DNA of 64,000 nt from Henriciella sp. (GTDB lineage: Bacteria; Pseudomonadota; Alphaproteobacteria; Caulobacterales; Hyphomonadaceae). Location: the NCBI GenBank assembly GCA_021776655.1, contig JAJFFK010000009.1, positions 62,001-126,000 on the forward strand, read 5' to 3'. The notes below the pieces were generated by a model. That model was not told the DNA's origin, did no database searches, and was given only the letters and a program-made list of their open reading frames with translations. Each line of letters starts with the position of its first letter. Positions within the stretch are counted from its first letter, which is position 1. The position numbers and the translations under genes were made by a program. Positions 1 through 64,000 of the stretch are shown piece after piece.

Positions 1-57
1 TGTCCGCAAATAAAAGCATTGTGCCGCCTTCGGGTTGAGAAGAAGCGGTATCAATGA
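1..57 (+). CDS. C-terminal tail of an upstream gene (partial)
   Basis: One frame is open from base 1 to a TGA at 55-57 that overlaps the ATG of the next gene as ATGA. Its last residues are basic (…RVEKKRYQ). Overlapping stop/start pairs recur in this cluster, so this is probably the end of a co-transcribed upstream gene. A second frame ending at the TGA at 36-38 is also open, so the choice is not certain. Too little is visible to assign a function. Confidence 0.35.
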   Translation, partial: CPQIKALCRLRVEKKRYQ

Positions 58-1199
58 CAATCGAGGTCAAATTGGTGGAAACGAAGGAAGACCGCAAGGC
101 CTTCATCAATCTACCTTATCGGGCCTATGCAGGACAGCCCGCTTGGCGCGCGCCGCTCTTGTTTGAGCGCAATGAGCATTTCGATATAAACAAGAACATT
201 GGTTTGCAATCGATTGATCTTGCCCTGTTTTTGGCTAGCCGCGACGGCAATCCGGTTGGCCGAATTGCGGCCTTCGTGAACCACCGCCATTTGGATCGCC
301 ACAAGGACGGAACGGGCCATTTTGGGTTCTTTGATACACTTGAGGCTGATGATGCAGAAACGGCCGCCGGATTGTTTCGCGGCGCCGAGGCGTGGCTAAA
401 ACAAAAAGGCATGACGCGGATCGGGGGTCCGTACAATTTTTCAGTCAATGATGAGTGCGGATTGTTGGTCGACGGGTTCGACACCCCGCCCGCTGTCATG
501 ATGCCATATGGCCGCCCGGATTATCCTGAACTGCTGGAGCAGAATGGCTACGCCAAAGCGATGGATATGTTCGCATTGCGCCATCAGATGGGTGATGCAT
601 TTTCGCCCCCCTCATTTGTTGCGCGTTTGAAAAAACGATTTGACGCCAATCCATCCTATAGCGTGCGGCCGCTGAATCGATCGACATTCTCCGAAGACAT
701 TGGCCTGATCATGGACATCTACAATGATGCCTGGTCAGAGAATTGGGGATATATTCCTATTACGCAGGAAGAGTCTGATTATCTGGCTGGAACCTTGAAG
801 CCATTGCTGCGTTCAGATGCTGTGTGGATCTCGTTCATTGATGGTGAGCCCGCCTCGTTCACGCTGATGTTGCCCAATATCAATGAGGCGGCGCGAGACC
901 TGAACGGTCGATTGCTACCGTTCGGTTGGGCCAAGTTGCTTTACCGACTGAAATTAGCCCCTCTTTGCACGGCGCGAATTCCACTCGCCGGTACAATGCG
1001 AAAATTCCACAAGTCGCGCAAAGGGATGACGGCGACGGTAGGGTCATGGGATGCTTGCTTGCGCGCGCAGCACGCGCGCGGCGTTCGCGAGGTCGAATTC
1101 TCCTGGGTTTTGGAGACGAATGAAGATCTGCTGGGCCTGGCTGATATTTACCAGTGCGAGCGCTATAAAACCTATCGTATATACGATAAGGCGCTTTAA
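54..1199 (+). CDS. GNAT-fold acyltransferase, YghO-like (possible bacterial ceramide synthase)
   Basis: A 381-residue protein with no signal peptide. The opening pattern (FINLPYRAYAGQPAWRAPLL), the central GGPYNFSVNDECGLLVDGFD and the following PPAVMMPYGRPDY block are what I recognise from the long YghO-like GNAT N-acyltransferase family. Such enzymes transfer an acyl or acetyl group from a CoA or ACP donor to an amine. The bacterial ceramide synthase of Caulobacter is also a GNAT-type protein in a sphingolipid locus; the head-group and flippase genes downstream make that role plausible, but it is an inference. The start is the first ATG of the frame and overlaps an upstream stop. It leads a run of six co-directional genes. 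The family call is solid; the substrate is unknown. Confidence 0.7.
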   Translation: MTIEVKLVETKEDRKAFINLPYRAYAGQPAWRAPLLFERNEHFDINKNIGLQSIDLALFLASRDGNPVGRIAAFVNHRHLDRHKDGTGHFGFFDTLEADDAETAAGLFRGAEAWLKQKGMTRIGGPYNFSVNDECGLLVDGFDTPPAVMMPYGRPDYPELLEQNGYAKAMDMFALRHQMGDAFSPPSFVARLKKRFDANPSYSVRPLNRSTFSEDIGLIMDIYNDAWSENWGYIPITQEESDYLAGTLKPLLRSDAVWISFIDGEPASFTLMLPNINEAARDLNGRLLPFGWAKLLYRLKLAPLCTARIPLAGTMRKFHKSRKGMTATVGSWDACLRAQHARGVREVEFSWVLETNEDLLGLADIYQCERYKTYRIYDKAL

Positions 1200-1212
1200 G
1201 CTTTTAGCTGAG

Positions 1213-1995
1213 ATGACACACCCTATGGTCTCAAGTTTGATATTGGCTGGCGTCCGCGCGAGCGGCGATCCTCTGGCGCTGGCGCGTGGCGTGCCATCCA
1301 AGGCTAGCATTATGATTCTTGGGCGGTCGATGCTTGGCAGAGTGTTCGATGCGGTTAGCGATAGTGTGCTTGCCGGGCCGGTCGCGGTGAGCGGACTTGT
1401 GGGTGCTGATGGCTTGGCAGAGGCAGAGGCCTGGCCAGCGTTTCAACGCTTTGAAGGCGCGCCAGGGCCAGCCAGTTCTGTTCTGGCTGCGGTCACATCA
1501 GGACGACTTGAGCTGCCATTACTTATCACGACATGTGATCATGCTTTGCTGCGCCCAGAAATCATCGACGCCTTCATATCGCAGTCAATGAATGAGCGTG
1601 CTGACCTGACGGTTGCGCTGGCAGCGCGTGAAACCATTGAGGCCAAATATCCGAATGTTGCCCGCACCTATTTGAAACTTGGCCGGGGCGCTTATTCGAG
1701 CTGTAATCTGTTTCTGTTGAAGAATAAGCGGGCAATTGAGGCGATTCGGTTCTGGCAACGCGCGGAGGTTGATCGCAAACAGCCGTGGCGGATTGCGTGG
1801 CGGTTTGGGATTTGGTCTGCCCTGCAGATTTTGGTTGGGCGTGCCGGTTTGGACAAGACATTTGAGATCGCCTCGCAGCGCCTTGGTGTGACGGCGCGGC
1901 CGATCTTGCTGCCCTATGCTGATGCAGCGGTCGATGTCGACAAGCCATCCGATCTCGAGCTGGTGCAGGCTGTCTTGGCGGGAGAAGGCATATGA
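1213..1995 (+). CDS. MobA-like nucleotidyltransferase family protein
   Basis: A 260-residue GT-A-fold NTP transferase. The N-terminus SSLILAGVRASGDPLALARG is the sugar/NTP transferase loop, though degenerate relative to the usual LAGG.GTR, and ITTCDHALL supplies the metal-binding aspartate region around residue 120. The frame is open upstream to 1051, but that stretch is covered by the preceding gene; the ATG at 1213, 13 bases after that gene's stop, is the likely start. The stop overlaps the flippase ATG (ATGA). Its probable role is to activate a phosphorylated alcohol or sugar with a nucleotide. The altered glycine loop could mean changed specificity. Confidence 0.72.
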   Translation: MTHPMVSSLILAGVRASGDPLALARGVPSKASIMILGRSMLGRVFDAVSDSVLAGPVAVSGLVGADGLAEAEAWPAFQRFEGAPGPASSVLAAVTSGRLELPLLITTCDHALLRPEIIDAFISQSMNERADLTVALAARETIEAKYPNVARTYLKLGRGAYSSCNLFLLKNKRAIEAIRFWQRAEVDRKQPWRIAWRFGIWSALQILVGRAGLDKTFEIASQRLGVTARPILLPYADAAVDVDKPSDLELVQAVLAGEGI

Positions 1996-3392
1996 CGACC
2001 GCGCAGTCTCCTGAAAAAGACGGCGTCGTTCGCCGTATCATGACGAATATCGCGATGTTGTTTGGCGGCAAGACAGCGGCGGTTTTGATTGGATTGATTG
2101 TGCTCGGCATCTCTGCTCGCGCACTGGGACGTGAATCGCTTGGTATCCTGCTGCTGCTCCATGCCTATGTGACGCTGATGTCGGGTGTCGCGACGTTCAA
2201 GGCCTGGCAGGCGGTTATTCAATATGGTGCGCAACCGGTTGAACGGGGGGAAATTGGGCGTTTTCACGCCTTGCTGCGGTTCACAATCGGACTGGATATT
2301 TCTGCCGCCCTGTTCGCAGCGATATTGAGTGCCTGCTTATATCCTTTGGTTATGCCTTACTTGAAGTTCCCGCCAGAAATGTTGGTACCGGGGCTGTTTT
2401 ATTGCTTACTTACGGCGGTAAATCTGCAGGCAACCCCATTAGGTGTCTTGCGCCTTTTGGATCGATTTGACTTGATCAGCCTGCATAGTTTGCTGGTTCC
2501 GGTTTGCCGTTTGATTGGTGTTTCAATTGCGGTTGCGATTGGGGCGGGGTTGAATTGGTTCATCATGGTCTGGTTTGCCGCCAATGCTGTCAGTTATTTG
2601 GCGATGCCAGTTTTGGCGCTGCGTGAATTGCATAAGCGGGGGCAGTTGAAGGGCTTGTTTTCGCGGCCGCCAAACTTGTCCTCGCCTGAGCCGGGTCTGT
2701 GGCGGTTTGTCTGGATATCCAATCTCGATGCGACCATTGATTTGGGTGACAAGAATATGCCGACCTTGTTGGCGGGGGTGCTATTGGGTCCAGGCTTTGC
2801 GGCGATATTCAAGATTGCCCGCGATATTTCTGACGTGTTGGTGAAAGGTGCGAGCCTGCTTGACCGGGCTCTTTACCCAGAATTGGTAAAAATGATGCTC
2901 GAAGGCAAGTCAGCTCGTGCGTTCCAGCTTATCGTCCGAATGAGTCTGATCATGTTGGCAATCGGTGCTGTCCTTGCGGCGGCGCTCTATATATTTGGTC
3001 CTGGATTGATGACGGTGGCATTCGACGCTGAGTATGCTGCTACGGCTCATGTTGCGACCAGCTTGATGATCGCAGCGGCGCTGTTTGCGGCCACGGCGCC
3101 ACTTTATCCGGCGCTTTATGCGTTGGGAGAGCCAGGCCGGGCGACTTTGGCAAGGGCGGCATGTGTTGTGACGATACTTGTTTTGTTTGTGGTGCTGTCA
3201 CTGTCACATGGCGAGAATGGGCCGGGGTTTGCCATGATCATTGGTCAGGCGGTTGGATTGATTTTGGCCACATGGCTGACGCTTTCCAGGCTTCATGTCC
3301 GGCGGGAGGCAGATGGCCAGGCGTCGCGCAATCGAGCGCGTAATGCATCAATCAATTCCGGCTCAGAAGATCCTGACGACAAGTCGGGTTGA
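1992..3392 (+). CDS. Polysaccharide/lipid flippase (MATE/Wzx-like MVF superfamily)
   Basis: A 466-residue polytopic inner-membrane protein with 12 or more hydrophobic segments, beginning with IAMLFGGKTAAVLIGLIVLG and containing the WISNLDATIDLGDKNMPTLLAGVLLGP stretch typical of oligosaccharide flippases of the RfbX/Wzx type. Such proteins move lipid-linked head groups or oligosaccharides across the inner membrane. It is translationally coupled to the preceding nucleotidyltransferase. The last 100 bases overlap the 3' end of the convergent HIT gene on the other strand. The final 35 residues are charged and look disordered. The cargo is presumably the product of the surrounding cluster. Confidence 0.8.
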   Translation: MTTAQSPEKDGVVRRIMTNIAMLFGGKTAAVLIGLIVLGISARALGRESLGILLLLHAYVTLMSGVATFKAWQAVIQYGAQPVERGEIGRFHALLRFTIGLDISAALFAAILSACLYPLVMPYLKFPPEMLVPGLFYCLLTAVNLQATPLGVLRLLDRFDLISLHSLLVPVCRLIGVSIAVAIGAGLNWFIMVWFAANAVSYLAMPVLALRELHKRGQLKGLFSRPPNLSSPEPGLWRFVWISNLDATIDLGDKNMPTLLAGVLLGPGFAAIFKIARDISDVLVKGASLLDRALYPELVKMMLEGKSARAFQLIVRMSLIMLAIGAVLAAALYIFGPGLMTVAFDAEYAATAHVATSLMIAAALFAATAPLYPALYALGEPGRATLARAACVVTILVLFVVLSLSHGENGPGFAMIIGQAVGLILATWLTLSRLHVRREADGQASRNRARNASINSGSEDPDDKSG

Positions 3393-3745
3393 CCTGGCCA
3401 GCCAGGATCGGACATCTCCCAATCCAGAAAATGCGATGATATCGAGTAGCGCGGCAGAACGTGAAAGTGTACATGCGGATCAACCATCATCAGCATCAGA
3501 TAATTGATTTTCTCAAAGCTGAACAAGCTGGAGAGGACCGACTCAATATCCTGAATAACTGTTTGCATTTCTGCAAATGCTAGCGGGGGCAATTGTGAGA
3601 AAGCGACCTCAGATCCATTCGCGAGCAAAACCAGCGCGCCTTGCGTGCATTGTTTGGGCCGGACAAGCACTGACCAGTGTTCATATTCCGCAATCTGTGT
3701 AGAAGGGCCGTTGAACGTGAAGAAGGTTGAATTGTATTCACCCAT
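3293..3745 (-). CDS. HIT-family protein
   Basis: A 150-residue histidine-triad protein; the motif HVHFHVLPRY matches the H-x-H-x-H-x-x active site of HIT nucleotide hydrolases/transferases, which cleave nucleotidyl-phosphate bonds. Typical HIT proteins are 110-150 residues. The frame opens further upstream to 3805, but the methionine at 3745 (MGEYNSTFF) starts the fold-like part and avoids overlap with the divergent gene. Its 3' end overlaps the flippase gene by 100 bases in opposite orientation, which would allow antisense effects on both messages. In a cluster handling CDP-alcohols a HIT phosphohydrolase could remove nucleotidylated intermediates; this is inference. Confidence 0.75.
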   Translation of the reverse strand: MGEYNSTFFTFNGPSTQIAEYEHWSVLVRPKQCTQGALVLLANGSEVAFSQLPPLAFAEMQTVIQDIESVLSSLFSFEKINYLMLMMVDPHVHFHVLPRYSISSHFLDWEMSDPGWPGQPDLSSGSSEPELIDALRARLRDAWPSASRRT

Positions 3746-3816
3746 TTTGAACTCCGAAATGTCGCTCGAAACAGTATGTCTCGCCGCGCACCATGATCCT
3801 AGCAAGGTTAATCCAT

Positions 3817-4956
3817 ATGTCTCCCGTTTCTGATGAAGTTAAACCCGGCGTGAAACTAATAGGAAACCTACCCGCACGATTGTGGAGTATTGATCTGGCT
3901 GAGTGGCAAAACCGTGCTTGGCGGAAAATTGGGACTGCAAATATCAGTGATGACGGGCAACTATTGGTTGGAATAGATTGGATTTTTGCGCCCGCACTGG
4001 CAGATGCGATACTCTCGTCACCAGGGGCTGTGTTGATCGTTAAGGACGAGGCTTTAGGCCAAGAACGCATTGCTGCAATCCACCGTCTGGCAGGCGATAC
4101 TGATGCCACGATTGCCCAGCAAGTGAACGCCATTGATCCGGACTGGTCCGCCTTGAAGGCGGCTGGGTATCGGCCTGGGTATCTCGACGATTTTGTCGGG
4201 GCGTATGACAAGGTTTTGCGCAAACGCGAAGCGCCATATGCCTTGTCGCTTCTCACCACCTCTCCCAAAGATGTTGAGAAGCGCTTGTTCAAAGGATCGT
4301 ATAAAGGCGTCACTGATTTGGTGACCAAGTATGCTTGGCCTGTTCCAGCGCTGCATGCCACGCGGTTGTGCGCCAGTCTGGGCCTGTCGCCGAACATGGT
4401 GACAACGGCCAGCTTGGCCCTGGTCATTGTCGCTTTCTATAGTTTTTGGATTGGGGCCTGGATGCCCGGCATTCTTGCCGGTTGGGCGATGACTTTTCTG
4501 GATACGGTTGACGGCAAGCTGGCGCGCACGACGATGACCTACTCCAATTGGGGGAACGTCTATGATCACGGCATCGACCTGATCCATCCCCCGTTCTGGT
4601 ATTGGGCAATTTATGTTGGCTTGGTTGCAAGTGGTTATGAGCATTCGTTACTCTTGCCAGCTCTGATTACGATTATGGTTGGATACGTTGCTGGCCGGGT
4701 GATCGAGGGTATATTTCTGGGCCTGTTTGGTTTTCATATCCATGTTTGGCGGCCGGTTGATGCTTTCATGCGAGAGATTACCGCGCGCCGAAATCCGAAT
4801 CTGCTAATTTTCATGATTGCGGTCATGTTCGGTCAAGCTGGATTAGGTTTCTTATTGGTCGCAGCATGGACAATTATAAGCACACTGTTTCATCTTGGGC
4901 GACTACTCATCGCGCTGGCTGGACGACAGTCTGTGAAGTCATGGATGGATGTTTAA
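3817..4956 (+). CDS. CDP-alcohol phosphotransferase with N-terminal extension (DIPPS-like)
   Basis: A 379-residue membrane enzyme. The complete CDP-alcohol phosphotransferase signature D-G-x2-A-R-x8-G-x3-D-x3-D is present from DGKLAR (about 230) to YDHGID. It transfers a phospho-alcohol from a CDP-alcohol to an acceptor alcohol with Mg2+ at the membrane. About 170 soluble residues precede it. The junction (VEKRLFKGSYKGVTDLV, then SPNMVT) resembles that of bifunctional inositol-1-phosphate cytidylyltransferase/DIPP synthases, but no G-x-G-T-R nucleotide loop is present, so that domain looks degenerate. The ATG at 3817 is preferred over one at 3793. The HAD phosphatase and cytidylyltransferase that normally complement this reaction follow immediately. 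Confidence 0.82.
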   Translation: MSPVSDEVKPGVKLIGNLPARLWSIDLAEWQNRAWRKIGTANISDDGQLLVGIDWIFAPALADAILSSPGAVLIVKDEALGQERIAAIHRLAGDTDATIAQQVNAIDPDWSALKAAGYRPGYLDDFVGAYDKVLRKREAPYALSLLTTSPKDVEKRLFKGSYKGVTDLVTKYAWPVPALHATRLCASLGLSPNMVTTASLALVIVAFYSFWIGAWMPGILAGWAMTFLDTVDGKLARTTMTYSNWGNVYDHGIDLIHPPFWYWAIYVGLVASGYEHSLLLPALITIMVGYVAGRVIEGIFLGLFGFHIHVWRPVDAFMREITARRNPNLLIFMIAVMFGQAGLGFLLVAAWTIISTLFHLGRLLIALAGRQSVKSWMDV

Positions 4957-4957
4957 T

Positions 4958-5656
4958 ATGAGCGGTACTGCAATCTTCGACATGGACCGAACGTTGACGC
5001 GCAAGGGAACCTGGTCACGATATATGATCAGGGTGAACCGTCATCGGATCACGTTCTGGATGCGCTTGCCATTCATGGCGCTGCATGCTGTTTTGTATAA
5101 ACTGAAACTGTTTTCCCGGCGCTCGGTTAAAGAGCATGGCTTATCCACGCTAAAATGGGCCACGCGTGAGCATCTGGAGCAGATGGCACAAATGTTCGCG
5201 GAGGATGAGGTTGCAAACGGACTTCGCCTGCAAACGAAATCGATTCTAGCCTCGCATAGACAAGCCGGTGACCGCTTGGTTATGGCGACAGCTGCAGCTG
5301 ACCTTGTGGCCATTCCAATCGCCAAGGCCTTGGGCTTTGATGTGATTATCGCAACCGATCTGGAATGGAGCGAAGACCAGAAACTGACCGGCAGGCTGGC
5401 GGTAGAGAACTGTTATGGGGCAGAGAAATTGGTCCGCATCGTCAAGCAGGATGCGGCTGAAACCTTCGCCAGACCAATTACCGCCTATAGTGATCATGGA
5501 TCCGACGAACCGATGCTGATGTGGGCAGATACCGGGATAGCGGTGAACCCATCAAAAGGCCTGCAGCAAATTTCCGAACGCAACGGCTTGACAATAGTTG
5601 ACTGGGACAGCGCGGCTGTTAGTGCGAGTCAAACTGAAGCGGACGGGTCCAAATGA
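4958..5656 (+). CDS. HAD-IB family phosphatase
   Basis: A 232-residue HAD-superfamily hydrolase of the SerB/IB type. Motif I is IFDMDRTLT near the N-terminus, with the nucleophile in the D-M-D-R-T core; motif II is MATAAADL, and motif IV YSDHGSDEPML lies near residue 170. These enzymes remove a phosphate from small phosphorylated alcohols or lipid head groups (compare PgpC-like and PIP phosphatases). The ATG at 4958 directly follows the upstream stop; an ATG at 4949 would overlap it. The stop overlaps the next ATG, so three genes are coupled. It probably dephosphorylates the phosphotransferase product. Confidence 0.8.
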   Translation: MSGTAIFDMDRTLTRKGTWSRYMIRVNRHRITFWMRLPFMALHAVLYKLKLFSRRSVKEHGLSTLKWATREHLEQMAQMFAEDEVANGLRLQTKSILASHRQAGDRLVMATAAADLVAIPIAKALGFDVIIATDLEWSEDQKLTGRLAVENCYGAEKLVRIVKQDAAETFARPITAYSDHGSDEPMLMWADTGIAVNPSKGLQQISERNGLTIVDWDSAAVSASQTEADGSK

Positions 5657-6387
5657 GAGCGATAATTCTGAGTGCCGGTCGCGGCTCGCGCCTCCTTCCG
5701 TTGACCGAAATTCGGCCAAAGTGCTTGCTTGCTGTTGCCAAGACAACGGTGCTCAGCATGCAACTCGATACGTTGGAGCGCGCTGGAATCGACGAGGCTA
5801 TTGTGATCACGGGCTTCATGGCGCAGAGGGTCGAGCAAGAGGTCGCAGGCCGCACTGGCCCGATGCGCGTTCGAACCTTGTTCAACCCATTCTATCAAGT
5901 TGCAGATAACCTAGCCAGCTGTTGGATGGCGCAGGATTTCATGACATCCGATTTTCTGCTTATCAATGGTGATACACTGTTTGAATCAGTCTTGCTGGAG
6001 CAAGTTCTCGGCAGTGCGGCGAATAATATTCAAGTCACGATCGACAAGAAACCGGCTTATGATTCCGATGATATGAAAGTCACGCTGGAAGGGACCCAAC
6101 TCAAGGCGATTGGAAAGACCCTGCAGGCTGACGAGACGCAGGGCGAATCAATCGGCATGCTGCGCTTCATGCAGGATGGTCCGCGTATCTTTAGTGAAAA
6201 ACTGCATGCGATGATGCGTACGGGCGACGGTGTTAGCGCGTGGTTTTTGAGCGCAATCGACGCTATTGCGAAAGCGGGTGAGCGTATTGAAACCCATTCA
6301 ATCGAGGGCCGCACTTGGGCGGAACTGGATACAATTGAGGACTATGCTCTCGTTAAGTCCCTGTTCGGCGATCCCGAGATCAAATGA
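5653..6387 (+). CDS. Sugar-phosphate/phosphocholine-type nucleotidyltransferase (LicC-like)
   Basis: A 244-residue NTP transferase with an intact activation loop AIILSAGRGSRLLPLT followed by RPKCLL, and an INGDTLFE metal-binding segment near residue 110. The NPFYQVADNLASCW region is characteristic of LicC-like phosphocholine and inositol-phosphate cytidylyltransferases. It would couple CTP to a phospho-alcohol, giving the CDP-alcohol that the nearby phosphotransferase uses. It is coupled to the HAD gene by ATGA, and its last eight bases overlap the convergent DUF1501 gene. The exact alcohol (choline, inositol, glycerol) cannot be read from the sequence. Confidence 0.78.
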   Translation: MRAIILSAGRGSRLLPLTEIRPKCLLAVAKTTVLSMQLDTLERAGIDEAIVITGFMAQRVEQEVAGRTGPMRVRTLFNPFYQVADNLASCWMAQDFMTSDFLLINGDTLFESVLLEQVLGSAANNIQVTIDKKPAYDSDDMKVTLEGTQLKAIGKTLQADETQGESIGMLRFMQDGPRIFSEKLHAMMRTGDGVSAWFLSAIDAIAKAGERIETHSIEGRTWAELDTIEDYALVKSLFGDPEIK

Positions 6388-7795
6388 AGGCCGGGGGTGG
6401 GGTGGGGAAATTTCCCAAATTAGGCAGCGCAATTGCCAGCTCCGTAGCATTCAAGCCAAACCAAGATCCAAGCGGAGCGGCAAATTGCTCGACAGAGGTC
6501 GTCGGAATGAGGCGGCCGCTTCCCGCGTCCTGATCGTGTCCGAAATCATATGTAGGCATCTGCCCGTAAATGTTGCGGCCCTGTACGGCCTGACCGATGA
6601 CAAAGTGGTGGCTGCCCCAGCCGTGATCTGTGCCATCGCCGTTGACCGCCAAGGTTCTGCCAAAATCAGATGCTGTGAAGGTCGTGACGCTATCAGCCAG
6701 CCCTAATTCCTGCATCGCTTGGTAAAATGCGACGACACCAGTATCGATTTGCGTTTGAAGGCCGGGCATATCCGTGGCCTGAGCGGAGTGCGTATCAAAA
6801 CCACCAATTGCGACAAAGAATACTTGCCGCTTCATGACCAGAGAGTCGCGGATGGCAATTGTTCGGGCAATGGCACTGAGTTGTTGCCCCAGGAAATGCT
6901 GTGGGAACTGCGTCACCAAAGGTTGGCCTGTCTCCAGAGCAGTATTGAAGTCTTCATTCGTGGTTAGCGCATCATTCATTGTTGCAACGATGTCGCGTTC
7001 AACCAGATTGCTGGATACAAAGTCCATCGCTTCAAAATGGTCACGTAGTTTCTGGTAGACGATTTCGCCGTTCGGTTCGCTTCGGTTTGCCTCGAAGAAT
7101 TTCAAGGCGTCTATCTCAATCGCACCATTTAGACCGATCTGATACGGCTTGGCAGTTTCTCCGGTCAGGAACAGTTCATTGCCGAGGCTGGTAATGGTTG
7201 TGAACTCTTGGTTCGAATTGGCCCCGGCATTCAAGGCGGCATCTGCAAATCTGCCGCCCCATCCAAAGCTGGCCCCTTCAGGCTGGCTGGACATCCAGGT
7301 TGACTGCTGATCATTGTGTGAAAACAGGCGCTTGGGAGTTGCAATGGTTTCGGCTTCAAACTCGGTTCGGTTTATCGGTTGAATGAGCGGGCCGACATTG
7401 GCAATGATCGCGGCGTCGCCGGAGTCAAACAGTCCCTTGATCCCTGCCATCTCTTCAGACAAAGCAAATTGGCGTCCGCCGAAATTGGCCGCGTTGTCCG
7501 GCACCAGTGGGAGAAGACGTGCCCTGTCTCGGGTCGAGCCACCTGCCATGTTGGCATATTGTCCCAGAAGTGAGGCACGAATGCTGGCATACTGATCATA
7601 TGATGGCTGGTCGTAGGGAAACACGATGTCATGTGTATCGAGGCCGCCGAGCAGGAAGATACACACCAAAGCCTTATAGCCAGATGTGTCCGCTGCTTGG
7701 GCTTCGAACGAGGATAAGGTCGCGCCGAGGCCAAGGAGCGAGGCGAGGCTAAGGGCGCTGCTGCCTTGCAGAAATTTACGCCGGTTCGGGGTCAT
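6380..7795 (-). CDS. DUF1501 family exported protein with Tat signal
   Basis: A 471-residue protein beginning with a twin-arginine signal (NRRKFLQGSSALSLASLLGL … EAQAA), so it is folded before export to the periplasm. The LVCIFLLGGLDTHDIVFPYD segment and the later FFVAIGGFDTHSAQ and SDFGRTLAVNGDGTDHGWG blocks define the DUF1501 family, which has an alkaline-phosphatase/sulfatase-like look. Its start lies 11 bases after the stop of the DUF1800 gene, so both are one operon; the two families almost always travel together. The biochemical role is unknown. Confidence 0.88.
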   Translation of the reverse strand: MTPNRRKFLQGSSALSLASLLGLGATLSSFEAQAADTSGYKALVCIFLLGGLDTHDIVFPYDQPSYDQYASIRASLLGQYANMAGGSTRDRARLLPLVPDNAANFGGRQFALSEEMAGIKGLFDSGDAAIIANVGPLIQPINRTEFEAETIATPKRLFSHNDQQSTWMSSQPEGASFGWGGRFADAALNAGANSNQEFTTITSLGNELFLTGETAKPYQIGLNGAIEIDALKFFEANRSEPNGEIVYQKLRDHFEAMDFVSSNLVERDIVATMNDALTTNEDFNTALETGQPLVTQFPQHFLGQQLSAIARTIAIRDSLVMKRQVFFVAIGGFDTHSAQATDMPGLQTQIDTGVVAFYQAMQELGLADSVTTFTASDFGRTLAVNGDGTDHGWGSHHFVIGQAVQGRNIYGQMPTYDFGHDQDAGSGRLIPTTSVEQFAAPLGSWFGLNATELAIALPNLGNFPTPPPAFI

Positions 7796-7806
7796 ATCGC
7801 TATCTC

Positions 7807-9615
7807 CTAGCGTTGTACGAGGTAGTCGGGGGCGGTGAGCATCATCAGCACGGCCAGACCCACCCTAAGGGCCGGCCCATCATAATTTGGATCGGCCGGA
7901 TCGGTCAGCGGAATATCGTTCAGGAACGTCTCGATGGTTGCTTTGGTTTCAGCAGTAGCGGTGCCATATGTTAGCAACAGATCGAGGTGATCGAGCAGGG
8001 CTGGTAGGTCATCTGCGAGTGGTAATTCGTCGCTATAATCTGGAATGAAGCTCGCGGCCCCAGGTGAACTTGTGTCGCCGGCGGCGAAGGCAAGCGTAAA
8101 GAAAGTCATGAAATTGGCATAGCCGGACACCGTGTTGGCATTAACCAGCTGAAGTTCCGGCATGGTAAGCCCAGCCGCACCTGTCTCTGTGCCCGGTGCA
8201 ATATATCCAGGCCGGTAGAAGTTAAACACTGACGACGCTTTGTAGGGATGTTGACCGAGTGCCGTTGGTGGGCTGGTATTCCACAAAAGACCGGTGAGTT
8301 CCGGCGTGACGGTTCCAACGTCAAAAGCTCGTGCCCAATTTATGAAACGCATAACGGGTTCACGGATCTTGCCAAACTGATCGTCTGAACGCGATGCATC
8401 GCTGCGCGCTTCAACATCAAACAAAACGGCCGCCATCGTCGCCGACAGGTCTCCGCGGCGTCCGTCGCCAACGCTTGCACCCGAAGGTAAAGTATAGTTT
8501 CCGGCTGAGAAGGCATCTGCAACCCTTTGAATATATTCAGGCTTTGGATGACTGGTTACAAACCGCTGAATCAACTGGCGACTCACAAATGGCGGGGTGT
8601 TTGGATGATCAACAAGTGCATCTAGTGCGATATCAATGCTTTGCACGGTGCCAGTTCCGGCAGGTACCGTCTCGTTCAAGAATGTTTTTTCAAGGTCAGA
8701 ATGGAAGCTGTCAAAGGCAACCATTGGCGTCCAAAGCGATTGGGGAGGGAGTAGAATAAATTGTGTCCCGAAAGCGGGTGCATCGAAGTACAGGCCGGTA
8801 AAAACCTTTGCCAATCCGGTGACATCACCATTGGTATATGTTTCCAGCGGCGCTCCGGAGGTATCTGTTCTAGGGGATCCATCCTGATCAAGTTCAACCA
8901 GACCGATGCTGAAAAGTTGCATGACTTCGCGGGCGTAGTTCTCATCTGGCATCTGCCCGGTCGCCGGGTTGCCTTTGGTGCTTCCCAGATAGGTCAAATA
9001 GATACCCATGGCGGGGGAATAAGTGACCTCTTCGAGGAGGTCGCGGTAATTCCCTAGTGCGTTGGTCACCAGGATGTCCTGGTAATTGGCAACAGTGGAG
9101 GGCAGATCAAATAGAATGCTGCCCTCCGCATGTGAGATGACGACGATTTGAGAGAGCGCAAAGGCTGTGCGCTGACGCAGCTGGTCATCCCCCTCAATTG
9201 CATTGCGCCAGAACGAGAATGTTGGGGTCTGTTTGGCAATGAATTTCAACATGCCGGTCGTATCCGTTGCTTCTGGCTTGGCAATTTCGGTCAGCACGTA
9301 ATCGAGGTTCAGGCTCGGTGCCTTGTTTAGCTCTGAGATAAACCAGTCTGAAGCACTGGTACCTGTCAGGGAACTGATATCTGAAGAGGTCGGCCCAAAA
9401 GTCGCTTGGGTGAGGAAGCGCGAGGTTGATGCTGCATTCTGAAATGCACCGCTTGGCGGAGGCGGCGGAGGCGGCGGAGGAGGGGGAGGTGGCGGAGGAG
9501 GAGGGGGAGATGGAACCGTCGTCGTGTCGCCGCCCCCGCCCCCGCCACACGCGGCTAAGCCGATGACTAGTGACAGGGCGACCGTTCGTGCATGAACCGA
9601 AATTCGTTTCCCCAT
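7807..9615 (-). CDS. DUF1800 family lipoprotein with polyproline linker
   Basis: A 602-residue protein with a lipoprotein signal (lipobox …GLAAC, Cys23), six glycines, then an uninterrupted run of about 18 prolines before the globular domain. The body (FLTQATFGPT, TFSFWRNAIEGDDQLRQR, MPDENYAREVMQLFSIGL, FVSRQLIQRFVTSHP, HPYKASSVFNFYRPGY) is the DUF1800 family. The proline run probably acts as a rigid spacer holding the domain away from the membrane. It is the promoter-proximal gene of the pair with DUF1501. The function is not established. The repetitive GGC/GGA tract encoding the prolines is prone to slippage. Confidence 0.88.
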   Translation of the reverse strand: MGKRISVHARTVALSLVIGLAACGGGGGGDTTTVPSPPPPPPPPPPPPPPPPPPSGAFQNAASTSRFLTQATFGPTSSDISSLTGTSASDWFISELNKAPSLNLDYVLTEIAKPEATDTTGMLKFIAKQTPTFSFWRNAIEGDDQLRQRTAFALSQIVVISHAEGSILFDLPSTVANYQDILVTNALGNYRDLLEEVTYSPAMGIYLTYLGSTKGNPATGQMPDENYAREVMQLFSIGLVELDQDGSPRTDTSGAPLETYTNGDVTGLAKVFTGLYFDAPAFGTQFILLPPQSLWTPMVAFDSFHSDLEKTFLNETVPAGTGTVQSIDIALDALVDHPNTPPFVSRQLIQRFVTSHPKPEYIQRVADAFSAGNYTLPSGASVGDGRRGDLSATMAAVLFDVEARSDASRSDDQFGKIREPVMRFINWARAFDVGTVTPELTGLLWNTSPPTALGQHPYKASSVFNFYRPGYIAPGTETGAAGLTMPELQLVNANTVSGYANFMTFFTLAFAAGDTSSPGAASFIPDYSDELPLADDLPALLDHLDLLLTYGTATAETKATIETFLNDIPLTDPADPNYDGPALRVGLAVLMMLTAPDYLVQR

Positions 9616-9835
9616 TTGCGCTCTCCCGTTCGCTCGTTTGACCTTCCAATCACCCTCTAACGGATGATCATCTCGGTTCCGTCGCCGTTCTCAACATATA
9701 TTAGATGCATAGAATCGGTCAGATGGATGCACGATTGATACATGATTTACGCTGAGCGCTGAGTTTTATTCCGTTCATGGTAGGTTGATCCACCTGTTGG
9801 TGAGTTTTCTTGCGGATATGAATTGATACGTGTTT

Positions 9836-11395
9836 TCAGTGTAAGTAAGTCTGCGGACAGCTTGGCTTGTCTTTGAAAATGCAGGTTTCTGCCAGAGTTT
9901 CGTCACAGAACTTACACAAGGCATCAGGATCAGGTTGGGTAATCTTGTCGGTATGAATGCGAAACCCCTTATTGCGAAACTGTTTCAAAGTTCGCGAGAA
10001 GGTTTCAGGTGTCATATCAAGATAAGATGCCATGGTGGATTTGTCGTAGGGTAGGGTGATCGTGCTTGATTTACCGCCGTTTTGTTCGATGCCGAGTTGC
10101 AGCAAAAACCAGCCAACCCGCTCGCTCGCCGTTTTCAAGCGTGAATGTTCGATTTGGCGGATCAATCCGTGCGAGCGCATCGACAGGCTATTAATCATGT
10201 TCAGGGCAAACTTGCGATTGTCCATAAGGCTTTGCCGAACAATTGGTGCAGGCAGCGACAGCAGGACAACGTCCTGAACCACTTGAGCGCTGACCGTCGA
10301 AGGGATGTTGAGGAAGACTGCGGCTTCCATCAGGGAATCGCCGGAAGACAGCATTTGTAGAACGGTCTCGTCGCCACTTCCCGAACCTTTGAACAGTTTT
10401 ACCCAGCCTTTCAGGATCAGGTAGAACCGTGACAAAGGTTCATCCTGCAGGAAAAGTAATTTGCCTTTTTCGTAAGTCCGCAAGTCAGCATGTGACAGAA
10501 GCGTATCCAGCTCGTCGTCTTCAAGCTTTGAAAAGGCAGGCAGCGTCCGAATGATCGGCATATGTGGTTCGATCAGGGTGTGGCGCTTTGCTGGGGTGAC
10601 CGGTCGGACGGATATATCAGTTGGTGCAAGTGCTTTGACCAGATCGTCTTCGGCACGTTTCAGGCGGTCTATCTTGCCGGTCAACAACTCGAACCATGTC
10701 ACTGGCGATAGGGCTTCCAAATCATCGCTTATATCAGTCGCAGCGAGTTGGGCGTGAATATTTTCAAGACATTCCATGACATAGCCGCCCAGCGCCGCTT
10801 CAATCATTTGACTTTGTCCAGGCGTTGCGAGTGATAGAAAGGCCCTTTTATAAGCCCCCTGTTCTTCAATCAGGGTAATCATCCGCTCAGAGAATTCGCG
10901 GTTTCGAAACACTTTTGAGCAGAACCCATGTGCCCCCCACGCGCGCTCTCGCCCGGCGCGTTCTTTCCATTGCAGGAAATTGGAATAGGCGCTGACTTTG
11001 ACCGGATCGACATCTTTGATCTGGAGGGCAAGCTCAACGCTGATGTCTAAAATTGGCGCGAGAAACGCGTAGGTGTAAGTGTTGACCGCTTTGGCAAAAC
11101 TGATTTTGGATTGCTGAATCTGATCCCTGTGTTGCTGTCTCTCAGAACGACTGGTTTGAATGTCTCGAAGCTTTTCTGGCCAAGACGTTCCAATTACTGA
11201 GATCCATTCATCTAATGACTGCATAACCTTATCGGTGATGATGTACTGTGCCCGTAGCTCATCACTGAAAATCTCGCCCTTGCTGTCAATAAACAGCGCC
11301 GTGCAGCCCCGTTCCAGTTGGAGTTGGTGCGTCAGCTCGCCCAACGCCAATAGGAGTTGGGTCATCTGGGGCGGCGTAATAGCTACAGAATCCAT
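9836..11395 (-). CDS. Nitrate-sensing NIT domain fused to CRP/FNR-type transcription factor
   Basis: A 519-residue regulator. Residues about 10-230 are helical and carry ELTHQLQLERG and the hallmark QWKERAGRERAWGAHGF of NIT nitrate/nitrite sensing domains (as in NasR). Residues about 285-400 are a cyclic-nucleotide-binding-like beta roll (IIRTLPAFSKLEDDELDTLL; GKLLFLQDEPLSRFYLILKG), and about 415-475 a CRP winged HTH (STMASYLDMTPETFSRTLKQ). The extreme C-terminus has four cysteines, C494, C497, C505 and C513 (CX2CX7CX7C), unlike the N-terminal cysteines of FNR. It is divergent from narK across 147 bases with a TTGAC-N4-GTCAA palindrome. It most likely activates the nar genes in response to nitrate or nitrite. 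Confidence 0.88.
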   Translation of the reverse strand: MDSVAITPPQMTQLLLALGELTHQLQLERGCTALFIDSKGEIFSDELRAQYIITDKVMQSLDEWISVIGTSWPEKLRDIQTSRSERQQHRDQIQQSKISFAKAVNTYTYAFLAPILDISVELALQIKDVDPVKVSAYSNFLQWKERAGRERAWGAHGFCSKVFRNREFSERMITLIEEQGAYKRAFLSLATPGQSQMIEAALGGYVMECLENIHAQLAATDISDDLEALSPVTWFELLTGKIDRLKRAEDDLVKALAPTDISVRPVTPAKRHTLIEPHMPIIRTLPAFSKLEDDELDTLLSHADLRTYEKGKLLFLQDEPLSRFYLILKGWVKLFKGSGSGDETVLQMLSSGDSLMEAAVFLNIPSTVSAQVVQDVVLLSLPAPIVRQSLMDNRKFALNMINSLSMRSHGLIRQIEHSRLKTASERVGWFLLQLGIEQNGGKSSTITLPYDKSTMASYLDMTPETFSRTLKQFRNKGFRIHTDKITQPDPDALCKFCDETLAETCIFKDKPSCPQTYLH

Positions 11396-11454
11396 GCCCT
11401 CTCTTTACGGTTTTGCGATGTACATTGCTATGCCCATTTCTAAATATGCACGGT

Positions 11455-11468
11455 TTGACACAGGTCAA
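11455..11468. promoter_or_regulatory. CRP/FNR/DNR-type palindrome upstream of narK
   Basis: TTGACACAGGTCAA is a perfect inverted repeat (TTGAC-N4-GTCAA) in the gap between the NIT-CRP regulator and the first narK gene. It matches the TTGA(T/C)-N4-(A/G)TCAA class bound by FNR, DNR, NnrR and NarR proteins. A -10-like TACGAT lies at 11495-11500, which puts the site at a class II activator position. The neighbouring regulator is the obvious candidate ligand; FNR itself is the alternative. Confidence 0.75.
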
Positions 11469-11500
11469 TTACGCTGCCCCCGCCTTCGCGCATGTACGAT

Positions 11501-11519
11501 CCGACTCGATCGGAGTCGG
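11501..11519. promoter_or_regulatory. 7-bp inverted repeat in the narK leader
   Basis: CCGACTC and GAGTCGG flank GATCG, 24 bases before the narK ATG and close to the predicted transcription start. It could be a second operator or a small leader hairpin that affects translation. No T run follows, so it is not a terminator. Confidence 0.5.
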
Positions 11520-11542
11520 TGCATTTACGGTAGGACAACGCA

Positions 11543-12874
11543 ATGGCACATCTTGATAATGTCACTAAGGGACAGAGAAATACGGCTCTGACCGCATCTA
11601 CATTGGCTTTCACGGTATGTTTTGCGGTCTGGACGATTTTCTCGATTATCGGGATCAAGATCAAAGCCGAGCTTGGGCTGTCCGATACGCAATTTGGTCT
11701 GTTGATAGCGACACCGATTCTTACTGGGTCTCTAAGCCGGATTTTTCTTGGTATTTGGGCTGATCAATATGGTGGTAGGTTAGTCAATACAGTTTTGATG
11801 CTGATCACGGCCGGAGCGGTGGCTTTGCTGACCCTGGCTAGTACATATGAAATGTTTCTGGTCGCGGCGCTTGGTCTGGGATTGGCTGGAGGCAGCTTTG
11901 CCGTCGGTATTTCCTATGTCTCCAAATGGTATCCGAAAGAGCAGCAAGGCACCGCACTCGGTATTTTCGGCATGGGCAATGTTGGCGCGGCGGTTACGAC
12001 ATTTGGCGCGCCGTTAATACTCGTGGCGATGGGCGGGCAATGGAAATCCGTGGCGCTGGTTTACGCGGTAGTACTGGCGGTAACTGCTGTTATGTATTTC
12101 CTGATCGCCAAGGATGATCCGGTCCACTGCGAACGCAAGGCACAAGGCATCAAGCATCAGAGCTTCATCAAGCAGCTCTCGCCACTGAAGCATATTCAGG
12201 TCTGGCGTTTTGCCTTCTACTATTTCTTCGTTTTCGGCGGTTATGTTGCCTTGGCCTTGTGGTTGCCTCGCTTCTATATCGGCGCATATGGGCTATCTTT
12301 GGCAACCGCTGGTTTGTTGACCGCAGTGTATGCGTTGCCGGGATCAATATTCCGGGCGCTAGGCGGTTGGCTGTCCGACAAAATCGGTGCGCGTTCAGTA
12401 ATGTACTGGACCTTCGGCGTTTCCCTGGTGGCTCTGTTCTTCCTGTCATATCCGTCAACTGATTACAGCGTTGCCGGTATTGATGGCGCGATTGATTTCA
12501 ACATCACCATCCCGCTTTGGGCCTTTATTGGGCTGACTATTGTGCTTGGTTTTATGATGTCTCTAGGCAAGGCGGCAGTATATAAGCACATCCCGGTTTA
12601 CTACCCCGATCATGTGGGCGCAGTCGGCGGCATGGTTGGTATGATCGGCGGGTTGGGCGGCTTCTTCATGCCGATCGCCTTTGGCATCATGAATGACCTG
12701 ATCGGCGTATGGACGAGCTGTTTCATGCTGTTGACCCTGATTGTCGCGGTCAACCTGATCTGGATGCATGTCGCCATTCAGATGTCAGAGCGCACGGCGC
12801 ATCCAGAGCAGCGTGGCCCGAAAGACCTGCCTGAATTGCAAGACCTGCACGCCACTTCACCTGAGGGAGCTTGA
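11543..12874 (+). CDS. narK: NarK1-type nitrate transporter (MFS)
   Basis: A 443-residue, 12-helix MFS transporter of the nitrate/nitrite porter family. Family signatures include GGSFAVGISYVSKWYPKEQQ-type sequence in helix 5 and GIFGMGNVGAAVTTFGAP, and KAAVYKHIPVYYP with GGMVGMIGGLGGFF in the C-half. NarK1-type proteins are proposed proton/nitrate symporters that start nitrate import before nitrite is available for exchange. The start ATG follows a weak purine stretch. Only three bases separate it from the second transporter, and it is the first gene of the nar operon. Confidence 0.9.
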   Translation: MAHLDNVTKGQRNTALTASTLAFTVCFAVWTIFSIIGIKIKAELGLSDTQFGLLIATPILTGSLSRIFLGIWADQYGGRLVNTVLMLITAGAVALLTLASTYEMFLVAALGLGLAGGSFAVGISYVSKWYPKEQQGTALGIFGMGNVGAAVTTFGAPLILVAMGGQWKSVALVYAVVLAVTAVMYFLIAKDDPVHCERKAQGIKHQSFIKQLSPLKHIQVWRFAFYYFFVFGGYVALALWLPRFYIGAYGLSLATAGLLTAVYALPGSIFRALGGWLSDKIGARSVMYWTFGVSLVALFFLSYPSTDYSVAGIDGAIDFNITIPLWAFIGLTIVLGFMMSLGKAAVYKHIPVYYPDHVGAVGGMVGMIGGLGGFFMPIAFGIMNDLIGVWTSCFMLLTLIVAVNLIWMHVAIQMSERTAHPEQRGPKDLPELQDLHATSPEGA

Positions 12875-12877
12875 GAC

Positions 12878-14485
12878 ATGGCCAAAGATCTGAAAATCTG
12901 GAACCCGGAAGACGAGACTCAATGGGAGGCGAGCGGCAAAGCCATCGCCAACCGCAATCTGTGGATTTCAATACCATCCTTACTCTGCGGTTTTGCAGTC
13001 TGGCTGTATTGGGGCATTATCACGGTTCAGATGCTCAATCTCGGGTTTGCGTTTGAGCAATCTGAGCTGTTCACGTTGACCGCGATTGCAGGCCTGTCCG
13101 GCGCGACATTACGTATCCCTTCGACCTTCTTCATCAGGATTGCCGGGGGGCGAAACACGATCTTCCTGACCACGGCTTTGCTGATCCTGCCAGCGCTTGG
13201 CACCGGGTTCTTGTTGCAGGACGCATCAACGCCATTGTGGAAGTTCCAGATGGTCGCGCTTTTGTCAGGTTTTGGCGGCGGTAATTTCGCCTCTTCAATG
13301 TCGAATATCAGCTTCTTCTTTCCCAAGAAGGTCGCAGGCTATTCGCTCGGTATGAATGCCGGATTGGGCAATTTTGGCGTTACCACGATGCAAATCCTTA
13401 TCCCCTTGGTGATGACGGCGGCGATGTTTGGCGGGGCGCCTATGGTGCTTGAGGCAACCTCAGGCACGTTGATCGGCAAGATCCCGGCGGGCACTGACAC
13501 TTATTTGCACAATGCTGGTTTCATCTGGGTCGCAATTCTTGTCCCGATTGTTCTGGCGGCGTGGTATGGCATGAACAATATTACGGCTGATCACGTCTCA
13601 CCCAAGATTGGTTCAACCGCTGGGGCGTTCGGGAAAATCCTCGGTATGTTGGCGATCGGACTGGTCACAGCGGCGGGCGGTTTATGGCTGCTATTGCCTG
13701 CAGATGTTGGCGGGTCCGGTTTTGGTGTCAGCAAGTGGATTGTCGTACCTTTGGTTATCGCAGTCACAGTGTTTGCGCTGAAAATGATCCCCGGCGCAAT
13801 TAGTCAGAGCCTCAACCATCAGTACAAGATTTTCAACAATAAGCACACTTGGGCGATGACGGTCATCTATACGATGACGTTTGGGTCTTTCATCGGATTT
13901 GCCGCCACACTGGCCCTCGCGATCAAGGTCATCTTTGGCTACCAGCACGTCATGGTTGATGGCGTGATGACCCATGGCAACGTCAATCCTGATGGGCCTA
14001 GCGCTTTGATGTTCGCTTGGACGGGTGCGTTTATAGGCGCGCTGATCCGGCCGGTTGGTGGGATGATTGCCGACAAGATGGGCGGTGCCCGTGTGACGCA
14101 GATCATTTCAGTGATCATGGTCGCCGCAGCGCTTGGCGTCGCTTACTATATGAAGCTGGCTTATGCCTCGGAGACGCCGCAGGACTATTTCGTACCGTTC
14201 CTGATTCTATTCCTGATCCTGTTTGCCGCCACTGGTATCGGCAATGGCTCAACTTTCCGGACCATCGCGCAAGTGTTTGATCGTGAGCAGGCAGGCCCTG
14301 TGCTCGGCTGGACTTCAGCGGTGGCTGCATACGGCGCTTTCATCATCCCGAAAGTGTTCGGCGAGCAGATCAAGGCAACAACGCCTGAGTACGCTCTGTA
14401 CGGTTTTGCAGCCTTCTACATGGTCTGCATCGTCATCAACTGGTGGTTCTACCTCCGCAAAAACGCCTACGTGCAGAACCCTTAA
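12878..14485 (+). CDS. narK2: NarK2-type nitrate/nitrite antiporter (MFS)
   Basis: A 535-residue MFS protein paralogous to the preceding gene. It has the longer loops typical of NarK2-type nitrate/nitrite antiporters, GGGNFASSMSNISFFFPKK in helix 5 and GLGNFGVTTMQILIPLV. It would export the nitrite made by NarG in exchange for nitrate. In Paracoccus the two transporters are one fused polypeptide; here they are separate genes with a 3-base gap, so their stoichiometry can be set by translation. A GGAG-like ribosome site leads to narG 12 bases downstream. Confidence 0.9.
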   Translation: MAKDLKIWNPEDETQWEASGKAIANRNLWISIPSLLCGFAVWLYWGIITVQMLNLGFAFEQSELFTLTAIAGLSGATLRIPSTFFIRIAGGRNTIFLTTALLILPALGTGFLLQDASTPLWKFQMVALLSGFGGGNFASSMSNISFFFPKKVAGYSLGMNAGLGNFGVTTMQILIPLVMTAAMFGGAPMVLEATSGTLIGKIPAGTDTYLHNAGFIWVAILVPIVLAAWYGMNNITADHVSPKIGSTAGAFGKILGMLAIGLVTAAGGLWLLLPADVGGSGFGVSKWIVVPLVIAVTVFALKMIPGAISQSLNHQYKIFNNKHTWAMTVIYTMTFGSFIGFAATLALAIKVIFGYQHVMVDGVMTHGNVNPDGPSALMFAWTGAFIGALIRPVGGMIADKMGGARVTQIISVIMVAAALGVAYYMKLAYASETPQDYFVPFLILFLILFAATGIGNGSTFRTIAQVFDREQAGPVLGWTSAVAAYGAFIIPKVFGEQIKATTPEYALYGFAAFYMVCIVINWWFYLRKNAYVQNP

Positions 14486-14497
14486 GGAGCGACCATA

Positions 14498-17400
14498 ATG
14501 GGACATTTTATTGATCGACTGACGTATTTCTCAAAGCTCGAAGGCAAGTTTGCCGATGGTCATGGGATTACCACTAGCGAGCATCGCGGCTGGGAGAGAT
14601 CCTATCGCGGTCGCTGGGCGCACGACAAGATCGTCCGCTCGACGCATGGGGTGAATTGTACAGGGTCTTGCAGCTGGAAGATTTACGTCAAGAATGGCCT
14701 TGTGACGTGGGAGACGCAACAAACGGACTACCCACGCACACGTCCCGATATGCCGAACCACGAGCCGCGAGGCTGTTCGCGTGGCGCCAGTTACTCTTGG
14801 TATCTCTACTCCGCAGCGCGGCTGAAATTTCCGCTCATCCGCTCGCGCCTGCTCAAGGCGTGGCGGGCGGCCAAGGCGGTTCATTCAGACCCGGTCGATG
14901 CTTGGGGAAGTATTGTTTCTGACCCTGAAAAGGCAAATGATTACAAGAAAATGCGCGGGCTTGGCGGCTTCGTTCGCGGCAATTGGGATGAGGTCAATGA
15001 GATCACGGCCGCCGCCAATATCTATACGGTCAAAACCCATGGACCGGATCGGGTTGTCGGGTTCTCGCCGATCCCGGCCATGTCGATGGTCTCTTACGCT
15101 GCGGGGACGCGATATCTTTCATTGATGGGCGGAACGTGCCTGAGCTTTTACGATTGGTATTGCGATCTGCCGCCAGCCTCACCGCAGATCTGGGGCGAGC
15201 AAACAGATGTTCCCGAAAGTGCTGATTGGTTCAACTCGTCTTACATCATTGCTTGGGGCTCAAACGTCCCGCAGACACGGACACCGGACGCGCACTTCTT
15301 CACCGAGACACGTTACAAAGGCACCAAGACCGTCTCTGTGACGCCTGACTATTCAGAGGTCGCCAAGCTGACCGATATTTGGCTGAACCCGCGCCAAGGC
15401 ACTGACAGCGCGATGGCGATGGCGATGGGCCATGTCGTGTTCAAGGAGTTCCATCTCGGTGGCAAGTCCGAATATTTTGAAGACTATATCCGCACCTATT
15501 CCGATATGCCGATGTTGGTTTTGCTTGAAGAGAAGGACAGTTATTACCAGCCGGGTCGGACGCTGCGTGCATCAGATTTCACCGGTGATTTGAAGGTTCC
15601 AGATAATCCAGAATGGTGTCCGGTCGTTTGGGATGAGACGTCTAAATCCATCAAGTCACCAAACGGGTCGGCTGGCTCACGTTGGGGCGAGAAGGGTAAA
15701 TGGAATCTGGAAGCCAAGGACCGGGCGACTGGGGAGGATATTTGGCCTCAGCTTTCCTTCCTTGAAGAGCGCGACGAAGCGCTCGGCGTAGCTTTTCCGT
15801 ATTTTGGCAACCAGCCACATGAGCAAGACATCTTCGCGCATACAGATCATGATGATGTTCAGGTACGCAATGTGCCTGTGCGCAAGGTCAAACTGAAAGA
15901 CGGCAAGAGCGCCTACGTAACGACTGTCTATGATCTGACGGCGGCGAACTATGCGCTTGATCGCGGGCTTGGCGGCGGCAATGTTGCGACGTCCTATGAT
16001 GACAATATGCCCTACACACCGGCTTGGCAGGAAGCCATTACCGGCGTCGATCGGGCCAAAGTCATACAGGTCGCACGCGAGTTTGCCGATAATGCCGACA
16101 AAACGCGTGGCCGCTCAATGGTCATTCTCGGCGCGGGGGTCAATCACTGGTACCATATGGATATGATCTATCGGGGGATCATCAATCTCCTGATCATGTG
16201 TGGTTGTATCGGCAAGTCTGGTGGCGGCTGGGCGCATTATGTTGGCCAGGAAAAGCTCCGTCCACAGACCGGCTGGATCCCGCTGGCCTTCGCGACAGAC
16301 TGGACCCGTCCACCCCGGCAGATGAACTCGACCTCGTATTTTTACAGTCACTCGGATCAGTGGCGGTATGAAAAGCTGGGTGTTAATGAAATCCTCTCGC
16401 CGCTAGCTGACAAGGCCAAGTGGGAGAACCATTCGCTGATCGACTGTAATGTTCGTTCAGAGCGTATGGGCTGGTTGCCATCGTCTCCGCAATTCAAAGA
16501 CAATCCACTTGGAATGGCGGATCGTGCGAAAGCGGCGGGAACCGATACGAAAACCTATGTTACCGGGCAGCTGGTTTCGGGCGAGATGGAGTTTTCGTGT
16601 GAAGACCCGGACGATCCGGCCAACTTCCCGCGCAACATGTTCATTTGGCGCTCGAACATTCTCGGTTCGTCCGGCAAGGGCCATGAATATATGCTCAAGC
16701 ATCTACTTGGCGCGTCGAACTCGTTGCTTAGTGAGGATATTGGCGAGACGGGCGGCGCGAAACCGGCTGAGGTGAAATGGCATGACGAGGCCCCGGAAGG
16801 GAAACTCGATCTGGTCGTGACATTGGATTTCCGTATGTCCACGACGGCGGTCTATTCCGACATCGTGCTGCCTGCGGCGACCTGGTACGAGAAGAATGAT
16901 CTCAACACTTCTGACATGCATCCGTTCATTCACCCGCTTTCACGGGCGGTTGATCCGGCTTGGGAAAGCCGATCGGATTGGAAGATTTTCGAGGGTCTAT
17001 CGAAGAAATTCTCAGAGCTTTGCGTTGGCCACCTCGGCATTGAAACCGATCTGGTAAGTGTGCCGATCCTGCATGATACACCGGGTGAACTTGGTCAGGC
17101 GCTTGGCGTCAAAGATTGGAAGAAAGGTGAGTGTGATCCTATCCCCGGCAAGACGATGCCGAACCTGGTTGAAGTGACCCGCAATTACCCGGCTCTGCAT
17201 CAAATGTTCACCTCGATTGGACCGCTGCTCGCCAAAGTGGGCAATGGTGGCAAAGGGATTGGCTGGAACACCGAAGACGAAGTGAAGCTGCTTGGTCAGC
17301 TGAACAAGACGGTACGCGAAGAGGGCGTTTCAAAAGGCCAACCTAAGATCGGTTCTGCCATCGATGCGGCTGAAATGATCCTGACTCTGGCGCCTGAAAC

Positions 17401-18277
17401 CAACGGCCAGGTTGCGGTTAAAGCCTGGGCGGCGCTCAGCGAGTTCACGGGCCGCGATCACACCCATTTGGCGCGTCCGAAACAGGACGAGAAAATTCGC
17501 TTTCGGGATGTTCAAGCGCAACCGCGCAAGATCATTTCCTCACCAACATGGTCGGGGATTGAAGACGAACATGTCAGCTATAATGCCGGTTATACCAACG
17601 TGCATGAGTTGATCCCGTGGCGCACGCTAACCGGGCGTCAGCAATTCTACATGGACCATGAATGGATGCGTGATTTTGGCGAGACATTGTGTGTCTATAA
17701 ACCGCCAATCTCGACTCGGACGATTACCGATGCGGTGAAAGCGCGTGGCGCATCGTCGAAACAGATCGCGCTCAACTGGATCACGCCGCACCAGAAATGG
17801 GGCATCCATTCGACCTATTCAGACAATTTGTTACTGCTCACAATGAACCGTGGTGGCCCGGTGATTTGGATTTCCGAGATTGATGCCAAAAAGATCGGTG
17901 TCAAAGACAATGACTGGATCGAAGCCTACAATACCAATGGAGCGATCTCGGCCCGCGCGGTGGTCTCGCAACGTGTGCCAGAAGGCATGAGTATGATGTA
18001 TCATGCGCAAGAAAAGACCATCAACACGCCGGGGAACTCTATCACTGGCAAGCGCGGTGGCATCCACAACTCGGTGACGCGCGCCGTGGTCAAACCAACA
18101 CATATGATCGGTGGTTACGCCCAACTCTCTTGGGGCTTCAACTATTATGGCACGGTTGGATCGAACCGCGATGAGTTCGTCATCGTGCGCAAAGCCGACA
18201 AACTCGATTGGATCGAGGAGCCTTATCAAGAGGGCCAGGCAATCAATATAGATCTCAAATCGGGAGCAGTATCATGA
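14498..18277 (+). CDS. narG: Respiratory nitrate reductase alpha subunit NarG
   Basis: A 1259-residue Mo-bis-MGD catalytic subunit. The FS0 cluster ligands are intact: H50, C54, C58 and C93, matching H49/C53/C57/C92 of the E. coli enzyme. The molybdenum ligand is D223 in FYDWYCDLPPASPQIW. It reduces nitrate to nitrite on the cytoplasmic face using electrons passed through NarH from quinol at NarI. There is no Tat signal, as expected for the membrane-bound cytoplasmic enzyme rather than NapA. Length is normal. The stop overlaps the narH start (ATGA). Confidence 0.97.
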   Translation: MGHFIDRLTYFSKLEGKFADGHGITTSEHRGWERSYRGRWAHDKIVRSTHGVNCTGSCSWKIYVKNGLVTWETQQTDYPRTRPDMPNHEPRGCSRGASYSWYLYSAARLKFPLIRSRLLKAWRAAKAVHSDPVDAWGSIVSDPEKANDYKKMRGLGGFVRGNWDEVNEITAAANIYTVKTHGPDRVVGFSPIPAMSMVSYAAGTRYLSLMGGTCLSFYDWYCDLPPASPQIWGEQTDVPESADWFNSSYIIAWGSNVPQTRTPDAHFFTETRYKGTKTVSVTPDYSEVAKLTDIWLNPRQGTDSAMAMAMGHVVFKEFHLGGKSEYFEDYIRTYSDMPMLVLLEEKDSYYQPGRTLRASDFTGDLKVPDNPEWCPVVWDETSKSIKSPNGSAGSRWGEKGKWNLEAKDRATGEDIWPQLSFLEERDEALGVAFPYFGNQPHEQDIFAHTDHDDVQVRNVPVRKVKLKDGKSAYVTTVYDLTAANYALDRGLGGGNVATSYDDNMPYTPAWQEAITGVDRAKVIQVAREFADNADKTRGRSMVILGAGVNHWYHMDMIYRGIINLLIMCGCIGKSGGGWAHYVGQEKLRPQTGWIPLAFATDWTRPPRQMNSTSYFYSHSDQWRYEKLGVNEILSPLADKAKWENHSLIDCNVRSERMGWLPSSPQFKDNPLGMADRAKAAGTDTKTYVTGQLVSGEMEFSCEDPDDPANFPRNMFIWRSNILGSSGKGHEYMLKHLLGASNSLLSEDIGETGGAKPAEVKWHDEAPEGKLDLVVTLDFRMSTTAVYSDIVLPAATWYEKNDLNTSDMHPFIHPLSRAVDPAWESRSDWKIFEGLSKKFSELCVGHLGIETDLVSVPILHDTPGELGQALGVKDWKKGECDPIPGKTMPNLVEVTRNYPALHQMFTSIGPLLAKVGNGGKGIGWNTEDEVKLLGQLNKTVREEGVSKGQPKIGSAIDAAEMILTLAPETNGQVAVKAWAALSEFTGRDHTHLARPKQDEKIRFRDVQAQPRKIISSPTWSGIEDEHVSYNAGYTNVHELIPWRTLTGRQQFYMDHEWMRDFGETLCVYKPPISTRTITDAVKARGASSKQIALNWITPHQKWGIHSTYSDNLLLLTMNRGGPVIWISEIDAKKIGVKDNDWIEAYNTNGAISARAVVSQRVPEGMSMMYHAQEKTINTPGNSITGKRGGIHNSVTRAVVKPTHMIGGYAQLSWGFNYYGTVGSNRDEFVIVRKADKLDWIEEPYQEGQAINIDLKSGAVS

Positions 18278-19881
18278 CTATTCGTGCACAAATCGGCATG
18301 GTTCTGAACCTCGATAAATGTATCGGTTGCCATACGTGTTCGATCACTTGCAAGAATGTTTGGACGTCTCGCGGCGGGGTTGAATATGCTTGGTTCAACA
18401 ATGTTGAGACCAAACCCGGCGTTGGCTATCCGCGTAACTGGGAAGACCAGAGCGAGTGGAAGGGTGGTTGGGAACTGACCAAAGGTGGCAAGCTGAAACC
18501 CAAAGCGGGCGGAAAAACCAGCCTGCTGACGCAGATTTTCGCTAATCCGAACCTGCCAGAGATCGATGACTATTATGATCCTTTCACGTTCGAATACGAT
18601 CACCTGAAAACCGCCAAAGAGAGCAAAACAGTTCCAACCGCGCGGATGAAATCTGTCATCACCGGTAAAACCAAAGACGCCCCAGATTGGGGCGTGAACT
18701 GGGAGGAAATTCTCGGGGGTGAGTTCGAAAAGCGGTCTGAAGACTACAATTTCGAGGGTATGCAGAAAGAAATGTATGGTGAGTTTGAAAACACCTTCAT
18801 GATGTACCTTCCGCGCCTGTGCGAGCATTGCCTCAACCCGTCATGCGTCGCGTCTTGCCCTTCTGGAGCGATCTATAAACGCGAAGAAGATGGCATCGTT
18901 CTGATCGACCAAGACAAGTGCCGTGGTTGGCGCATGTGCGTGTCAGGCTGTCCCTACAAGAAGATCTATTTCAACTGGCAATCAGGCAAGTCTGAAAAAT
19001 GCACGTTCTGTTATCCGCGTATCGAAGCGGGCGAGCCAACTGTGTGTTCGGAAACCTGTGTCGGGCGCATCCGCTATCTTGGTGTGTTGCTGTATGATGC
19101 GGACAAGATCCAAGAGGCGGCATCAACGCCAGACGAGAAGGACCTGTATCAGGCGCAATGCGATCTGTTCCTTGATCCACATGATCCAGATGTGATCGCG
19201 CGCGCGAAAGCCGATGGTATTCCAGATAGCTGGCTGGAAGCGGCTAAGGAGTCGCCTGTCTACAAAATGGCGATGGATTGGAAAATTGCTTTCCCGTTGC
19301 ATCCTGAATATCGCACCTTGCCTATGGTTTGGTACGTGCCGCCTCTGTCGCCAATTCAATCAGCCGATGAAGCTGGTTTGCTCGGCAAGGAAGGCGTTTT
19401 GCCAGATATAAAGTCCTTGCGCATTCCGGTGCAGTATCTCGCCAACCTGCTTACCGCAGGTGACGAGGAACCTGTCACCACCGCGCTAGAGCGGATGATG
19501 GGCATGCGGGCCTATATGCGGGCCAAGCATGTTGAAGGGTACAAGGATGTCCGCGTGCTGGAGCAGCTCGGTATGAGCGAAGACGAGATGGAAGACATGT
19601 ATCAGATGATGGCGATCGCCAATCATGAGGATCGCTTTGTTATTCCGACCAATCACAAGGAGTATGCCGGCGAGGGGCCGTTTGATCACGAGATCGCCTT
19701 CGAGACGCGGTCTGAGTGCGGCTTCAGCTTCGGCAATGGCTGTCATGGCGGTGAGAAGAAGCGCACCAATCTGTTCGGTTCGCAAACGCACGGTAACACA
19801 TTGAGTGGCCGAGCGCCGGGATCGAAACCGATGGGTAGTGGCTGGGTTGGCGCCCGAAAAAATGAAGGAGACGGATCATGA
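18274..19881 (+). CDS. narH: Nitrate reductase beta subunit NarH
   Basis: A 535-residue electron-transfer subunit with four Fe-S clusters. The first group is C16, C19, C22 and C26 in KCIGCHTCSITCK; later groups are CEHCLNPSCVASCP, CRGWRMCVSGCP (where Trp replaces a cysteine, the signature of the [3Fe-4S] centre) and CTFCYPRIEAGEPTVCSETC. The frame is open from 18208, but the ATG at 18274 gives the family N-terminus and the coupled ATGA overlap with narG. It passes electrons from NarI haem to NarG. The stop again overlaps narJ. Confidence 0.97.
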   Translation: MTIRAQIGMVLNLDKCIGCHTCSITCKNVWTSRGGVEYAWFNNVETKPGVGYPRNWEDQSEWKGGWELTKGGKLKPKAGGKTSLLTQIFANPNLPEIDDYYDPFTFEYDHLKTAKESKTVPTARMKSVITGKTKDAPDWGVNWEEILGGEFEKRSEDYNFEGMQKEMYGEFENTFMMYLPRLCEHCLNPSCVASCPSGAIYKREEDGIVLIDQDKCRGWRMCVSGCPYKKIYFNWQSGKSEKCTFCYPRIEAGEPTVCSETCVGRIRYLGVLLYDADKIQEAASTPDEKDLYQAQCDLFLDPHDPDVIARAKADGIPDSWLEAAKESPVYKMAMDWKIAFPLHPEYRTLPMVWYVPPLSPIQSADEAGLLGKEGVLPDIKSLRIPVQYLANLLTAGDEEPVTTALERMMGMRAYMRAKHVEGYKDVRVLEQLGMSEDEMEDMYQMMAIANHEDRFVIPTNHKEYAGEGPFDHEIAFETRSECGFSFGNGCHGGEKKRTNLFGSQTHGNTLSGRAPGSKPMGSGWVGARKNEGDGS

Positions 19882-20558
19882 GAACGCTTCGAGTGCTCGC
19901 GAAACTTCTGGCTTATCCTGATGCTGAAATACTGGCGCAAATGAGCGCCTTGAAGGGCGTATTGGTTGAGGATGACTTCCTGAAGCCGAAGACCCTCAAA
20001 CCTCTGATCGCTTTTATGGATCGGCTGGCGCATGCGGACCTGATGCAGTCGCAAGAAGACTATGTAGAGCTGTTTGACCGGGGCCGGGCACATTGTCTGC
20101 ACCTGTTTGAGCATGTCCATGGCGAGTCGCGGTTTCGTGGGCAGGCAATGGTTGAGCTGTCAGAACGGTACGCTGAAATGGGGCTGCAAATCGGTACGGG
20201 TGAACTGCCTGATTATCTACCGCTTTTCCTTGAGTTCATTTCGATTTGCGAACCGGAAGAGGGGCTTGAAACATTGGCGCAATCGGCCCCAATTATTGGC
20301 ATGATTGGCGAGAAGCTAAGGCGCAAAAAAAGTGATTATGCCGCCATTATGGATGCGGTTGTTGCGCTGTCAGGGGCCAAGCTGAACAAGGCTGAAATCC
20401 GCAAGGCGGCGGATGCGGCTCTGCCGAATATCAAGACACTGGATGAGCTTGATGAGCAATGGCAGGAGCCGGAAGCGTTTGGCGGCGCGCCCGATTGTGG
20501 GACTTGCGGCCCGTCCGGATTACCGGTGACGCCGTCAGGTGTGGGAGGCCAGCTATGA
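19878..20558 (+). CDS. narJ: Nitrate reductase assembly chaperone NarJ
   Basis: A 226-residue helical TorD/DmsD-family chaperone. The family pattern YVELFDRGRAHCLHLFEHVHGESRFRG-type segment lies near residues 55-80, followed by LPDYLPLFLEFIS. It binds apo-NarGH and assists molybdenum cofactor and Fe-S insertion before membrane docking. The C-terminus ends in a short cysteine motif (DCGTCG), seen in some NarJ homologues. Both ends overlap neighbours by four bases, so it is made in step with NarH and NarI. Confidence 0.95.
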   Translation: MRTLRVLAKLLAYPDAEILAQMSALKGVLVEDDFLKPKTLKPLIAFMDRLAHADLMQSQEDYVELFDRGRAHCLHLFEHVHGESRFRGQAMVELSERYAEMGLQIGTGELPDYLPLFLEFISICEPEEGLETLAQSAPIIGMIGEKLRRKKSDYAAIMDAVVALSGAKLNKAEIRKAADAALPNIKTLDELDEQWQEPEAFGGAPDCGTCGPSGLPVTPSGVGGQL

Positions 20559-21238
20559 GCGAGCACATCAATACTTTTTTCTTCGGAATTTTCCCGTATA
20601 TCGCCGTCAGCAGTATGATCCTTGGGTCTATCCTGCGTTATGACCGCGACCCTTATTCCTGGAAGGCCGATTCCAGCCAATTGATGAGCCGTAAGGGCTT
20701 GCGTTGGGGGAGTAACCTGTTTCATGTCGGCATTTTGCTGCTGTTCTTCGGGCATTTGGTCGGGCTGCTGACGCCGCATTGGGCCTATGAGCCATTCATC
20801 ACGGCGGGGCAGAAACAATTTCTTGCGATGACTGCCGGCGGTATTTTTGGCGGCATGTGTTTCATTGGCATGTTGATCTTGATCTGGCGTCGTACGTCGG
20901 ACGCACGTGTACGGGCGACGACCAAGTTTATGGATATGGCGATCCTGCTGATGCTGTTCGCGCAACTGGTCCTCGGCCTGCTGACCATTCCGCAATCAGC
21001 CAAGCACCTGGATGGCTCGTCGATGATCGCGCTGGCCGAATGGGCGCAGCATATCGTGACATTCCGGCCGGATGCTGCGGTGTTTATTGAACATGAGCAT
21101 TGGATATTCAAAGCGCATATCGTGTTGGGGCTATCGATCTTCCTGATTTTCCCGTTTACCCGGCTGGTGCACATCTTCAGCGCCCCGTTCAAATACCTGC
21201 TCCGCTCGGGCTATCAGATCGTGCGCAAACGTGGGTAG
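20555..21238 (+). CDS. narI: Nitrate reductase gamma subunit NarI
   Basis: A 227-residue integral membrane cytochrome b subunit with five transmembrane helices. Likely haem ligands are the histidines in FFGHLVGLLTPHW and later in AEWAQHIVTF and FKAHIVLG. It oxidises quinol and sends electrons to NarH. The reading frame extends back to 20459, but the ATG at 20555 overlaps the narJ stop and starts the conserved N-terminus MSEHINTFFFGIFPYIAVS. It is the last gene of the operon; a terminator begins 26 bases after the stop. Confidence 0.95.
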   Translation: MSEHINTFFFGIFPYIAVSSMILGSILRYDRDPYSWKADSSQLMSRKGLRWGSNLFHVGILLLFFGHLVGLLTPHWAYEPFITAGQKQFLAMTAGGIFGGMCFIGMLILIWRRTSDARVRATTKFMDMAILLMLFAQLVLGLLTIPQSAKHLDGSSMIALAEWAQHIVTFRPDAAVFIEHEHWIFKAHIVLGLSIFLIFPFTRLVHIFSAPFKYLLRSGYQIVRKRG

Positions 21239-21263
21239 TCTACTCACAAGATTGACTTTCAAA

Positions 21264-21288
21264 GGCCCTCCATGTGAGGGCCTTTTTT
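21264..21288 (+). terminator. Rho-independent terminator after narI
   Basis: GGCCCTC-CATGT-GAGGGCC forms a perfect 7-bp stem with a 5-base loop, followed at once by TTTTTT. It closes the narKK2GHJI transcript, so the downstream porin needs its own promoter. Confidence 0.9.
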
Positions 21289-21313
21289 GATGCGGCGATC
21301 TGTCATCCAGGGC

Positions 21314-21327
21314 TTGATGCAGATCAA
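21314..21327. promoter_or_regulatory. Canonical FNR box upstream of the porin gene
   Basis: TTGATGCAGATCAA is an exact TTGAT-N4-ATCAA FNR consensus. Its centre lies about 68 bases before the porin ATG. A -10-like GATTAA at 21350-21355 would place transcription start about 41 bases from the centre, the classic class II activation distance. It implies that the porin is induced under oxygen limitation or by the neighbouring NIT-CRP regulator. Confidence 0.85.
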
Positions 21328-21388
21328 ATATTCGACCCGCTTTTTGTTCGATTAAAGAGACAGAAAACCGCTGCTGAGGACACATATT

Positions 21389-22633
21389 ATGCGGACGTTA
21401 CTTCTGAGCTCTGTAGCTGCAACCTTACTCTGGTTTGCTGGCCCGGCATTGGCCGAAGAGGCCGATGATACGGTCATAAACAGCATTGCTGATGCGATCA
21501 TGAACGGCAAGGTCATTGTCGATCTCCGCTATCGTTTGGAGACCGTTGAGCAAGATGGATTTGCTGAAGAGGCTACCGCCTCAACCCTGCGCACGAAGCT
21601 GAAATATGTTACCGGCGAGTATAAGGGCGTTTCGGTCGTTGTGGAGTTTGACAATGTTACCCAGATCGGAGTTGGCGACTATAATAGCACCGTCAACGGC
21701 AAGACCATGTATCCGGTTGTGGCCGATCCGCTGATCACCGAAGTCAACCAGATTCACTTAATCTATACCGGCTTCGACAACACGACCCTTCTTGCCGGGC
21801 GCACGGCACTCAACCTGAATAATCAACGCTTTGTCGGCACCGTCGGTTGGCGCCAGAACGATCAGACTTGGGATATGGCTGGTGGTATCACAACACCCGC
21901 CAAAGACGTGACGCTGACCTATGCCTATGTCTGGAACGTCAATCGCATCTTTGGTGACGATCATCCGTTCGGCGATCTAGATACCAACACGTTTATCCTG
22001 AATGCTGAATATACTGGTTTTGATCTTGGTAAAATCACCGCCTATGGATTGATGATCGACTTGAATGATGCACCTGTTTTTGGCCTCTCCAGCCAAACTT
22101 TTGGGGTTCGCTTCGAAGGCCAGCAAGAGGTTGGCGATCATGGCATGAAAGTTCTGTATGAAGCTGAAGTCGCAACCCAAAGCGATTATCAGGACAACCC
22201 CAATTCCTACACGGCCAATTACTACCATTTAAGCGGCGGTCTCTCGGCGCATGGCTTCACTGGCAAGCTCGGTTATGAGGTTCTCGGCTCCGACAATGGC
22301 AGCTCGTTTCAAACGCCTTTGGCCACATTGCACAAGTTCAACGGCTGGGCCGACAAGTTTCTCGGTACGCCAGCGGGTGGACTGGAAGACATCTATGCGT
22401 CAGCCTCTTACAAGGTCGGCGTGGATGGACCGTTCAAGGGTTTGAAGTTCGACGCGATTTACCACGACTTCTCGGCTGAAACGGGCGGCGATTACGGCAC
22501 CGAGGTCGATCTGCAAATCTCAAAGAGTTTCATGGAGCATTATACTCTCGGCCTGAAATTCGCCGACTATAGCTCGGATGGCTTTGCGACGGATACGCAG
22601 AAGCTCTGGGTGACACTGGGTGCCAAGTTTTAA
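21389..22633 (+). CDS. Outer-membrane porin-like beta-barrel, probably nitrate-linked
   Basis: A 414-residue protein with a clear Sec signal peptide (RTLLLSSVAATLLWFAGPALA, cleaved before EEADD) and an all-beta body of alternating strands ending in phenylalanine (…LGAKF), the outer-membrane insertion signal. Segments such as VIVDLRYRLETVEQDGFAEEA and TASTLRTKLKYVTGEYKGVS resemble alginate-export/OprD-like porins. It has its own promoter with an FNR box and sits between nar and mobA. The likely role is anion (nitrate or nitrite) passage through the outer membrane during anaerobic growth; that is inference from context. Confidence 0.75.
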   Translation: MRTLLLSSVAATLLWFAGPALAEEADDTVINSIADAIMNGKVIVDLRYRLETVEQDGFAEEATASTLRTKLKYVTGEYKGVSVVVEFDNVTQIGVGDYNSTVNGKTMYPVVADPLITEVNQIHLIYTGFDNTTLLAGRTALNLNNQRFVGTVGWRQNDQTWDMAGGITTPAKDVTLTYAYVWNVNRIFGDDHPFGDLDTNTFILNAEYTGFDLGKITAYGLMIDLNDAPVFGLSSQTFGVRFEGQQEVGDHGMKVLYEAEVATQSDYQDNPNSYTANYYHLSGGLSAHGFTGKLGYEVLGSDNGSSFQTPLATLHKFNGWADKFLGTPAGGLEDIYASASYKVGVDGPFKGLKFDAIYHDFSAETGGDYGTEVDLQISKSFMEHYTLGLKFADYSSDGFATDTQKLWVTLGAKF

Positions 22634-22694
22634 GTCGATCAGGCGTCCAAATTGAGCTAGACATTCAGGTGTCTGTGGCGCCAAGGGGCAATTC

Positions 22695-23282
22695 TTGAAG
22701 AAACTGGATGTCCCTTGTGTGATACTGGCGGGCGGCGGTTCGCGCAGGTTTGGATACAGAAAGTCTGATGCGCTGCTTGCTGGTCGTCCTCTGGTCACGC
22801 ATGTGTTGAGCGCACTTGCTGCGCAGACCTCAGGTGAGATTGCCTTGAACCTGAGAGGCGATGCCGAGAGCGATCAATCGGAGTACCCGGTCATCGCTGA
22901 TCGACTGCCTGGTGGGCTCGGTCCGCTTGCGGGTATTCACGCGGCGATGGTTTGGGCGCAGAAACTAGGGTACGAGACTGTCGTAACTGTCCCGGTCGAT
23001 ACCCCGTTTTTGCCAATGGATTTGTTGGTCGGTCTGATCGGGGGTGGCGCACCATCAGTCGCGGTTAGCGCTGGCCGGCAGCATGGCGTCTGCGGGCTGT
23101 GGCCTGTCAGTCAAGCGGCGGCTCTGGCGGTCAGATTGCGGGCGGGCGAGTACCGGGTTCAGACCTGGGTTAATACGATAGCTGCAAACCTCGTCCTGTT
23201 TCCAAAAACCGGATCACTGGACCCATTCTTCAACATCAATACAAAGCAGGATCTGGCGATAGCCGAAGCGGTCTTTGATTGA
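22695..23282 (+). CDS. mobA: Molybdenum cofactor guanylyltransferase MobA
   Basis: A 195-residue protein with the diagnostic N-terminus VILAGGGSRRFGYRKSDAL, LPGGLGPLAGI in the middle and VPVDTPFLP as the metal-binding aspartate region. It attaches GMP from GTP to molybdopterin, producing the MGD cofactor that NarG needs. Length matches the family. It is 61 bases behind the porin with no obvious terminator between, so it may share the FNR-controlled promoter. That would couple cofactor maturation to demand for NarG. Confidence 0.93.
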   Translation: MKKLDVPCVILAGGGSRRFGYRKSDALLAGRPLVTHVLSALAAQTSGEIALNLRGDAESDQSEYPVIADRLPGGLGPLAGIHAAMVWAQKLGYETVVTVPVDTPFLPMDLLVGLIGGGAPSVAVSAGRQHGVCGLWPVSQAAALAVRLRAGEYRVQTWVNTIAANLVLFPKTGSLDPFFNINTKQDLAIAEAVFD

Positions 23283-23436
23283 AAGAAACCGGTGCGTGGA
23301 GAGTTAGACCTTTCTTGTTGTTGGTAGGCTGCAGACCGTTGCGGGAAATAGGCTTTATCTCAACATGGCAGGACCATTGGACGGCGCGTATAATCGCCGC
23401 TAGGTTCTCTGATTTGGCTGACATCAAGACTGGATA

Positions 23437-24813
23437 ATGCGTATGGCGGGTTTGCTTACTCTGGATGAATTGACGGCTGAGGTACAAGCTGGCCGTATCG
23501 ATACGGTTCTGGTCTGTTTCACCGACATGCAAGGACGCCTGATGGGCAAACGCTTCCATGCCGAGTTCTTTGTCGATGGTGGCTATAAGGAAACCCACGC
23601 CTGCGACTACCTGCTCAGCAATGACATGGAGATGGAGCTTGTGCCCGGCTATGCCGCGACAGGTTGGGACAAGGGCTATGGTGATTTCGTGATGAAGCCG
23701 GACATGGCAACACTTCGGCATGTGCCATGGCTCGAAGGGACGGCACTGGTCTTGTGTGATGTCCTTGACCATCACACGCATGAACCCACCGCGATCAGTC
23801 CACGTGCGATCCTGAATACTCAGCTGGCGCGGCTTGAGGCGATGGGCATGACCGCGATGATGGCGTCGGAATTGGAATTTTATCTGTTTCACGAGAGCTA
23901 TGCCTCGGCGCAGGAGAAGAATTTCCACGGCCTGAAAACCAGCGGCCAATATATCGAAGATTATCACATCCTGCAGACCTCGAAAGAAGAGCCGGTGCTG
24001 CGCGCGATGCGCAATGGCATGCAGGATGCGGGCATTCCGATTGAGAACTCCAAGGGCGAATGGGGTCCGGGACAGCAAGAGCTGAACGTGCGCTATAGCG
24101 ATGCCCTGACTATGGCCGACCGACACGTGATCATGAAGAATGGCATGAAGGAAATTGCTCACTTGCATGACCGCGCGATCACGTTCATGCCGAAATGGAA
24201 TTACGATCTGGCGGGCAATAGCTGCCATGTTCACATGTCGCTGTGGGACAAGAACACTAAGACGCCGCTCTTTTTCGACAAGGGCGCTGAGTTTGGCATG
24301 TCTGCGCTGATGCATCAGTTCATGGCGGGCCTGCTCGCACACGCCGAAGAAGTGACCTATTTCCTCGCGCCAATGATCAATTCCTATAAACGCTTTCAGG
24401 CCGGGACGTTTGCGCCAACGCGGGCGATCTGGTCGCGGGATAACCGCACTGCCGGTTTCCGCCTGTGCGGTGAAGCGAGCAAGGCTATCCGATGCGAGTG
24501 CCGGATCGGCGGTGGCGACCTTAATCCATATTTGGCTTTTGCAGCGCTGCTGGCGGCTGGGATTGATGGTATTGAGCAAGAGATGAAGCTCGAACCGGGT
24601 TTTGTCGGCGATGCCTATAGCGACGATAAATTGCGCGGCGTGGCGACGACTTTGCGCGATGCGACCGCCGCGCTGGAAGGCTCTGCAATGCTGCGCAAAG
24701 CGTTTGGTGACCACGTGATTGACCATTATGTCCACGCGGCCAAATGGGAGCAGCTTGAGAGCGACCGCCGCGTCACCGATTGGGATTTGCAGCGCGGGTT
24801 TGAGCGCTCTTGA
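23437..24813 (+). CDS. Glutamine-synthetase-family gamma-glutamylamide ligase (PuuA-like)
   Basis: A 458-residue type I glutamine-synthetase fold. The N-terminal CFTDMQGRLMGKRFHAEFF, the ATP/metal block ASELEFYLF, the SCHVHMSL glutamate-binding loop and RFQAGTFAPTRAIWSRDNRT all match the PuuA/GlnA-like family that joins glutamate to an amine instead of ammonia. It lies directly ahead of an aldehyde dehydrogenase and an iron alcohol dehydrogenase, so a gamma-glutamylated amine or amino alcohol would be oxidised next. Two ATGs (23437 and 23443) are near each other; neither has a strong ribosome site. The substrate (putrescine, ethanolamine, isopropylamine) is unknown. Confidence 0.82.
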   Translation: MRMAGLLTLDELTAEVQAGRIDTVLVCFTDMQGRLMGKRFHAEFFVDGGYKETHACDYLLSNDMEMELVPGYAATGWDKGYGDFVMKPDMATLRHVPWLEGTALVLCDVLDHHTHEPTAISPRAILNTQLARLEAMGMTAMMASELEFYLFHESYASAQEKNFHGLKTSGQYIEDYHILQTSKEEPVLRAMRNGMQDAGIPIENSKGEWGPGQQELNVRYSDALTMADRHVIMKNGMKEIAHLHDRAITFMPKWNYDLAGNSCHVHMSLWDKNTKTPLFFDKGAEFGMSALMHQFMAGLLAHAEEVTYFLAPMINSYKRFQAGTFAPTRAIWSRDNRTAGFRLCGEASKAIRCECRIGGGDLNPYLAFAALLAAGIDGIEQEMKLEPGFVGDAYSDDKLRGVATTLRDATAALEGSAMLRKAFGDHVIDHYVHAAKWEQLESDRRVTDWDLQRGFERS

Positions 24814-24825
24814 GGTTTTAGAGGC

Positions 24826-26220
24826 ATGAATATGGATATGATCCGGTGTATGTCTCCGGTCGATGGCTCGCTCTATCTTGAGCGGCCTGTGGCGAGTGAT
24901 AGCAACATAGCGCAAGCCTTGGAACAGGCCCGCCTTGCGCAGCGTGATTGGTCGCGTCTGGGCCTGTCTGAGCGGGCGAAATACTGCACGGAAATTGTCG
25001 AGCAGATGCTGAGCATGGGCGCTGATATCGCGCCAGAATTGAGCTGGCAGATGGGCCGTCCTGTGCGCTATGGCGCTGGCGAACTCGCAGGGTTCGCCGA
25101 GCGCGCGTGCCACATGATTGACCTTGCACCAGAAGCGTTGGCTCCGGTTCGACCCACCCCGGTCGATGGCTTTGAACGCTATATCGAGCGTGTTCCACTT
25201 GGCGTCGTATTCGCGATTGCACCGTGGAACTATCCGTACCTGACGGCAGTCAATTCGGTCATCCCGGCCCTGATGTCGGGCAATGCGGTGATCCTGAAAC
25301 ATGCCGCCCAAACACTTGGTGTCGGCGAGCGGTTTCAGACCGCTTGTGACCGGGCTGGCCTGCCAAAGGGGCTGTTCCAAAATCTGGTCCTGAGCCATGC
25401 TCAAACTGCAAGGGTGATTGAAACCGGGCGTGTCGATCAGGTCAATTTTACCGGTTCGGTTGAGGGCGGGCATGCGATTTGCGCAGCTGCGTCTGGCACG
25501 TTTACGGGAGTTGGGTTGGAGCTTGGTGGCAAAGACCCGGCCTATGTCCGCAGCGACGCCGATGTGGCTCACGCTGTCGAGAATCTGGTCGATGGCGCGT
25601 TCTTCAACTCTGGCCAAAGCTGCTGCGGGATTGAGCGTATCTATGTCGACGCAGCCGTCTACTCGGAATTCATTGAAGGCTTTGCCGAGCTGACGCAATC
25701 CTACGTGCTTGGCGATCCGCTTGATCCAGAAACAACGCTCGGTCCGATGGTCAAAGCGAGCGCGGCTGACTTTGTCCGTGGTCAGATCAGCGCCGCAACC
25801 GCAGCAGGCGCGCGTGCGCTGATCGATGCGGCCGCGTTCAAGCGCGATGCGGCTGGCTCGCCTTATATGGCGCCGCAAGTCCTGGTTGATGTCGATCATT
25901 CGATGGCGGTGATGAGCGAGGAAAGCTTCGGGCCTGTGGTTGGCATCATGAAGGTCAGCAGCGACGCTGCGGCTGTGGCGCTGATGAATGACAGCCAATA
26001 CGGCTTGAGCGCGTCGATCTGGACCAGCGATATCGAGGCGGCCCGCACACTCGGCACGCAGGTTGAAACCGGGACATTGTTCATGAACCGCTGCGATGCG
26101 CTCGATCCGGCTTTGGCCTGGACCGGGATCAAGGATTCTGGACGCGGCGCAACTTTGTCGAGCGTCGGTTATGAGACGCTGACCCGGCCAAAATCTTTCC
26201 ATCTCAAGCACACAATCTAA
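24826..26220 (+). CDS. Aldehyde dehydrogenase (NAD(P)+-dependent)
   Basis: A 464-residue ALDH-superfamily enzyme. Visible are the cofactor-binding APWNYPYLTAVNSVIPAL segment, the general-base region GVGLELGGKDP and the catalytic cysteine in FFNSGQSCCGIERIYV. It oxidises an aldehyde to the acid in the cytoplasm. Spacing to the ligase is 12 bases and to the alcohol dehydrogenase 12 bases, so the three are one operon. It would act on the aldehyde produced from a gamma-glutamylated alcohol or amine. Confidence 0.9.
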   Translation: MNMDMIRCMSPVDGSLYLERPVASDSNIAQALEQARLAQRDWSRLGLSERAKYCTEIVEQMLSMGADIAPELSWQMGRPVRYGAGELAGFAERACHMIDLAPEALAPVRPTPVDGFERYIERVPLGVVFAIAPWNYPYLTAVNSVIPALMSGNAVILKHAAQTLGVGERFQTACDRAGLPKGLFQNLVLSHAQTARVIETGRVDQVNFTGSVEGGHAICAAASGTFTGVGLELGGKDPAYVRSDADVAHAVENLVDGAFFNSGQSCCGIERIYVDAAVYSEFIEGFAELTQSYVLGDPLDPETTLGPMVKASAADFVRGQISAATAAGARALIDAAAFKRDAAGSPYMAPQVLVDVDHSMAVMSEESFGPVVGIMKVSSDAAAVALMNDSQYGLSASIWTSDIEAARTLGTQVETGTLFMNRCDALDPALAWTGIKDSGRGATLSSVGYETLTRPKSFHLKHTI

Positions 26221-26232
26221 GGAACCCGCCAG

Positions 26233-27396
26233 ATGCAAATGCACGCCAATTGGAACTATCCGACGCTGATCCGGTTTGGCGCAGGGCGGATTTCGGAACT
26301 GGCCGAGGCCTGCAAGAGCGCTGGGATGCAGCGACCCTTGCTGGTCACTGATCCGGGTGTCGCCAAGCTGCCAATGATCAGGGACGCGCTCGATCTGTGC
26401 CGGGCAGGTGGGCTGGGGATTGGCCTGTTTAGCGACCTCAAGGCCAATCCGAACGAGGCGAATGTTATCGCTGGCGCCGCGGCGTTTTGCGACGGCGACC
26501 ATGACGGCGTGATCGCGTTCGGGGGTGGCAGCGCGATTGATTGCGCCAAGGTCATTGCGTTTCAGCACACCCAAACCAAACCGCTTTGGGACTATGAAAG
26601 CGCAGACGGTTGGTGGGTCGGCGTTGATGAAAGTGAGTTCGCGCCGATCATCGCAGTGCCAACCACGGCGGGAACGGGGTCGGAAGTTGGCCGCGCGGCT
26701 GTGATCGTCAATGAAACCACGCATGAGAAAAAAATCCTGTTTCACCCGCGAATGATGCCGGCAATGGTGATCAGCGACCCTGAACTGACGGTTGGCTTGC
26801 CACCAACCCTGACGGCGGGCGTCGGATTGGACGCATTCGCCCACAGTCTTGAGGCCTATTGCGCCCCGACCTTCCACCCGCAATCGGATGGCATCGCGCT
26901 GGAAGGGATGCGCTTGGTCAAGGAAGCGCTCGGCGATGCGGTCAAGGACGGCAAGGATATTGTCGCGCGCTCGAAAATGCTGGCCGCCGCGTCGATGGGC
27001 GCGGTGGCGTTTCAGAAAGGGCTCGGCGCGATCCATTCCCTGTCGCATCCCATTGGTGCGCTTTATGATACCCATCACGGCATGACCAATGCGGTGATTA
27101 TGCCCTATGCGTTGGCGTTTAATCGCCCGGCTATCGCGTCGAAGTTTGACCGACTTGCCGCCTATCTCGGTCTGTCGGGCGGCTTTGACGGGGTGCTCAA
27201 ATGGGTGCTTGATATCCGCTCAGAAATCAACGTGCCGCATACGTTGGAAGCGTTTGGTGTAGATGATACGCAAGTCGGCACGGTTGCAAAAATGGCCGCT
27301 GCCGATCCGACCGCCGCGACCAATCCAATACCGCTGACGCCTGCGGATGCTGGCCGTATTTTTGAAGCGGCGTATCAAGGCGTGTTGGCAGGTTAG
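26233..27396 (+). CDS. Iron-containing alcohol dehydrogenase
   Basis: A 387-residue group III (Fe-dependent) alcohol dehydrogenase. The NAD-binding FGGGSAIDCAKVIAF motif lies near residue 95, the PTTAGTGSEVGRAAVI block follows, and metal-ligand histidines occur in LDAFAHSLEAY, GAIHSLSHPIGALYDTHHG. It interconverts an alcohol and an aldehyde. With the ligase and ALDH it makes a three-step alcohol-to-acid route. The ribosome site is AAGGAA 7 bases before the ATG. A hairpin at 27413 follows the stop. Confidence 0.9.
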   Translation: MQMHANWNYPTLIRFGAGRISELAEACKSAGMQRPLLVTDPGVAKLPMIRDALDLCRAGGLGIGLFSDLKANPNEANVIAGAAAFCDGDHDGVIAFGGGSAIDCAKVIAFQHTQTKPLWDYESADGWWVGVDESEFAPIIAVPTTAGTGSEVGRAAVIVNETTHEKKILFHPRMMPAMVISDPELTVGLPPTLTAGVGLDAFAHSLEAYCAPTFHPQSDGIALEGMRLVKEALGDAVKDGKDIVARSKMLAAASMGAVAFQKGLGAIHSLSHPIGALYDTHHGMTNAVIMPYALAFNRPAIASKFDRLAAYLGLSGGFDGVLKWVLDIRSEINVPHTLEAFGVDDTQVGTVAKMAAADPTAATNPIPLTPADAGRIFEAAYQGVLAG

Positions 27397-27412
27397 GTCC
27401 AGACCCTAGGCA

Positions 27413-27440
27413 CGCCAAAACCCCGGGCCGCGTTTTGGCG
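27413..27440. terminator. Hairpin after the alcohol dehydrogenase gene
   Basis: CGCCAAAAC and GTTTTGGCG form a 9-bp perfect stem with a 10-base CCCGGGCCGC loop; an alternative stem pairs CCGGGC (27423) with GCCCGG (27440). There is no T run on the plus strand, so it may be a weak terminator or a 3'-end stabiliser, or switch between two folds. Confidence 0.5.
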
Positions 27441-27475
27441 CCCGGTTCTACAGCGCCCCTAATATCTTCAGGGCA

Positions 27476-27599
27476 AGGTGCGCTCGGATTGAGCGCGAAA
27501 CTGACTGCCAGCCTTGCGACTGGCGTATAGCACCCAAATCCGAGCGCACCTGCAGCGGCATGTTTTTTTGGTCATCCTGCAGCCTTCGTACAGGCTGCA
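27476..27599. repeat. Intergenic hairpin array
   Basis: A 15-bp perfect inverted repeat (27476-27490 with 27537-27551) encloses a smaller GCCAG/CTGGC hairpin (27507-27524). It is followed by a seven-T run (27563-27569) and a second 8-bp hairpin TGCAGCCT/AGGCTGCA (27578-27599). No coding frame in this stretch looks protein-like. It could be a structured RNA or the remains of a small mobile element; I do not recognise RNase P, tmRNA, SRP or 6S RNA signatures. Confidence 0.55.
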
Positions 27600-27691
27600 A
27601 GTCCGGGCTTAGAAGAGTGTTCTCGTGGCCATAGCCAACCTGGCGGATTGCCAACCAGGCCCTCAAGTCACTACCCGACTGGTACCATCAT

Positions 27692-27711
27692 CATGCGGCA
27701 CGGTTGCCGCA
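27692..27711. repeat. 8-bp tetraloop hairpin ATGCGGCA-CGGT-TGCCGCAT
   Basis: A perfect 8-bp stem with a 4-base loop, the fourth strong hairpin in 300 bases of gene-free DNA. No T run follows. The rest of 27712-27901 shows nothing I can assign. Confidence 0.45.
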
Positions 27712-27901
27712 TGTATAGCGCCAGACCGCTGCTCTCATCCCAGATCCAGCCGTTCCAGACCGCCCTGTATCGAGGTGAGATGGGGTCAGTCTATATCAGA
27801 GAACAAGGGGGGCGGATAAGTTTTATGCGCGCTGAGCCGTGGCGGGCGATAGGATGGTTAATAGTGGGGGATTGAGGGGGATGGAGCGCTTGAGGTGAAG
27901 C

Positions 27902-27973
27902 CGTAGGGCGGGCCTTGGCCCGCCATGATAAGCCTCGCTCTTTAAAATCAGGCGGGCCAAGGCCCGCCCTACG
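27902..27973. repeat. REPIN-like inverted pair of GC-rich palindromes
   Basis: Two perfect 23-base arms (27902-27924 and 27951-27973) are reverse complements separated by 26 bases. Each arm holds an internal palindrome, GGCGGGCC-TT/AA-GGCCCGCC. This is the architecture of paired REP elements (REPINs), which are normally dispersed by a RAYT transposase encoded elsewhere. No such transposase is in this window. Confidence 0.7.
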
Positions 27974-28006
27974 AGGCAGGGCTTGATCGCCAAAACTGGG
28001 GCCTGC

Positions 28007-28186
28007 TCAGGAAGAATTCTTCAATGCGATGATCAAAATAAGCGGGGTTAGCAGCGCGCCCCAAAATAACATATTGATCAGTGACCGTAAAATACCGCCA
28101 TCTTCTTCGAGTGACAGCCCTAATGCACGCACAACCAGAGATCCAGGGAGTAGAAATAATTTCACGAGCACATTGAGAGTTGGCAT
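28007..28186 (-). CDS. Small membrane protein, 59 residues
   Basis: On the minus strand an ATG at 28186 follows a GAAGAAG purine stretch and opens a 59-codon frame. The product starts MPTLNVLVKLFLLPGSLVVR, has an acidic loop with LSLEEDGGILRS, then a strongly hydrophobic segment (MLFWGALLTPLILIIAL) and ends KNSS. A single or double membrane span is likely. Overlapping frames on both strands are longer but lack protein-like composition. I do not recognise the family. It is not linked to the flanking genes by overlap. Confidence 0.6.
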   Translation of the reverse strand: MPTLNVLVKLFLLPGSLVVRALGLSLEEDGGILRSLINMLFWGALLTPLILIIALKNSS

Positions 28187-28266
28187 CGGCTTCTTCTTTC
28201 ATGTTCCACCCTTGTAAGGGTATGCATTATTGTGAGCGGTGTGAAGATGGTGGATTGGGTTAAATT

Positions 28267-28974
28267 TTACTTGAACAATTCACCCAAGAAATCCTTACAG
28301 GTGGCGAAGCTGCGGCGGTCGGCTTCGGCGCTGTATTGCATGCCAAAGTTCGGCAATTGAGCACCCGGATTGGTGAAGGCGTGCATTGTCGCGCCGTAAG
28401 CGTGTAACTGCCAGTCGGCATTCGCGGCGCTCATCTCTTTGGCAAAGGCCATCACGTCATCCGGTGTGGCCATCGGATCATCCCAGCCATGCAGGACGAG
28501 GAGCTTGGCCTTGATCTTGGCACCATCCGTGTTGCCCGGCGCGCCAAGCAGGCCGTGAAATGCGGCAACGCCTTCGACATCCATATTGATGCGCGCCATG
28601 TCGAGCACAGACAGGCCACCAAAACAGAAGCCAATCGCCGCAGCTGCCGAGACGCCGCTTTCGGATTTGGCCACTTCCAGGCCAAGCTCAAGCCGGTTCT
28701 GCAGAGCCTTGCGATTGCTGGCCAGTGGCTCCATCAAGGCCTGACATTCTTCATTGGTCTCGCCGCGTTTGCCTTTGCCGTAGACGTCCATCGCGAACCC
28801 GGCATAGCCCCAAGCGGCGAGCAACTCAGCCTTCTCGCGTTCGAAATCAGACAGACCGCCCCATGCGTGCGCAACCACGATCACGGCTTTCGGCGTGCCG
28901 GCAGGCATGGCGAGGACGCCCTCATAGGTCTGGCCGCCTTGCTCATAATCGATGGTCTTTGTGGTGACGGACAT
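28267..28974 (-). CDS. Dienelactone hydrolase family protein
   Basis: A 235-residue alpha/beta hydrolase. The nucleophile elbow is GFCFGG with cysteine as nucleophile (about residue 121), the acid lies in LHGWDDPMATPDD and the histidine in YGATMHAFTNPG, giving the Cys-Asp-His triad of dienelactone hydrolases. It hydrolyses lactones or small esters in the cytoplasm. An AAGGAG ribosome site precedes the ATG. No catechol-pathway genes are nearby, so the physiological substrate is unclear. It is divergent from the MBL-fold gene. Confidence 0.9.
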   Translation of the reverse strand: MSVTTKTIDYEQGGQTYEGVLAMPAGTPKAVIVVAHAWGGLSDFEREKAELLAAWGYAGFAMDVYGKGKRGETNEECQALMEPLASNRKALQNRLELGLEVAKSESGVSAAAAIGFCFGGLSVLDMARINMDVEGVAAFHGLLGAPGNTDGAKIKAKLLVLHGWDDPMATPDDVMAFAKEMSAANADWQLHAYGATMHAFTNPGAQLPNFGMQYSAEADRRSFATCKDFLGELFK

Positions 28975-29149
28975 AATGGGGTCTCCTTAGCTGCACTCAG
29001 CTTCTTGTTTGGCGGGTGTTCTTTTGCATCTTTGCCAGTTCTATTGTCTTGTCCATTATCTTGTTGTCGCCGCGTGGTGGGTTTGAGCAATGATCCGCTT
29101 TCCGCACGGTGATGGTTGGAGTAGGCGGCAGTGCGTGCGAGAAAGCAGT

Positions 29150-30217
29150 ATGGATGGATTTGCAGGCAAAACTGCTGGGCGTGCAGCGCTCAATTACCCG
29201 CTTGGCGACACTGTGCCGGAGGTTGGCGAGACGATCGAGATCGCGCCGGGCGTGCACTGGCTGCGGATGCCGCTGCCCTTCTCGCTGAAATGGATTAACC
29301 TCTGGCTGATCGATGATGGGCCAAAGGGCTGGACGATTGTTGATACCGGTATGCCGTTGGAGGACACCAAAGCCGCCTGGCGCAAGATCTTTGACGAGAA
29401 GCTGGGTGGGCGTGCCGTCTGGCGGGTTATCGTCACGCATATGCATCCTGATCATATCGGTAATGCAGGTTGGCTGACGCGGAAATTTCCGGGGGCCGAG
29501 TTCTGGATCTCACGGTTGGAATATATCACGTGCCGGTTACTGGTGGCCGATACTGGCCGCGAGGCACCGCAGGCGGGGATTGATTTCTACGTCAAAGCGG
29601 GCTGGGGCGAGGATTTGATCGCTAATTACAAGGCGAGATTCGGTGGGTTTGGCCGTGCGGTGTCGCGACTGCCGGATGCCTATCAACGGCTGGAAGATGG
29701 TCTGGAACTCGAAATGGCGGGCCAGACCTGGCGCGTGATCATGGGCAGCGGCCATTCCCCAGAACATGCCTGCCTGTTCTGTCCGGCGTTGAATGTGCTC
29801 ATTTCTGGTGATCAATTGCTGCCCCGTATTTCGTCTAACGTATCGGTGTTTCCAACTGAGCCAGCGGCTGATCCGCTGAAGGATTGGCTGGAGTCTTGCG
29901 AGAAATTGAAGGCGGCCTTGCCAGCCAATGTATTGGTCTTACCTGCGCATAATGAGCCGTTTACCGGCGCGCATGACCGGCTCGATCATCTCGTTCATGG
30001 CCATGAGATCGCCTTGAAACGACTGAAACAACGGCTTGGACAGGAACCACGCCGCGCGGTTGATGTTTTCCCGGCGATCTTTGGGCGCAAGATCGGCGAT
30101 GATGTGATCAGCATGGCGACCGGTGAAGCCCTGGCCCATATCAATTGCCTGATCTGGCGCGGCGAGGTGGTTTCTGAAACCGATCAAGACGGCGTGGTCT
30201 GGTATCGCACCGGGTGA
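29150..30217 (+). CDS. MBL-fold metallohydrolase
   Basis: A 355-residue metallo-beta-lactamase-fold protein. The metal-binding motif HMHPDHIGNAGW (H-x-H-x-D-H) lies near residue 100, with further ligands in MGSGHSPEHACLFC, LISGDQLLPRIS and LPAHNEPFTGAHDR. The C-terminal 90 residues form a winged-helix-like tail common in LACTB2-like enzymes. The frame is open to 29090; the methionine at 29150 is preferred because it begins the conserved part. Substrate unknown (thioester or nucleic-acid hydrolase are family options). Confidence 0.85.
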   Translation: MDGFAGKTAGRAALNYPLGDTVPEVGETIEIAPGVHWLRMPLPFSLKWINLWLIDDGPKGWTIVDTGMPLEDTKAAWRKIFDEKLGGRAVWRVIVTHMHPDHIGNAGWLTRKFPGAEFWISRLEYITCRLLVADTGREAPQAGIDFYVKAGWGEDLIANYKARFGGFGRAVSRLPDAYQRLEDGLELEMAGQTWRVIMGSGHSPEHACLFCPALNVLISGDQLLPRISSNVSVFPTEPAADPLKDWLESCEKLKAALPANVLVLPAHNEPFTGAHDRLDHLVHGHEIALKRLKQRLGQEPRRAVDVFPAIFGRKIGDDVISMATGEALAHINCLIWRGEVVSETDQDGVVWYRTG

Positions 30218-30300
30218 GTCGCTGACATTTTTTGGCCAATAAGCTCGCCTAATTGAACTGTGCAGCTTAAACTCGCCAAGAACAAAGCCGGGAGGCCTTC

Positions 30301-30567
30301 ATGTCTGACTCGAACCCGACACGCGGCTGGTTTGCCGTGGGCATTGGCTTGATTATTCTCGGTGGCGCTGTCTATGGCTTGGCAGCCTTTGTGGGAATTG
30401 GCTTTGCAATCAGTTCAGTCAGCGCGGAAGCAGGCGGACCGGTTTGGGCGATATTGCTGATTCCGGGCTTGGCTGGTCTGGGTTTTTTGATATTGCTGGC
30501 AAAAGTGGTTGTTGATCGGCTCAACAATGCCGAGGATGACCACTATTCACGAAACGTCGATAAATAG
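30301..30567 (+). CDS. Small two-helix membrane protein of unknown function
   Basis: An 88-residue protein with two strongly hydrophobic stretches (WFAVGIGLIILGGAVYGLAA and VWAILLIPGLAGLGFLILLA) and a charged C-terminal tail (DRLNNAEDDHYSRNVDK). A GGGAGG-like site precedes the ATG. It sits 12 bases ahead of the YbjQ gene and 300 bases ahead of lepB, so the three are probably co-transcribed. I do not recognise the family. Confidence 0.72.
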   Translation: MSDSNPTRGWFAVGIGLIILGGAVYGLAAFVGIGFAISSVSAEAGGPVWAILLIPGLAGLGFLILLAKVVVDRLNNAEDDHYSRNVDK

Positions 30568-30579
30568 GAGACGACCGGA

Positions 30580-30894
30580 ATGATTGTGACCATGGGCGAA
30601 ACTGTGCCCGGTCGCGAGGTCGCTGAGGTGATCCGCACCGTTAAAGGAAATACTGTTCGGACCCGATTCTTCGGCCGTGATATCATGGCGGCCTTGCGCA
30701 ACCTGATTGGCGGAGAGGTTCCTGAATATACCAAGCTGATGGCTGAAGCGCGCGAACAATCTCTGGACAGGATGATTGCAGATGCCGAGACCGTGGGGGC
30801 CGACGCCGTGATCGCCATGCGCATTACCACGTCAATGATTATGGGTGGATCGGCAGAATTGCTGGCTTATGGCACGGCGGTACGATTGCGATGA
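30580..30894 (+). CDS. YbjQ family protein (DUF74)
   Basis: A 104-residue protein of the YbjQ family, also called the heavy-metal-binding domain. Conserved blocks are EVIRTVKGNTVRTRFFGRDI, LIGGEVPEYTKLM and MIADAETVGADAVIAMR. Family members form pentameric rings; the role is unknown. A GGAG ribosome site lies 9 bases before the ATG, and the stop overlaps the lepB start (ATGA), so the two are coupled. Confidence 0.9.
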   Translation: MIVTMGETVPGREVAEVIRTVKGNTVRTRFFGRDIMAALRNLIGGEVPEYTKLMAEAREQSLDRMIADAETVGADAVIAMRITTSMIMGGSAELLAYGTAVRLR

Positions 30895-31757
30895 CTTCGG
30901 AGACAGAAACGGCCTTTGCTGAAGACGCAGCGCCTGCAACCCTGAAAGAAAAAGCCATCAAAGAGGCCCGCGAATGGGGCGTGACCTTGAGCATTTTCAT
31001 TCCGCTCTTCCTGATTTTCTCCGGACTATTGTTCGAATTGCGCGTGATTCCGTCTGAAAGCATGGTGCCAAATCTGCAAGTTGGCGATCGCGTGACTGTC
31101 AACAAGTTTGCGTATGGTTATTCGCGCAACTCTCTGCCGTTTAGCCTGGGGCGCTACGTGCCGCTGCCGGATGGCCGAATTTTTGCCAGCCAGCCCAAAC
31201 GCGGCGATGTTGTTGTATTTGAGCATCCCCATACATCGCGTGTGATGATCAAGCGCCTGATCGGTTTGCCCGGTGATGAGGTTCAGATGCGGGCTGGAAA
31301 AGTCTGGCTCAATGGCGCACCGACCCAGCACGACTTCGTGCGCCGGATCAATTATAATCGCCATTCTGACAAGGTTTCTGTTACAGCGCGTGAGTATGAT
31401 GACGGTGATGGTGAGACGACCTGGATCAGCCATGACTGGGAAAACCGGGGCGGGCGTTACGACGACACGCCGGTATTCCGCGTGCCAGAAGGACACTTCC
31501 TGTTTCTTGGCGACAATCGCGACAATTCAACTGACGGGCGCGCCTTGAGCGGGCATTGCCCGGCCGATGCTGATGGCGTGATTAGCCGTGCAGGTTGCCC
31601 GCCGCAGCGCGGGGCGACGGCGAAAAGTGCGTCTGTTGGTTTCGTGCCATTCACCAATTTGATTGGCCGCGCGGATACCGTTTTGTTCAGCACCTATAGC
31701 TGCCGTCGGGCGAATGCTGATCCATGCATGAAAAAGCGGGTATGGCGGGGCTTGTAG
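30891..31757 (+). CDS. lepB: Signal peptidase I
   Basis: A 288-residue inner-membrane serine/lysine protease of the S26 family. A single transmembrane helix (SIFIPLFLIFSGLLF) precedes the catalytic serine in IPSESMVPNLQVGDRV; the catalytic lysine lies in RVMIKRLIGLPGDEV, and the conserved GDNRDNSTDGR is present. It removes signal peptides from exported proteins on the periplasmic side. An insertion of about 60 residues (LSGHCPADADGVISRAG region) near the C-terminus is longer than in short bacterial forms. Confidence 0.93.
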   Translation: MTSETETAFAEDAAPATLKEKAIKEAREWGVTLSIFIPLFLIFSGLLFELRVIPSESMVPNLQVGDRVTVNKFAYGYSRNSLPFSLGRYVPLPDGRIFASQPKRGDVVVFEHPHTSRVMIKRLIGLPGDEVQMRAGKVWLNGAPTQHDFVRRINYNRHSDKVSVTAREYDDGDGETTWISHDWENRGGRYDDTPVFRVPEGHFLFLGDNRDNSTDGRALSGHCPADADGVISRAGCPPQRGATAKSASVGFVPFTNLIGRADTVLFSTYSCRRANADPCMKKRVWRGL

Positions 31758-31874
31758 GCGGCGACTGGCGATCATTGATAGTGCCCCATTTCGGCCTCTT
31801 GATGCAACACTCCAACTTGTCTATGGCGAGCGTGATAGGTGTTGAATTTTCTTCTCAAAGGGCAGGGGGACTAG

Positions 31875-32474
31875 ATGGATAATCGACAGTCACCTGCACG
31901 CGGCCCATTAATTGTCTCGCGGCATGGTCGCCCGGCTCTGGATCACAATATCGGACCGCGATTGTCGGCAGATGAGTACCGCGACTGGTGGCAACGCTAC
32001 GAAATTGGCGGTCTTGCTGATGATCAGGATGTTCCGGCAGAGCTGTTGGACGCGGTCTCCGGTGCAGACATTGTGCTGAGCTCTTCGCGTCGACGCGCAG
32101 CTGAGACGGCAAACCGTGCCAGTGGCGGCAAGCACGCCCAGCCAGATGCTGTGTTCGACGAAGCGCCAATGCCGCCGCCATCCCTGAACGGACGTAAACT
32201 GGCAGCAAAGACCTGGTATGTCGTCGCCCGAATTGCGTGGCTGCTTGGCCATACCGAAGGTGAGGAAAACCTTGCTGACACGCGACTTAGGGCCAAGCAG
32301 GCAGCTCTGACCTTGCACGAGGCGGCGGAAGGCAAAGCGGTATATGTCGCGGCGCATGGCTGGTTCAACCGGATGTTGCGGCGGCCCTTGCGAAAGCTCG
32401 GCTGGGTGTGCGTTCGCGATGGCGGCGACGATTATTGGAGCTACCGCGTGTACGAATATCGCAGGAAATCCTAA
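31875..32474 (+). CDS. Histidine phosphatase family protein
   Basis: A 199-residue phosphoglycerate-mutase-like protein. The catalytic RHG motif is in LIVSRHGRPALD near the N-terminus, SSSRRRAAETA provides the second arginine region, and VYVAAHGWFNRML carries the second histidine. It probably removes phosphate from a small metabolite; substrate unknown. It lies 70 bases ahead of xseB in the same direction. Confidence 0.85.
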   Translation: MDNRQSPARGPLIVSRHGRPALDHNIGPRLSADEYRDWWQRYEIGGLADDQDVPAELLDAVSGADIVLSSSRRRAAETANRASGGKHAQPDAVFDEAPMPPPSLNGRKLAAKTWYVVARIAWLLGHTEGEENLADTRLRAKQAALTLHEAAEGKAVYVAAHGWFNRMLRRPLRKLGWVCVRDGGDDYWSYRVYEYRRKS

Positions 32475-32543
32475 AAAACCCCATTGAGCCGGGTCATGAG
32501 CGGCTCTAGTGTAGCGTTACAGGAACAGGAAGCGGACGATCAA

Positions 32544-32789
32544 ATGGCGGACAAAACGAAACCTGTAGACAAAATGAGCTTCGAAGAGGCGCTGACGGAG
32601 CTTGAATCCATAGTCCGTCAGCTTGAGCAGGGCGATGTTGAGCTTGAACAATCCATCGCGATTTATGAACGCGGCGCAGCCCTCAAGAAGCATTGTCAGG
32701 CGCGGCTGGATGCAGCTGATTTGAAGGTCAAGCAAATCATCCAGGGTCAGAATGGTGAAGTCACCACCGAGCCAGCGAGCTTCGATTGA
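32544..32789 (+). CDS. xseB: Exodeoxyribonuclease VII small subunit
   Basis: An 81-residue protein with the XseB core [20 protein letters not shown] and the helical [20 protein letters not shown]. It binds XseA to degrade single-stranded DNA to oligonucleotides. The frame extends to 32484 but the ATG at 32544 gives the normal length. The stop TGA shares a base with the ispA ATG (TGATG), the usual alphaproteobacterial xseB-ispA-dxs arrangement. Confidence 0.93.
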
Positions 32790-33691
32790 TGCAGGACGAC
32801 GAGGATATGGATTTTGCTCGTCGTCTCTCTCGGATTGCCGATCGGGTGACGGTGGCTCTGGATCAGTTGATCCCGCCTGCTCAAGGTCCCGAAGCCGACT
32901 TGATGCGCGGGATGCGACACGCGGCCTTGGCTAATGGCAAACGCATGCGCCCGTTCTATGTGATTGAGACAGGCGCGCTGTTCGATGCACCGCAACAGAG
33001 CCTGCTCAGAACCGCAGCGGCGCTGGAATGCATCCATACCTATTCGCTGGTTCATGATGATCTGCCATGTATGGACGATGATGATTTTCGCCGTGGACAG
33101 CCAACCGTCCACAAAGCCTTTGGGGAAGCCACAGCGGTGCTCGCAGGTGATGCACTTTTAACCCTCGCGTTCAAAATCCTGGCCGGCGAAGACACTCATA
33201 ATGATCCGCTGGTTCGCCTGCGACTGATCGAACGGTTGGCTGACGCGTCGGGCGCGCAAGGCATGGTTGGTGGTCAGATGATTGACATGCTGGAGAGTGA
33301 CAGTCCGAGAGATATTAATACCATTACCCGGATGCAGCGACTTAAAACCGGCGCTCTGATTTCCTATTCAGTTGAGGCTGGTGCAATCATTGGCGGCGCC
33401 AATGAGGCTGAACGCAACGCCCTGCACGGGTTCGCGCATGATCTCGGATTGGCCTACCAAATCGCCGATGACTTGTTGGATGTTGAAGGCGATGAAGCAG
33501 AAGTTGGCAAACCACTACGCAGCGATGCTGAGGCCGGAAAAGCCAATTTTGTCACCCTTCTGGGCGTTGATCAGGCCAAAGAGAGAGTGCGGCTGCTCGC
33601 CGCGCAAGCCCGACAACATCTCGCAATTTTTCGCAAAAGGGCCAATATCTTGCTGCAATCTGTTGATTTTGTTTTGGACCGAACTCACTAA
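32789..33691 (+). CDS. ispA: Farnesyl diphosphate synthase (polyprenyl synthetase)
   Basis: A 300-residue all-helical prenyltransferase. The first aspartate-rich motif is in LVHDDLPCMDDDDFRRG and the second in YQIADDLLDVEGD, with the GKRMRPF substrate-binding segment near residue 50. It condenses IPP with DMAPP and GPP to farnesyl diphosphate for quinones and undecaprenol. The ATG at 32789 overlaps the xseB stop; an in-frame TTG three bases earlier is less likely. It precedes dxs by 44 bases. Confidence 0.94.
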   Translation: MQDDEDMDFARRLSRIADRVTVALDQLIPPAQGPEADLMRGMRHAALANGKRMRPFYVIETGALFDAPQQSLLRTAAALECIHTYSLVHDDLPCMDDDDFRRGQPTVHKAFGEATAVLAGDALLTLAFKILAGEDTHNDPLVRLRLIERLADASGAQGMVGGQMIDMLESDSPRDINTITRMQRLKTGALISYSVEAGAIIGGANEAERNALHGFAHDLGLAYQIADDLLDVEGDEAEVGKPLRSDAEAGKANFVTLLGVDQAKERVRLLAAQARQHLAIFRKRANILLQSVDFVLDRTH

Positions 33692-33735
33692 GACGGCTAG
33701 CTTGATGCTTGTTGCAGCCTAGAAGGCCCCGCCCG

Positions 33736-35655
33736 ATGACTGATCTGATAAATTCTCGCTTGCTGGATGAGGTTCACACACCGGCTGATTTGAAGGACAA
33801 GTCACGTGATGAGCTGAGGCAAATCGCTGACGAAGTGCGCGCAGAAATGATTGATGCAGTGTCGGTTACCGGTGGACATCTTGGCGCCGGGCTTGGCGTG
33901 GTTGAGCTGACAGTGGCCGTTCACTCTGTGTTTGATACGCCCGATGACAAACTGATCTGGGACGTTGGCCACCAATGTTATCCGCACAAGATCCTGACCG
34001 GGCGGCGTGACCGGATGAAGACTTTGCGCCAGGGCGGTGGCCTGTCAGGTTTCACCAAGCGGGCGGAAAGCGAGTATGATCCGTTCGGCGCAGCGCACGC
34101 CGCAACTTCGATTTCGGCGGCCCACGGGTTCGCCAAATCTCGCGAGTTGCAAGGGCGTGATAATCATGTTGTGTCGGTGATCGGTGATGGCTCGATGACC
34201 GCTGGCATGGCCTATGAGGCGATGAACAATGTCGGCTATGAGCAGCTGCGTCAGGTTGTGATTCTCAACGATAATGACATGTCGATTGCGCCGCCGGTTG
34301 GGGCGATGAGCCATTATTTCTCGCGGCTGGTGTCGAGCCGTTCGTATCGCGGACTGCGCCGGTTTGCCAAGAAGGTCGTCAAACCCATTGGCCTTGAGAA
34401 CCCGGCCCGCAAGGCCGAGGAATACTTACGTGGCTTCGCTATGGGCGGCACCATGTTTGAGGAGCTTGGCTTTTATTATGTTGGGCCAATTGACGGCCAT
34501 GACCTGGATGTCCTGATCCCGGTTTTGGAAAATATCAAACAGATGCAGCGCCCGGTACTGCTGCACGTTGTGACCCAAAAAGGCAAAGGCTATGCGCCGG
34601 CTGAAAGCAGCGCTGACAAGTATCATGGTGTGTCAAAATTCAACGTCGTCACGGGCGAACAGGTCAAATCAAAACCAAATGCGCCGAGCTATACCCAGGT
34701 GTTTGGTGAAACGCTGACCAAGCTGGCGGCAAGTGACGACAAGATTTGTGCGATTACAGCGGCCATGCCGTCCGGGACCGGGGTGAATGTCTTTCAAAAG
34801 GCATTTCCCGAGCGCGCCTTTGATGTCGGGATTGCCGAACAGCACGCGGTGACCATGGCGGCGGGAATGGCAGCGGACGGCATGAAACCGTTTGCGGCGA
34901 TCTACTCGACTTTCCTGCAGCGTGGCTATGATCAGGTTATCCATGATGTCGCGATCCAGCGCTTGCCGGTTCGATTCGCGATTGACCGCGCTGGGCTGGT
35001 CGGGGCGGATGGACCGACCCATGCCGGGAGTTTCGATGTCGGCTTTCTTGGTGCGCTGCCGGGCATGATCTGCATGGCAGCGTCCGACGAAGCCGAACTG
35101 GCGCGGATGGTTGTTACGGCGGCTGAGATTGATGATCGCCCGAGTGCTTTTCGCTATCCACGCGGGGAAGGCTTCGGGGTCGACATTCCGAGCGATCCGA
35201 CAGCGCTTGAAATCGGCAAAGGCCGGATTGTTCGTGAGGGCGCAGCGGTAGCAATCCTATCTTACGGTGCGCGCCTGCAAGAGGCGCTCACGGCCGCTGA
35301 TATGCTCGCTGCGCAGGGCCTGTCCTGTACGGTTGCCGACGCGCGGTTTGCCAAGCCGATTGATGCTGAATTGACCGATCGCCTGGCCCGCAACCATGAA
35401 GTACTGATCACGATTGAAGAGGGCGCGCGGGGTGGGTTTGGCGCATTTGTGCTGCACCACCTGGCTGATACGGGCGTCTTGGATGGCGGCCTGAAAGTGC
35501 GCACAATGCATTTCCCGGACATCTTCCAGGATCAGGACAAGCCTGAGCTGATGTATGAGCAAGCCGGGTTGATGGCGCATCATATTGCTGGCCGGGCGAT
35601 TGAAGCCCTGGGGCGCGGCGATGTTGCGGCCATTGCACGGCTGGTGCGCGCCTGA
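33736..35655 (+). CDS. dxs: 1-deoxy-D-xylulose-5-phosphate synthase
   Basis: A 639-residue thiamine-diphosphate enzyme. Visible are the catalytic histidine region [20 protein letters not shown], the [16 protein letters not shown] block, the ThDP/Mg signature [16 protein letters not shown], and the transketolase-like [17 protein letters not shown]. It makes DXP from pyruvate and glyceraldehyde-3-phosphate, the first step of the MEP isoprenoid pathway. The ATG at 33736 is chosen over an in-frame upstream TTG at 33709. It links precursor supply with ispA. Confidence 0.95.
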
Positions 35656-35789
35656 CTTTTGAAAATATGACGCATTTGTATGGTTGAATTTGATTGCATT
35701 TGGTGCACATCAATCACCTGAATTTTGCCTTAGTGTTGCCACGCCCTGAGGCGATGAAGGCGTGATTGAAGCACAAAGGAAATTGGCCC

Positions 35790-36443
35790 ATGTATCGTAT
35801 TATTGCTGTCTCATCTCTGGTTTTAATGGCGGCTTGCGCGACCAGCACAGATGCATCCCGCCAGCCTGTTTCTGCCGATGTGCCGCCTGCCTCTCAGTCG
35901 GTCACGCCTGATCCTTTTGATTTGGCGATGCATACGGTTGAAGAACTGGTTGCGGCCGGCAACGAGCAAATCGCGATTGACCGTCTGACCCAATTGCTCG
36001 GCCATCCTGATCTGTCTGACGAAGATGCGGCTGCAACCTTGTTGAAGCGGGCCGAGCTTCGCTACGGAGACGGTCATGATCTGCGCGGCGCCGTTCGCGA
36101 CCTGGACGAGCTGGTGGCCAAATATATGGACGGTGAACCGTCCGGCCTGGTGGGTGATTTTGCATTCTCTGCAAAGGCGGAAGAACAGCGCCTGATTGCG
36201 GCACTGGAGACCGGTGACCTATCGCCAACCGAGACGTTTGAGACCTTGTTTCGCCTCGGGGATCATCAGGAGGCCGTCGACCTGATCTTCTCGCGCAACC
36301 TCAAGCCTGACAATGCCTATATCGTCGATCTCTTCCAGGTTGGCTATCTATGCGAGGACAGTGATCTTACCGGGCCGAGTTTTGACATGACCGAGCCGGA
36401 TGGCACAGAGCGCACAGTTCGGTTCTGTGAGTTTGGCAAGTAA
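35790..36443 (+). CDS. Hypothetical lipoprotein
   Basis: A 217-residue protein with a lipoprotein signal (YRIIAVSSLVLMAAC) and an acidic, helical body with a TPR-like pattern (ELVAAGNEQIAIDRLTQLLG; DEDAAATLLKRAELRYGDG). The frame is open to 35766, but the methionine at 35790 begins the signal peptide. It stands alone between dxs and the acyl-CoA synthetase. A tetratricopeptide scaffold in the periplasm is the best guess; the family is not recognised. Confidence 0.75.
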   Translation: MYRIIAVSSLVLMAACATSTDASRQPVSADVPPASQSVTPDPFDLAMHTVEELVAAGNEQIAIDRLTQLLGHPDLSDEDAAATLLKRAELRYGDGHDLRGAVRDLDELVAKYMDGEPSGLVGDFAFSAKAEEQRLIAALETGDLSPTETFETLFRLGDHQEAVDLIFSRNLKPDNAYIVDLFQVGYLCEDSDLTGPSFDMTEPDGTERTVRFCEFGK

Positions 36444-36519
36444 GCGTCGTATCCAGCCAGATAAATGTGGCATGTGGGTTGCAGTGATTGTCTTCAAGTA
36501 ACCCACGGAGGCATTGCAC

Positions 36520-36591
36520 ATGCGCTCATTCTTTGTCGTTGTTTTGGCCGCGTCGATGGCCTTTCTCTCTTTTGCGATGCTGGCTGGCTAG
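36520..36591 (+). CDS. 23-residue hydrophobic peptide
   Basis: A strong GGAGG (36507-36511) stands 8 bases before an ATG that opens a 23-codon frame: an N-terminal MRSFF followed by an almost wholly hydrophobic stretch ending FAMLAG. It looks like a single-span membrane peptide of the CydX/KdpF size class or a leader peptide. It lies in the 294-base gap before the acyl-CoA synthetase. Nothing else is evident in the gap. Confidence 0.55.
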   Translation: MRSFFVVVLAASMAFLSFAMLAG

Positions 36592-36737
36592 GGTGAATCT
36601 GCCTGAAGTCGCGGTATCTTTCCCCTGTTTTGGGTCAATTTCCTGCTAGATGGGCTAACTGACGTAACGTCGCCCCTTTCCCTTTGGTGAAGGTTGCAGC
36701 ATATCCGGTTGACTAAAGATCATCCGGAGGAAATCGC

Positions 36738-38483
36738 ATGTCGTCAGCATTGCCCGAAAATTGGCCCGCCATCTCGATTACGGAGGCCAATGGCGCGCTT
36801 GCCGCATCTGATTCCCCCTTACACCTGAGTGATGGCACCGTTGGCGGGGTTGCCATGAAGGTCTACTCGCAAGCGCCCGAGACCATTCGATCTCTATTGG
36901 ACGTCGCCGAAGCGCAGTTCGGAGATCGCGACTTTCTGGTCTATGAAGACGAACGGATCACGTTTGCTGCCTTTACCCGCGCGGTCGAGCATTTTGCTGG
37001 TATTTTGGTCAACACATATGGTGTGAAAAAGGGTGACAGGGTTGCGATTATCATGCGCAACTATCCACAATGGCCGATACCGTTCTTTGCAGCGCTTTCG
37101 ATCGGGGCGATCGCAACGCCGTTGAATAGCTGGTGGACGGGCAACGAACTTGAATATGGCTTGAGCGATTCTGGTGCGACAATCGCTATTGTCGATGGCC
37201 ATATATATGAGCGCATCCGCGAGCATATCGACAATCTTCCCAATCTGAAGGCGCTGATCATTGCACGCAGTCATGAGGACTATGGCGATCCACGCGTGAC
37301 CTCGATGGAGAGCCTGATCGGAGCCGCTTCAACCTGGGCTGATTTGGCAAAAATCGGGTTGCCGCCGGTTGATCTTGCCGCTGATGATGACGCGACGATC
37401 ATGTATACATCAGGCACCACGGGCAAGCCGAAAGGGGCCTTGGCTACCCATCGCGCGATCATTTCGAATATGCTCAACTCGCTGACCTGCCAGGCGCGCA
37501 TGTTGTTGCGGCGCGGCGAGGCGATTGCTGAACCTGATCCGGATGAACGTAACGCTACTTTAATTGCCATTCCATTTTTTCATGTAACCGGTGCATTTGC
37601 CATTCTCATTCCATCACTGATGCGCGGTGGCAAGATTGTCAGCATGTATAAATGGGATGCCGGGAAAGCTCTGTCGCTCATCCAAAACGAGACAATTACC
37701 GCTGTCGGCGGCGTGCCCGCCATCGCCTGGCAATTGCTCGAGCATCCAGAGCGTGACAATTATGACCTCTCTTCGATCAAGGCGGTGTCCTATGGCGGTG
37801 CCCCTTCGGCTCCAGAACTCGTCACCTCGATCAAGAAGCGGTTCCCGGATGCGGCCCCTGGCAATGGCTGGGGCATGACCGAGACATGTGCGACGGCAAC
37901 CCTGAATATTGGCGAAGATTATGTGAACCGCCCTGATAGCGCTGGTGCAGCGCCCGGTGCGGTTGAGCTTAGAATCGTTGATCCAGATGGCAACACGTTA
38001 CCATCCGGCGAAGTCGGCGAGTTGTGGTGTAAAGGCCCCGCTAATTGCAAGCTTTACTGGAACAAGCCGGGTCCGACCGCTGAAACCTTCATCGATGGTT
38101 GGGTCGTCACCGGCGATCTGGCACGGATTGATGAGGAAGGGTTTCTGTATCTGGTTGATCGGGCCAAGGATATGCTGATCCGTGGCGGTGAAAACATCTA
38201 TTGTATCGAAGTCGAAAGCGCGCTGTTCGACCATCCGGCGGTTATGGACGCGGCCGTTGTCGGAATTGAACACAAGATTCTGGGACAGGAAGTTGGCGCG
38301 GTCGTGCAACTGAAACCCGGCTCATCTGCGACCGAGGATGAGTTACGCGCTCATGTTGCCAGCCAACTCGCTGCGTTCAAGGTTCCGGTTGAAATCCAGT
38401 TCGAAACCGAACCTCTGCCGCGTAATGCGAGTGGTAAAATCTTGAAAATCGAGCTGCGAGACCGGTTCACGCCGCGATCTTAA
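36738..38483 (+). CDS. Class I adenylate-forming enzyme (acyl-CoA synthetase)
   Basis: A 581-residue ANL-superfamily ligase. The ATP-binding P-loop is MYTSGTTGKPKGAL, the A4/A5 regions are YGGAPSAPELV and NGWGMTETC, the hinge aspartate is in GWVVTGDLARIDEEGFLYLVDRAKDMLIRGGENI, and the C-terminal lysine lies in PRNASGKILKIELR. It activates a carboxylic acid as acyl-AMP and transfers it to CoA. An AGGAGG-like ribosome site (CCGGAGGAAA) precedes the ATG. The acid is unknown; a fatty acid is most likely. Confidence 0.9.
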   Translation: MSSALPENWPAISITEANGALAASDSPLHLSDGTVGGVAMKVYSQAPETIRSLLDVAEAQFGDRDFLVYEDERITFAAFTRAVEHFAGILVNTYGVKKGDRVAIIMRNYPQWPIPFFAALSIGAIATPLNSWWTGNELEYGLSDSGATIAIVDGHIYERIREHIDNLPNLKALIIARSHEDYGDPRVTSMESLIGAASTWADLAKIGLPPVDLAADDDATIMYTSGTTGKPKGALATHRAIISNMLNSLTCQARMLLRRGEAIAEPDPDERNATLIAIPFFHVTGAFAILIPSLMRGGKIVSMYKWDAGKALSLIQNETITAVGGVPAIAWQLLEHPERDNYDLSSIKAVSYGGAPSAPELVTSIKKRFPDAAPGNGWGMTETCATATLNIGEDYVNRPDSAGAAPGAVELRIVDPDGNTLPSGEVGELWCKGPANCKLYWNKPGPTAETFIDGWVVTGDLARIDEEGFLYLVDRAKDMLIRGGENIYCIEVESALFDHPAVMDAAVVGIEHKILGQEVGAVVQLKPGSSATEDELRAHVASQLAAFKVPVEIQFETEPLPRNASGKILKIELRDRFTPRS

Positions 38484-38495
38484 ACCCATACGGCT

Positions 38496-39182
38496 ATGAC
38501 AGATCCTGATGCGAGATATCCCAAGGCTGCCACTGGCAAGCCGGTGACGCTGGAAGCACAAGCCGAAACCCGAGATGGGCGGCGCTTCTCGCCCTCAGCC
38601 TCGCGCAATCAGGATGCTGTACGAGAGGCATTCCTGAAGCATATGCCAAGCGTGGGGCGTGTTTTGGAGATTGCTTCCGGCACCGGCGAGCATGGCGCGT
38701 ATATCACCGCCGCCTTGCCAGATATGACGTGGACATATTCTGACGCCGATCCCGGTTGTCTGAGCAGTCAAGCGTCATGGGCGGCATCGGCCGACCATGA
38801 CCGCTTGCGCGGGCCCTGTCATCTTGACACCAGTGCGCCCGATTGGGGACAGGCCGAAGCGCAAGCGCCGTATGATGGTCTGTTCTGCGCCAACATGATT
38901 CACATTGCGCCATTTGAAGCGGCGATAGGTCTGTTCGCTGGGGCCGGACGGGTGCTGGCCGACACTGGCAAGCTGTTCCTGTACGGTCCGTTCGTGCGCC
39001 AAGGCGACATCGCGCCATCAAACGCCAGATTTGACGGCTTCTTGAAGCAACGCGATGCGCGTTGGGGCGTGCGTGATCTTGAGGTCGATATTCTCCCGCT
39101 GGCAGAGCAAAACGGCCTCGTGCTTGAGACCATTATCGATATGCCCGCCAACAATATGTCAGTGATATTTACGCGTCGATAA
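38496..39182 (+). CDS. DUF938 family SAM-dependent methyltransferase-like protein
   Basis: A 228-residue Rossmann-fold protein. The family N-terminus RRFSPSASRNQDAVREAF and the SAM-binding loop LEIASGTGEHGAYI, followed by WTYSDADPG, identify DUF938. FCANMIHIAPFEAAIGLFAGAG is the typical central block. It starts 12 bases after the acyl-CoA synthetase and is probably co-transcribed. The methyl acceptor is not known for the family. Confidence 0.9.
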   Translation: MTDPDARYPKAATGKPVTLEAQAETRDGRRFSPSASRNQDAVREAFLKHMPSVGRVLEIASGTGEHGAYITAALPDMTWTYSDADPGCLSSQASWAASADHDRLRGPCHLDTSAPDWGQAEAQAPYDGLFCANMIHIAPFEAAIGLFAGAGRVLADTGKLFLYGPFVRQGDIAPSNARFDGFLKQRDARWGVRDLEVDILPLAEQNGLVLETIIDMPANNMSVIFTRR

Positions 39183-39197
39183 GCGCTCGCGTGGCAG

Positions 39198-40019
39198 TCA
39201 ATTATTGACAGCAAGTAGCACGTTTGAGGCTGCCACCGTTACGGCCGACACGTCACCAGTTAATGCGTCAGGCCGCAGCGCGCTTGGGTAAACCGAGCCC
39301 AGAAGCCCAAGCGCTTCTTCGATGCGAGCGGCAGCGGCGGCATCGTCTGCACGGATCGCCGTTCCGGTAGTCTGGTACAGCGTTTCAGCAACCTTGTAGA
39401 AGCCGTAGCCATCAAGATATGGCTCATAATTGTCATCCCCAACGGCGATCCGGTACATGGTGGCCGCGCGGTCAATCTGGTCGCCAATGACCCGTGCCTT
39501 GATGCTTTCAGGGCTAGAACCATCGTCGGGCGCATGGCTTTCAGCGTCGCGCAGCGCGGCAATGATCAAGTCAGTGCGATCTGCGATTTGAGAGGCTGAT
39601 TCGCCGGCCAAAGCTGCGGCGGAAGTTTCGCTCAACATATGGTCGAACAGGGTTACGCCGCGCGCTTCCAGGATCGGTTCCATATCAAACAATACCTCGC
39701 TGACAGGGTGCGCTAACATTTCGGCGGCGGCGGCCTGCTCTCCAGCGGCATAGGCGTCACGGGCGGCAACGATATGCGCTTCAGTGATCGCCAGTGCAGC
39801 GTTGAATACAACTGGATCGACATGCGCGCGCTCAATCGCAACGCCGCCTTCGCCTTCGCCAGCCTGGGCCCCGGGGGCGGTGTTCGATGCTGTTTCAACG
39901 GGCGGCAGCGGCGGCGTTTCAATCCTGTTGGTTTCATCACTACACGCGGTGATCAGTGCCGTGCTCGCGAAGGCTGCGCCCAGTCCAAGTGTGGTCCATT
40001 TTTTTGAAATCAGTGACAT
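39198..40019 (-). CDS. Hypothetical lipoprotein divergent from PiuC
   Basis: A 273-residue protein with a lipoprotein signal (LGAAFASTALITAC) and an alanine-rich, all-helical body. The segments AHIVAARDAYAAGEQAAAAE and LAHPVSEVLFDMEPILEARG resemble helical-bundle, iron-regulated periplasmic proteins of the imelysin/EfeO type, but I do not see a convincing HXXE metal motif, so this is only a suggestion. It is transcribed away from piuC over a Fur-like palindrome, which supports an iron-linked role. Confidence 0.7.
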   Translation of the reverse strand: MSLISKKWTTLGLGAAFASTALITACSDETNRIETPPLPPVETASNTAPGAQAGEGEGGVAIERAHVDPVVFNAALAITEAHIVAARDAYAAGEQAAAAEMLAHPVSEVLFDMEPILEARGVTLFDHMLSETSAAALAGESASQIADRTDLIIAALRDAESHAPDDGSSPESIKARVIGDQIDRAATMYRIAVGDDNYEPYLDGYGFYKVAETLYQTTGTAIRADDAAAAARIEEALGLLGSVYPSALRPDALTGDVSAVTVAASNVLLAVNN

Positions 40020-40046
40020 GCGTTTTGCGCCTCGCTCTCGAATTGG

Positions 40047-40090
40047 TTGACAGTTTTCAGGTCGCTCGTATGCAGTAAATGATACTCATT
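40047..40090. promoter_or_regulatory. Promoter with Fur-like box between lipoprotein and PiuC
   Basis: A TTGACA (40047-40052) is followed after 16 bases by TATGCA (40069-40074), and the palindrome AATGA-TAC-TCATT (40078-40090) covers the expected start of transcription toward piuC. It resembles the AATGATA-type core of Fur boxes. A repressor bound here would block both the plus-strand PiuC gene and possibly the divergent lipoprotein. Confidence 0.55.
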
Positions 40091-40108
40091 CGCAATAGGT
40101 AGAAAGCC

Positions 40109-40783
40109 ATGATTACAATTTCAGCTGTTCTGGACCCCGAAACCTTGAGGTCTGTCATCAATCAGGCAGAGCAATTGATCTGGGGCGACGGCGCGGCGAC
40201 GGCTGGCAATGATGCGGGCCGGGTGAAACGAAACCAGCAAGCTGATCTGTCCAGTCGCGCAGGCGCCAAGCTTCGGACCACGCTTGAACAGGCGGTCACC
40301 CAGCATCCCGTGTTACGCGCCGCTGCCTGGCCACGCATTTTTTCGCGTTTCATGCTTAGTCGCACAAGGGAAGGTGGCGGTTATGGCCTGCATGTCGACA
40401 ATGCCCTGATGGGCAGTGGTGAACGTAGGCTCCGTACAGATTTGTCGTTTACGCTCTTCCTCTCAAGTCCAGCAAGCTATGACGGCGGCGAGCTGATGAT
40501 TGAAGGGGTGGGCGGAACACAGGTCGTCAAACCCGATGCCGGCGATCTGGTTGTCTACCCATCATCGAGCGTGCACCAGGTCGCGACGGTGACCAAAGGG
40601 GTGCGGCTTGTCTGTGTTGGCTGGATTGAAAGCATGGTCCGGGACGGCGCGCAGCGTGAGATACTTTTCGATCTTGAAACCCTGAAAGCTGAACTGGCCA
40701 AGCAGTTGCCGCCAGAAGCGCCCGAGATGCTGGTCCTGTCGAAAACAATTGCCAACCTGTTACGGCAATGGGCCGTGGCTTAG
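40109..40783 (+). CDS. piuC: PKHD-type Fe(II)/2-oxoglutarate dioxygenase PiuC/YbiX
   Basis: A 224-residue cupin-fold dioxygenase. The iron ligands are H and D in GYGLHVDNALMG and the distal H in YPSSSVHQVATVTKGVRLV, with the 2-oxoglutarate arginine just after. FSRFMLSRTREGGGYGLHVD and LRTDLSFTLFLSSP are family blocks. PiuC is tied to TonB-dependent iron uptake, often under Fur control; the palindrome upstream agrees. No TonB receptor is in the window, so its partner is elsewhere. It is convergent with ybaN. Confidence 0.92.
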   Translation: MITISAVLDPETLRSVINQAEQLIWGDGAATAGNDAGRVKRNQQADLSSRAGAKLRTTLEQAVTQHPVLRAAAWPRIFSRFMLSRTREGGGYGLHVDNALMGSGERRLRTDLSFTLFLSSPASYDGGELMIEGVGGTQVVKPDAGDLVVYPSSSVHQVATVTKGVRLVCVGWIESMVRDGAQREILFDLETLKAELAKQLPPEAPEMLVLSKTIANLLRQWAVA

Positions 40784-40792
40784 CCCCCGACC

Positions 40793-41164
40793 CTAATCGG
40801 TTTTTCGGGTCAGAATAAATGCAGCGACGAGAACGAGGACGGTGATCGTCGCGGCGAGCCAGTAGGGGGTCTGACGCAAAACAAATGCACAAATCAGTCC
40901 GGCTATTGTCATCCCGGTCAGGGCAGCAAGCTTCCCGGCGCGGGAGATCGTCCCGCGTTCGACAAAAGCCTCAATTTGCGGGCCGATACCGGGACGCGCG
41001 TAAATCCAGTCGCGCGCTTCAGGGCTCGACCGGGCAAAGCAAATCGCGGCGAGAATCCAGAATATCGTCGTTGGCCAGATCGGCAGGAACAGGCCGATGG
41101 CACCCAAGGCCACAAACAGGCCGCCGAGGAGACGAAGCAGAAGCACGATGGAGGTCACTAGCAT
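40793..41164 (-). CDS. YbaN family inner-membrane protein (DUF454)
   Basis: A 123-residue protein with three or four membrane segments and the DUF454 signature GAIGLFLPIWPTTIFWILAAICFARSSPEARDW. The frame opens to a TTG at 41197; the ATG at 41164 is preferred because it gives the family N-terminus. The function of YbaN proteins is unknown. It follows the catalase gene in the same direction with a gap of under 80 bases, so the two may be co-transcribed. Confidence 0.85.
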   Translation of the reverse strand: MLVTSIVLLLRLLGGLFVALGAIGLFLPIWPTTIFWILAAICFARSSPEARDWIYARPGIGPQIEAFVERGTISRAGKLAALTGMTIAGLICAFVLRQTPYWLAATITVLVLVAAFILTRKTD

Positions 41165-41242
41165 GACGTTCGCGGTGAGCAAGCCCAGGCCGAGCAAGAG
41201 AGCGGGCGGCTCGCAGTATCATCCGCAAGCCGCACGGCTCCG

Positions 41243-42703
41243 CTAAAACGCGACTGACAGCCGCGTCAGTGCTGCCCGGATGCCCGCGCCATAAGCCGGG
41301 TCAATCTGGTCATAATGGCTGAGCGCAAGTTGCAAGATACGCGCTGGAACCCCAATCATCGACTCGGCTGTATTGCTGTACAGACGCGCTCTCTGACCGT
41401 CGTCAAACAGCGCGTGCAGGGCCCGAGGCTGGACATAGTCGTCATTGCCGTCGCGGTGATTATGGCGATCCGCAGCGCCAGATAGCGCCAGCGGCGGGTC
41501 TGCATAAGTCGAGCCTTGCTGCGGCGCCCCGGCAATTGAGTTCGGCTCGTAATAGGCGTCAGGATTGCCGGTTCGTGGCCCCAGAGCGTTCATCGTTCCG
41601 TCCTTGTGGTAATGTGCGACCGGACATTTCGGCTGGTTCACCGGCAGGCTCTCATAATGTGTGCCGAGGCGATAGCGATGGGCGTCGGCATACGAGAACA
41701 GGCGCGCCTGCAGCACCTTGTCGGGGCTGAAACTGATCCCCGGAACGGTATTTGACGGGCTGTAAGCGGCGGTCTCAATCTCGGCAAAATAATTGTCGGC
41801 ATTGCGATTTAGCTCAACCACACCAACCTCGATCAGAGGATAGTCTTTATGTGGCCAGACCTTGGTCAGGTCGAACGGGTTGAAGGGCGCGCTATTGGCC
41901 TCAGCTTCCGTCATGACCTGGATCTTCAATGTCCATTTCGGGAAATTGCCCGCCTCAATCGCACCGAACAGGGCCTCTTGGTATCCCTCGCGGGTCTGGC
42001 CGATTTTCTCGCCCGCTTCTGCATTGGTATAATGGCTATGGCCTTGTTGCGTCTTGAAGTGGAATTTGACCCATGAGCGCTGATTGTCAGCGTTGATGAA
42101 ACTGTAAGTATGGCTGCCATAGCCGTTCATGTTCATCGGTGTTTTCGGACAACCGCGATCCGACATCAGGAGGGTGACCTGGTGCAGCGCTTCGGGGCTG
42201 AGGCTCCAATAGTCCCACATCGCGGTCGGGCTGCGCAAATTGGTGCGCGGGTGACGTTTCTGGGTATGGATAAAGTCCGGGAACTTTTGCGGGTCGCGGA
42301 TAAAGAAGACCGGCGTGTTGTTGCCAACCATGTCCCAATTGCCTTCCTCGGTGTAGAATTTCATCGAGAAGCCGCGCACATCGCGCTCATTGTCGGCTGC
42401 GCCCGCTTCGCCTGCGACGGTCGAGAAACGTGAGATCATCGGCGTTTGCTTACCAATTTGCGAGAAGATTTTGGCTTTGGTATATTGTCTAATGTCATGC
42501 GTGACGGTGAACGTGCCGAGCGCGCCCCAGCCTTTGGCGTGGACGACGCGTTCCGGGATGCGCTCGCGGTTTTGGTGGGCCAGTTTTTCAATCAGCTGAT
42601 AGTCTTCAAGGAGCAGCGGCCCACGCGGACCAGCGGACTTCGAGTTTTGATTATCGGCGATCGGGGCGCCTGCTGTGGTTGTCAGTACGGGACATTTGGA
42701 CAT
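41243..42703 (-). CDS. katA: Haem catalase (small-subunit clade)
   Basis: A 486-residue monofunctional catalase. The active-site histidine lies in [21 protein letters not shown], the asparagine in the [17 protein letters not shown] block, and the proximal haem tyrosine in [14 protein letters not shown]. It converts hydrogen peroxide to water and oxygen. The frame extends to 42766, but the ATG at 42703 has an AAAGGAAA ribosome site and matches the family start. Length fits the small-subunit, NADPH-binding clade. Confidence 0.93.
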
Positions 42704-42809
42704 TGTCGTGTTTCCTTTAATTTGCCTTTGACCAGCAAGATTGAGGAAAATAGCCAATAGATCCAATTGATAATTATGCGATCATGAATAGACTTGGCCT
42801 ATACCAATA

Positions 42810-44000
42810 TTAAGCAACCTCACCCGCTGCTGCTGCGCTGGCCCAGGCCCACTGAAAATTATAGCCGCCGAGCCAGCCGGTCACATCAACGCATTCGCCG
42901 ATGAAATACAGGCCAGGCACATGTTTGCTCTCCATCGTGCGCGATGACAGACCCTCTGTATCTATGCCGCCGCGAGTCACTTCGGCCGTGCGCCAACCTT
43001 CACTGCCGACAGGTTTAACCGCCCATGCTTTCAGCGCTTGTGCCAACTGGTTCAGGTGCTGACGTGACCATTCGGCGAGCCGCTTGCCGGAACTCTGGTC
43101 GATTTGCGCAGCCAGCATATCAGCAAACCGTTTGGGAAAATGGGTCGCCAGGGCCGCTGGCAGAGACAGACGCGGATGGGAAGCTTTCAAAGCATCTACA
43201 AAGAGAGGGCCATCTATGCCCGGAAGGAGGTCGAGCTGAACCGGCTCGCTCTCCTTCCAGTAAGAAGAGACTTGCAGGATGGCGGGTCCAGACAGGCCCC
43301 GGTGCGTGAAGAGCAGGTTCTCGGCGAAAGACGGCCCAGAATTTGCGCGCGCTTCAACGCCAATGGAAACACCGGAAATTGAGGCAAAATCATCGCTCGC
43401 TTGTCCGGTAAAAGTCAGCGGCACGAGCGCTGGTTTTGGCTCAATCACGGTGTGGCCAAACTGTGCTGCGAGTGTGTAGGCGAGCGCGCTGGCGCCAATC
43501 TTGGGTATCGAGAGGCCGCCAGTTGCGATCACCAGACTGCGCGCTGTGATGTCGCCGTCTGACGTGGCCACCAGAAATTGCTCGCCAGTGTGCTGAATGT
43601 CGCCAATGCCTGTCGACAGGCGTAGCTCGCTACCAGCAATATCCAACTCATCGAGCAGAAGTTTGATGACAGCGCTGCTTTTCTGATCGCAAAAAAGTTG
43701 ACCGAGTGTCTTCTCATGCCAGCTTAAATCATGGCGGCTCATCAAGTCGCAAAAATCCCAGGGTGTGTAGCGCGCGAGCGCTGATTTGGCGAAATGCGGA
43801 TTGTTTGAAATGAAGGCGTGCGGGACAGTTTCCAGATTGGTGAAATTACACCTCCCGCCGCCTGATATGCGTACCTTCTCTGCGGGTTTGGCAGAATGAT
43901 CGAGCACCAGGGTACGTCGTCCACGTGCGCCTGTGCGGGCCCCGCAAAACAGTCCGGCGGCCCCCGCGCCAAGGATCAGCGTATCTACTTGCTCGACCAT
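42810..44000 (-). CDS. BaiN/HI0933-like FAD-dependent oxidoreductase
   Basis: A 396-residue flavoprotein. The dinucleotide-binding loop LILGAGAAGLFCGARTGARG at the N-terminus, the ISGGGRCNFTN motif and the C-terminal FIGECVDVTGWLGGYNFQWAW are diagnostic of the HI0933/YhiN/BaiN family. It binds FAD and probably NAD(P)H; the substrate is unknown, some homologues reducing steroid-like or RNA substrates. The methionine at 44000 (MVEQVDTLILGAG) is chosen over one at 44069. It is divergent from the A2M gene. Confidence 0.9.
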   Translation of the reverse strand: MVEQVDTLILGAGAAGLFCGARTGARGRRTLVLDHSAKPAEKVRISGGGRCNFTNLETVPHAFISNNPHFAKSALARYTPWDFCDLMSRHDLSWHEKTLGQLFCDQKSSAVIKLLLDELDIAGSELRLSTGIGDIQHTGEQFLVATSDGDITARSLVIATGGLSIPKIGASALAYTLAAQFGHTVIEPKPALVPLTFTGQASDDFASISGVSIGVEARANSGPSFAENLLFTHRGLSGPAILQVSSYWKESEPVQLDLLPGIDGPLFVDALKASHPRLSLPAALATHFPKRFADMLAAQIDQSSGKRLAEWSRQHLNQLAQALKAWAVKPVGSEGWRTAEVTRGGIDTEGLSSRTMESKHVPGLYFIGECVDVTGWLGGYNFQWAWASAAAAGEVA

Positions 44001-44107
44001 GTTGGCTCTCGAAAGGCTAAATCCCAAAAAAGTCTTGTTTCGGCCCTGTTGGCGGCAAGACGAGCGCATGTAAAGGTATTGTTAACAACTCAAGAAAGGG
44101 TCTCACC

Positions 44108-47100
44108 ATGAGCGGTCGAACATCAGGGGTTCGCGGATTTCTGTTAGGCGCATTGGCACTAACGATTGCTGGATGTGGAGGCGGGGATAGAGCCGACGAA
44201 GTTCCGCCGCCCCCCGAATCGGATGTCGGACAAGTCGTTGAACGCTCGCGCTCTGATCAGGCCGCTGCCAATCGCCGGGAAGATGCCCGCCAAAGACAAG
44301 CCATCCGCAATGGCGACAGCAAGTTCGCTTATGTCCGCTACGCCCCTGATACGAGCGGTGACCAGCCGCGCGCCTGCCTGGTTTTCTCGCAACCGCTTGA
44401 CCCTGATGCAGATTATTCGATCTATGTTGCCCTCGACCGTGAAGGCGCGCCTGCCTTTTCGATTGAGGGTCAGCAGCTATGCCTTGGTGGCTTGAGCTTT
44501 GCCGCTTCTTATACAGCCACGCTGCGTGAGGGGCTTCCGGCCGAGGATGGCAGTGAGCTTGGCCGCGAAGAAGATGTCTCGATCAGTTTTGAAGACCGGC
44601 CACCGTTCGTTGGCTTCAAGGGCGCGGGGGTCATCCTGCCGCGTCAGGATGCTGACGGACTGGCGATCGAAACCGTGAATGTCGATGCGGTGAAGGTCAC
44701 CGTCTCGCGCGTCAATGACCGCGCTTTGGTGTTCAAGTCGCTGACCCAAGGGACAGAGAGCGCACAAGGGCGTTACTCTTACGTCTATGGCGACGAGAAT
44801 CCCAGCGATGTGTCGTCCGAAGTCTGGTCCGGCAGCATGCAAATTGATCAGGCCAAGAACGCGCCAGTGGTCACGGTCTTCCCGCTACCGGATGTGATCG
44901 GAACACTTGATCCCGGTGCTTACTATATTGAGATCAATGACGCCAAAGAGCTTGATCGCTATGATGGACCACCGGCATCGGCGCGGCGCTGGATCATGCT
45001 GACCGACCTCGCCATGACCGCTTATCGCAGTGGCAATGGTTTGGATGTGACCTTGCGCTCATTGCAAGATGGTCGGACGCTTCAGAATACGACTGTGCAG
45101 CTGATTGCCCGCAATAATGAAGTTCTCGGTGAGGCAGTGACGGGGGTTGATGGCCGGGTCACGTTCAATGCGGAATTGCTTGCCGGGACCGGAAATCAAT
45201 CACCGAAACTGCTGCTCGCATCTGGCTTGAAAGGCGACACTGCGGTTCTTGATCTTGACCGCGCGCCGGTTGACTTGTCAGAACTTGATACGGGTGGACG
45301 CATGACACCTGGGCAGGTCGATGCGTATCTTTACACCGAGCGCGGGATCTACCGCCCCGGTGAGACCGTTCGTCTGACGAGCATGATGAGAGACCGGGCT
45401 GGCCGCGCCGTTACTGGGCGGGCGGGCACTCTGATCACATACCGTCCGAATGGCATGGAAGCGCATCGTGAACGCTTTGTCGTTGAAGACGCTGGCACTC
45501 TTCAGCGCGATATTGCTCTGGGGCGTGACGCCTCACGCGGCATGTGGCGAACCGTCGTCAACATGGATGGATTGGGCCAGGTTGGCGCTGTCTCTTATGC
45601 GGTCGAGGATTTTGTGCCGCAACGTATTGCGGTTGAATTGGAGGTTGAAGATGCGCCATTCCTGCGCGGAGATGGCGCGCGAGATATCGATGTCGACAGT
45701 CGTTTTCTGTATGGCGCACCTGGGGTTGGCTTGATCGTTCAATCACAAGCGCGGGTCGAAATTGATCCATCGCCTTTTGATGGATTTGACGGCTTCCAAT
45801 GGGGCACAAATGGCCGAACCTTCCATGGCCGGATCATTGAGCTTGATGACCGCACCACCGATGGTTCCGGCCATGCCATTGTCCGGCTTGATCCCGGTCA
45901 GCGCGGACAGAATGCCGATGTGCCACTGCGATTGAATGCTGTGATCAGTGTTCTGGAACCGGGCGGCCGCGCGGTGACAGAGAGCGTGCGAATTCCGTAT
46001 CGCCCGCGCGAGATGTATTTGGGAACCAAGCCGCAATTTGAAGGCCGCATCGGCTATGAAGAGTCAGGCAGTTTCGAAGTCGCCGCTGTGAATTCCAAAG
46101 GCGAAGGCACTGCGGCAACGCTGCGCTGGAAAGTGTTGGAGATAAACTACCACTATGATTGGTATCGCGAAGATGGCGTCTGGAAGTGGCGGCGCTCGCG
46201 CTCTGTTCGAACCGTCAATGAAGGTGGGCTCAGGACCACCGATGGGGCTGGCACAATTACGGTGTCCGGTCTCGATTGGGGCGCGCATCAGCTGATTATT
46301 GAGGGCGAAGAGGGCGCGATTGCGCACCGCGACTTCTATGTCGGGTGGGGCGGCAGCGTTTCGGATGATGGTGTCGAAGCGCCGGACCGGGTTCAGGTTG
46401 TTGCCAGCGATCAGGTCATCGTACCAGGACGGCCAACTGCGATCACAATTATCCCCCCCTATGATGGCGAGGCGCAAATCGTAGTTGCGACGGACCGTGT
46501 TTTGTCAGTTGAAACACGCCAAGTGCAAGCGTCCGGGACGCAAATCACGCTTCCGGTGACCGATGAATGGGGTGAGGGCGCGTATGTCATGGTCAATGTC
46601 TATACGCCGCGCGACCCAATTTTGCAGGCCAAGCCGAGGCGTGCGGTGGGAGTTGGTTATGTCCCGGTTGACATGCAAACGCGTACTTTCGCGGTCGAAA
46701 TCGATGCCCCTGACCTGGTACGTCCCGGCAAAGAGCAGACCATTTCTGTCAAGGTTGACGGCGGACCACGGGAGAAAACCTATATCACGCTGGCGGCTGT
46801 GGATGAGGGCATCTTACGCCTGACCAAGTTCTCCAGTCCTGATCCGACCGACTGGTATTTTGGCAAGAAAGCCATGGGCCTGTCGCTTTATGACGACTAT
46901 GGGCGGCTGCTCGATCCTAATCTGGGGCTGCCGGCGGAAGTCAGGTCCGGCGGCGACCAACTTGGCGGCGAAGGCTTGTCAGTGGTGCCGACACAGACGG
47001 TCGCGCTGTTTAGCGGTGTGGTCGAGATTGGTCGCGGCGGGCGGGCCGAAGTCACGTTGGATATTCCACAATTCAATGGCGAACTCAGGCTGATGGCTGT

Positions 47101-49060
47101 TGCCTGGTCGCAAACAGGTCTCGGCGCTTCGAGCCAATCAATGACGGTGCGTGACCAAGCGCCAGCTGATTTGATTCTGCCGCGTTTCATGGCACCTGGC
47201 GATGAAGCAGTGGCGACTGTCAGCATTGATAATATCGAGTTGCCAAGCGGCGTCTTCAACACCGTCATGGCGGCGACCTCGCCGCTTGATGTTGCAGCGC
47301 AGGAAATTTCCAAAACAGTCGCACAAGGTCAACGGGTTGATCAGAGTGTCAGGTTCAGTGCCACAGGCTCAGGTGTCGCGAAATTGCGCTTGAGTGTAGA
47401 TGGGCCGGACAATTTCTCGGTTGATCGCGATTATTATATACAAACACGATCACCTTATCTGCCAGTGACGCGGGTCTCGCGGGTCTTGATGGAGGAGAAC
47501 CAGACCTTCGCGCCTGAAACTGATTTGCTGGCTGGGTTTGTCCCGGGAACGGGCGCGATCTCTGTCAGCTTTTCCGGATTGCCGGTTGACGCGAACGCGC
47601 TTTACGCCTCGCTCGACCGGTATCCATATGGCTGTACAGAACAGACGATCAGCCGCGCGTTGCCACTGGTCTATGCCGAACATCTTGCCAATGGCGGAGC
47701 GGCTGGTCGCCCGGTCGCGCGCGACCGTGTGCAGGCCGCGATTTCACGCGTGCTCAACCGGCAGAGTGCAAATGGCGCTTTCGGTCTGTGGCGTGAGGGC
47801 GATGGTCATGCTTCGCCTTGGCTGGGGGCCTATACGACAGACTTCCTGTACCGGGCAAAGCAAGCTGGATATGAAGTTCCACAAGCGGCTTTGGATCGCG
47901 GATATCAGGCCATGCGTGCGATTGCGCAGGGCGATGCCTGGCGGGTCTATGGCTACAATACCGATGTCTATGAAAGCCGTTACCATGCCGACAGTGAGAA
48001 ATTGCTGATGCAGCGCTCTGGGCCGTATGCACTCTATGTGCTTGCGCGCGCTGGCAAGGCCGATATCTCGCGCCTTCGATATTTGCATGACCGGGAGTTG
48101 AGCACACTGCGCTCACCCTTGGCGCGGGCGCATCTGGCGGCGGCTCTGTCCTATATGGGTGACCGATCAAGAGCATTCAGCGCCTTTACGGCGGCTGAAG
48201 ACGCGCTCGGGTACAAGAATTCAGGCGACTATTACCAAACCCCGCTACGGGATCTGTCAGGTGTCCTCGCTTTGGCCGCCGAGACTGGCTTCAATGAGCA
48301 TGTCGCCCGGCTGTCGCAGCAGCTTGGCGAGGATGTTCCCGATCCTGATCGCCTGACGACACAGGAAAAGGCCTACATGCTGCTTGCGGTCAATGGCCTC
48401 GAGCAAGAAGATGGTGTGCGCCTGGATGTTGATGGCTTGGGACGTGGCCGTGATGATCAAAGCCGATTTGATATTACCCCGGAGCAATTGGAGCGCGGTG
48501 TCAGTTTCCGGATGAAACGCGGCTCAAGCCCGGTGTTCCGCACGGTGATGGTCACCGGCTCGCCTGAACGCGCGCCAGCGCCAGCGAGCAGCAATCTGTC
48601 CGTGCAGAAATCGATCCGCACACTGCAAGGTGGGCGCGTGGACCTGACACAGGTCACACAGGGCGACCAATTTGTCGTTGTACTCAATCTGACGCCGCGC
48701 GAGCGCCGGAACAATCCGGTTGTTCTGGCTGATTTGCTGCCAGCTGGATTTGAGATCGAGACCGTGCTGAAACCGGCTGATGGACGCCGCAAGGATGATA
48801 CCGATGGTGCGTTTGCGTGGGCTGGGAAAATCGACCGGGCGCAAACCTCAGAAGCACGCGATGATCGCTATGTTGCCGCGATTGATGTCATTCGCGAGAG
48901 CCGAACACTCGCTTATGTCGTGCGGGCAGTGACACCGGGTACGTTTGCGATGCCCGGTGTGGTTGCCGAAGACATGTACCGGCCGGATGTGTTTGCCCGC
49001 TCTGCCGCTGCAACAGTCACGATCGCGCCGCAAAACACAGGCCCCGGTGGCAGCAGATGA
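44108..49060 (+). CDS. Bacterial alpha-2-macroglobulin (YfhM-like) lipoprotein
   Basis: A 1650-residue periplasmic protease trap. A lipoprotein signal ends at Cys23 (LALTIAGC). Macroglobulin domains carry YTERGIYRPGETVRLTSMMR (about 415) and ITLAAVDEGILRLTKF. The thioester CTEQ is intact at Cys1176 in YPYGCTEQTISRALPL, so it can link covalently to attacking proteases. The product would defend the periplasm when the outer membrane is breached. The stop overlaps pbpC by four bases, the conserved A2M-PBP1C pairing in which both repair or guard damaged envelope. Confidence 0.93.
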   Translation: MSGRTSGVRGFLLGALALTIAGCGGGDRADEVPPPPESDVGQVVERSRSDQAAANRREDARQRQAIRNGDSKFAYVRYAPDTSGDQPRACLVFSQPLDPDADYSIYVALDREGAPAFSIEGQQLCLGGLSFAASYTATLREGLPAEDGSELGREEDVSISFEDRPPFVGFKGAGVILPRQDADGLAIETVNVDAVKVTVSRVNDRALVFKSLTQGTESAQGRYSYVYGDENPSDVSSEVWSGSMQIDQAKNAPVVTVFPLPDVIGTLDPGAYYIEINDAKELDRYDGPPASARRWIMLTDLAMTAYRSGNGLDVTLRSLQDGRTLQNTTVQLIARNNEVLGEAVTGVDGRVTFNAELLAGTGNQSPKLLLASGLKGDTAVLDLDRAPVDLSELDTGGRMTPGQVDAYLYTERGIYRPGETVRLTSMMRDRAGRAVTGRAGTLITYRPNGMEAHRERFVVEDAGTLQRDIALGRDASRGMWRTVVNMDGLGQVGAVSYAVEDFVPQRIAVELEVEDAPFLRGDGARDIDVDSRFLYGAPGVGLIVQSQARVEIDPSPFDGFDGFQWGTNGRTFHGRIIELDDRTTDGSGHAIVRLDPGQRGQNADVPLRLNAVISVLEPGGRAVTESVRIPYRPREMYLGTKPQFEGRIGYEESGSFEVAAVNSKGEGTAATLRWKVLEINYHYDWYREDGVWKWRRSRSVRTVNEGGLRTTDGAGTITVSGLDWGAHQLIIEGEEGAIAHRDFYVGWGGSVSDDGVEAPDRVQVVASDQVIVPGRPTAITIIPPYDGEAQIVVATDRVLSVETRQVQASGTQITLPVTDEWGEGAYVMVNVYTPRDPILQAKPRRAVGVGYVPVDMQTRTFAVEIDAPDLVRPGKEQTISVKVDGGPREKTYITLAAVDEGILRLTKFSSPDPTDWYFGKKAMGLSLYDDYGRLLDPNLGLPAEVRSGGDQLGGEGLSVVPTQTVALFSGVVEIGRGGRAEVTLDIPQFNGELRLMAVAWSQTGLGASSQSMTVRDQAPADLILPRFMAPGDEAVATVSIDNIELPSGVFNTVMAATSPLDVAAQEISKTVAQGQRVDQSVRFSATGSGVAKLRLSVDGPDNFSVDRDYYIQTRSPYLPVTRVSRVLMEENQTFAPETDLLAGFVPGTGAISVSFSGLPVDANALYASLDRYPYGCTEQTISRALPLVYAEHLANGGAAGRPVARDRVQAAISRVLNRQSANGAFGLWREGDGHASPWLGAYTTDFLYRAKQAGYEVPQAALDRGYQAMRAIAQGDAWRVYGYNTDVYESRYHADSEKLLMQRSGPYALYVLARAGKADISRLRYLHDRELSTLRSPLARAHLAAALSYMGDRSRAFSAFTAAEDALGYKNSGDYYQTPLRDLSGVLALAAETGFNEHVARLSQQLGEDVPDPDRLTTQEKAYMLLAVNGLEQEDGVRLDVDGLGRGRDDQSRFDITPEQLERGVSFRMKRGSSPVFRTVMVTGSPERAPAPASSNLSVQKSIRTLQGGRVDLTQVTQGDQFVVVLNLTPRERRNNPVVLADLLPAGFEIETVLKPADGRRKDDTDGAFAWAGKIDRAQTSEARDDRYVAAIDVIRESRTLAYVVRAVTPGTFAMPGVVAEDMYRPDVFARSAAATVTIAPQNTGPGGSR

Positions 49061-51117
49061 TCATTTGGCTGAAACGGTCGGCGCTTGGGCTGGCGGTTTT
49101 GCTGGTTGGGATACTGGTTCTTGACCGGATTTTCCCACCGCCACTGGCGCGGGCCGAACTGGTATCGATCATGGTTCATGACCGTGATCAAAGACCCTTG
49201 CGGGCGATGCCACTGGCCAATGGGACATGGCGGTTTGCGGCTGATCTTGAGGCGATTGATCCGGTTTTTATCGAGGCTTTACTCGAAGTCGAGGACCAGC
49301 GCTTCTGGTCGCATGGCGGGGTTGACTGGGCCGGAATGGTGCGCGCTGCCTGGAGCTCAGCTCGCGCGGGCCATATTGTCTCAGGCGGGTCGACGATCAC
49401 GATGCAAACGGCCCGGCTATTAGAGCCGCGACCACGTACATTCGTGTCCAAGTTCATCGAAATGTTTCGAGCGCACCAGATCGAAGCTAGATTGTCGAAG
49501 CAGGAGATCCTCGAACTGTATCTGACATTGGCCCCATATGGTGGCAATATTGAAGGTGTCCGCGCCGCGAGTTGGCGGTATTTTGGCCGCGCGCCTGACC
49601 GTTTATCCGATGACCAGATCGCGCTGCTGATTGCCCTGCCGCAATCACCAGAAGTGCGCAGGCCTGATCTTCGACCAGCGGGCGCAAGAGCGGGCCGCGA
49701 TGTTATTGTCGCAAAATTGCAGCGCTTGGGATTTCTCGATGATGGCCGGGCAAATGAAGCCCGCAATGCCGCTTTGCCCAGCACTCGCTATGCCTTTCCG
49801 GCCCGGGCCTGGCATGCCACAGGCCGCGCTGGCCGTGATGCCAGCACTGATGTGACGTCAACTCTGGATGCTGCCCTGCAGGTCGAGCTTGAGCGCGTCG
49901 CGATCCGCGCGGCTGAGGCGCAGGAGGCCGAGACACAGATTGCCATTCTGGTGGTCGACGTGCGCACACGCGCCGTTCGGGCCGCAATTGGATCGGCCAC
50001 GCGAAGTCGCCCCGGTGGCTGGCTTGACCTCACCGCGCAGACCCGCTCGCCAGGGTCAACGCTGAAGCCATTCATCTATGCTATGGCCTTCGATGATGGC
50101 GTGGCGGCGTCGAATACCAGGATCGCTGACCTGCCGAAGCGTTTTTCAACCTATCAGCCGGAAAACTTTGACCGAATGTTTCGCGGCGATGTCAGAGTGC
50201 GCGAAGCGTTGCAGCACTCTTTGAACATTCCAGCCGTCTTGGCGCTTGAGCGGGTCGGGCCTGAACGGTTTGCCGCGAGCCTGTCTTTGGCTGGCGCGCG
50301 TCCACGCATTCCAGGCGGTGCAAATCGCCAGCCGGGTCTGGCTTTGGCGCTCGGCGGGGCCGGTATGACAGCGCGGGAATTGGCTATCCTCTATGCCGCA
50401 CTAGGAGATGATGGGCGCGCCAAGCCGCTGGTCTGGCGCGAGGACGGCATTGCCGCCTCACTCGTCAGCACGGGTTATCGCCTGATGAGCGCTGACAGTG
50501 CTGAGCAGATTCGGCGTATTTTGCGCGAAACACCGGCACCTGCTGGTCGGATGCCCGGTCGCTTGACGGCGAATGCGCCGCAGATCGCGTTCAAAACAGG
50601 CACGTCCTACGGGTTTCGCGATGCCTGGGCCGCTGGGATTTCTGGTGATCAGGCCATTATTGTCTGGGTCGGGCGGGCGGATGGTGCGCCGCGACCTGGC
50701 GAAACCGGGCGCAAGGCCGCTTTGCCGATCTTGTTTGAGGTTGCAGATCGCGCCGCCCTGCGTCTGGGTGCGGCAGACCAAGCGATCGAGCGGTTGATGA
50801 CAGTGGACTTGCCGGATGCGGCTGGAGCATTGGCGCAATTTGAAGGTACCAATACACCGCCTGAAATCCTATTCCCGCCGCGCGAAGCTGAGCTATGGGC
50901 TGGAACCATTGATGGCAATCAGGCCCGGCCATTCGTTTTTGCCGGGCGCGGCGAGGGGCGGTTGCAATGGTTTGTTGATGGCGAGCCCATTCGTCTTGAT
51001 GCCGGGGGCTTACCCGCATGGCAGCCAAGGCGCGCTGGCTTCTATCATATCAGCGCCGTCGACTCGGCTGGACGCTCAAGCGCAGTTGAGGTTCGTGTGC
51101 TGGGCTCAGAGGGCTGA
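49057..51117 (+). CDS. pbpC: Penicillin-binding protein 1C
   Basis: A 686-residue bifunctional peptidoglycan synthase. One N-terminal transmembrane helix is followed by the GT51 glycosyltransferase (EVEDQRFWSHGGVDW, SGGSTITMQTARLLEP, KQEILELYLTLAPYGGN), then the transpeptidase with the SxxK in SPGSTLKPFIY, SLN in QHSLNIPA and KTG in FKTGTSYG. The C-terminal 90 residues are the BiPBP_C domain unique to PBP1C. Coupled to A2M by ATGA. Confidence 0.95.
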   Translation: MIIWLKRSALGLAVLLVGILVLDRIFPPPLARAELVSIMVHDRDQRPLRAMPLANGTWRFAADLEAIDPVFIEALLEVEDQRFWSHGGVDWAGMVRAAWSSARAGHIVSGGSTITMQTARLLEPRPRTFVSKFIEMFRAHQIEARLSKQEILELYLTLAPYGGNIEGVRAASWRYFGRAPDRLSDDQIALLIALPQSPEVRRPDLRPAGARAGRDVIVAKLQRLGFLDDGRANEARNAALPSTRYAFPARAWHATGRAGRDASTDVTSTLDAALQVELERVAIRAAEAQEAETQIAILVVDVRTRAVRAAIGSATRSRPGGWLDLTAQTRSPGSTLKPFIYAMAFDDGVAASNTRIADLPKRFSTYQPENFDRMFRGDVRVREALQHSLNIPAVLALERVGPERFAASLSLAGARPRIPGGANRQPGLALALGGAGMTARELAILYAALGDDGRAKPLVWREDGIAASLVSTGYRLMSADSAEQIRRILRETPAPAGRMPGRLTANAPQIAFKTGTSYGFRDAWAAGISGDQAIIVWVGRADGAPRPGETGRKAALPILFEVADRAALRLGAADQAIERLMTVDLPDAAGALAQFEGTNTPPEILFPPREAELWAGTIDGNQARPFVFAGRGEGRLQWFVDGEPIRLDAGGLPAWQPRRAGFYHISAVDSAGRSSAVEVRVLGSEG

Positions 51118-51174
51118 TCCTCGTGACGCGCGGGCAGGTATAGACACTCTGAACAGATCGTGTTTCGTTCAGGC

Positions 51175-52668
51175 ATGTCTGAAAATCATTTTGATGTACT
51201 GATCATTGGTGCAGGCCTGTCTGGCATCGGCGCGGCCTACCATTTCCAAAAGAAGTGTCCGGGAAAGTCTTATGCAATTCTTGAGGCGAGACGTGCGATT
51301 GGCGGGACCTGGGACCTGTTTCGTTATCCCGGTATCCGTTCAGATAGCGACATGCATACGCTCGGGTTCAATTTCAAACCTTGGACGGAGCAAAAAGCAA
51401 TTGCGGATGGTCCGGCCATTTTGAAATATGTCCGTGACGTCGCGACAGAAAATGATATCGAGCAAAATATCCGCTTCGATCACAAAGTGGTCCGATCTAG
51501 TTGGGACAGTGCACAGGCCCGGTGGAGTGTCGAGGTTGAGACGGGCGGAAAAACGGAAACACTGACCTGTAATTTGATGCATGTGTGCAGTGGTTATTAC
51601 AAGTATGACAAAGGCTACACACCCGAGTTCAAGGGCGCGACAGAGTTTGCGGGCCAGATTATTCACCCGCAGCACTGGCCCGAAGGTCTCGATTATTCCG
51701 GCAAGAAAGTTGTTGTCATCGGGTCTGGCGCAACCGCGATGACTTTGGTACCGGCAATGACCGACAAAGCTGAACTTGTGACGATGTTGCAGCGCTCTCC
51801 GACCTATGTCGTGTCCCGCCCGGCCGAGGACAAGCTGGCCAATCGGCTTCGCAAATGGTTACCCAACAAGCTCGCTTATGGGATCACAAGATGGCATAAT
51901 GTTCTGCTGCAACTGCTCTTTTTCAACATGGCCCGGCGACGCCCTGAAAAGGTCAAAGAGCGCCTGATTGGCATGGTCAAAGAAGAATTGGGTGAGGATT
52001 ATGACGTCGAGAAACACTTCACGCCAAGCTATAATCCGTGGGATCAGCGCCTGTGCCTGGTGCCTGACGGCGACTTGTTTGAGGCGCTAAAAAGCAAGCA
52101 AGCGACCGTGGTGACCGATCTGATTGAGGCGTTCACCAAGACCGGCATCAAGCTCAAATCGGGTGATACAATTGACGCTGATATCATCGTCACGGCGACC
52201 GGGCTCGATCTGCAATTTGTCGGCGGGATGGAGCTGATCGTTGATGATCGGAAAATGGTTGCGAATGAGTTGATCAACTATAAGGGCTGCATGGTTTCGG
52301 ATGTGCCGAACATGATATCAGTGTTTGGCTATACCAATGCGAGCTGGACGCTGCGCGCGGACCTGATCAGTGAGTATATGTGCCGCCTGGTCAATCTTAT
52401 GGATCGCGAAAACTATGTTGAGGCCCGCCCGGTTGCCAACGGTGTTGAAGCAGCGGACGACTTTCTGGACTTCTCCTCCGGCTATGTCCAGCGTGCTTTG
52501 GCGCGGTTCCCTAAACGCGGATCCAAGAAGCCATGGGTGCTCGATCAGAACTATGCTAAGGACATATTATTGATGCGTCATGTCGCCATTGATGATGGCG
52601 CATTACTGTTCCGCCGTGCGCACCAAACGATTGCGGATATTGCCCCTGTGCCTGTCGCTGCCGAATAA
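51175..52668 (+). CDS. Flavin-containing monooxygenase, Baeyer-Villiger type
   Basis: A 497-residue class B flavoprotein monooxygenase. It has the FAD loop VLIIGAGLSGIGAAYHF, the fingerprint FAGQIIHPQHWPE (F-x-G-x3-H-x3-W-P) of Baeyer-Villiger enzymes and the NADPH loop VVVIGSGATAMTLVP. ARRAIGGTWDLFRYPGIRSD completes the family pattern. It inserts oxygen into ketones or oxidises S/N atoms using NADPH. The methionine at 51175 is preferred over 51160. Substrate unknown. Confidence 0.9.
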   Translation: MSENHFDVLIIGAGLSGIGAAYHFQKKCPGKSYAILEARRAIGGTWDLFRYPGIRSDSDMHTLGFNFKPWTEQKAIADGPAILKYVRDVATENDIEQNIRFDHKVVRSSWDSAQARWSVEVETGGKTETLTCNLMHVCSGYYKYDKGYTPEFKGATEFAGQIIHPQHWPEGLDYSGKKVVVIGSGATAMTLVPAMTDKAELVTMLQRSPTYVVSRPAEDKLANRLRKWLPNKLAYGITRWHNVLLQLLFFNMARRRPEKVKERLIGMVKEELGEDYDVEKHFTPSYNPWDQRLCLVPDGDLFEALKSKQATVVTDLIEAFTKTGIKLKSGDTIDADIIVTATGLDLQFVGGMELIVDDRKMVANELINYKGCMVSDVPNMISVFGYTNASWTLRADLISEYMCRLVNLMDRENYVEARPVANGVEAADDFLDFSSGYVQRALARFPKRGSKKPWVLDQNYAKDILLMRHVAIDDGALLFRRAHQTIADIAPVPVAAE

Positions 52669-52739
52669 CAGCTACATCAGGCCGAAGCAGAATTTCGATC
52701 TTGTAACCCCACGCGCTCCGGCGTATGTGAACACCGAGT

Positions 52740-52816
52740 GCCGCCTTAGCTCAGTTGGTTAGAGCGCTAGTTTGTGGAACTAGAGGTCCTTGGTTCGATC
52801 CCAAGAGGCGGTACCA
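52740..52816 (+). tRNA. tRNA-His (GTG)
   Basis: A full 77-base cloverleaf: acceptor GCCGCCT/AGGCGGT, D-arm, anticodon stem CTAGT/ACTAG around loop TTGTGGA (anticodon GTG), T-arm CTTGG-TTCGATC-CCAAG, and an encoded CCA. The discriminator base is A, and acceptor base 1 pairs with T72. There is no G-1:C73 pair. This lack is known from a clade of alphaproteobacteria whose HisRS has adapted. Confidence 0.95.
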
Positions 52817-52841
52817 TTTCTCAGGTAATGTCGCTTGGAGC

Positions 52842-53501
52842 CTAGAACGTAAAAGCAGCCGCTTGCTCGAATCCCGACAGGACAGGTGGGCAGCACTCAA
52901 ATACTTCGCGATACGAAACGGTTTCTCCGGTGCGGACATAGATACGCGCCTGGCCTAGTCTTTTCCCAGTCCCAGCCCTTACAACTACGCCCAATCGGCC
53001 ACCATCCGCGAGTTGGTCCAGCCATTTCTGTGGGACTGTTTCGACCATGCCGGCGACAAAGATCACTTCAAACGGCCCTTGATCGGGGAGCCCATTTGCC
53101 AGATCCCCAGAGATCGCGACGGCCTGACCCATGCTAATTTTCGCGAACCGGTCCGCCATCTTGTCGACCATCTCATCATCATCATCGAGCGCCAGCACCG
53201 TTTCAACGGTTTGCCCAAGGACCGCAGCGCTATAGCCGGCACCTGCGCCAATCACGAGCGCGATATCGCTAGGGGTCGGCGCCATCGCATGTAGCATTTT
53301 TCCAAGATCACGCGGCGTCCACATCGCGCGGTCATCACTGACCGGCAGGGGGTATTCTGCGTAAGCACTCGACTGCAAGGATTTGGGCAGGAACATTTCG
53401 CGCGGCACGGCCAGAAAAGCTTTGACAATGGCCGGGGCGGTGACATCGTTTACGCGTACCTGAGAGTCGACCATAATTTGGCGGTGTTTGGCAAAATCCA
53501 T
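52842..53501 (-). CDS. Protein-L-isoaspartate O-methyltransferase-like protein
   Basis: A 219-residue Pcm-family methyltransferase. The N-terminus HRQIMVDSQVRVNDVTAPAI with FLAVPREMFLP, and the SAM-binding VIGAGAGYSAAVLGQTVETV, followed by VIFVAGMVETVP, define it. Pcm enzymes repair isoaspartyl residues in damaged proteins. The SAM loop reads GAGAGY where canonical Pcm has GTGSGY, as in the alphaproteobacterial subgroup often found near tolC. The methionine at 53501 is chosen over 53525. Confidence 0.85.
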   Translation of the reverse strand: MDFAKHRQIMVDSQVRVNDVTAPAIVKAFLAVPREMFLPKSLQSSAYAEYPLPVSDDRAMWTPRDLGKMLHAMAPTPSDIALVIGAGAGYSAAVLGQTVETVLALDDDDEMVDKMADRFAKISMGQAVAISGDLANGLPDQGPFEVIFVAGMVETVPQKWLDQLADGGRLGVVVRAGTGKRLGQARIYVRTGETVSYREVFECCPPVLSGFEQAAAFTF

Positions 53502-53642
53502 GCTGAAACCTGTTATTTGACGCATTCACTTATCGCGCCATAGCACAGCTGCGTGCGTGCACAATATGGCCAATTGGCATTCTAGCGCTTTACCCGATTG
53601 CAACGCGGCAAGACTGCTGCTATGGCATCGCCTCACCTTGGC

Positions 53643-53710
53643 GGCCCTGTGGCGGAGTGGTGACGCAGCGGATTGCAAATCCGGCTGTACAAGGGTTTTT
53701 ATTCTTTGCA
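53643..53710 (+). pseudogene. tRNA-Cys-like half gene, putative prophage attachment site
   Basis: Bases 53643-53685 match the 5' two thirds of an alphaproteobacterial tRNA-Cys: acceptor GGCCCTG, D-arm GGCGGAGTGGTGACGC, anticodon arm with loop TTGCAAA (anticodon GCA). After the anticodon stem the sequence diverges: the T-arm region (CAAGG…CTTTG) is degenerate and no 3' acceptor strand CAGGGCC or CCA follows. The gene is thus broken at the prophage edge, as expected when recombination occurs inside the anticodon arm. The remaining DNA from 53502 to 53806 holds nothing else I can assign. Confidence 0.6.
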
Positions 53711-53806
53711 ATCAAAGCATTAGAATATAATCGTTTAGCACAAACGCCGTGAACAGGGATAGAACCTGAAGGTCTATTGGCACACTTTTTTGAGAGAAAA
53801 AGACAG

Positions 53807-54226
53807 ATGATCCGCACACCCTTGCCGCTACTTTTTCTAACCGCTTGCGCGCAGCCGATTGGGGCTTCGCCGGTGGCGGATATCTACTGGTCGGATGGTG
53901 ATAGTGGCCGCGTCGACGGGGTGCGGTTTCGCCTGGCGGACGTCGACGCGCCAGAGACCGGCGCGGTTGGCGCGCGCGGCGGGGCCAAGTGCGAGGGCGA
54001 ACGCGCGCTCGGCTATGATGCCAAGGCGTTCATGATCGAGCTGACGCGCGGCGCGGCGCTGGAAACGGTTAGCGACGATGCCCCGGATCGATACGGCCGC
54101 GTCGTGATCACGCTGCTAGTCGACGGGCAGGATGCAGCGGCGACCGGCGTGGATGCCGGACACCTCGCGCCCTGGCCGCATGACGGCCACACTGCGCTGG
54201 CTGATAAGCCGGATTGGTGCGGCTAA
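53807..54226 (+). CDS. Staphylococcal-nuclease-like lipoprotein
   Basis: A 139-residue SNase/thermonuclease-fold protein. A short lipoprotein-like signal ends in FLTAC; the fold carries WSDGDSGRVDGVRFRLADVD followed by APETG, CEGERALGYDAKAF and DAPDRYGRVVITLLV, the residues of the calcium-dependent active site. It would cleave DNA or RNA outside the inner membrane. It lies between the broken tRNA and the small-gene operon, typical of phage cargo. The methionine at 53807 gives the signal; 53777 is an alternative. Confidence 0.8.
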   Translation: MIRTPLPLLFLTACAQPIGASPVADIYWSDGDSGRVDGVRFRLADVDAPETGAVGARGGAKCEGERALGYDAKAFMIELTRGAALETVSDDAPDRYGRVVITLLVDGQDAAATGVDAGHLAPWPHDGHTALADKPDWCG

Positions 54227-54252
54227 CGAACGCCGTTCGCTGAAAATACCAC

Positions 54253-54280
54253 TTGCAATTACACTAAAAGTGTATATATT
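54253..54280 (+). promoter_or_regulatory. Promoter with 15-bp palindromic operator
   Basis: A TTGCAA (54253-54258) and TATATT (54275-54280) are 16 bases apart, and the space between holds the palindrome TACACT-AAA-AGTGTA (54260-54274). A repressor bound there would block RNA polymerase directly. The HTH protein at the end of the operon (54864-55208) is the natural candidate for an autorepressor. Confidence 0.65.
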
Positions 54281-54331
54281 AAACTCATGGACACAGAGAT
54301 TGGCTCTAACGTCCACTCATTGGAGAAGAAA

Positions 54332-54517
54332 ATGACCATCATTACCAAAGAACAATATGACGCTATCGCTGATCGATTTCTCGGCGAGTCGTGCCGCAAC
54401 ATCGAAACTGATGGCACTTACGAATATGAAACTATCATAGACCACGATGGTCAGGACGTTGCATTCGCATCATGGCACAAAGGTGAGGTCAGCTATCATC
54501 AAGTTGATCAATCATGA
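54332..54517 (+). CDS. Small acidic phage protein
   Basis: A 61-residue acidic protein (YDAIADRFLGESCRNIETDG; IIDHDGQDVAFASWHKGE). GGAGAAGAA sits before the ATG, a good ribosome site, and the frame is not extended usefully upstream. It is first in an operon behind an operator-containing promoter. The stop overlaps the next ATG (ATGA). I do not recognise the family; small size, acidity and position fit an anti-defence or host-takeover protein, which is inference. Confidence 0.65.
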   Translation: MTIITKEQYDAIADRFLGESCRNIETDGTYEYETIIDHDGQDVAFASWHKGEVSYHQVDQS

Positions 54518-54664
54518 CGCTCCGCAGAACAACAAACTCTACGATCGGACTTAGCCTGGGCCGCGCTGGAATTGGCGCAGGTTCAGGCCTGGCATGGGGC
54601 TGGGCGGTGGTTGACAGAGGTCGGCCTCAACCACCAACAAAGACTGAAACAGGCGATCCGCTAG
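54504..54664 (+). pseudogene. Probable frameshifted small phage gene
   Basis: Two adjacent frames read as one protein if a single base is added near 54549: KLINHDAPQNNKLYDR in the first, then DLAWAALELAQVQAW and WLTEVGLNHQQRLKQAIR to a TAG at 54662. Both halves look protein-like, whereas the long frame that overlaps them (from 54514) is glycine/arginine-rich here. No slippery heptamer is seen, so a base deletion or a sequencing error is likelier than programmed shifting. Start codon uncertain (TTG 54504 or GTG 54483). Confidence 0.4.
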
Positions 54665-54864
54665 CGCTTGCCCGCGCCGCCGCCAGGAAAATGAACGATG
54701 CGGACGAAGAACTGACCATCTACATTTATGCAAATCAGGACGCTTACCAGCACTGTCAGGCTGCTCGTGATGGACTCAAGCGCGCAGATCACACGGCCAT
54801 GTGTGAACGTATAGCGACGCAGCTTTCCAGGGAATACGACATTCACCTTTGCGAGATAAAATAA
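54514..54864 (+). CDS. Small phage protein, start uncertain
   Basis: An open frame of 116 codons beginning at an ATG that overlaps the preceding stop. The first 59 residues are low-complexity and coincide with the frameshifted gene in another frame; the last 57 residues, from the methionine at 54691 (MNDADEELTIYIYANQDAYQ … EYDIHLCEIK), look like a real protein. The true gene may therefore start at 54691, although its ribosome site is weak. The stop overlaps the HTH gene start (TAATG). Family not recognised. Confidence 0.5.
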   Translation: MTLRRTTNSTIGLSLGRAGIGAGSGLAWGWAVVDRGRPQPPTKTETGDPLALARAAARKMNDADEELTIYIYANQDAYQHCQAARDGLKRADHTAMCERIATQLSREYDIHLCEIK

Positions 54865-55208
54865 TGAGCCTTTTTGCAGCAGCCCTAAGAAAAACTGGCC
54901 TCTCTCATGTAGAGGCCAGTGCTTTTTTGAGCGAACAGACCAATCGACACGTAAGTCTCGATACGATTAAAAACATGGCCAATGGCCGCAGCCACGTTCA
55001 TGCAGATGTCTGGTCGACGCTACGAGAGTTGCACGCTAAAATGGTGGACGCTTGCGAAGAAGCCCTTGAGCTGATCACCGAAAAGCAGCCCGAAGATGTT
55101 GAGCTTTTTGAGGATGGCTCCAGAGCGTCCGAATGGCCAAGCCTGCGCGTTTATGAAAACGTCCTCGCGATGGTCGCACTCGAAGGCGACTTTGACATAG
55201 CAAACTAA
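54864..55208 (+). CDS. Helix-turn-helix protein, candidate operon autorepressor
   Basis: A 114-residue protein. Residues 1-60 (LRKTGLSHVEASAFLSEQT, VSLDTIKNMANGRSHVHAD) have an XRE-type HTH pattern, with an acidic linker (ALELITEKQPEDVELFED) and a C-terminal WPSLRVYENVLAMVALEGDF segment. The overall two-part layout and length recall DUF1870/Aca2-type regulators, though no close sequence match can be claimed. It is the last gene of the small-protein operon and overlaps the stop before it. Confidence 0.6.
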   Translation: MSLFAAALRKTGLSHVEASAFLSEQTNRHVSLDTIKNMANGRSHVHADVWSTLRELHAKMVDACEEALELITEKQPEDVELFEDGSRASEWPSLRVYENVLAMVALEGDFDIAN

Positions 55209-55209
55209 A

Positions 55210-55479
55210 TTACCGCCGCCCGAACCGGTGCCAGTGAAACACGATCACGCTGACCAACAGGATGATGATCGCGGCGTTGCTGAAGCCACCCGCGATGAAC
55301 TGCACGTCGCGCAGGCGCAGCGTTGCCACAACCATGTGCACGATGCCGAGCGCTGCGATCCCGATGCGGACCGCGATGATGCCGTAAGATTTTCGCAGGC
55401 CATCAGTCAGGTGAACGATCCACCAGCACAGGCCAACAATGATCCAGGACGTGACTTGATCGAACCAGAACAGGGTCAT
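55210..55479 (-). CDS. Small phage membrane protein, holin-like
   Basis: An 89-residue protein with three hydrophobic segments (WIIVGLCWWIVHLTDGL, GIAALGIVHMVVATL, FSNAAIIILLVSVIVFHW) and a basic C-terminus, the shape of a class I holin. Its start overlaps the stop of the neighbouring holin-like gene by four bases. It lies at the end of the lysis module. A holin or antiholin is likely; homologues are not recognised by sequence. Confidence 0.6.
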   Translation of the reverse strand: MTLFWFDQVTSWIIVGLCWWIVHLTDGLRKSYGIIAVRIGIAALGIVHMVVATLRLRDVQFIAGGFSNAAIIILLVSVIVFHWHRFGRR

Positions 55480-55802
55480 GATTTACGCCTCCCTAAAAGG
55501 CGGCGCTGCATCACCGCGATGCCGCTTTCGCCCGCCGTGCCGCAAACAAAACCTGACGCCAGGTAGGCGTAGGCGGGCTGGGCCACTAACGGCGCGATCA
55601 GCCCGCCGATTAAGCCGCCAAGGAACACCGCTGACAGCACGCCGACCAGGCCCTGCACGGCGCGGCGGCCCCATTTACCTTCCGGTGCCACGATGGCCTT
55701 CACGAACGCGCCACAGACGCCCGCTATGGCCAGCACCTGCACGTTCGACCCAATCTCACGCCACAGCGCCATCAAGCCGCTCGCCGCATCTTTCTCATCC
55801 AT
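55476..55802 (-). CDS. LydA-like holin
   Basis: A 108-residue membrane protein. VLAIAGVCGAFVKAIVAPEG followed by KWGRRAVQGLVGVLSAVFLG and GGLIGGLIAPLV fits the LydA holin superfamily, with a basic C-terminus. Holins form inner-membrane lesions that let the endolysin reach the cell wall. The gene directly precedes a second holin-like gene, as lydA precedes lydB in phage P1. Confidence 0.68.
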   Translation of the reverse strand: MDEKDAASGLMALWREIGSNVQVLAIAGVCGAFVKAIVAPEGKWGRRAVQGLVGVLSAVFLGGLIGGLIAPLVAQPAYAYLASGFVCGTAGESGIAVMQRRLLGRRKS

Positions 55803-55828
55803 CCTGAAGCCTCATTTGAAGTCTTGAT

Positions 55829-55861
55829 AAAAAAAAGACCCGCGCGAGATATCCCCCGCGC
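55829..55861 (-). terminator. Terminator between spanin and holin genes (minus strand)
   Basis: On the minus strand GCGCG and CGCGC form a 5-bp GC stem with a 10-base loop, followed after a few bases by eight Ts. It would limit read-through from the spanin genes into the holins. Confidence 0.55.
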
Positions 55862-55913
55862 CGGTTCCCATTGCTCACCCGTGGCAAGCGCCCCCGATCC
55901 AGCTTTCGCCAGA

Positions 55914-56117
55914 TCAGTCTAATTCAGGCCAACAGCCCTGCTTCGCGCCCAGATCTTCAACCGTCGACAGAAACCGGATCAGGCCGTCAGATGCCATCTC
56001 GATATCGGCGTCGGTGTAGACCGGCTTAATCGGGCAGATCACGCTTTTTGCGGGCAGCCCGACGCAAGCGGTCACGAAGAACACTGACAGGAGTGCCGGC
56101 AGCTTTTTGTAACGCAT
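55914..56117 (-). CDS. Rz1-like outer-membrane spanin lipoprotein
   Basis: A 67-residue protein with a lipoprotein signal (LPALLSVFFVTAC) and a short periplasmic part. The gene begins inside the Rz-like gene in another frame and runs past its end, the classic overlapped Rz/Rz1 arrangement. Such o-spanins join the inner-membrane partner to fuse the two membranes at lysis. It is not strongly proline-rich as lambda Rz1 is. Confidence 0.68.
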   Translation of the reverse strand: MRYKKLPALLSVFFVTACVGLPAKSVICPIKPVYTDADIEMASDGLIRFLSTVEDLGAKQGCWPELD

Positions 56118-56268
56118 CGCTTTTCACCTTTTCGGCCTTGGCTTCCACTTTCAGGGCTTTGGTGCGCTGTTGCGACTTTCCGGCCGACTTTCCGCGACCG
56201 TAAAACCAGATCAGGAACCCGGCGACAGCCGCCGCGCCGAGCGCACCAAAGATCAGATTGAGGGTCAC
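56026..56268 (-). CDS. Rz-like inner-membrane spanin
   Basis: An 80-residue type II membrane protein: an N-terminal transmembrane helix (LIFGALGAAAVAGFLIWFYG) followed by a charged helix (QQRTKALKVEAKAEKVKSD) with coiled-coil character and a basic tail. Its last 92 bases also encode the start of the Rz1-like gene. With that gene it would form the spanin complex for outer-membrane disruption. Confidence 0.68.
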   Translation of the reverse strand: MTLNLIFGALGAAAVAGFLIWFYGRGKSAGKSQQRTKALKVEAKAEKVKSDALQKAAGTPVSVLRDRLRRAARKKRDLPD

Positions 56269-56274
56269 CGCCGT

Positions 56275-56499
56275 CTAAGCTGCGACCGCAGCGGCAGCTG
56301 GCGCAGGCGGCGTGTTGAGCCCATCGATAAGCGCCTGCGCAAAGACTTTGGCGGCGGCCAGGGCAACATCATCCAGACCGTTGGTTGTGAGCACAACCTT
56401 TGCCTGGACAGCCTGTCCTATATCAACACCCATGTCGCGCAGCTTTTCATGCGTGAACGGGGCCAGCGCGCCAACCGCGCCGATAATCATATCTTCCAT
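56275..56499 (-). CDS. Small phage protein of unknown function
   Basis: A 74-residue protein with a helical body (MIIGAVGALAPFTHEKLRDM; VALAAAKVFAQALIDGL) and an alanine/proline tail. It stands seven bases before the Rz-like gene and after a terminator, so its promoter may start the spanin transcript. I do not recognise the family. Confidence 0.55.
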   Translation of the reverse strand: MEDMIIGAVGALAPFTHEKLRDMGVDIGQAVQAKVVLTTNGLDDVALAAAKVFAQALIDGLNTPPAPAAAAVAA

Positions 56500-56526
56500 G
56501 TTCGTATTCCTTTTTCAAAATGACAT

Positions 56527-56558
56527 AAAAAAACCGCACCACCCGAAAGTGGACGCGG
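56527..56558 (-). terminator. Terminator after the endolysin gene (minus strand)
   Basis: On the minus strand CCGC…CCAC pairs with GTGG…GCGG around a 6-base TTTCGG loop and is followed by seven Ts. It lies 50 bases past the endolysin stop and ends the tail-lysis transcript. Confidence 0.8.
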
Positions 56559-56607
56559 TTAAGCAAGGTTCGTAAATTTCAGTTTTCAGGCGGGCGTCAG
56601 GCGAGCA

Positions 56608-57039
56608 TCAGGCCAACCATTTCGGGTCTTTGCCGGTCTCCATCATCGCGGTCAGGGTCACTGCCCGGCTTTTGACCTGGCGCGCCCAGCGGCTATTCAT
56701 CATGCCGCGCGAGGCCGCGCCCCAATCGCCGCGCTTGACGGCGGCCAGCGTGTTCTTGAACAGCAGAAAATTGGCGATGCCGAGATTGAAACACATGTCG
56801 ATGATCACCCGCTGGCGCACATCATTCAGGCCGCGCCACCACGGCAATTCGCGATCCAGATCAGCCATCACCCCGGCAATGTCATTGGCCAGCAAGTAGG
56901 ACACTTCAGCCTCGGTCAGCCCGCCGCCCAATCGCCGATCGATCAACCGACCGACACCGATGGTCAGATAGCCCAGGCTGTCTTCGTAACCAAAGGCGCG
57001 GCCATGCACCATCGGGCTGCCCTCATGACGGCGCAGCAT
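56608..57039 (-). CDS. Phage endolysin, GH24 lysozyme
   Basis: A 143-residue lysozyme-like muramidase. The E-x8-D/C-x5-T catalytic pattern appears in RRHEGSPMVHGRAFGYEDSLGY followed by LTIGVGRLID; VIIDMCFNLGIANFLLFKN is the GH24 C-terminal lobe. It degrades peptidoglycan during lysis. The frame is open to 57144, but those residues overlap the upstream gene; the ATG at 57039, five bases from that gene's stop, is favoured. No signal-anchor is seen, so it depends on holins. Confidence 0.85.
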   Translation of the reverse strand: MLRRHEGSPMVHGRAFGYEDSLGYLTIGVGRLIDRRLGGGLTEAEVSYLLANDIAGVMADLDRELPWWRGLNDVRQRVIIDMCFNLGIANFLLFKNTLAAVKRGDWGAASRGMMNSRWARQVKSRAVTLTAMMETGKDPKWLA

Positions 57040-57043
57040 TGTG

Positions 57044-57463
57044 TCAATTCTCGGCGGGCGTTTCGGCAATTGCCGCGTCTGCGCGACTTGCCCCTTCAGC
57101 TGCAGGGCTTTCAGTCGGTTCAGCGTCAGCGTCCACAGGCTCATCGGTCACTTCCTTTTTGGGCAAAAATGGTGCGATCGCGACCAGGACATCGAGCGCC
57201 CCCTGCGCGCGATGGGTCAGGCTGAATTGATGGATCAGCAGCGCGCACCCGGCCAGAATGCGCCGCGCCGCCACGTCGAGCTGGACCGGATCGAACCCGT
57301 CCGGCGCTGGGTAAGCGGTCAGGCCATCATAGGCCGCATAAATCGTTTCCATCGGCACCGTCTGTTCGAAAGCCGGGGCCAGCACCGCCAGCAGGTCTTC
57401 ATCATCGCTGACATAATTATGGATCGCCGCGACAATATCCGGCGGCGTCTTTGGATATGGCAT
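57044..57463 (-). CDS. Phage tail-adjacent protein of unknown function
   Basis: A 139-residue protein. The first 110 residues are helical (TPPDIVAAIHNYVSDDEDLL, LDVAARRILAGCALLIHQFS), and the tail is acidic and alanine-rich (ADAEPTESPAAEGASRADAA), probably disordered. It lies between the tail-tip protein and the endolysin in the same direction. A chaperone or small structural protein is possible; I do not recognise the family. Confidence 0.6.
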   Translation of the reverse strand: MPYPKTPPDIVAAIHNYVSDDEDLLAVLAPAFEQTVPMETIYAAYDGLTAYPAPDGFDPVQLDVAARRILAGCALLIHQFSLTHRAQGALDVLVAIAPFLPKKEVTDEPVDADAEPTESPAAEGASRADAAIAETPAEN

Positions 57464-57486
57464 TGCGCCCTCCTTTTCGGTTGAAA

Positions 57487-60400
57487 TTAGCTGCCCTGAG
57501 CCGACGCGGTACCGCTGAAGTTCAGCGTCTTGACGCCGGTGCCGTTGACGCGGCGGGCGAGCAGACGCACCTCATAATCAGTCGAAGCGGACAGGCCCGT
57601 CACGGTCGGACTATGGATCACCGATCCTAAATGCTCAGTCAGGCCACCGAACCCACCGTCATCAGACGTGAATGCATCCGGCGCTGAAAACGCTTCGCCA
57701 GTGGCCACATAAGCCCCGCCGACTGGGCCGTATTGCCACCGCATCGCTACCGGCCACGTACCTATGACATTTGACGCGGTGGCAAAAACGATCAGCGGCG
57801 CGGTGAACGCGATCTGGCCATTCGGGCCCGTGGTGACCGTCATCACATCAGAGATTACCACGTCGCCGACGCCGCTGACGCTGGCAAACGTGCTGTCATT
57901 GACCAAGGTGCCAGACGATCCGCCGGTGTTTGGCGGCGGCGATAACAGCTTGGTCACGTCAATCACGGTTTCCAGGGTCACACCATCACGCACCGAGCGC
58001 ACCGTGATCGAGCCGTTTGAACTGACCGCTGTGATATTCAGATTGCCGCCTGATGACGTCGCTGAATTGTCGATTGTTGCTGTGCAGCCTGAGATTGACG
58101 GGATCGACCAGGCCGTGCTGGCGCTCACATCTATGTTGCCCTTTTTGCGCCGGATCAGAACGCTGCGCGGCACCTGGCCGCTATCCAGCGCACCGGTATA
58201 ATCAGCCGTGAACGTCACCGAATTGGCGGTCGTTTCGAGATAGGCTTGCGACACCGCCGTCACATCGGCATTGTCGTCTGGTAGGTTAGGCCCGGTGATA
58301 TTCGTGCCCCAAATTCCCCCGACCGTGGCATTGTTCGCGGGCAGATTTGCGCCGCCAACATTGACACCCCATGTCGCACCGACCGTGGCGTTATCGGCCG
58401 GGATGCCCGCACCCCCAATATTGACACCCCATGTCGCACCGACCGTGGCGCCATTCGCAGGGATGCCCACGCCGCCAATATTGCCCCAATCAATCGCACC
58501 GAAATTCTGCGCCAGCATCAGGACATCAAGCACCGTGCTCAGCGTGCCGACCTCGCCGCGTGTCCCGGTGAAGTGCGCGCGCACGTCATAGGTTCCGGCG
58601 GCGACCAGACCGCGCGCGGTATAGGTGCCAATGCGGTGGCTGATTTGCGCCACTTCCTGATAGGCCGGCTGGCTGCCCTCGGCCAGGCGAACGGCGCCGC
58701 CATCCAGTGCCACCCGGCGCAGCTCGATCACCACGCCCGCGATCGCTAAATCAGTCTCTGGTGTGAACGAGACATTGATCACCGACTGGATCACGCCGCC
58801 CGTGCCGACTTCGATTGCAGGCACCGCGGCGAAGGCCAGCATGTCAGGTAAGATATCCGCCACGGTCAGGATCGGGGTTTCCATCACCGTGCCGACCCGG
58901 CCGGTTTCAGATACCGCCGCGACCCGGTAGACCAGACGATCATCGACAGCGCCTGGCGCGTCAATGATCTGGCGCGCATCCGGCGCGAGATCAGGCAGCC
59001 GCTCAAACAGTGATAGCGTGGTCGGATCAGGATCGGCGGCGGGCGGCGCGAAGGCACGCCAGACGCGCAAACCCGCGATGGACCCGAGATAGCCATCCGG
59101 CACGCTGAAATTGACCACGATCTGGCGGATATTTGCCACCGCGCTAACGTAGACCGGGACCGGCGGGTCAGAGCCCAGAGGCAAAACCGGGTCGGCGGTG
59201 TAGGTCGGCACCGTCAGACCGGTCTCATCGAAGCGCGCTGGCGCGTATTGCTTAAGCGACAGCCGCAACCAGCCCGGCCCGGCCTCTTCAGCATCCGCCA
59301 GCACGCCCTCATAAAGCTCATCAGCGCTCGGCCCGATGACATAATCGTCACCAATTTGCGGCCCAGCCGCAAGCGCCACGGGGGTCGCCAGTGTGACCAC
59401 CAGAACCCGGCCATCGACGCCCGGCGTGACCAGATCAGACGGCGCGGAAATCAGCGCCGTGGCACCCGGCCGGACCCACTTGATCGCTTGCAACCCGGTG
59501 GCCGGGCCAGCAGGCGACTCTTGATCCAGCGTCACCGCTGTGACCAGACCGCCTGCGGTGGTGATATCCCGAATGATGCCAGAGGCGGCGATCTCGGTGA
59601 TGATCCGAGTCGCCACCGAGATGCGAAGCATCCGCTTGAGCGTGTTATCAACCGCCTCAACCGGGACCTCGCAGATCAGCGTCTCGGTCTGAAGCCGCGA
59701 ATTACGATAGAGCTGAGCGATGCGCTTGTGCAGGTCATCCCAATTGACTTTGCCAGTGATCGTGATCGGCTCGAACTTGGTCGCCGTGGCCTTGCTGTGA
59801 CCGCCGACATAGATCACTTCTTCGCGGGTGCGGTAGCCGTTTGCGGCGTCATTGAACTTGACCCGGTAGGCGTGCACGTCGACGAGGAATGTCTTGGTCG
59901 ACGAAACATTACGCACGGTGCCGTCACGAAAGACATGCGTCGGTGCCAGTTGCGGCCGGTCGAGCCGCGCCACCAGCTTGTTATTCTCACGCACGACCCG
60001 GCCCTCGCCCGCCGCAGCGGTCAGGTTGCTCAGCGTGTCAACATCAACATTGCGTTGCAGCACGTAATCAAAACTCAAGCCTCGATCGCGGGCATCCTTG
60101 GCGGCGGCCGCGAAGCTTGGAAAATCAATATTGGCATCAGCGGTCGGATTGCGCGCTTCGAAGCCGTTGCGCTGCTGGTAGAGGATTTGCTCCCACATAT
60201 TTGACGTTGCCGCCGGGACCGACAGATCAGCGGCGGTGACGCCGGACAGATCGCCCTGATCCAGCACCGCATCCGGGAAGCGCGGGGCGTGGCGCGACAG
60301 CAGGACGTTAAGCTCATCAATCGCGCCCGAGGTCTCATCGGTGCCTTTGAACCGAAACACGCCCCATGCCACATCATCGCGCGCGACCGGTGGATCCTCG

Positions 60401-61635
60401 CGCTTTGACAGTACGGTCTGCAAGATAATGTCATCGAACACACGCGGCTCGGTGCGGTCAGTCGTGGCGCGCTGAATCTCAATATCGTAAGTGCCTTTGA
60501 CTGGAAACGAAAACCCGATCTGACGAAAGAACGGTTGCTGCGGCTTGGTTTCTGTGAAGGTGAACAGGCCCGAGGCGGATGTGGTCGGCCCCTGGCTGGC
60601 CCCGTCCAGTGCGGTGAAGAAGCGATTGAAGCCGCGAAACTCTGGATAGACCACGTTCTGGCGCACCGACGCGAACGTCCACGCGCCGAGCGTTTCAGAC
60701 GGTCCGGGATTGGTCACCAGCCGATAGCGCACCCGCACGATCACCGCATTGCTTTCCGGCTTGCCCTTTTTCGACGTCTTGCCCAGCCCTTGCGGGAAGG
60801 CCAGGATCAGGTCGCAATCAATCGTATCGCTGGCGCTGCGGCGGCCTTCCCAATCAGCATCGCCCAGGGTCGCGCCAACGCCATCGGTGATGACTTGACG
60901 GCTAGCCATTGTCGGCACCGGGTCACTATCGACGAGGCGCTCCTGAAACACTACGCCGTCAAGCGCGGCGAGGGCCGTGTCACCGATGCGGTGATCAGAC
61001 ACAGAAACCCCGATGGGGCCATAATCAACAACCATGTAATAATATGTGTCATCGCCGCGAATTTCAGGATACGGGCGGGCCGCCAGGCGCGGCGTGAACC
61101 GGTGCGTGCCAAACACGGTTGAGATCGGCTGAAACGGAGCCAGGCGATTACGCTGACCTTCGATGAAATAGACCGGATCAGGTGGATCGGCCGCCTCAAA
61201 TCGCGGCGGCGGCACCAGCGCGTTAATCGCCAGCTGCCCGATTGTGGTGACCACGCCCGTGGTTAACGCCGAGATCGCGGCGAACCCCGCGGTTCCCTCG
61301 GCCGCAAAAGCCAGCGCAACTTGCGGGCCCAAATAGAACGCGGCAACAATCACGGCGAGGGTCAGCGCGGCCTGTAGCAGCTTGTTGCCGGAATCGCCGC
61401 CCTGCGGCAAGACCACAACCTGGACATGTCCGGTGGCAGATGTCGCGGCCCACAGTTCAGCCGGGATGTCCCGGCCATTGATCGAAGCGCAGGCGTGATC
61501 CATCTCGAGCGGGCCAAAGCCCGCCATGTCGACGATCTCAGAAATCGGGGTGCCGGGCTCAACGTGCAGGATGCGCGGCGGGCGGTCTGAAAACGGGTCA
61601 TCCTTGACCAGAACAGCGAGGTCAGATTGGGACAT
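57487..61635 (-). CDS. Phage tail tip / host-specificity protein (J-like)
   Basis: A 1382-residue protein, the largest in the prophage. An N-terminal region with transmembrane-like stretches (LTLAVIVAAFYLGPQVALAF) and FIEGQRNRLAPFQPISTVFG, the NLLAPFQ-like tip domain, precedes fibronectin-like modules (VRQIVVNFSVPDGYLGSIAG), a four-copy 20-residue repeat (58261-58500) and a C-terminal Ig/FN3-like part. Such proteins form the baseplate hub and bind host receptors. The methionine at 61635 overlaps the preceding gene by 14 bases; 61677 is an alternative. Confidence 0.82.
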   Translation of the reverse strand: MSQSDLAVLVKDDPFSDRPPRILHVEPGTPISEIVDMAGFGPLEMDHACASINGRDIPAELWAATSATGHVQVVVLPQGGDSGNKLLQAALTLAVIVAAFYLGPQVALAFAAEGTAGFAAISALTTGVVTTIGQLAINALVPPPRFEAADPPDPVYFIEGQRNRLAPFQPISTVFGTHRFTPRLAARPYPEIRGDDTYYYMVVDYGPIGVSVSDHRIGDTALAALDGVVFQERLVDSDPVPTMASRQVITDGVGATLGDADWEGRRSASDTIDCDLILAFPQGLGKTSKKGKPESNAVIVRVRYRLVTNPGPSETLGAWTFASVRQNVVYPEFRGFNRFFTALDGASQGPTTSASGLFTFTETKPQQPFFRQIGFSFPVKGTYDIEIQRATTDRTEPRVFDDIILQTVLSKREDPPVARDDVAWGVFRFKGTDETSGAIDELNVLLSRHAPRFPDAVLDQGDLSGVTAADLSVPAATSNMWEQILYQQRNGFEARNPTADANIDFPSFAAAAKDARDRGLSFDYVLQRNVDVDTLSNLTAAAGEGRVVRENNKLVARLDRPQLAPTHVFRDGTVRNVSSTKTFLVDVHAYRVKFNDAANGYRTREEVIYVGGHSKATATKFEPITITGKVNWDDLHKRIAQLYRNSRLQTETLICEVPVEAVDNTLKRMLRISVATRIITEIAASGIIRDITTAGGLVTAVTLDQESPAGPATGLQAIKWVRPGATALISAPSDLVTPGVDGRVLVVTLATPVALAAGPQIGDDYVIGPSADELYEGVLADAEEAGPGWLRLSLKQYAPARFDETGLTVPTYTADPVLPLGSDPPVPVYVSAVANIRQIVVNFSVPDGYLGSIAGLRVWRAFAPPAADPDPTTLSLFERLPDLAPDARQIIDAPGAVDDRLVYRVAAVSETGRVGTVMETPILTVADILPDMLAFAAVPAIEVGTGGVIQSVINVSFTPETDLAIAGVVIELRRVALDGGAVRLAEGSQPAYQEVAQISHRIGTYTARGLVAAGTYDVRAHFTGTRGEVGTLSTVLDVLMLAQNFGAIDWGNIGGVGIPANGATVGATWGVNIGGAGIPADNATVGATWGVNVGGANLPANNATVGGIWGTNITGPNLPDDNADVTAVSQAYLETTANSVTFTADYTGALDSGQVPRSVLIRRKKGNIDVSASTAWSIPSISGCTATIDNSATSSGGNLNITAVSSNGSITVRSVRDGVTLETVIDVTKLLSPPPNTGGSSGTLVNDSTFASVSGVGDVVISDVMTVTTGPNGQIAFTAPLIVFATASNVIGTWPVAMRWQYGPVGGAYVATGEAFSAPDAFTSDDGGFGGLTEHLGSVIHSPTVTGLSASTDYEVRLLARRVNGTGVKTLNFSGTASAQGS
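58261..58500 (-). repeat. Four tandem 60-bp repeats inside the tail tip gene
   Basis: Four consecutive 60-base units encode a 20-residue repeat with the consensus NATVGATWGVNIGGAGIPAD. The two middle DNA units are almost identical; the outer ones are diverged. The unit is in frame, so copy-number change would lengthen or shorten the protein without breaking it. It resembles a short beta-solenoid or collagen-like shaft insert. Confidence 0.85.
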
Positions 61636-62020
61636 AGAAACCCTCAAAACAAAAATGATAATCAGTGCCGGGGCCAAACTCGGCGAGTGTGGTGGCGGTC
61701 TCGATATTGGCGTGTGCCATCAGGTTTGGGGCCATCCAGAGACCGACATGGATCGGCACGCGGCCCTCGCGAAACAGCACGCCCGCGCCAGGTATCGGTG
61801 TCTCGATCTTGCGGAACTGGCGCAGGCCGCGCGACATTTGCCGGGCGAACACACGCTGGGCTGACATGCCGGAGCCATCGGCGGTGCCATAGTCCGGCAC
61901 GAAGGCTGGCACCAATCCGGCGACACGCTGGCCATCCCTGAGCAGGCTGAAACAATCCCATTCCCGCAACGCCCAGGCCCGGCCCGCGACGCGATTATAC
62001 CAGGCCCAGAGCGGTGTCAT
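61622..62020 (-). CDS. NlpC/P60-like phage peptidase (lambda K-like)
   Basis: A 132-residue cysteine-peptidase-fold protein. The likely nucleophile is the cysteine in WALREWDCFSLLRDGQR, with the histidine in RVPIHVGLWMAPN. These tail-tip associated peptidases cleave peptidoglycan stems during DNA entry. The position, directly ahead of the tip protein and after the DUF1833 gene, matches lambda K and GTA orfg14. The start overlaps the DUF1833 stop (ATGA). Confidence 0.78.
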   Translation of the reverse strand: MTPLWAWYNRVAGRAWALREWDCFSLLRDGQRVAGLVPAFVPDYGTADGSGMSAQRVFARQMSRGLRQFRKIETPIPGAGVLFREGRVPIHVGLWMAPNLMAHANIETATTLAEFGPGTDYHFCFEGFYVPI

Positions 62021-62490
62021 ACAAAAGCCCCGGGATAATCAACCGGATTGATCACGATACCCATGAACGGGCCCTCGGTGTGCGGCGGGCCAAACGTGCC
62101 GGTGACCTCCGGCGAGGAGGTGTTAAACACTTCAAGCTCGATACCCGCCCAGGTCTGGCGGACCGTATCAGGCGCATGTGCATAGACCCGCTCAAGCGTC
62201 AGCGTCGCGCGGCCCGTCAGGGCGCGCACGGTCTTGGTCAGGCGCTGGTCAACATTATCAATCGCCAGCGTCAGCTGGCCGCGCCGGCCGCCGAGCTTTG
62301 GCGGCTTGACGCGAAAGAAGCCCGGCGCAAAGACGTCGCCGCGGCTGGTGAAATTGTGCCGGAAATTGGCTATTCTCAGCGTGCCGTCGAGCGTGATGCC
62401 GTCGACCTCGCCGGTCAGGCCCGCCAGGCTGGCATGCTGAAGGCTGGCCAGATAGACCGAAATATAGGTTGACCCGCGCTGGGTTGTCAT
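62017..62490 (-). CDS. DUF1833 family tail protein
   Basis: A 157-residue protein. YLASLQHASLAGLTGEVDGI and the diagnostic GQLTLAIDNVDQRLTKTVRA, then RATLTLERVYAHAPD, match DUF1833, a tail-completion family of siphophages. It is coupled to both neighbours by overlapping stop/start. It probably belongs to the tail tip assembly hub. Confidence 0.78.
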   Translation of the reverse strand: MTTQRGSTYISVYLASLQHASLAGLTGEVDGITLDGTLRIANFRHNFTSRGDVFAPGFFRVKPPKLGGRRGQLTLAIDNVDQRLTKTVRALTGRATLTLERVYAHAPDTVRQTWAGIELEVFNTSSPEVTGTFGPPHTEGPFMGIVINPVDYPGAFV

Positions 62491-63248
62491 GGCTGCGCCT
62501 CCAGATAGCGTTCAAAACTCACCACCCAGGCCAGGCGATTGGCCGAGGCACGGACCACGTAACCGGTTGAAAAGCATCCAATATGCACGCCGCCGGGCAC
62601 CGGGAAATCTATGTCCCTAACGCCGAGCGCGGCACTGGTCTCAAACCACGCTTCAAACGTATCCAGCTGCGTCGCCGTCAGGATCAGCGTGACCTTTTCT
62701 TTCGCGCCCTCAAGCCGGGTGACCAGTACCGAAACCGGCGGCGCGGTGGCCGGTGATTGCAGGAACCGGTGCGCGGGCTGGGTTTCATAGCTGGCGCGTG
62801 ACGGGCAGCCGGGCACGGTCGCGGGCCAGGTTGCAGGTGATGCCTTGTCGAGCGCGGCGAGCGCGCTCAGCTCGGCGGGTGTGGGCGCGGGCGGGTCGAC
62901 CCGCAGCTCAAGCGTGACGTGGCGCATGACGCCCTTCGGGGCCAAAAGCTTTGGCGCGGCGGCCAGGCGGCAGGTGATCAAGACCGGCGCGCCGCTGTCG
63001 CGGCGAGTGAAGTCAAATGGCAAAGACCCAAAATCCAGAACGTCGCGGCGCCAGGTCTCTAGCGCACCGGCCTGCGTCAGGGTCAGGTTCAGCTGCCCCT
63101 TGATCACCGCTGCGCGGGTCGGCGCGCGCAGGAACCGCAAAGGCGGCCCTGCGTCAACCTGGCGGCGCGTCACCACATCCTCTGGCGAGCGCTCGTAGCC
63201 AGCGCGAATAAATTTGTCAGGCACACTTACCGGCCATGCAGCGGCCAT
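62487..63248 (-). CDS. Phage tail protein with two repeated domains
   Basis: A 253-residue protein made of two similar halves. Each starts with W-P-x-x-V-P (WPVSVPDKFIRAGYERSP; WPATVPGCPSRASYETQP), continues with RFLRAPTRA / RFLQSPATA, then GALETWRRDVLDFGSLPFDF / DTFEAWFETSAALGVRDIDF, and ends in a beta-rich segment. This is an internal duplication of a domain of about 120 residues. It lies between the tape measure and DUF1833 genes and overlaps both. It is probably a distal-tail ring component; the family name is not certain. Confidence 0.68.
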   Translation of the reverse strand: MAAAWPVSVPDKFIRAGYERSPEDVVTRRQVDAGPPLRFLRAPTRAAVIKGQLNLTLTQAGALETWRRDVLDFGSLPFDFTRRDSGAPVLITCRLAAAPKLLAPKGVMRHVTLELRVDPPAPTPAELSALAALDKASPATWPATVPGCPSRASYETQPAHRFLQSPATAPPVSVLVTRLEGAKEKVTLILTATQLDTFEAWFETSAALGVRDIDFPVPGGVHIGCFSTGYVVRASANRLAWVVSFERYLEAQP

Positions 63249-64000
63249 CAGACGAGCGTTTGGCGCACGAAGCCGCGGCCCTCAAGTGCATCATCGAGGC
63301 CGCCGCTCGCGGCCTCACGGCGCACCTGGTCGCGCATGACAACGCTGATATCCAGCCCATTGCCATCGGCGGACGGCGCCGCCTCAACCTCGGCATTGCC
63401 ACCCTCAGACCGGACGCTCAATCGAATATCCAGCGGCAAGGGCCCGGCCAGCATCGCGCCGGGTTGCATGTTTTGCACGCTGGTATCCTGAATAAATTCG
63501 ATGATCGCCTTGCGTTCGCCCGCGGTGACGATTTCCTCACCGACGCGGCCGACCACCATCCGCTCATCCCGGCCCAGTCCCATGCCGAGCTGGCGCATCT
63601 CGCGAGGCGAGTTACCGATCACGCCGCCGCTATGCGCCTGCTGCACGGTGCCGGGGCCAAAGATCGATGGCACGCCGCTTGGATTGGTGCTGGATGAACC
63701 ACCAAAGCTGCCCGCAATATTGCCAAACACACCCGCCAGAAACCCGCCAAGACCGCCGCCAGCACCCGCTTGCGCCTGCGCCATTGCCGCCTGGCGAACC
63801 ACTGAAACGATCATCGCCAGGATAGCTGATTTCAGATCATCAATCGTGCGTATCCGGCCGCTCTCAATCCCGTCGAGAAGCGTCTCGGCGCGCGCCAGTG
63901 ACCCGACCTCGCCGCGCGCCTCGCGCAGTTTTTGGGAGTAGAGCTCCAGCGCGGCCGTGGCCTCGTTGCGCTGCAACGCGCCTTGCGTGACCAGCTCATT
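63248..64000 (-). CDS. Tail tape-measure protein, C-terminal part (cut by window end)
   Basis: The frame is open from the stop at 63248-63250 to the window edge, about 250 residues. A helical part (LYSQKLREARGEVGSLARAE; DDLKSAILAMIVSVVRQAAM) leads into a glycine-rich hydrophobic stretch (GLGGFLAGVFGNIAGSFGG) and then HSGGVIGNSPREMRQLGMGL and ERMVVGRVGEEIVTAGERKA, the typical end of tape-measure proteins. These set tail length and help DNA passage. The N-terminus lies beyond the window. Confidence 0.78.
   Translation of the reverse strand, partial: NELVTQGALQRNEATAALELYSQKLREARGEVGSLARAETLLDGIESGRIRTIDDLKSAILAMIVSVVRQAAMAQAQAGAGGGLGGFLAGVFGNIAGSFGGSSSTNPSGVPSIFGPGTVQQAHSGGVIGNSPREMRQLGMGLGRDERMVVGRVGEEIVTAGERKAIIEFIQDTSVQNMQPGAMLAGPLPLDIRLSVRSEGGNAEVEAAPSADGNGLDISVVMRDQVRREAASGGLDDALEGRGFVRQTLV

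Follow-up and report, generated by a model that had tools for sequence, protein, structure and literature searches.

A NIT-domain Crp/Fnr regulator with a conserved four-cysteine tail, encoded divergently to the nar operon of Henriciella sp., as a candidate nitrate and oxygen/redox switch

Domain architecture of the regulator and its nar locus

The window analysed here, a stretch of 64,000 nucleotides from Henriciella sp. (contig JAJFFK010000009.1, positions 62,001 to 126,000), carries on its reverse strand an ATG-start open reading frame of 519 amino acids (9836..11395) in which Pfam identifies a NIT domain, a cNMP_binding-type beta roll and a Crp-type helix-turn-helix (HTH_Crp_2). A preliminary description of this DNA, made from the letters alone, had proposed the NIT domain and a domain search for it; that search matched PF08376 over profile positions 1-238 of 239 (E 4.1e-36, 126 bits against a cut-off of 24.9), placing the domain at residues 20-256 (10628..11338, reverse strand). 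The stretch quoted there as its N-terminus, QWKERAGRERAWGAHGF, is real but lies mid-domain at residues 142-158, where it aligns with the part of NasR that carries E175/R176 of helix 5. The beta roll (residues 306-391; 10223..10480, reverse strand) and the HTH (residues 425-495; 9911..10123, reverse strand), both also anticipated, scored 59.1 and 50.9 bits, each above its cut-off, which identifies the protein as a member of the Crp/Fnr family. Matches of the CRP half to NCBIfam models (FtrB, FixK, NtcA and Fnr) all fell below the respective cut-offs. Sequence matches in the PDB divide in the same way, the C-terminal half matching Crp/Fnr proteins (3fx3 and the DNR structure 3dkw) and the N-terminal half NasR (4akk, E 1.7e-9), and no ANTAR domain was identified in the regulator among Pfam matches up to E 1. 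Four cysteines, C494, C497, C505 and C513 (CX2CX7CX7C; 9857..9916, reverse strand), fall in the final 26 residues, at and beyond the end of the HTH, in the positions and spacing first reported. The observed combination of NIT domain, CRP/HTH module and four-cysteine tail is thus confirmed. An assembly or frame artefact was rejected as the source of the fusion, since the gene is a single open frame and 62 homologues share its architecture. The AlphaFold2 model of the regulator is weak (mean pLDDT 71.4; 59, 56 and 49 in the last three blocks), the tail included, and is therefore uninformative on the geometry of the cysteine tail; among the 50 Foldseek matches listed for it, Crp/Fnr structures superposed poorly (rmsd 10 to 16) and no NIT structure appeared. 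A plasmid search returned no record in which one place covered 80% of the query.

The regulator gene faces narK1 (11543..12874, forward strand) across 147 bp, in line with its suggested position opposite the nar operon. Both transporter genes were assigned by models scoring below their cut-offs, narK1 by TIGR00886 (225 bits, curated cut-off 311.7) and narK2 (12878..14485) by TIGR00886 and NarU models. They are followed on the same strand by narG (14498..18277; TIGR01580, 2212.8 bits), narH (18271..19881; TIGR01660, 920 bits), narJ (19878..20558; TIGR00684, 110 bits) and narI (20459..21238), the last given as the longest open reading frame, of which residues 37-258 match TIGR00351, so that its real start is probably near the narJ stop. 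Further along the forward strand lie a gene for a predicted outer-membrane protein of 414 amino acids (21389..22633), porin-like by eye, with homologues in relatives by BLAST and no Pfam or NCBIfam match, and a mobA-like molybdenum cofactor guanylyltransferase gene (22695..23282; TIGR02665, 133 bits against a cut-off of 151.85). Homologues of the porin-like gene recur next to nar in relatives. Genes encoding DUF1501 and DUF1800 proteins, a common pairing, are adjacent at 6380-9615.

A sequence scan of the intergenic region identified an FNR-type palindrome, TTGAC-N4-GTCAA (11455..11468), its centre 81.5 bp from the narK1 start codon and 66.5 bp from that of the regulator, upstream of both. A second exact palindrome (21314..21327) precedes the porin-like gene; the two occurrences of TTGAY-N4-RTCAA in the window compare with 0.28 expected from shuffles, 2 of 100 of which reach two. 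Scanning the whole genome gave 21 sites, compared with 4 when the pattern was reversed, and 17 of the 19 outside the window sit within a crudely called open reading frame. One of these genomic sites (L173), an exact palindrome, precedes by about 120 bp a gene that looked moaA-like by eye, and the short open reading frame enclosing the site is probably spurious; the two others examined had no clear promoter. In the HTH, residues E464-T-F-S467-R468 (9992..10006, reverse strand) form an ExxSR pattern, with E464, S467 and R468 present in all 63 rows of the alignment described below, which we take to be the recognition-helix pattern of FNR. A conserved glutamic acid and serine are described for the Fnr HTH (PMC7713065).

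Conservation and distribution of the NIT-CRP family

The alignment comprised the window protein and 62 alphaproteobacterial homologues with identities down to 32% (63 rows, 57 clusters at 90% identity), taken from open reading frames of more than 450 amino acids, many of them in draft genomes; because frames were delimited stop to stop, start positions are uncertain, and because rows are related by descent, the counts are not independent events. NIT-CRP proteins were found in 1 of the 105 genomes of the window's family (16 of which contain narG), 22 of 398 in a sample of the order, 2 of 385 in a sample of the class and 3 of 398 in a sample of the phylum, all three belonging to the window's class; these samples overlap, they count the window genome wherever it belonged to the sample, and the last three figures are lower bounds, at most three candidates per genome having been scored. 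Two orders counted without the window gave 39 of 196 genomes and, for a third alphaproteobacterial order, 1 of 5. In the order sample 23 genomes had matched and in the second alphaproteobacterial order 40, one match in each being to a CRP only, and one of the 22 order-sample proteins (G298) covers only profile positions 170-526; it and G392 were left out of the 63-row alignment. Six second-order matches were reported with internal stops, yet stop-to-stop frames of 523-532 amino acids span these genes, and in our reading the stops precede the frames. Carriers include Robiginitomaculum sp. NORP13, the alphaproteobacterial MAG SJ69 and Asticcacaulis aquaticus. Among open-licence PubMed Central full texts, no title or abstract start that was found names such a protein.

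Alignment with NasR, numbered by an offset set on E175/R176 as given in PMC7496416, pairs Q26-R29 (11309..11320, reverse strand) with the QxxR motif of NasR (R50 by offset) and G148-R151 (10943..10954, reverse strand) with its GxxR motif (R176). R29 is retained in 62 of 63 rows, the exception being a truncated protein (L076), as are G148 and R151, the latter missing from one decayed copy (L224). The nitrate-contact pair is thus present and conserved in the regulator. GxxR is described as a nitrate-binding motif, and NasR as retaining both arginines with one motif glycine replaced by glutamine (PMC8199190), a variant that the window NIT domain has in common with it. The domain very probably senses nitrate or nitrite.

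The tail cysteines are near-invariant, C497, C505 and C513 being Cys in all 63 rows and C494 in 62, with an unread base accounting for the exception (L219), so the alignment of homologues that had been proposed for them came out in favour of conservation. The remaining cysteines are poorly kept (C31 in 57%, C159 in 24% and C209 in 8% of rows) and average identity to the window protein elsewhere in the tail is 33%, whereas the four cysteines and D498 belong to a set of 51 positions (of 519) at which at least 62 rows have the window residue. The otherwise variable tail is thus constrained specifically at its cysteines, and chance occurrence was rejected on the same comparison. A metal site in the tail is very probable. 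No N-terminal cysteines of the FNR type (CX2-3C...C) were found, only C31, C159 and C209 preceding the tail. The preliminary description had stated that the Fe-S cysteines of FNR are N-terminal, which is incomplete: Bacillus Fnr is described as binding its cluster through C-terminal cysteines and an aspartate (PMC3520743).

A divergent nar gene lies within 3.5 kb upstream of 55 of the 62 homologues, and within 1 kb in 51 of those; neighbour labels come from BLAST against a small custom reference set, with spot checks by Pfam and NCBIfam. The four more distant cases are L005, L066, L192 and the second of two copies in L189, separated from nar by the other copy and one more gene. The L189 stretch has one NIT-CRP gene at narK and one towards ccoNOP, with a porin-like gene in between. 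Among the seven homologues outside this count (L004, L076, L187 and L221-L224), two end at a contig edge (L004, L076), one has 641 bp upstream (L187), two have nar nearby with an intervening CRP that lacks both NIT domain and tail (L222, L223), and L221 has intact NIT motifs and no nar within the piece read; L224 is considered below. TTGA-N6-TCAA occurs upstream of 51 of the 55 nar-linked homologues (all but L003, L069, L190 and L220) against none of the other seven, three of which are at or near a contig end; as background, the rest of the loci scanned have 38 in 484,588 bp, or 0.042 expected per 540 bp. Where another Crp/Fnr protein is present the palindrome could serve that protein. Other common neighbours in relatives are moaA, moaCB, moeA and the porin-like gene, the moa and moe genes having been checked by Pfam in L005.

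Relatives without the NIT domain

Two genomes (G372 and G360) encode, in addition to a NIT-CRP protein at nar, a paralogue that has the tail and no NIT domain, divergent to ccoN-O-P-G-(FixH)-CcoI (gene identities by Pfam in L079 and by BLAST in L080). These cco-side paralogues have a shorter last spacing, CX2CX7CX4C. A further tail-only protein (L081) is encoded ahead of ccoNOPG in the same orientation, five NIT-less tail-bearing relatives stand beside nar (L084-L088), and for two tail-only relatives (L082, L083) the 19 kb read contained no nar or cco genes. TTGA-N6-TCAA was found in 6 of 7 tail-only loci next to nar or cco; of the tail-only loci outside that count, L082 and L083 have the site and L081 does not. 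One nar-linked NIT-less relative (L087), on a long branch, has tyrosine for the second tail cysteine. A different C-terminal cysteine cluster is present in three NIT-less Crp/Fnr proteins encoded close to ccoNOPG or CcoI genes (L090, L092, L229), perhaps a second class of Crp/Fnr regulator with C-terminal cysteines.

The notion that NIT domain and tail are one inseparable invention was rejected by a phylogenetic reconstruction of the CRP domain, in which a single NIT clade is excluded (AU p 9.85e-5). Tail-only proteins (L079/L080 and L081/L082) nest inside the NIT clade, so that the NIT domain was most simply lost there and the tail kept. A single clade of all tail-bearing rows was not rejected (p 0.095) in a tree made without 8 of 66 rows on long or distant branches, among them L087, which the CRP tree scores as tail-bearing by hand despite its missing cysteine. 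Paracoccus NarR groups within the tail-bearing clade, but its branch is long and its place unsure, and we set this long-branch join aside.

Loss of the NIT domain can be followed in one genus. In L224, a locus otherwise syntenic with L198, L199 and L210, the nar and porin-like genes are absent, GxxR is lost and the NIT match falls to 74 bits, with the tail intact; identity to genus relatives is 29-41% in the NIT half and 67-84% in the CRP half, against 60-68% and 88-95% for pairs among L198, L199, L201, L202 and L210. The corresponding locus of a second genome in the genus (L225) has no NIT domain and keeps the tail. Here the NIT domain therefore goes with nar, and the tail is independent of nitrate; since the two are one locus in one genus, they represent one event or two. 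Each of the two genomes has nar at another locus, together with a CRP that has the tail and no NIT domain (L226 in the genome of L225, L227 in that of L224), which indicates that the NIT domain is dispensable at some nar operons.

In the window's own family, the divergent slot of all five other nar loci read (of 15 genomes) is occupied by a NarR-like protein lacking both NIT domain and tail, with 45-48% identity to Paracoccus NarR and 27-30% to the window CRP half; two of the five score alike and start alike. The FtrB models NF006901 and NF050815 are the best NCBIfam matches to the window CRP half, which scores 129.3 and 114.1 bits, below the curated cut-offs of 211 and 300, whereas four of the family nar-slot proteins pass both. 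On NF006901 these four reach 346-360 bits and Paracoccus NarR 332, and the NCBI model would name the family nar-slot protein FtrB.

A candidate two-input switch and its alternatives

Anaerobic nitrate respiration usually needs two regulatory proteins, one for oxygen and one for nitrate. Paracoccus is described as using FnrP for the oxygen input and NarR for the nitrate/nitrite input, with NarR replacing NarXL in Alphaproteobacteria (PMC8139620). The window regulator resembles Paracoccus NarR in occupying the slot divergent to a narK-type MFS gene and narG (L097), and differs in its NIT domain and cysteine tail, both of which NarR lacks. With Klebsiella NasR it shares the NIT domain, the QxxR/GxxR pair and a one-component design for nitrate sensing, but NasR has an RNA-binding ANTAR output and an assimilatory role, whereas the window protein has a Crp-type DNA-binding output and a cysteine tail in a respiratory context. 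It is like FNR, FnrP and FnrN in its Crp/Fnr fold, ExxSR helix and TTGA-N6-TCAA box (on the FNR side presumably, in part), and unlike them in that their [4Fe-4S] cysteines are at the N-terminal end and its own at the other. Bacillus Fnr resembles it in this respect, being described as a Crp/Fnr protein with a C-terminal cysteine cluster that also starts CX2C (PMC3520743); it has CX2CX4C plus Asp141 and a [4Fe-4S] cluster, compared with CX2CX7CX7C, a fourth tail cysteine, an added NIT domain and a predicted cofactor in the window protein.

On balance we consider the protein to be a one-component Crp/Fnr regulator that activates narK1K2GHJI in response to nitrate, with a metal or Fe-S centre as its probable gate; control of nar is very likely, and genomics supports the nitrate and nar roles well. 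We infer the ligand, the direction of control and the cofactor. The NIT domain would read nitrate or nitrite through the NasR-type pair of arginine motifs, and the signal would relieve an inhibitory contact, by analogy with NasR, for which release of autoinhibition is described (PMC7496416). The CRP dimer could then bind TTGAY-N4-RTCAA via its FNR-like recognition helix and activate the divergent narK1-narK2-narGHJI genes, perhaps also those for the outer-membrane protein and molybdenum cofactor synthesis. The CX2CX7CX7C tail would bind a metal centre, most likely an Fe-S cluster, which, as with Bacillus Fnr, would tie activity to low oxygen or to redox state; we lean towards an oxygen/redox Fe-S function for the tail. 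Such a regulator would take the place of NarR at the locus, and the FNR input may reside in it too.

The preliminary description had proposed that nitrate and oxygen/redox sensing are merged in one polypeptide, an interpretation that is partly supported. Its nitrate half is well backed, by the NIT domain, the contact residues, the nar linkage and the decay of the NIT domain at a locus that lacks nar. Its oxygen/redox half rests on cysteine conservation, the NIT-less tail-bearing relatives at cbb3 genes and the precedent of Bacillus Fnr. Alternatively, the regulator may respond to nitrate only, the NIT domain being its sole signal input and the tail a structural zinc site for stability of the fold or dimer. 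Four invariant cysteines amid a variable tail fit zinc and Fe-S equally, as a zinc site would show the same conservation, and several NIT-CRP genomes hold a separate CRP with an N-terminal CX2C: this motif was present in 5 of 17 CRPs read, of 30 matches other than NIT-CRP (L107, L108, L109, L114, L125), so a separate oxygen sensor may exist there. We nonetheless regard this nitrate-only reading as unlikely, because relatives with a missing or decayed NIT domain keep the tail (at cbb3 genes and in L224/L225) and would need another signal, and because other Crp/Fnr proteins are few in some of these genomes. A second full Crp-type protein was not found in the window genome (Pfam, E 1e-3; a draft of 47 contigs), where the NIT-CRP gene alone among four PF13545 matches encodes one, a single further match above the cut-off lies in a 120-amino-acid frame, and the second cNMP_binding protein is of the patatin/NTE type. 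Six of the 21 other NIT-CRP genomes likewise have a single PF13545 match (E 1e-8), the rest having 2 to 5. From this mixed census, some genomes, not all, may have no oxygen-capable Crp/Fnr switch other than NIT-CRP.

The tail could also detect nitric oxide or thiol/nitrosative stress and lower nar expression as NO accumulates. Fe-S regulators such as FnrP are described as answering NO as well as O2 (PMC4771820), and some relatives have NnrS or a hemerythrin-domain protein (RIC/YtfE by resemblance) as neighbours. These genes are found in only a minority of the NIT-CRP loci read, and tail-only relatives stand at the cbb3 oxidase, so we think this function improbable. The cbb3 oxidase is a classical low-oxygen target. 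Least probable, and in our judgement very doubtful, is the reading in which the NIT domain of a NarR-type regulator has lost nitrate binding and the effector site is in the CRP beta roll: Paracoccus NarR, without NIT domain or tail, is indeed described as sensing nitrate/nitrite (PMC8139620), but QxxR and GxxR are kept in every readable row except L224, whose locus lacks nar.

To return to the two-input reading, a NIT module and a conserved four-cysteine tail in one protein may together report nitrate plus oxygen or redox state. NIT-CRP proteins might then be widespread alphaproteobacterial coincidence detectors, combining NIT-sensed nitrate with oxygen/redox sensing by the four cysteines and merging the inputs of FNR/NarXL or FnrP/NarR, and be the sole Crp/Fnr protein found in some genomes, including that of the window, a proposition that we regard as evenly balanced. 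If true, a single soluble protein would receive both inputs, acting as a compact AND gate open to reconstitution in vitro. The natural series of NIT domain plus tail at nar, tail at cbb3, tail without nar and bare NarR makes the roles of the modules testable, and may shed light on how nitrate sensing arose in Paracoccus NarR, a protein with neither module.
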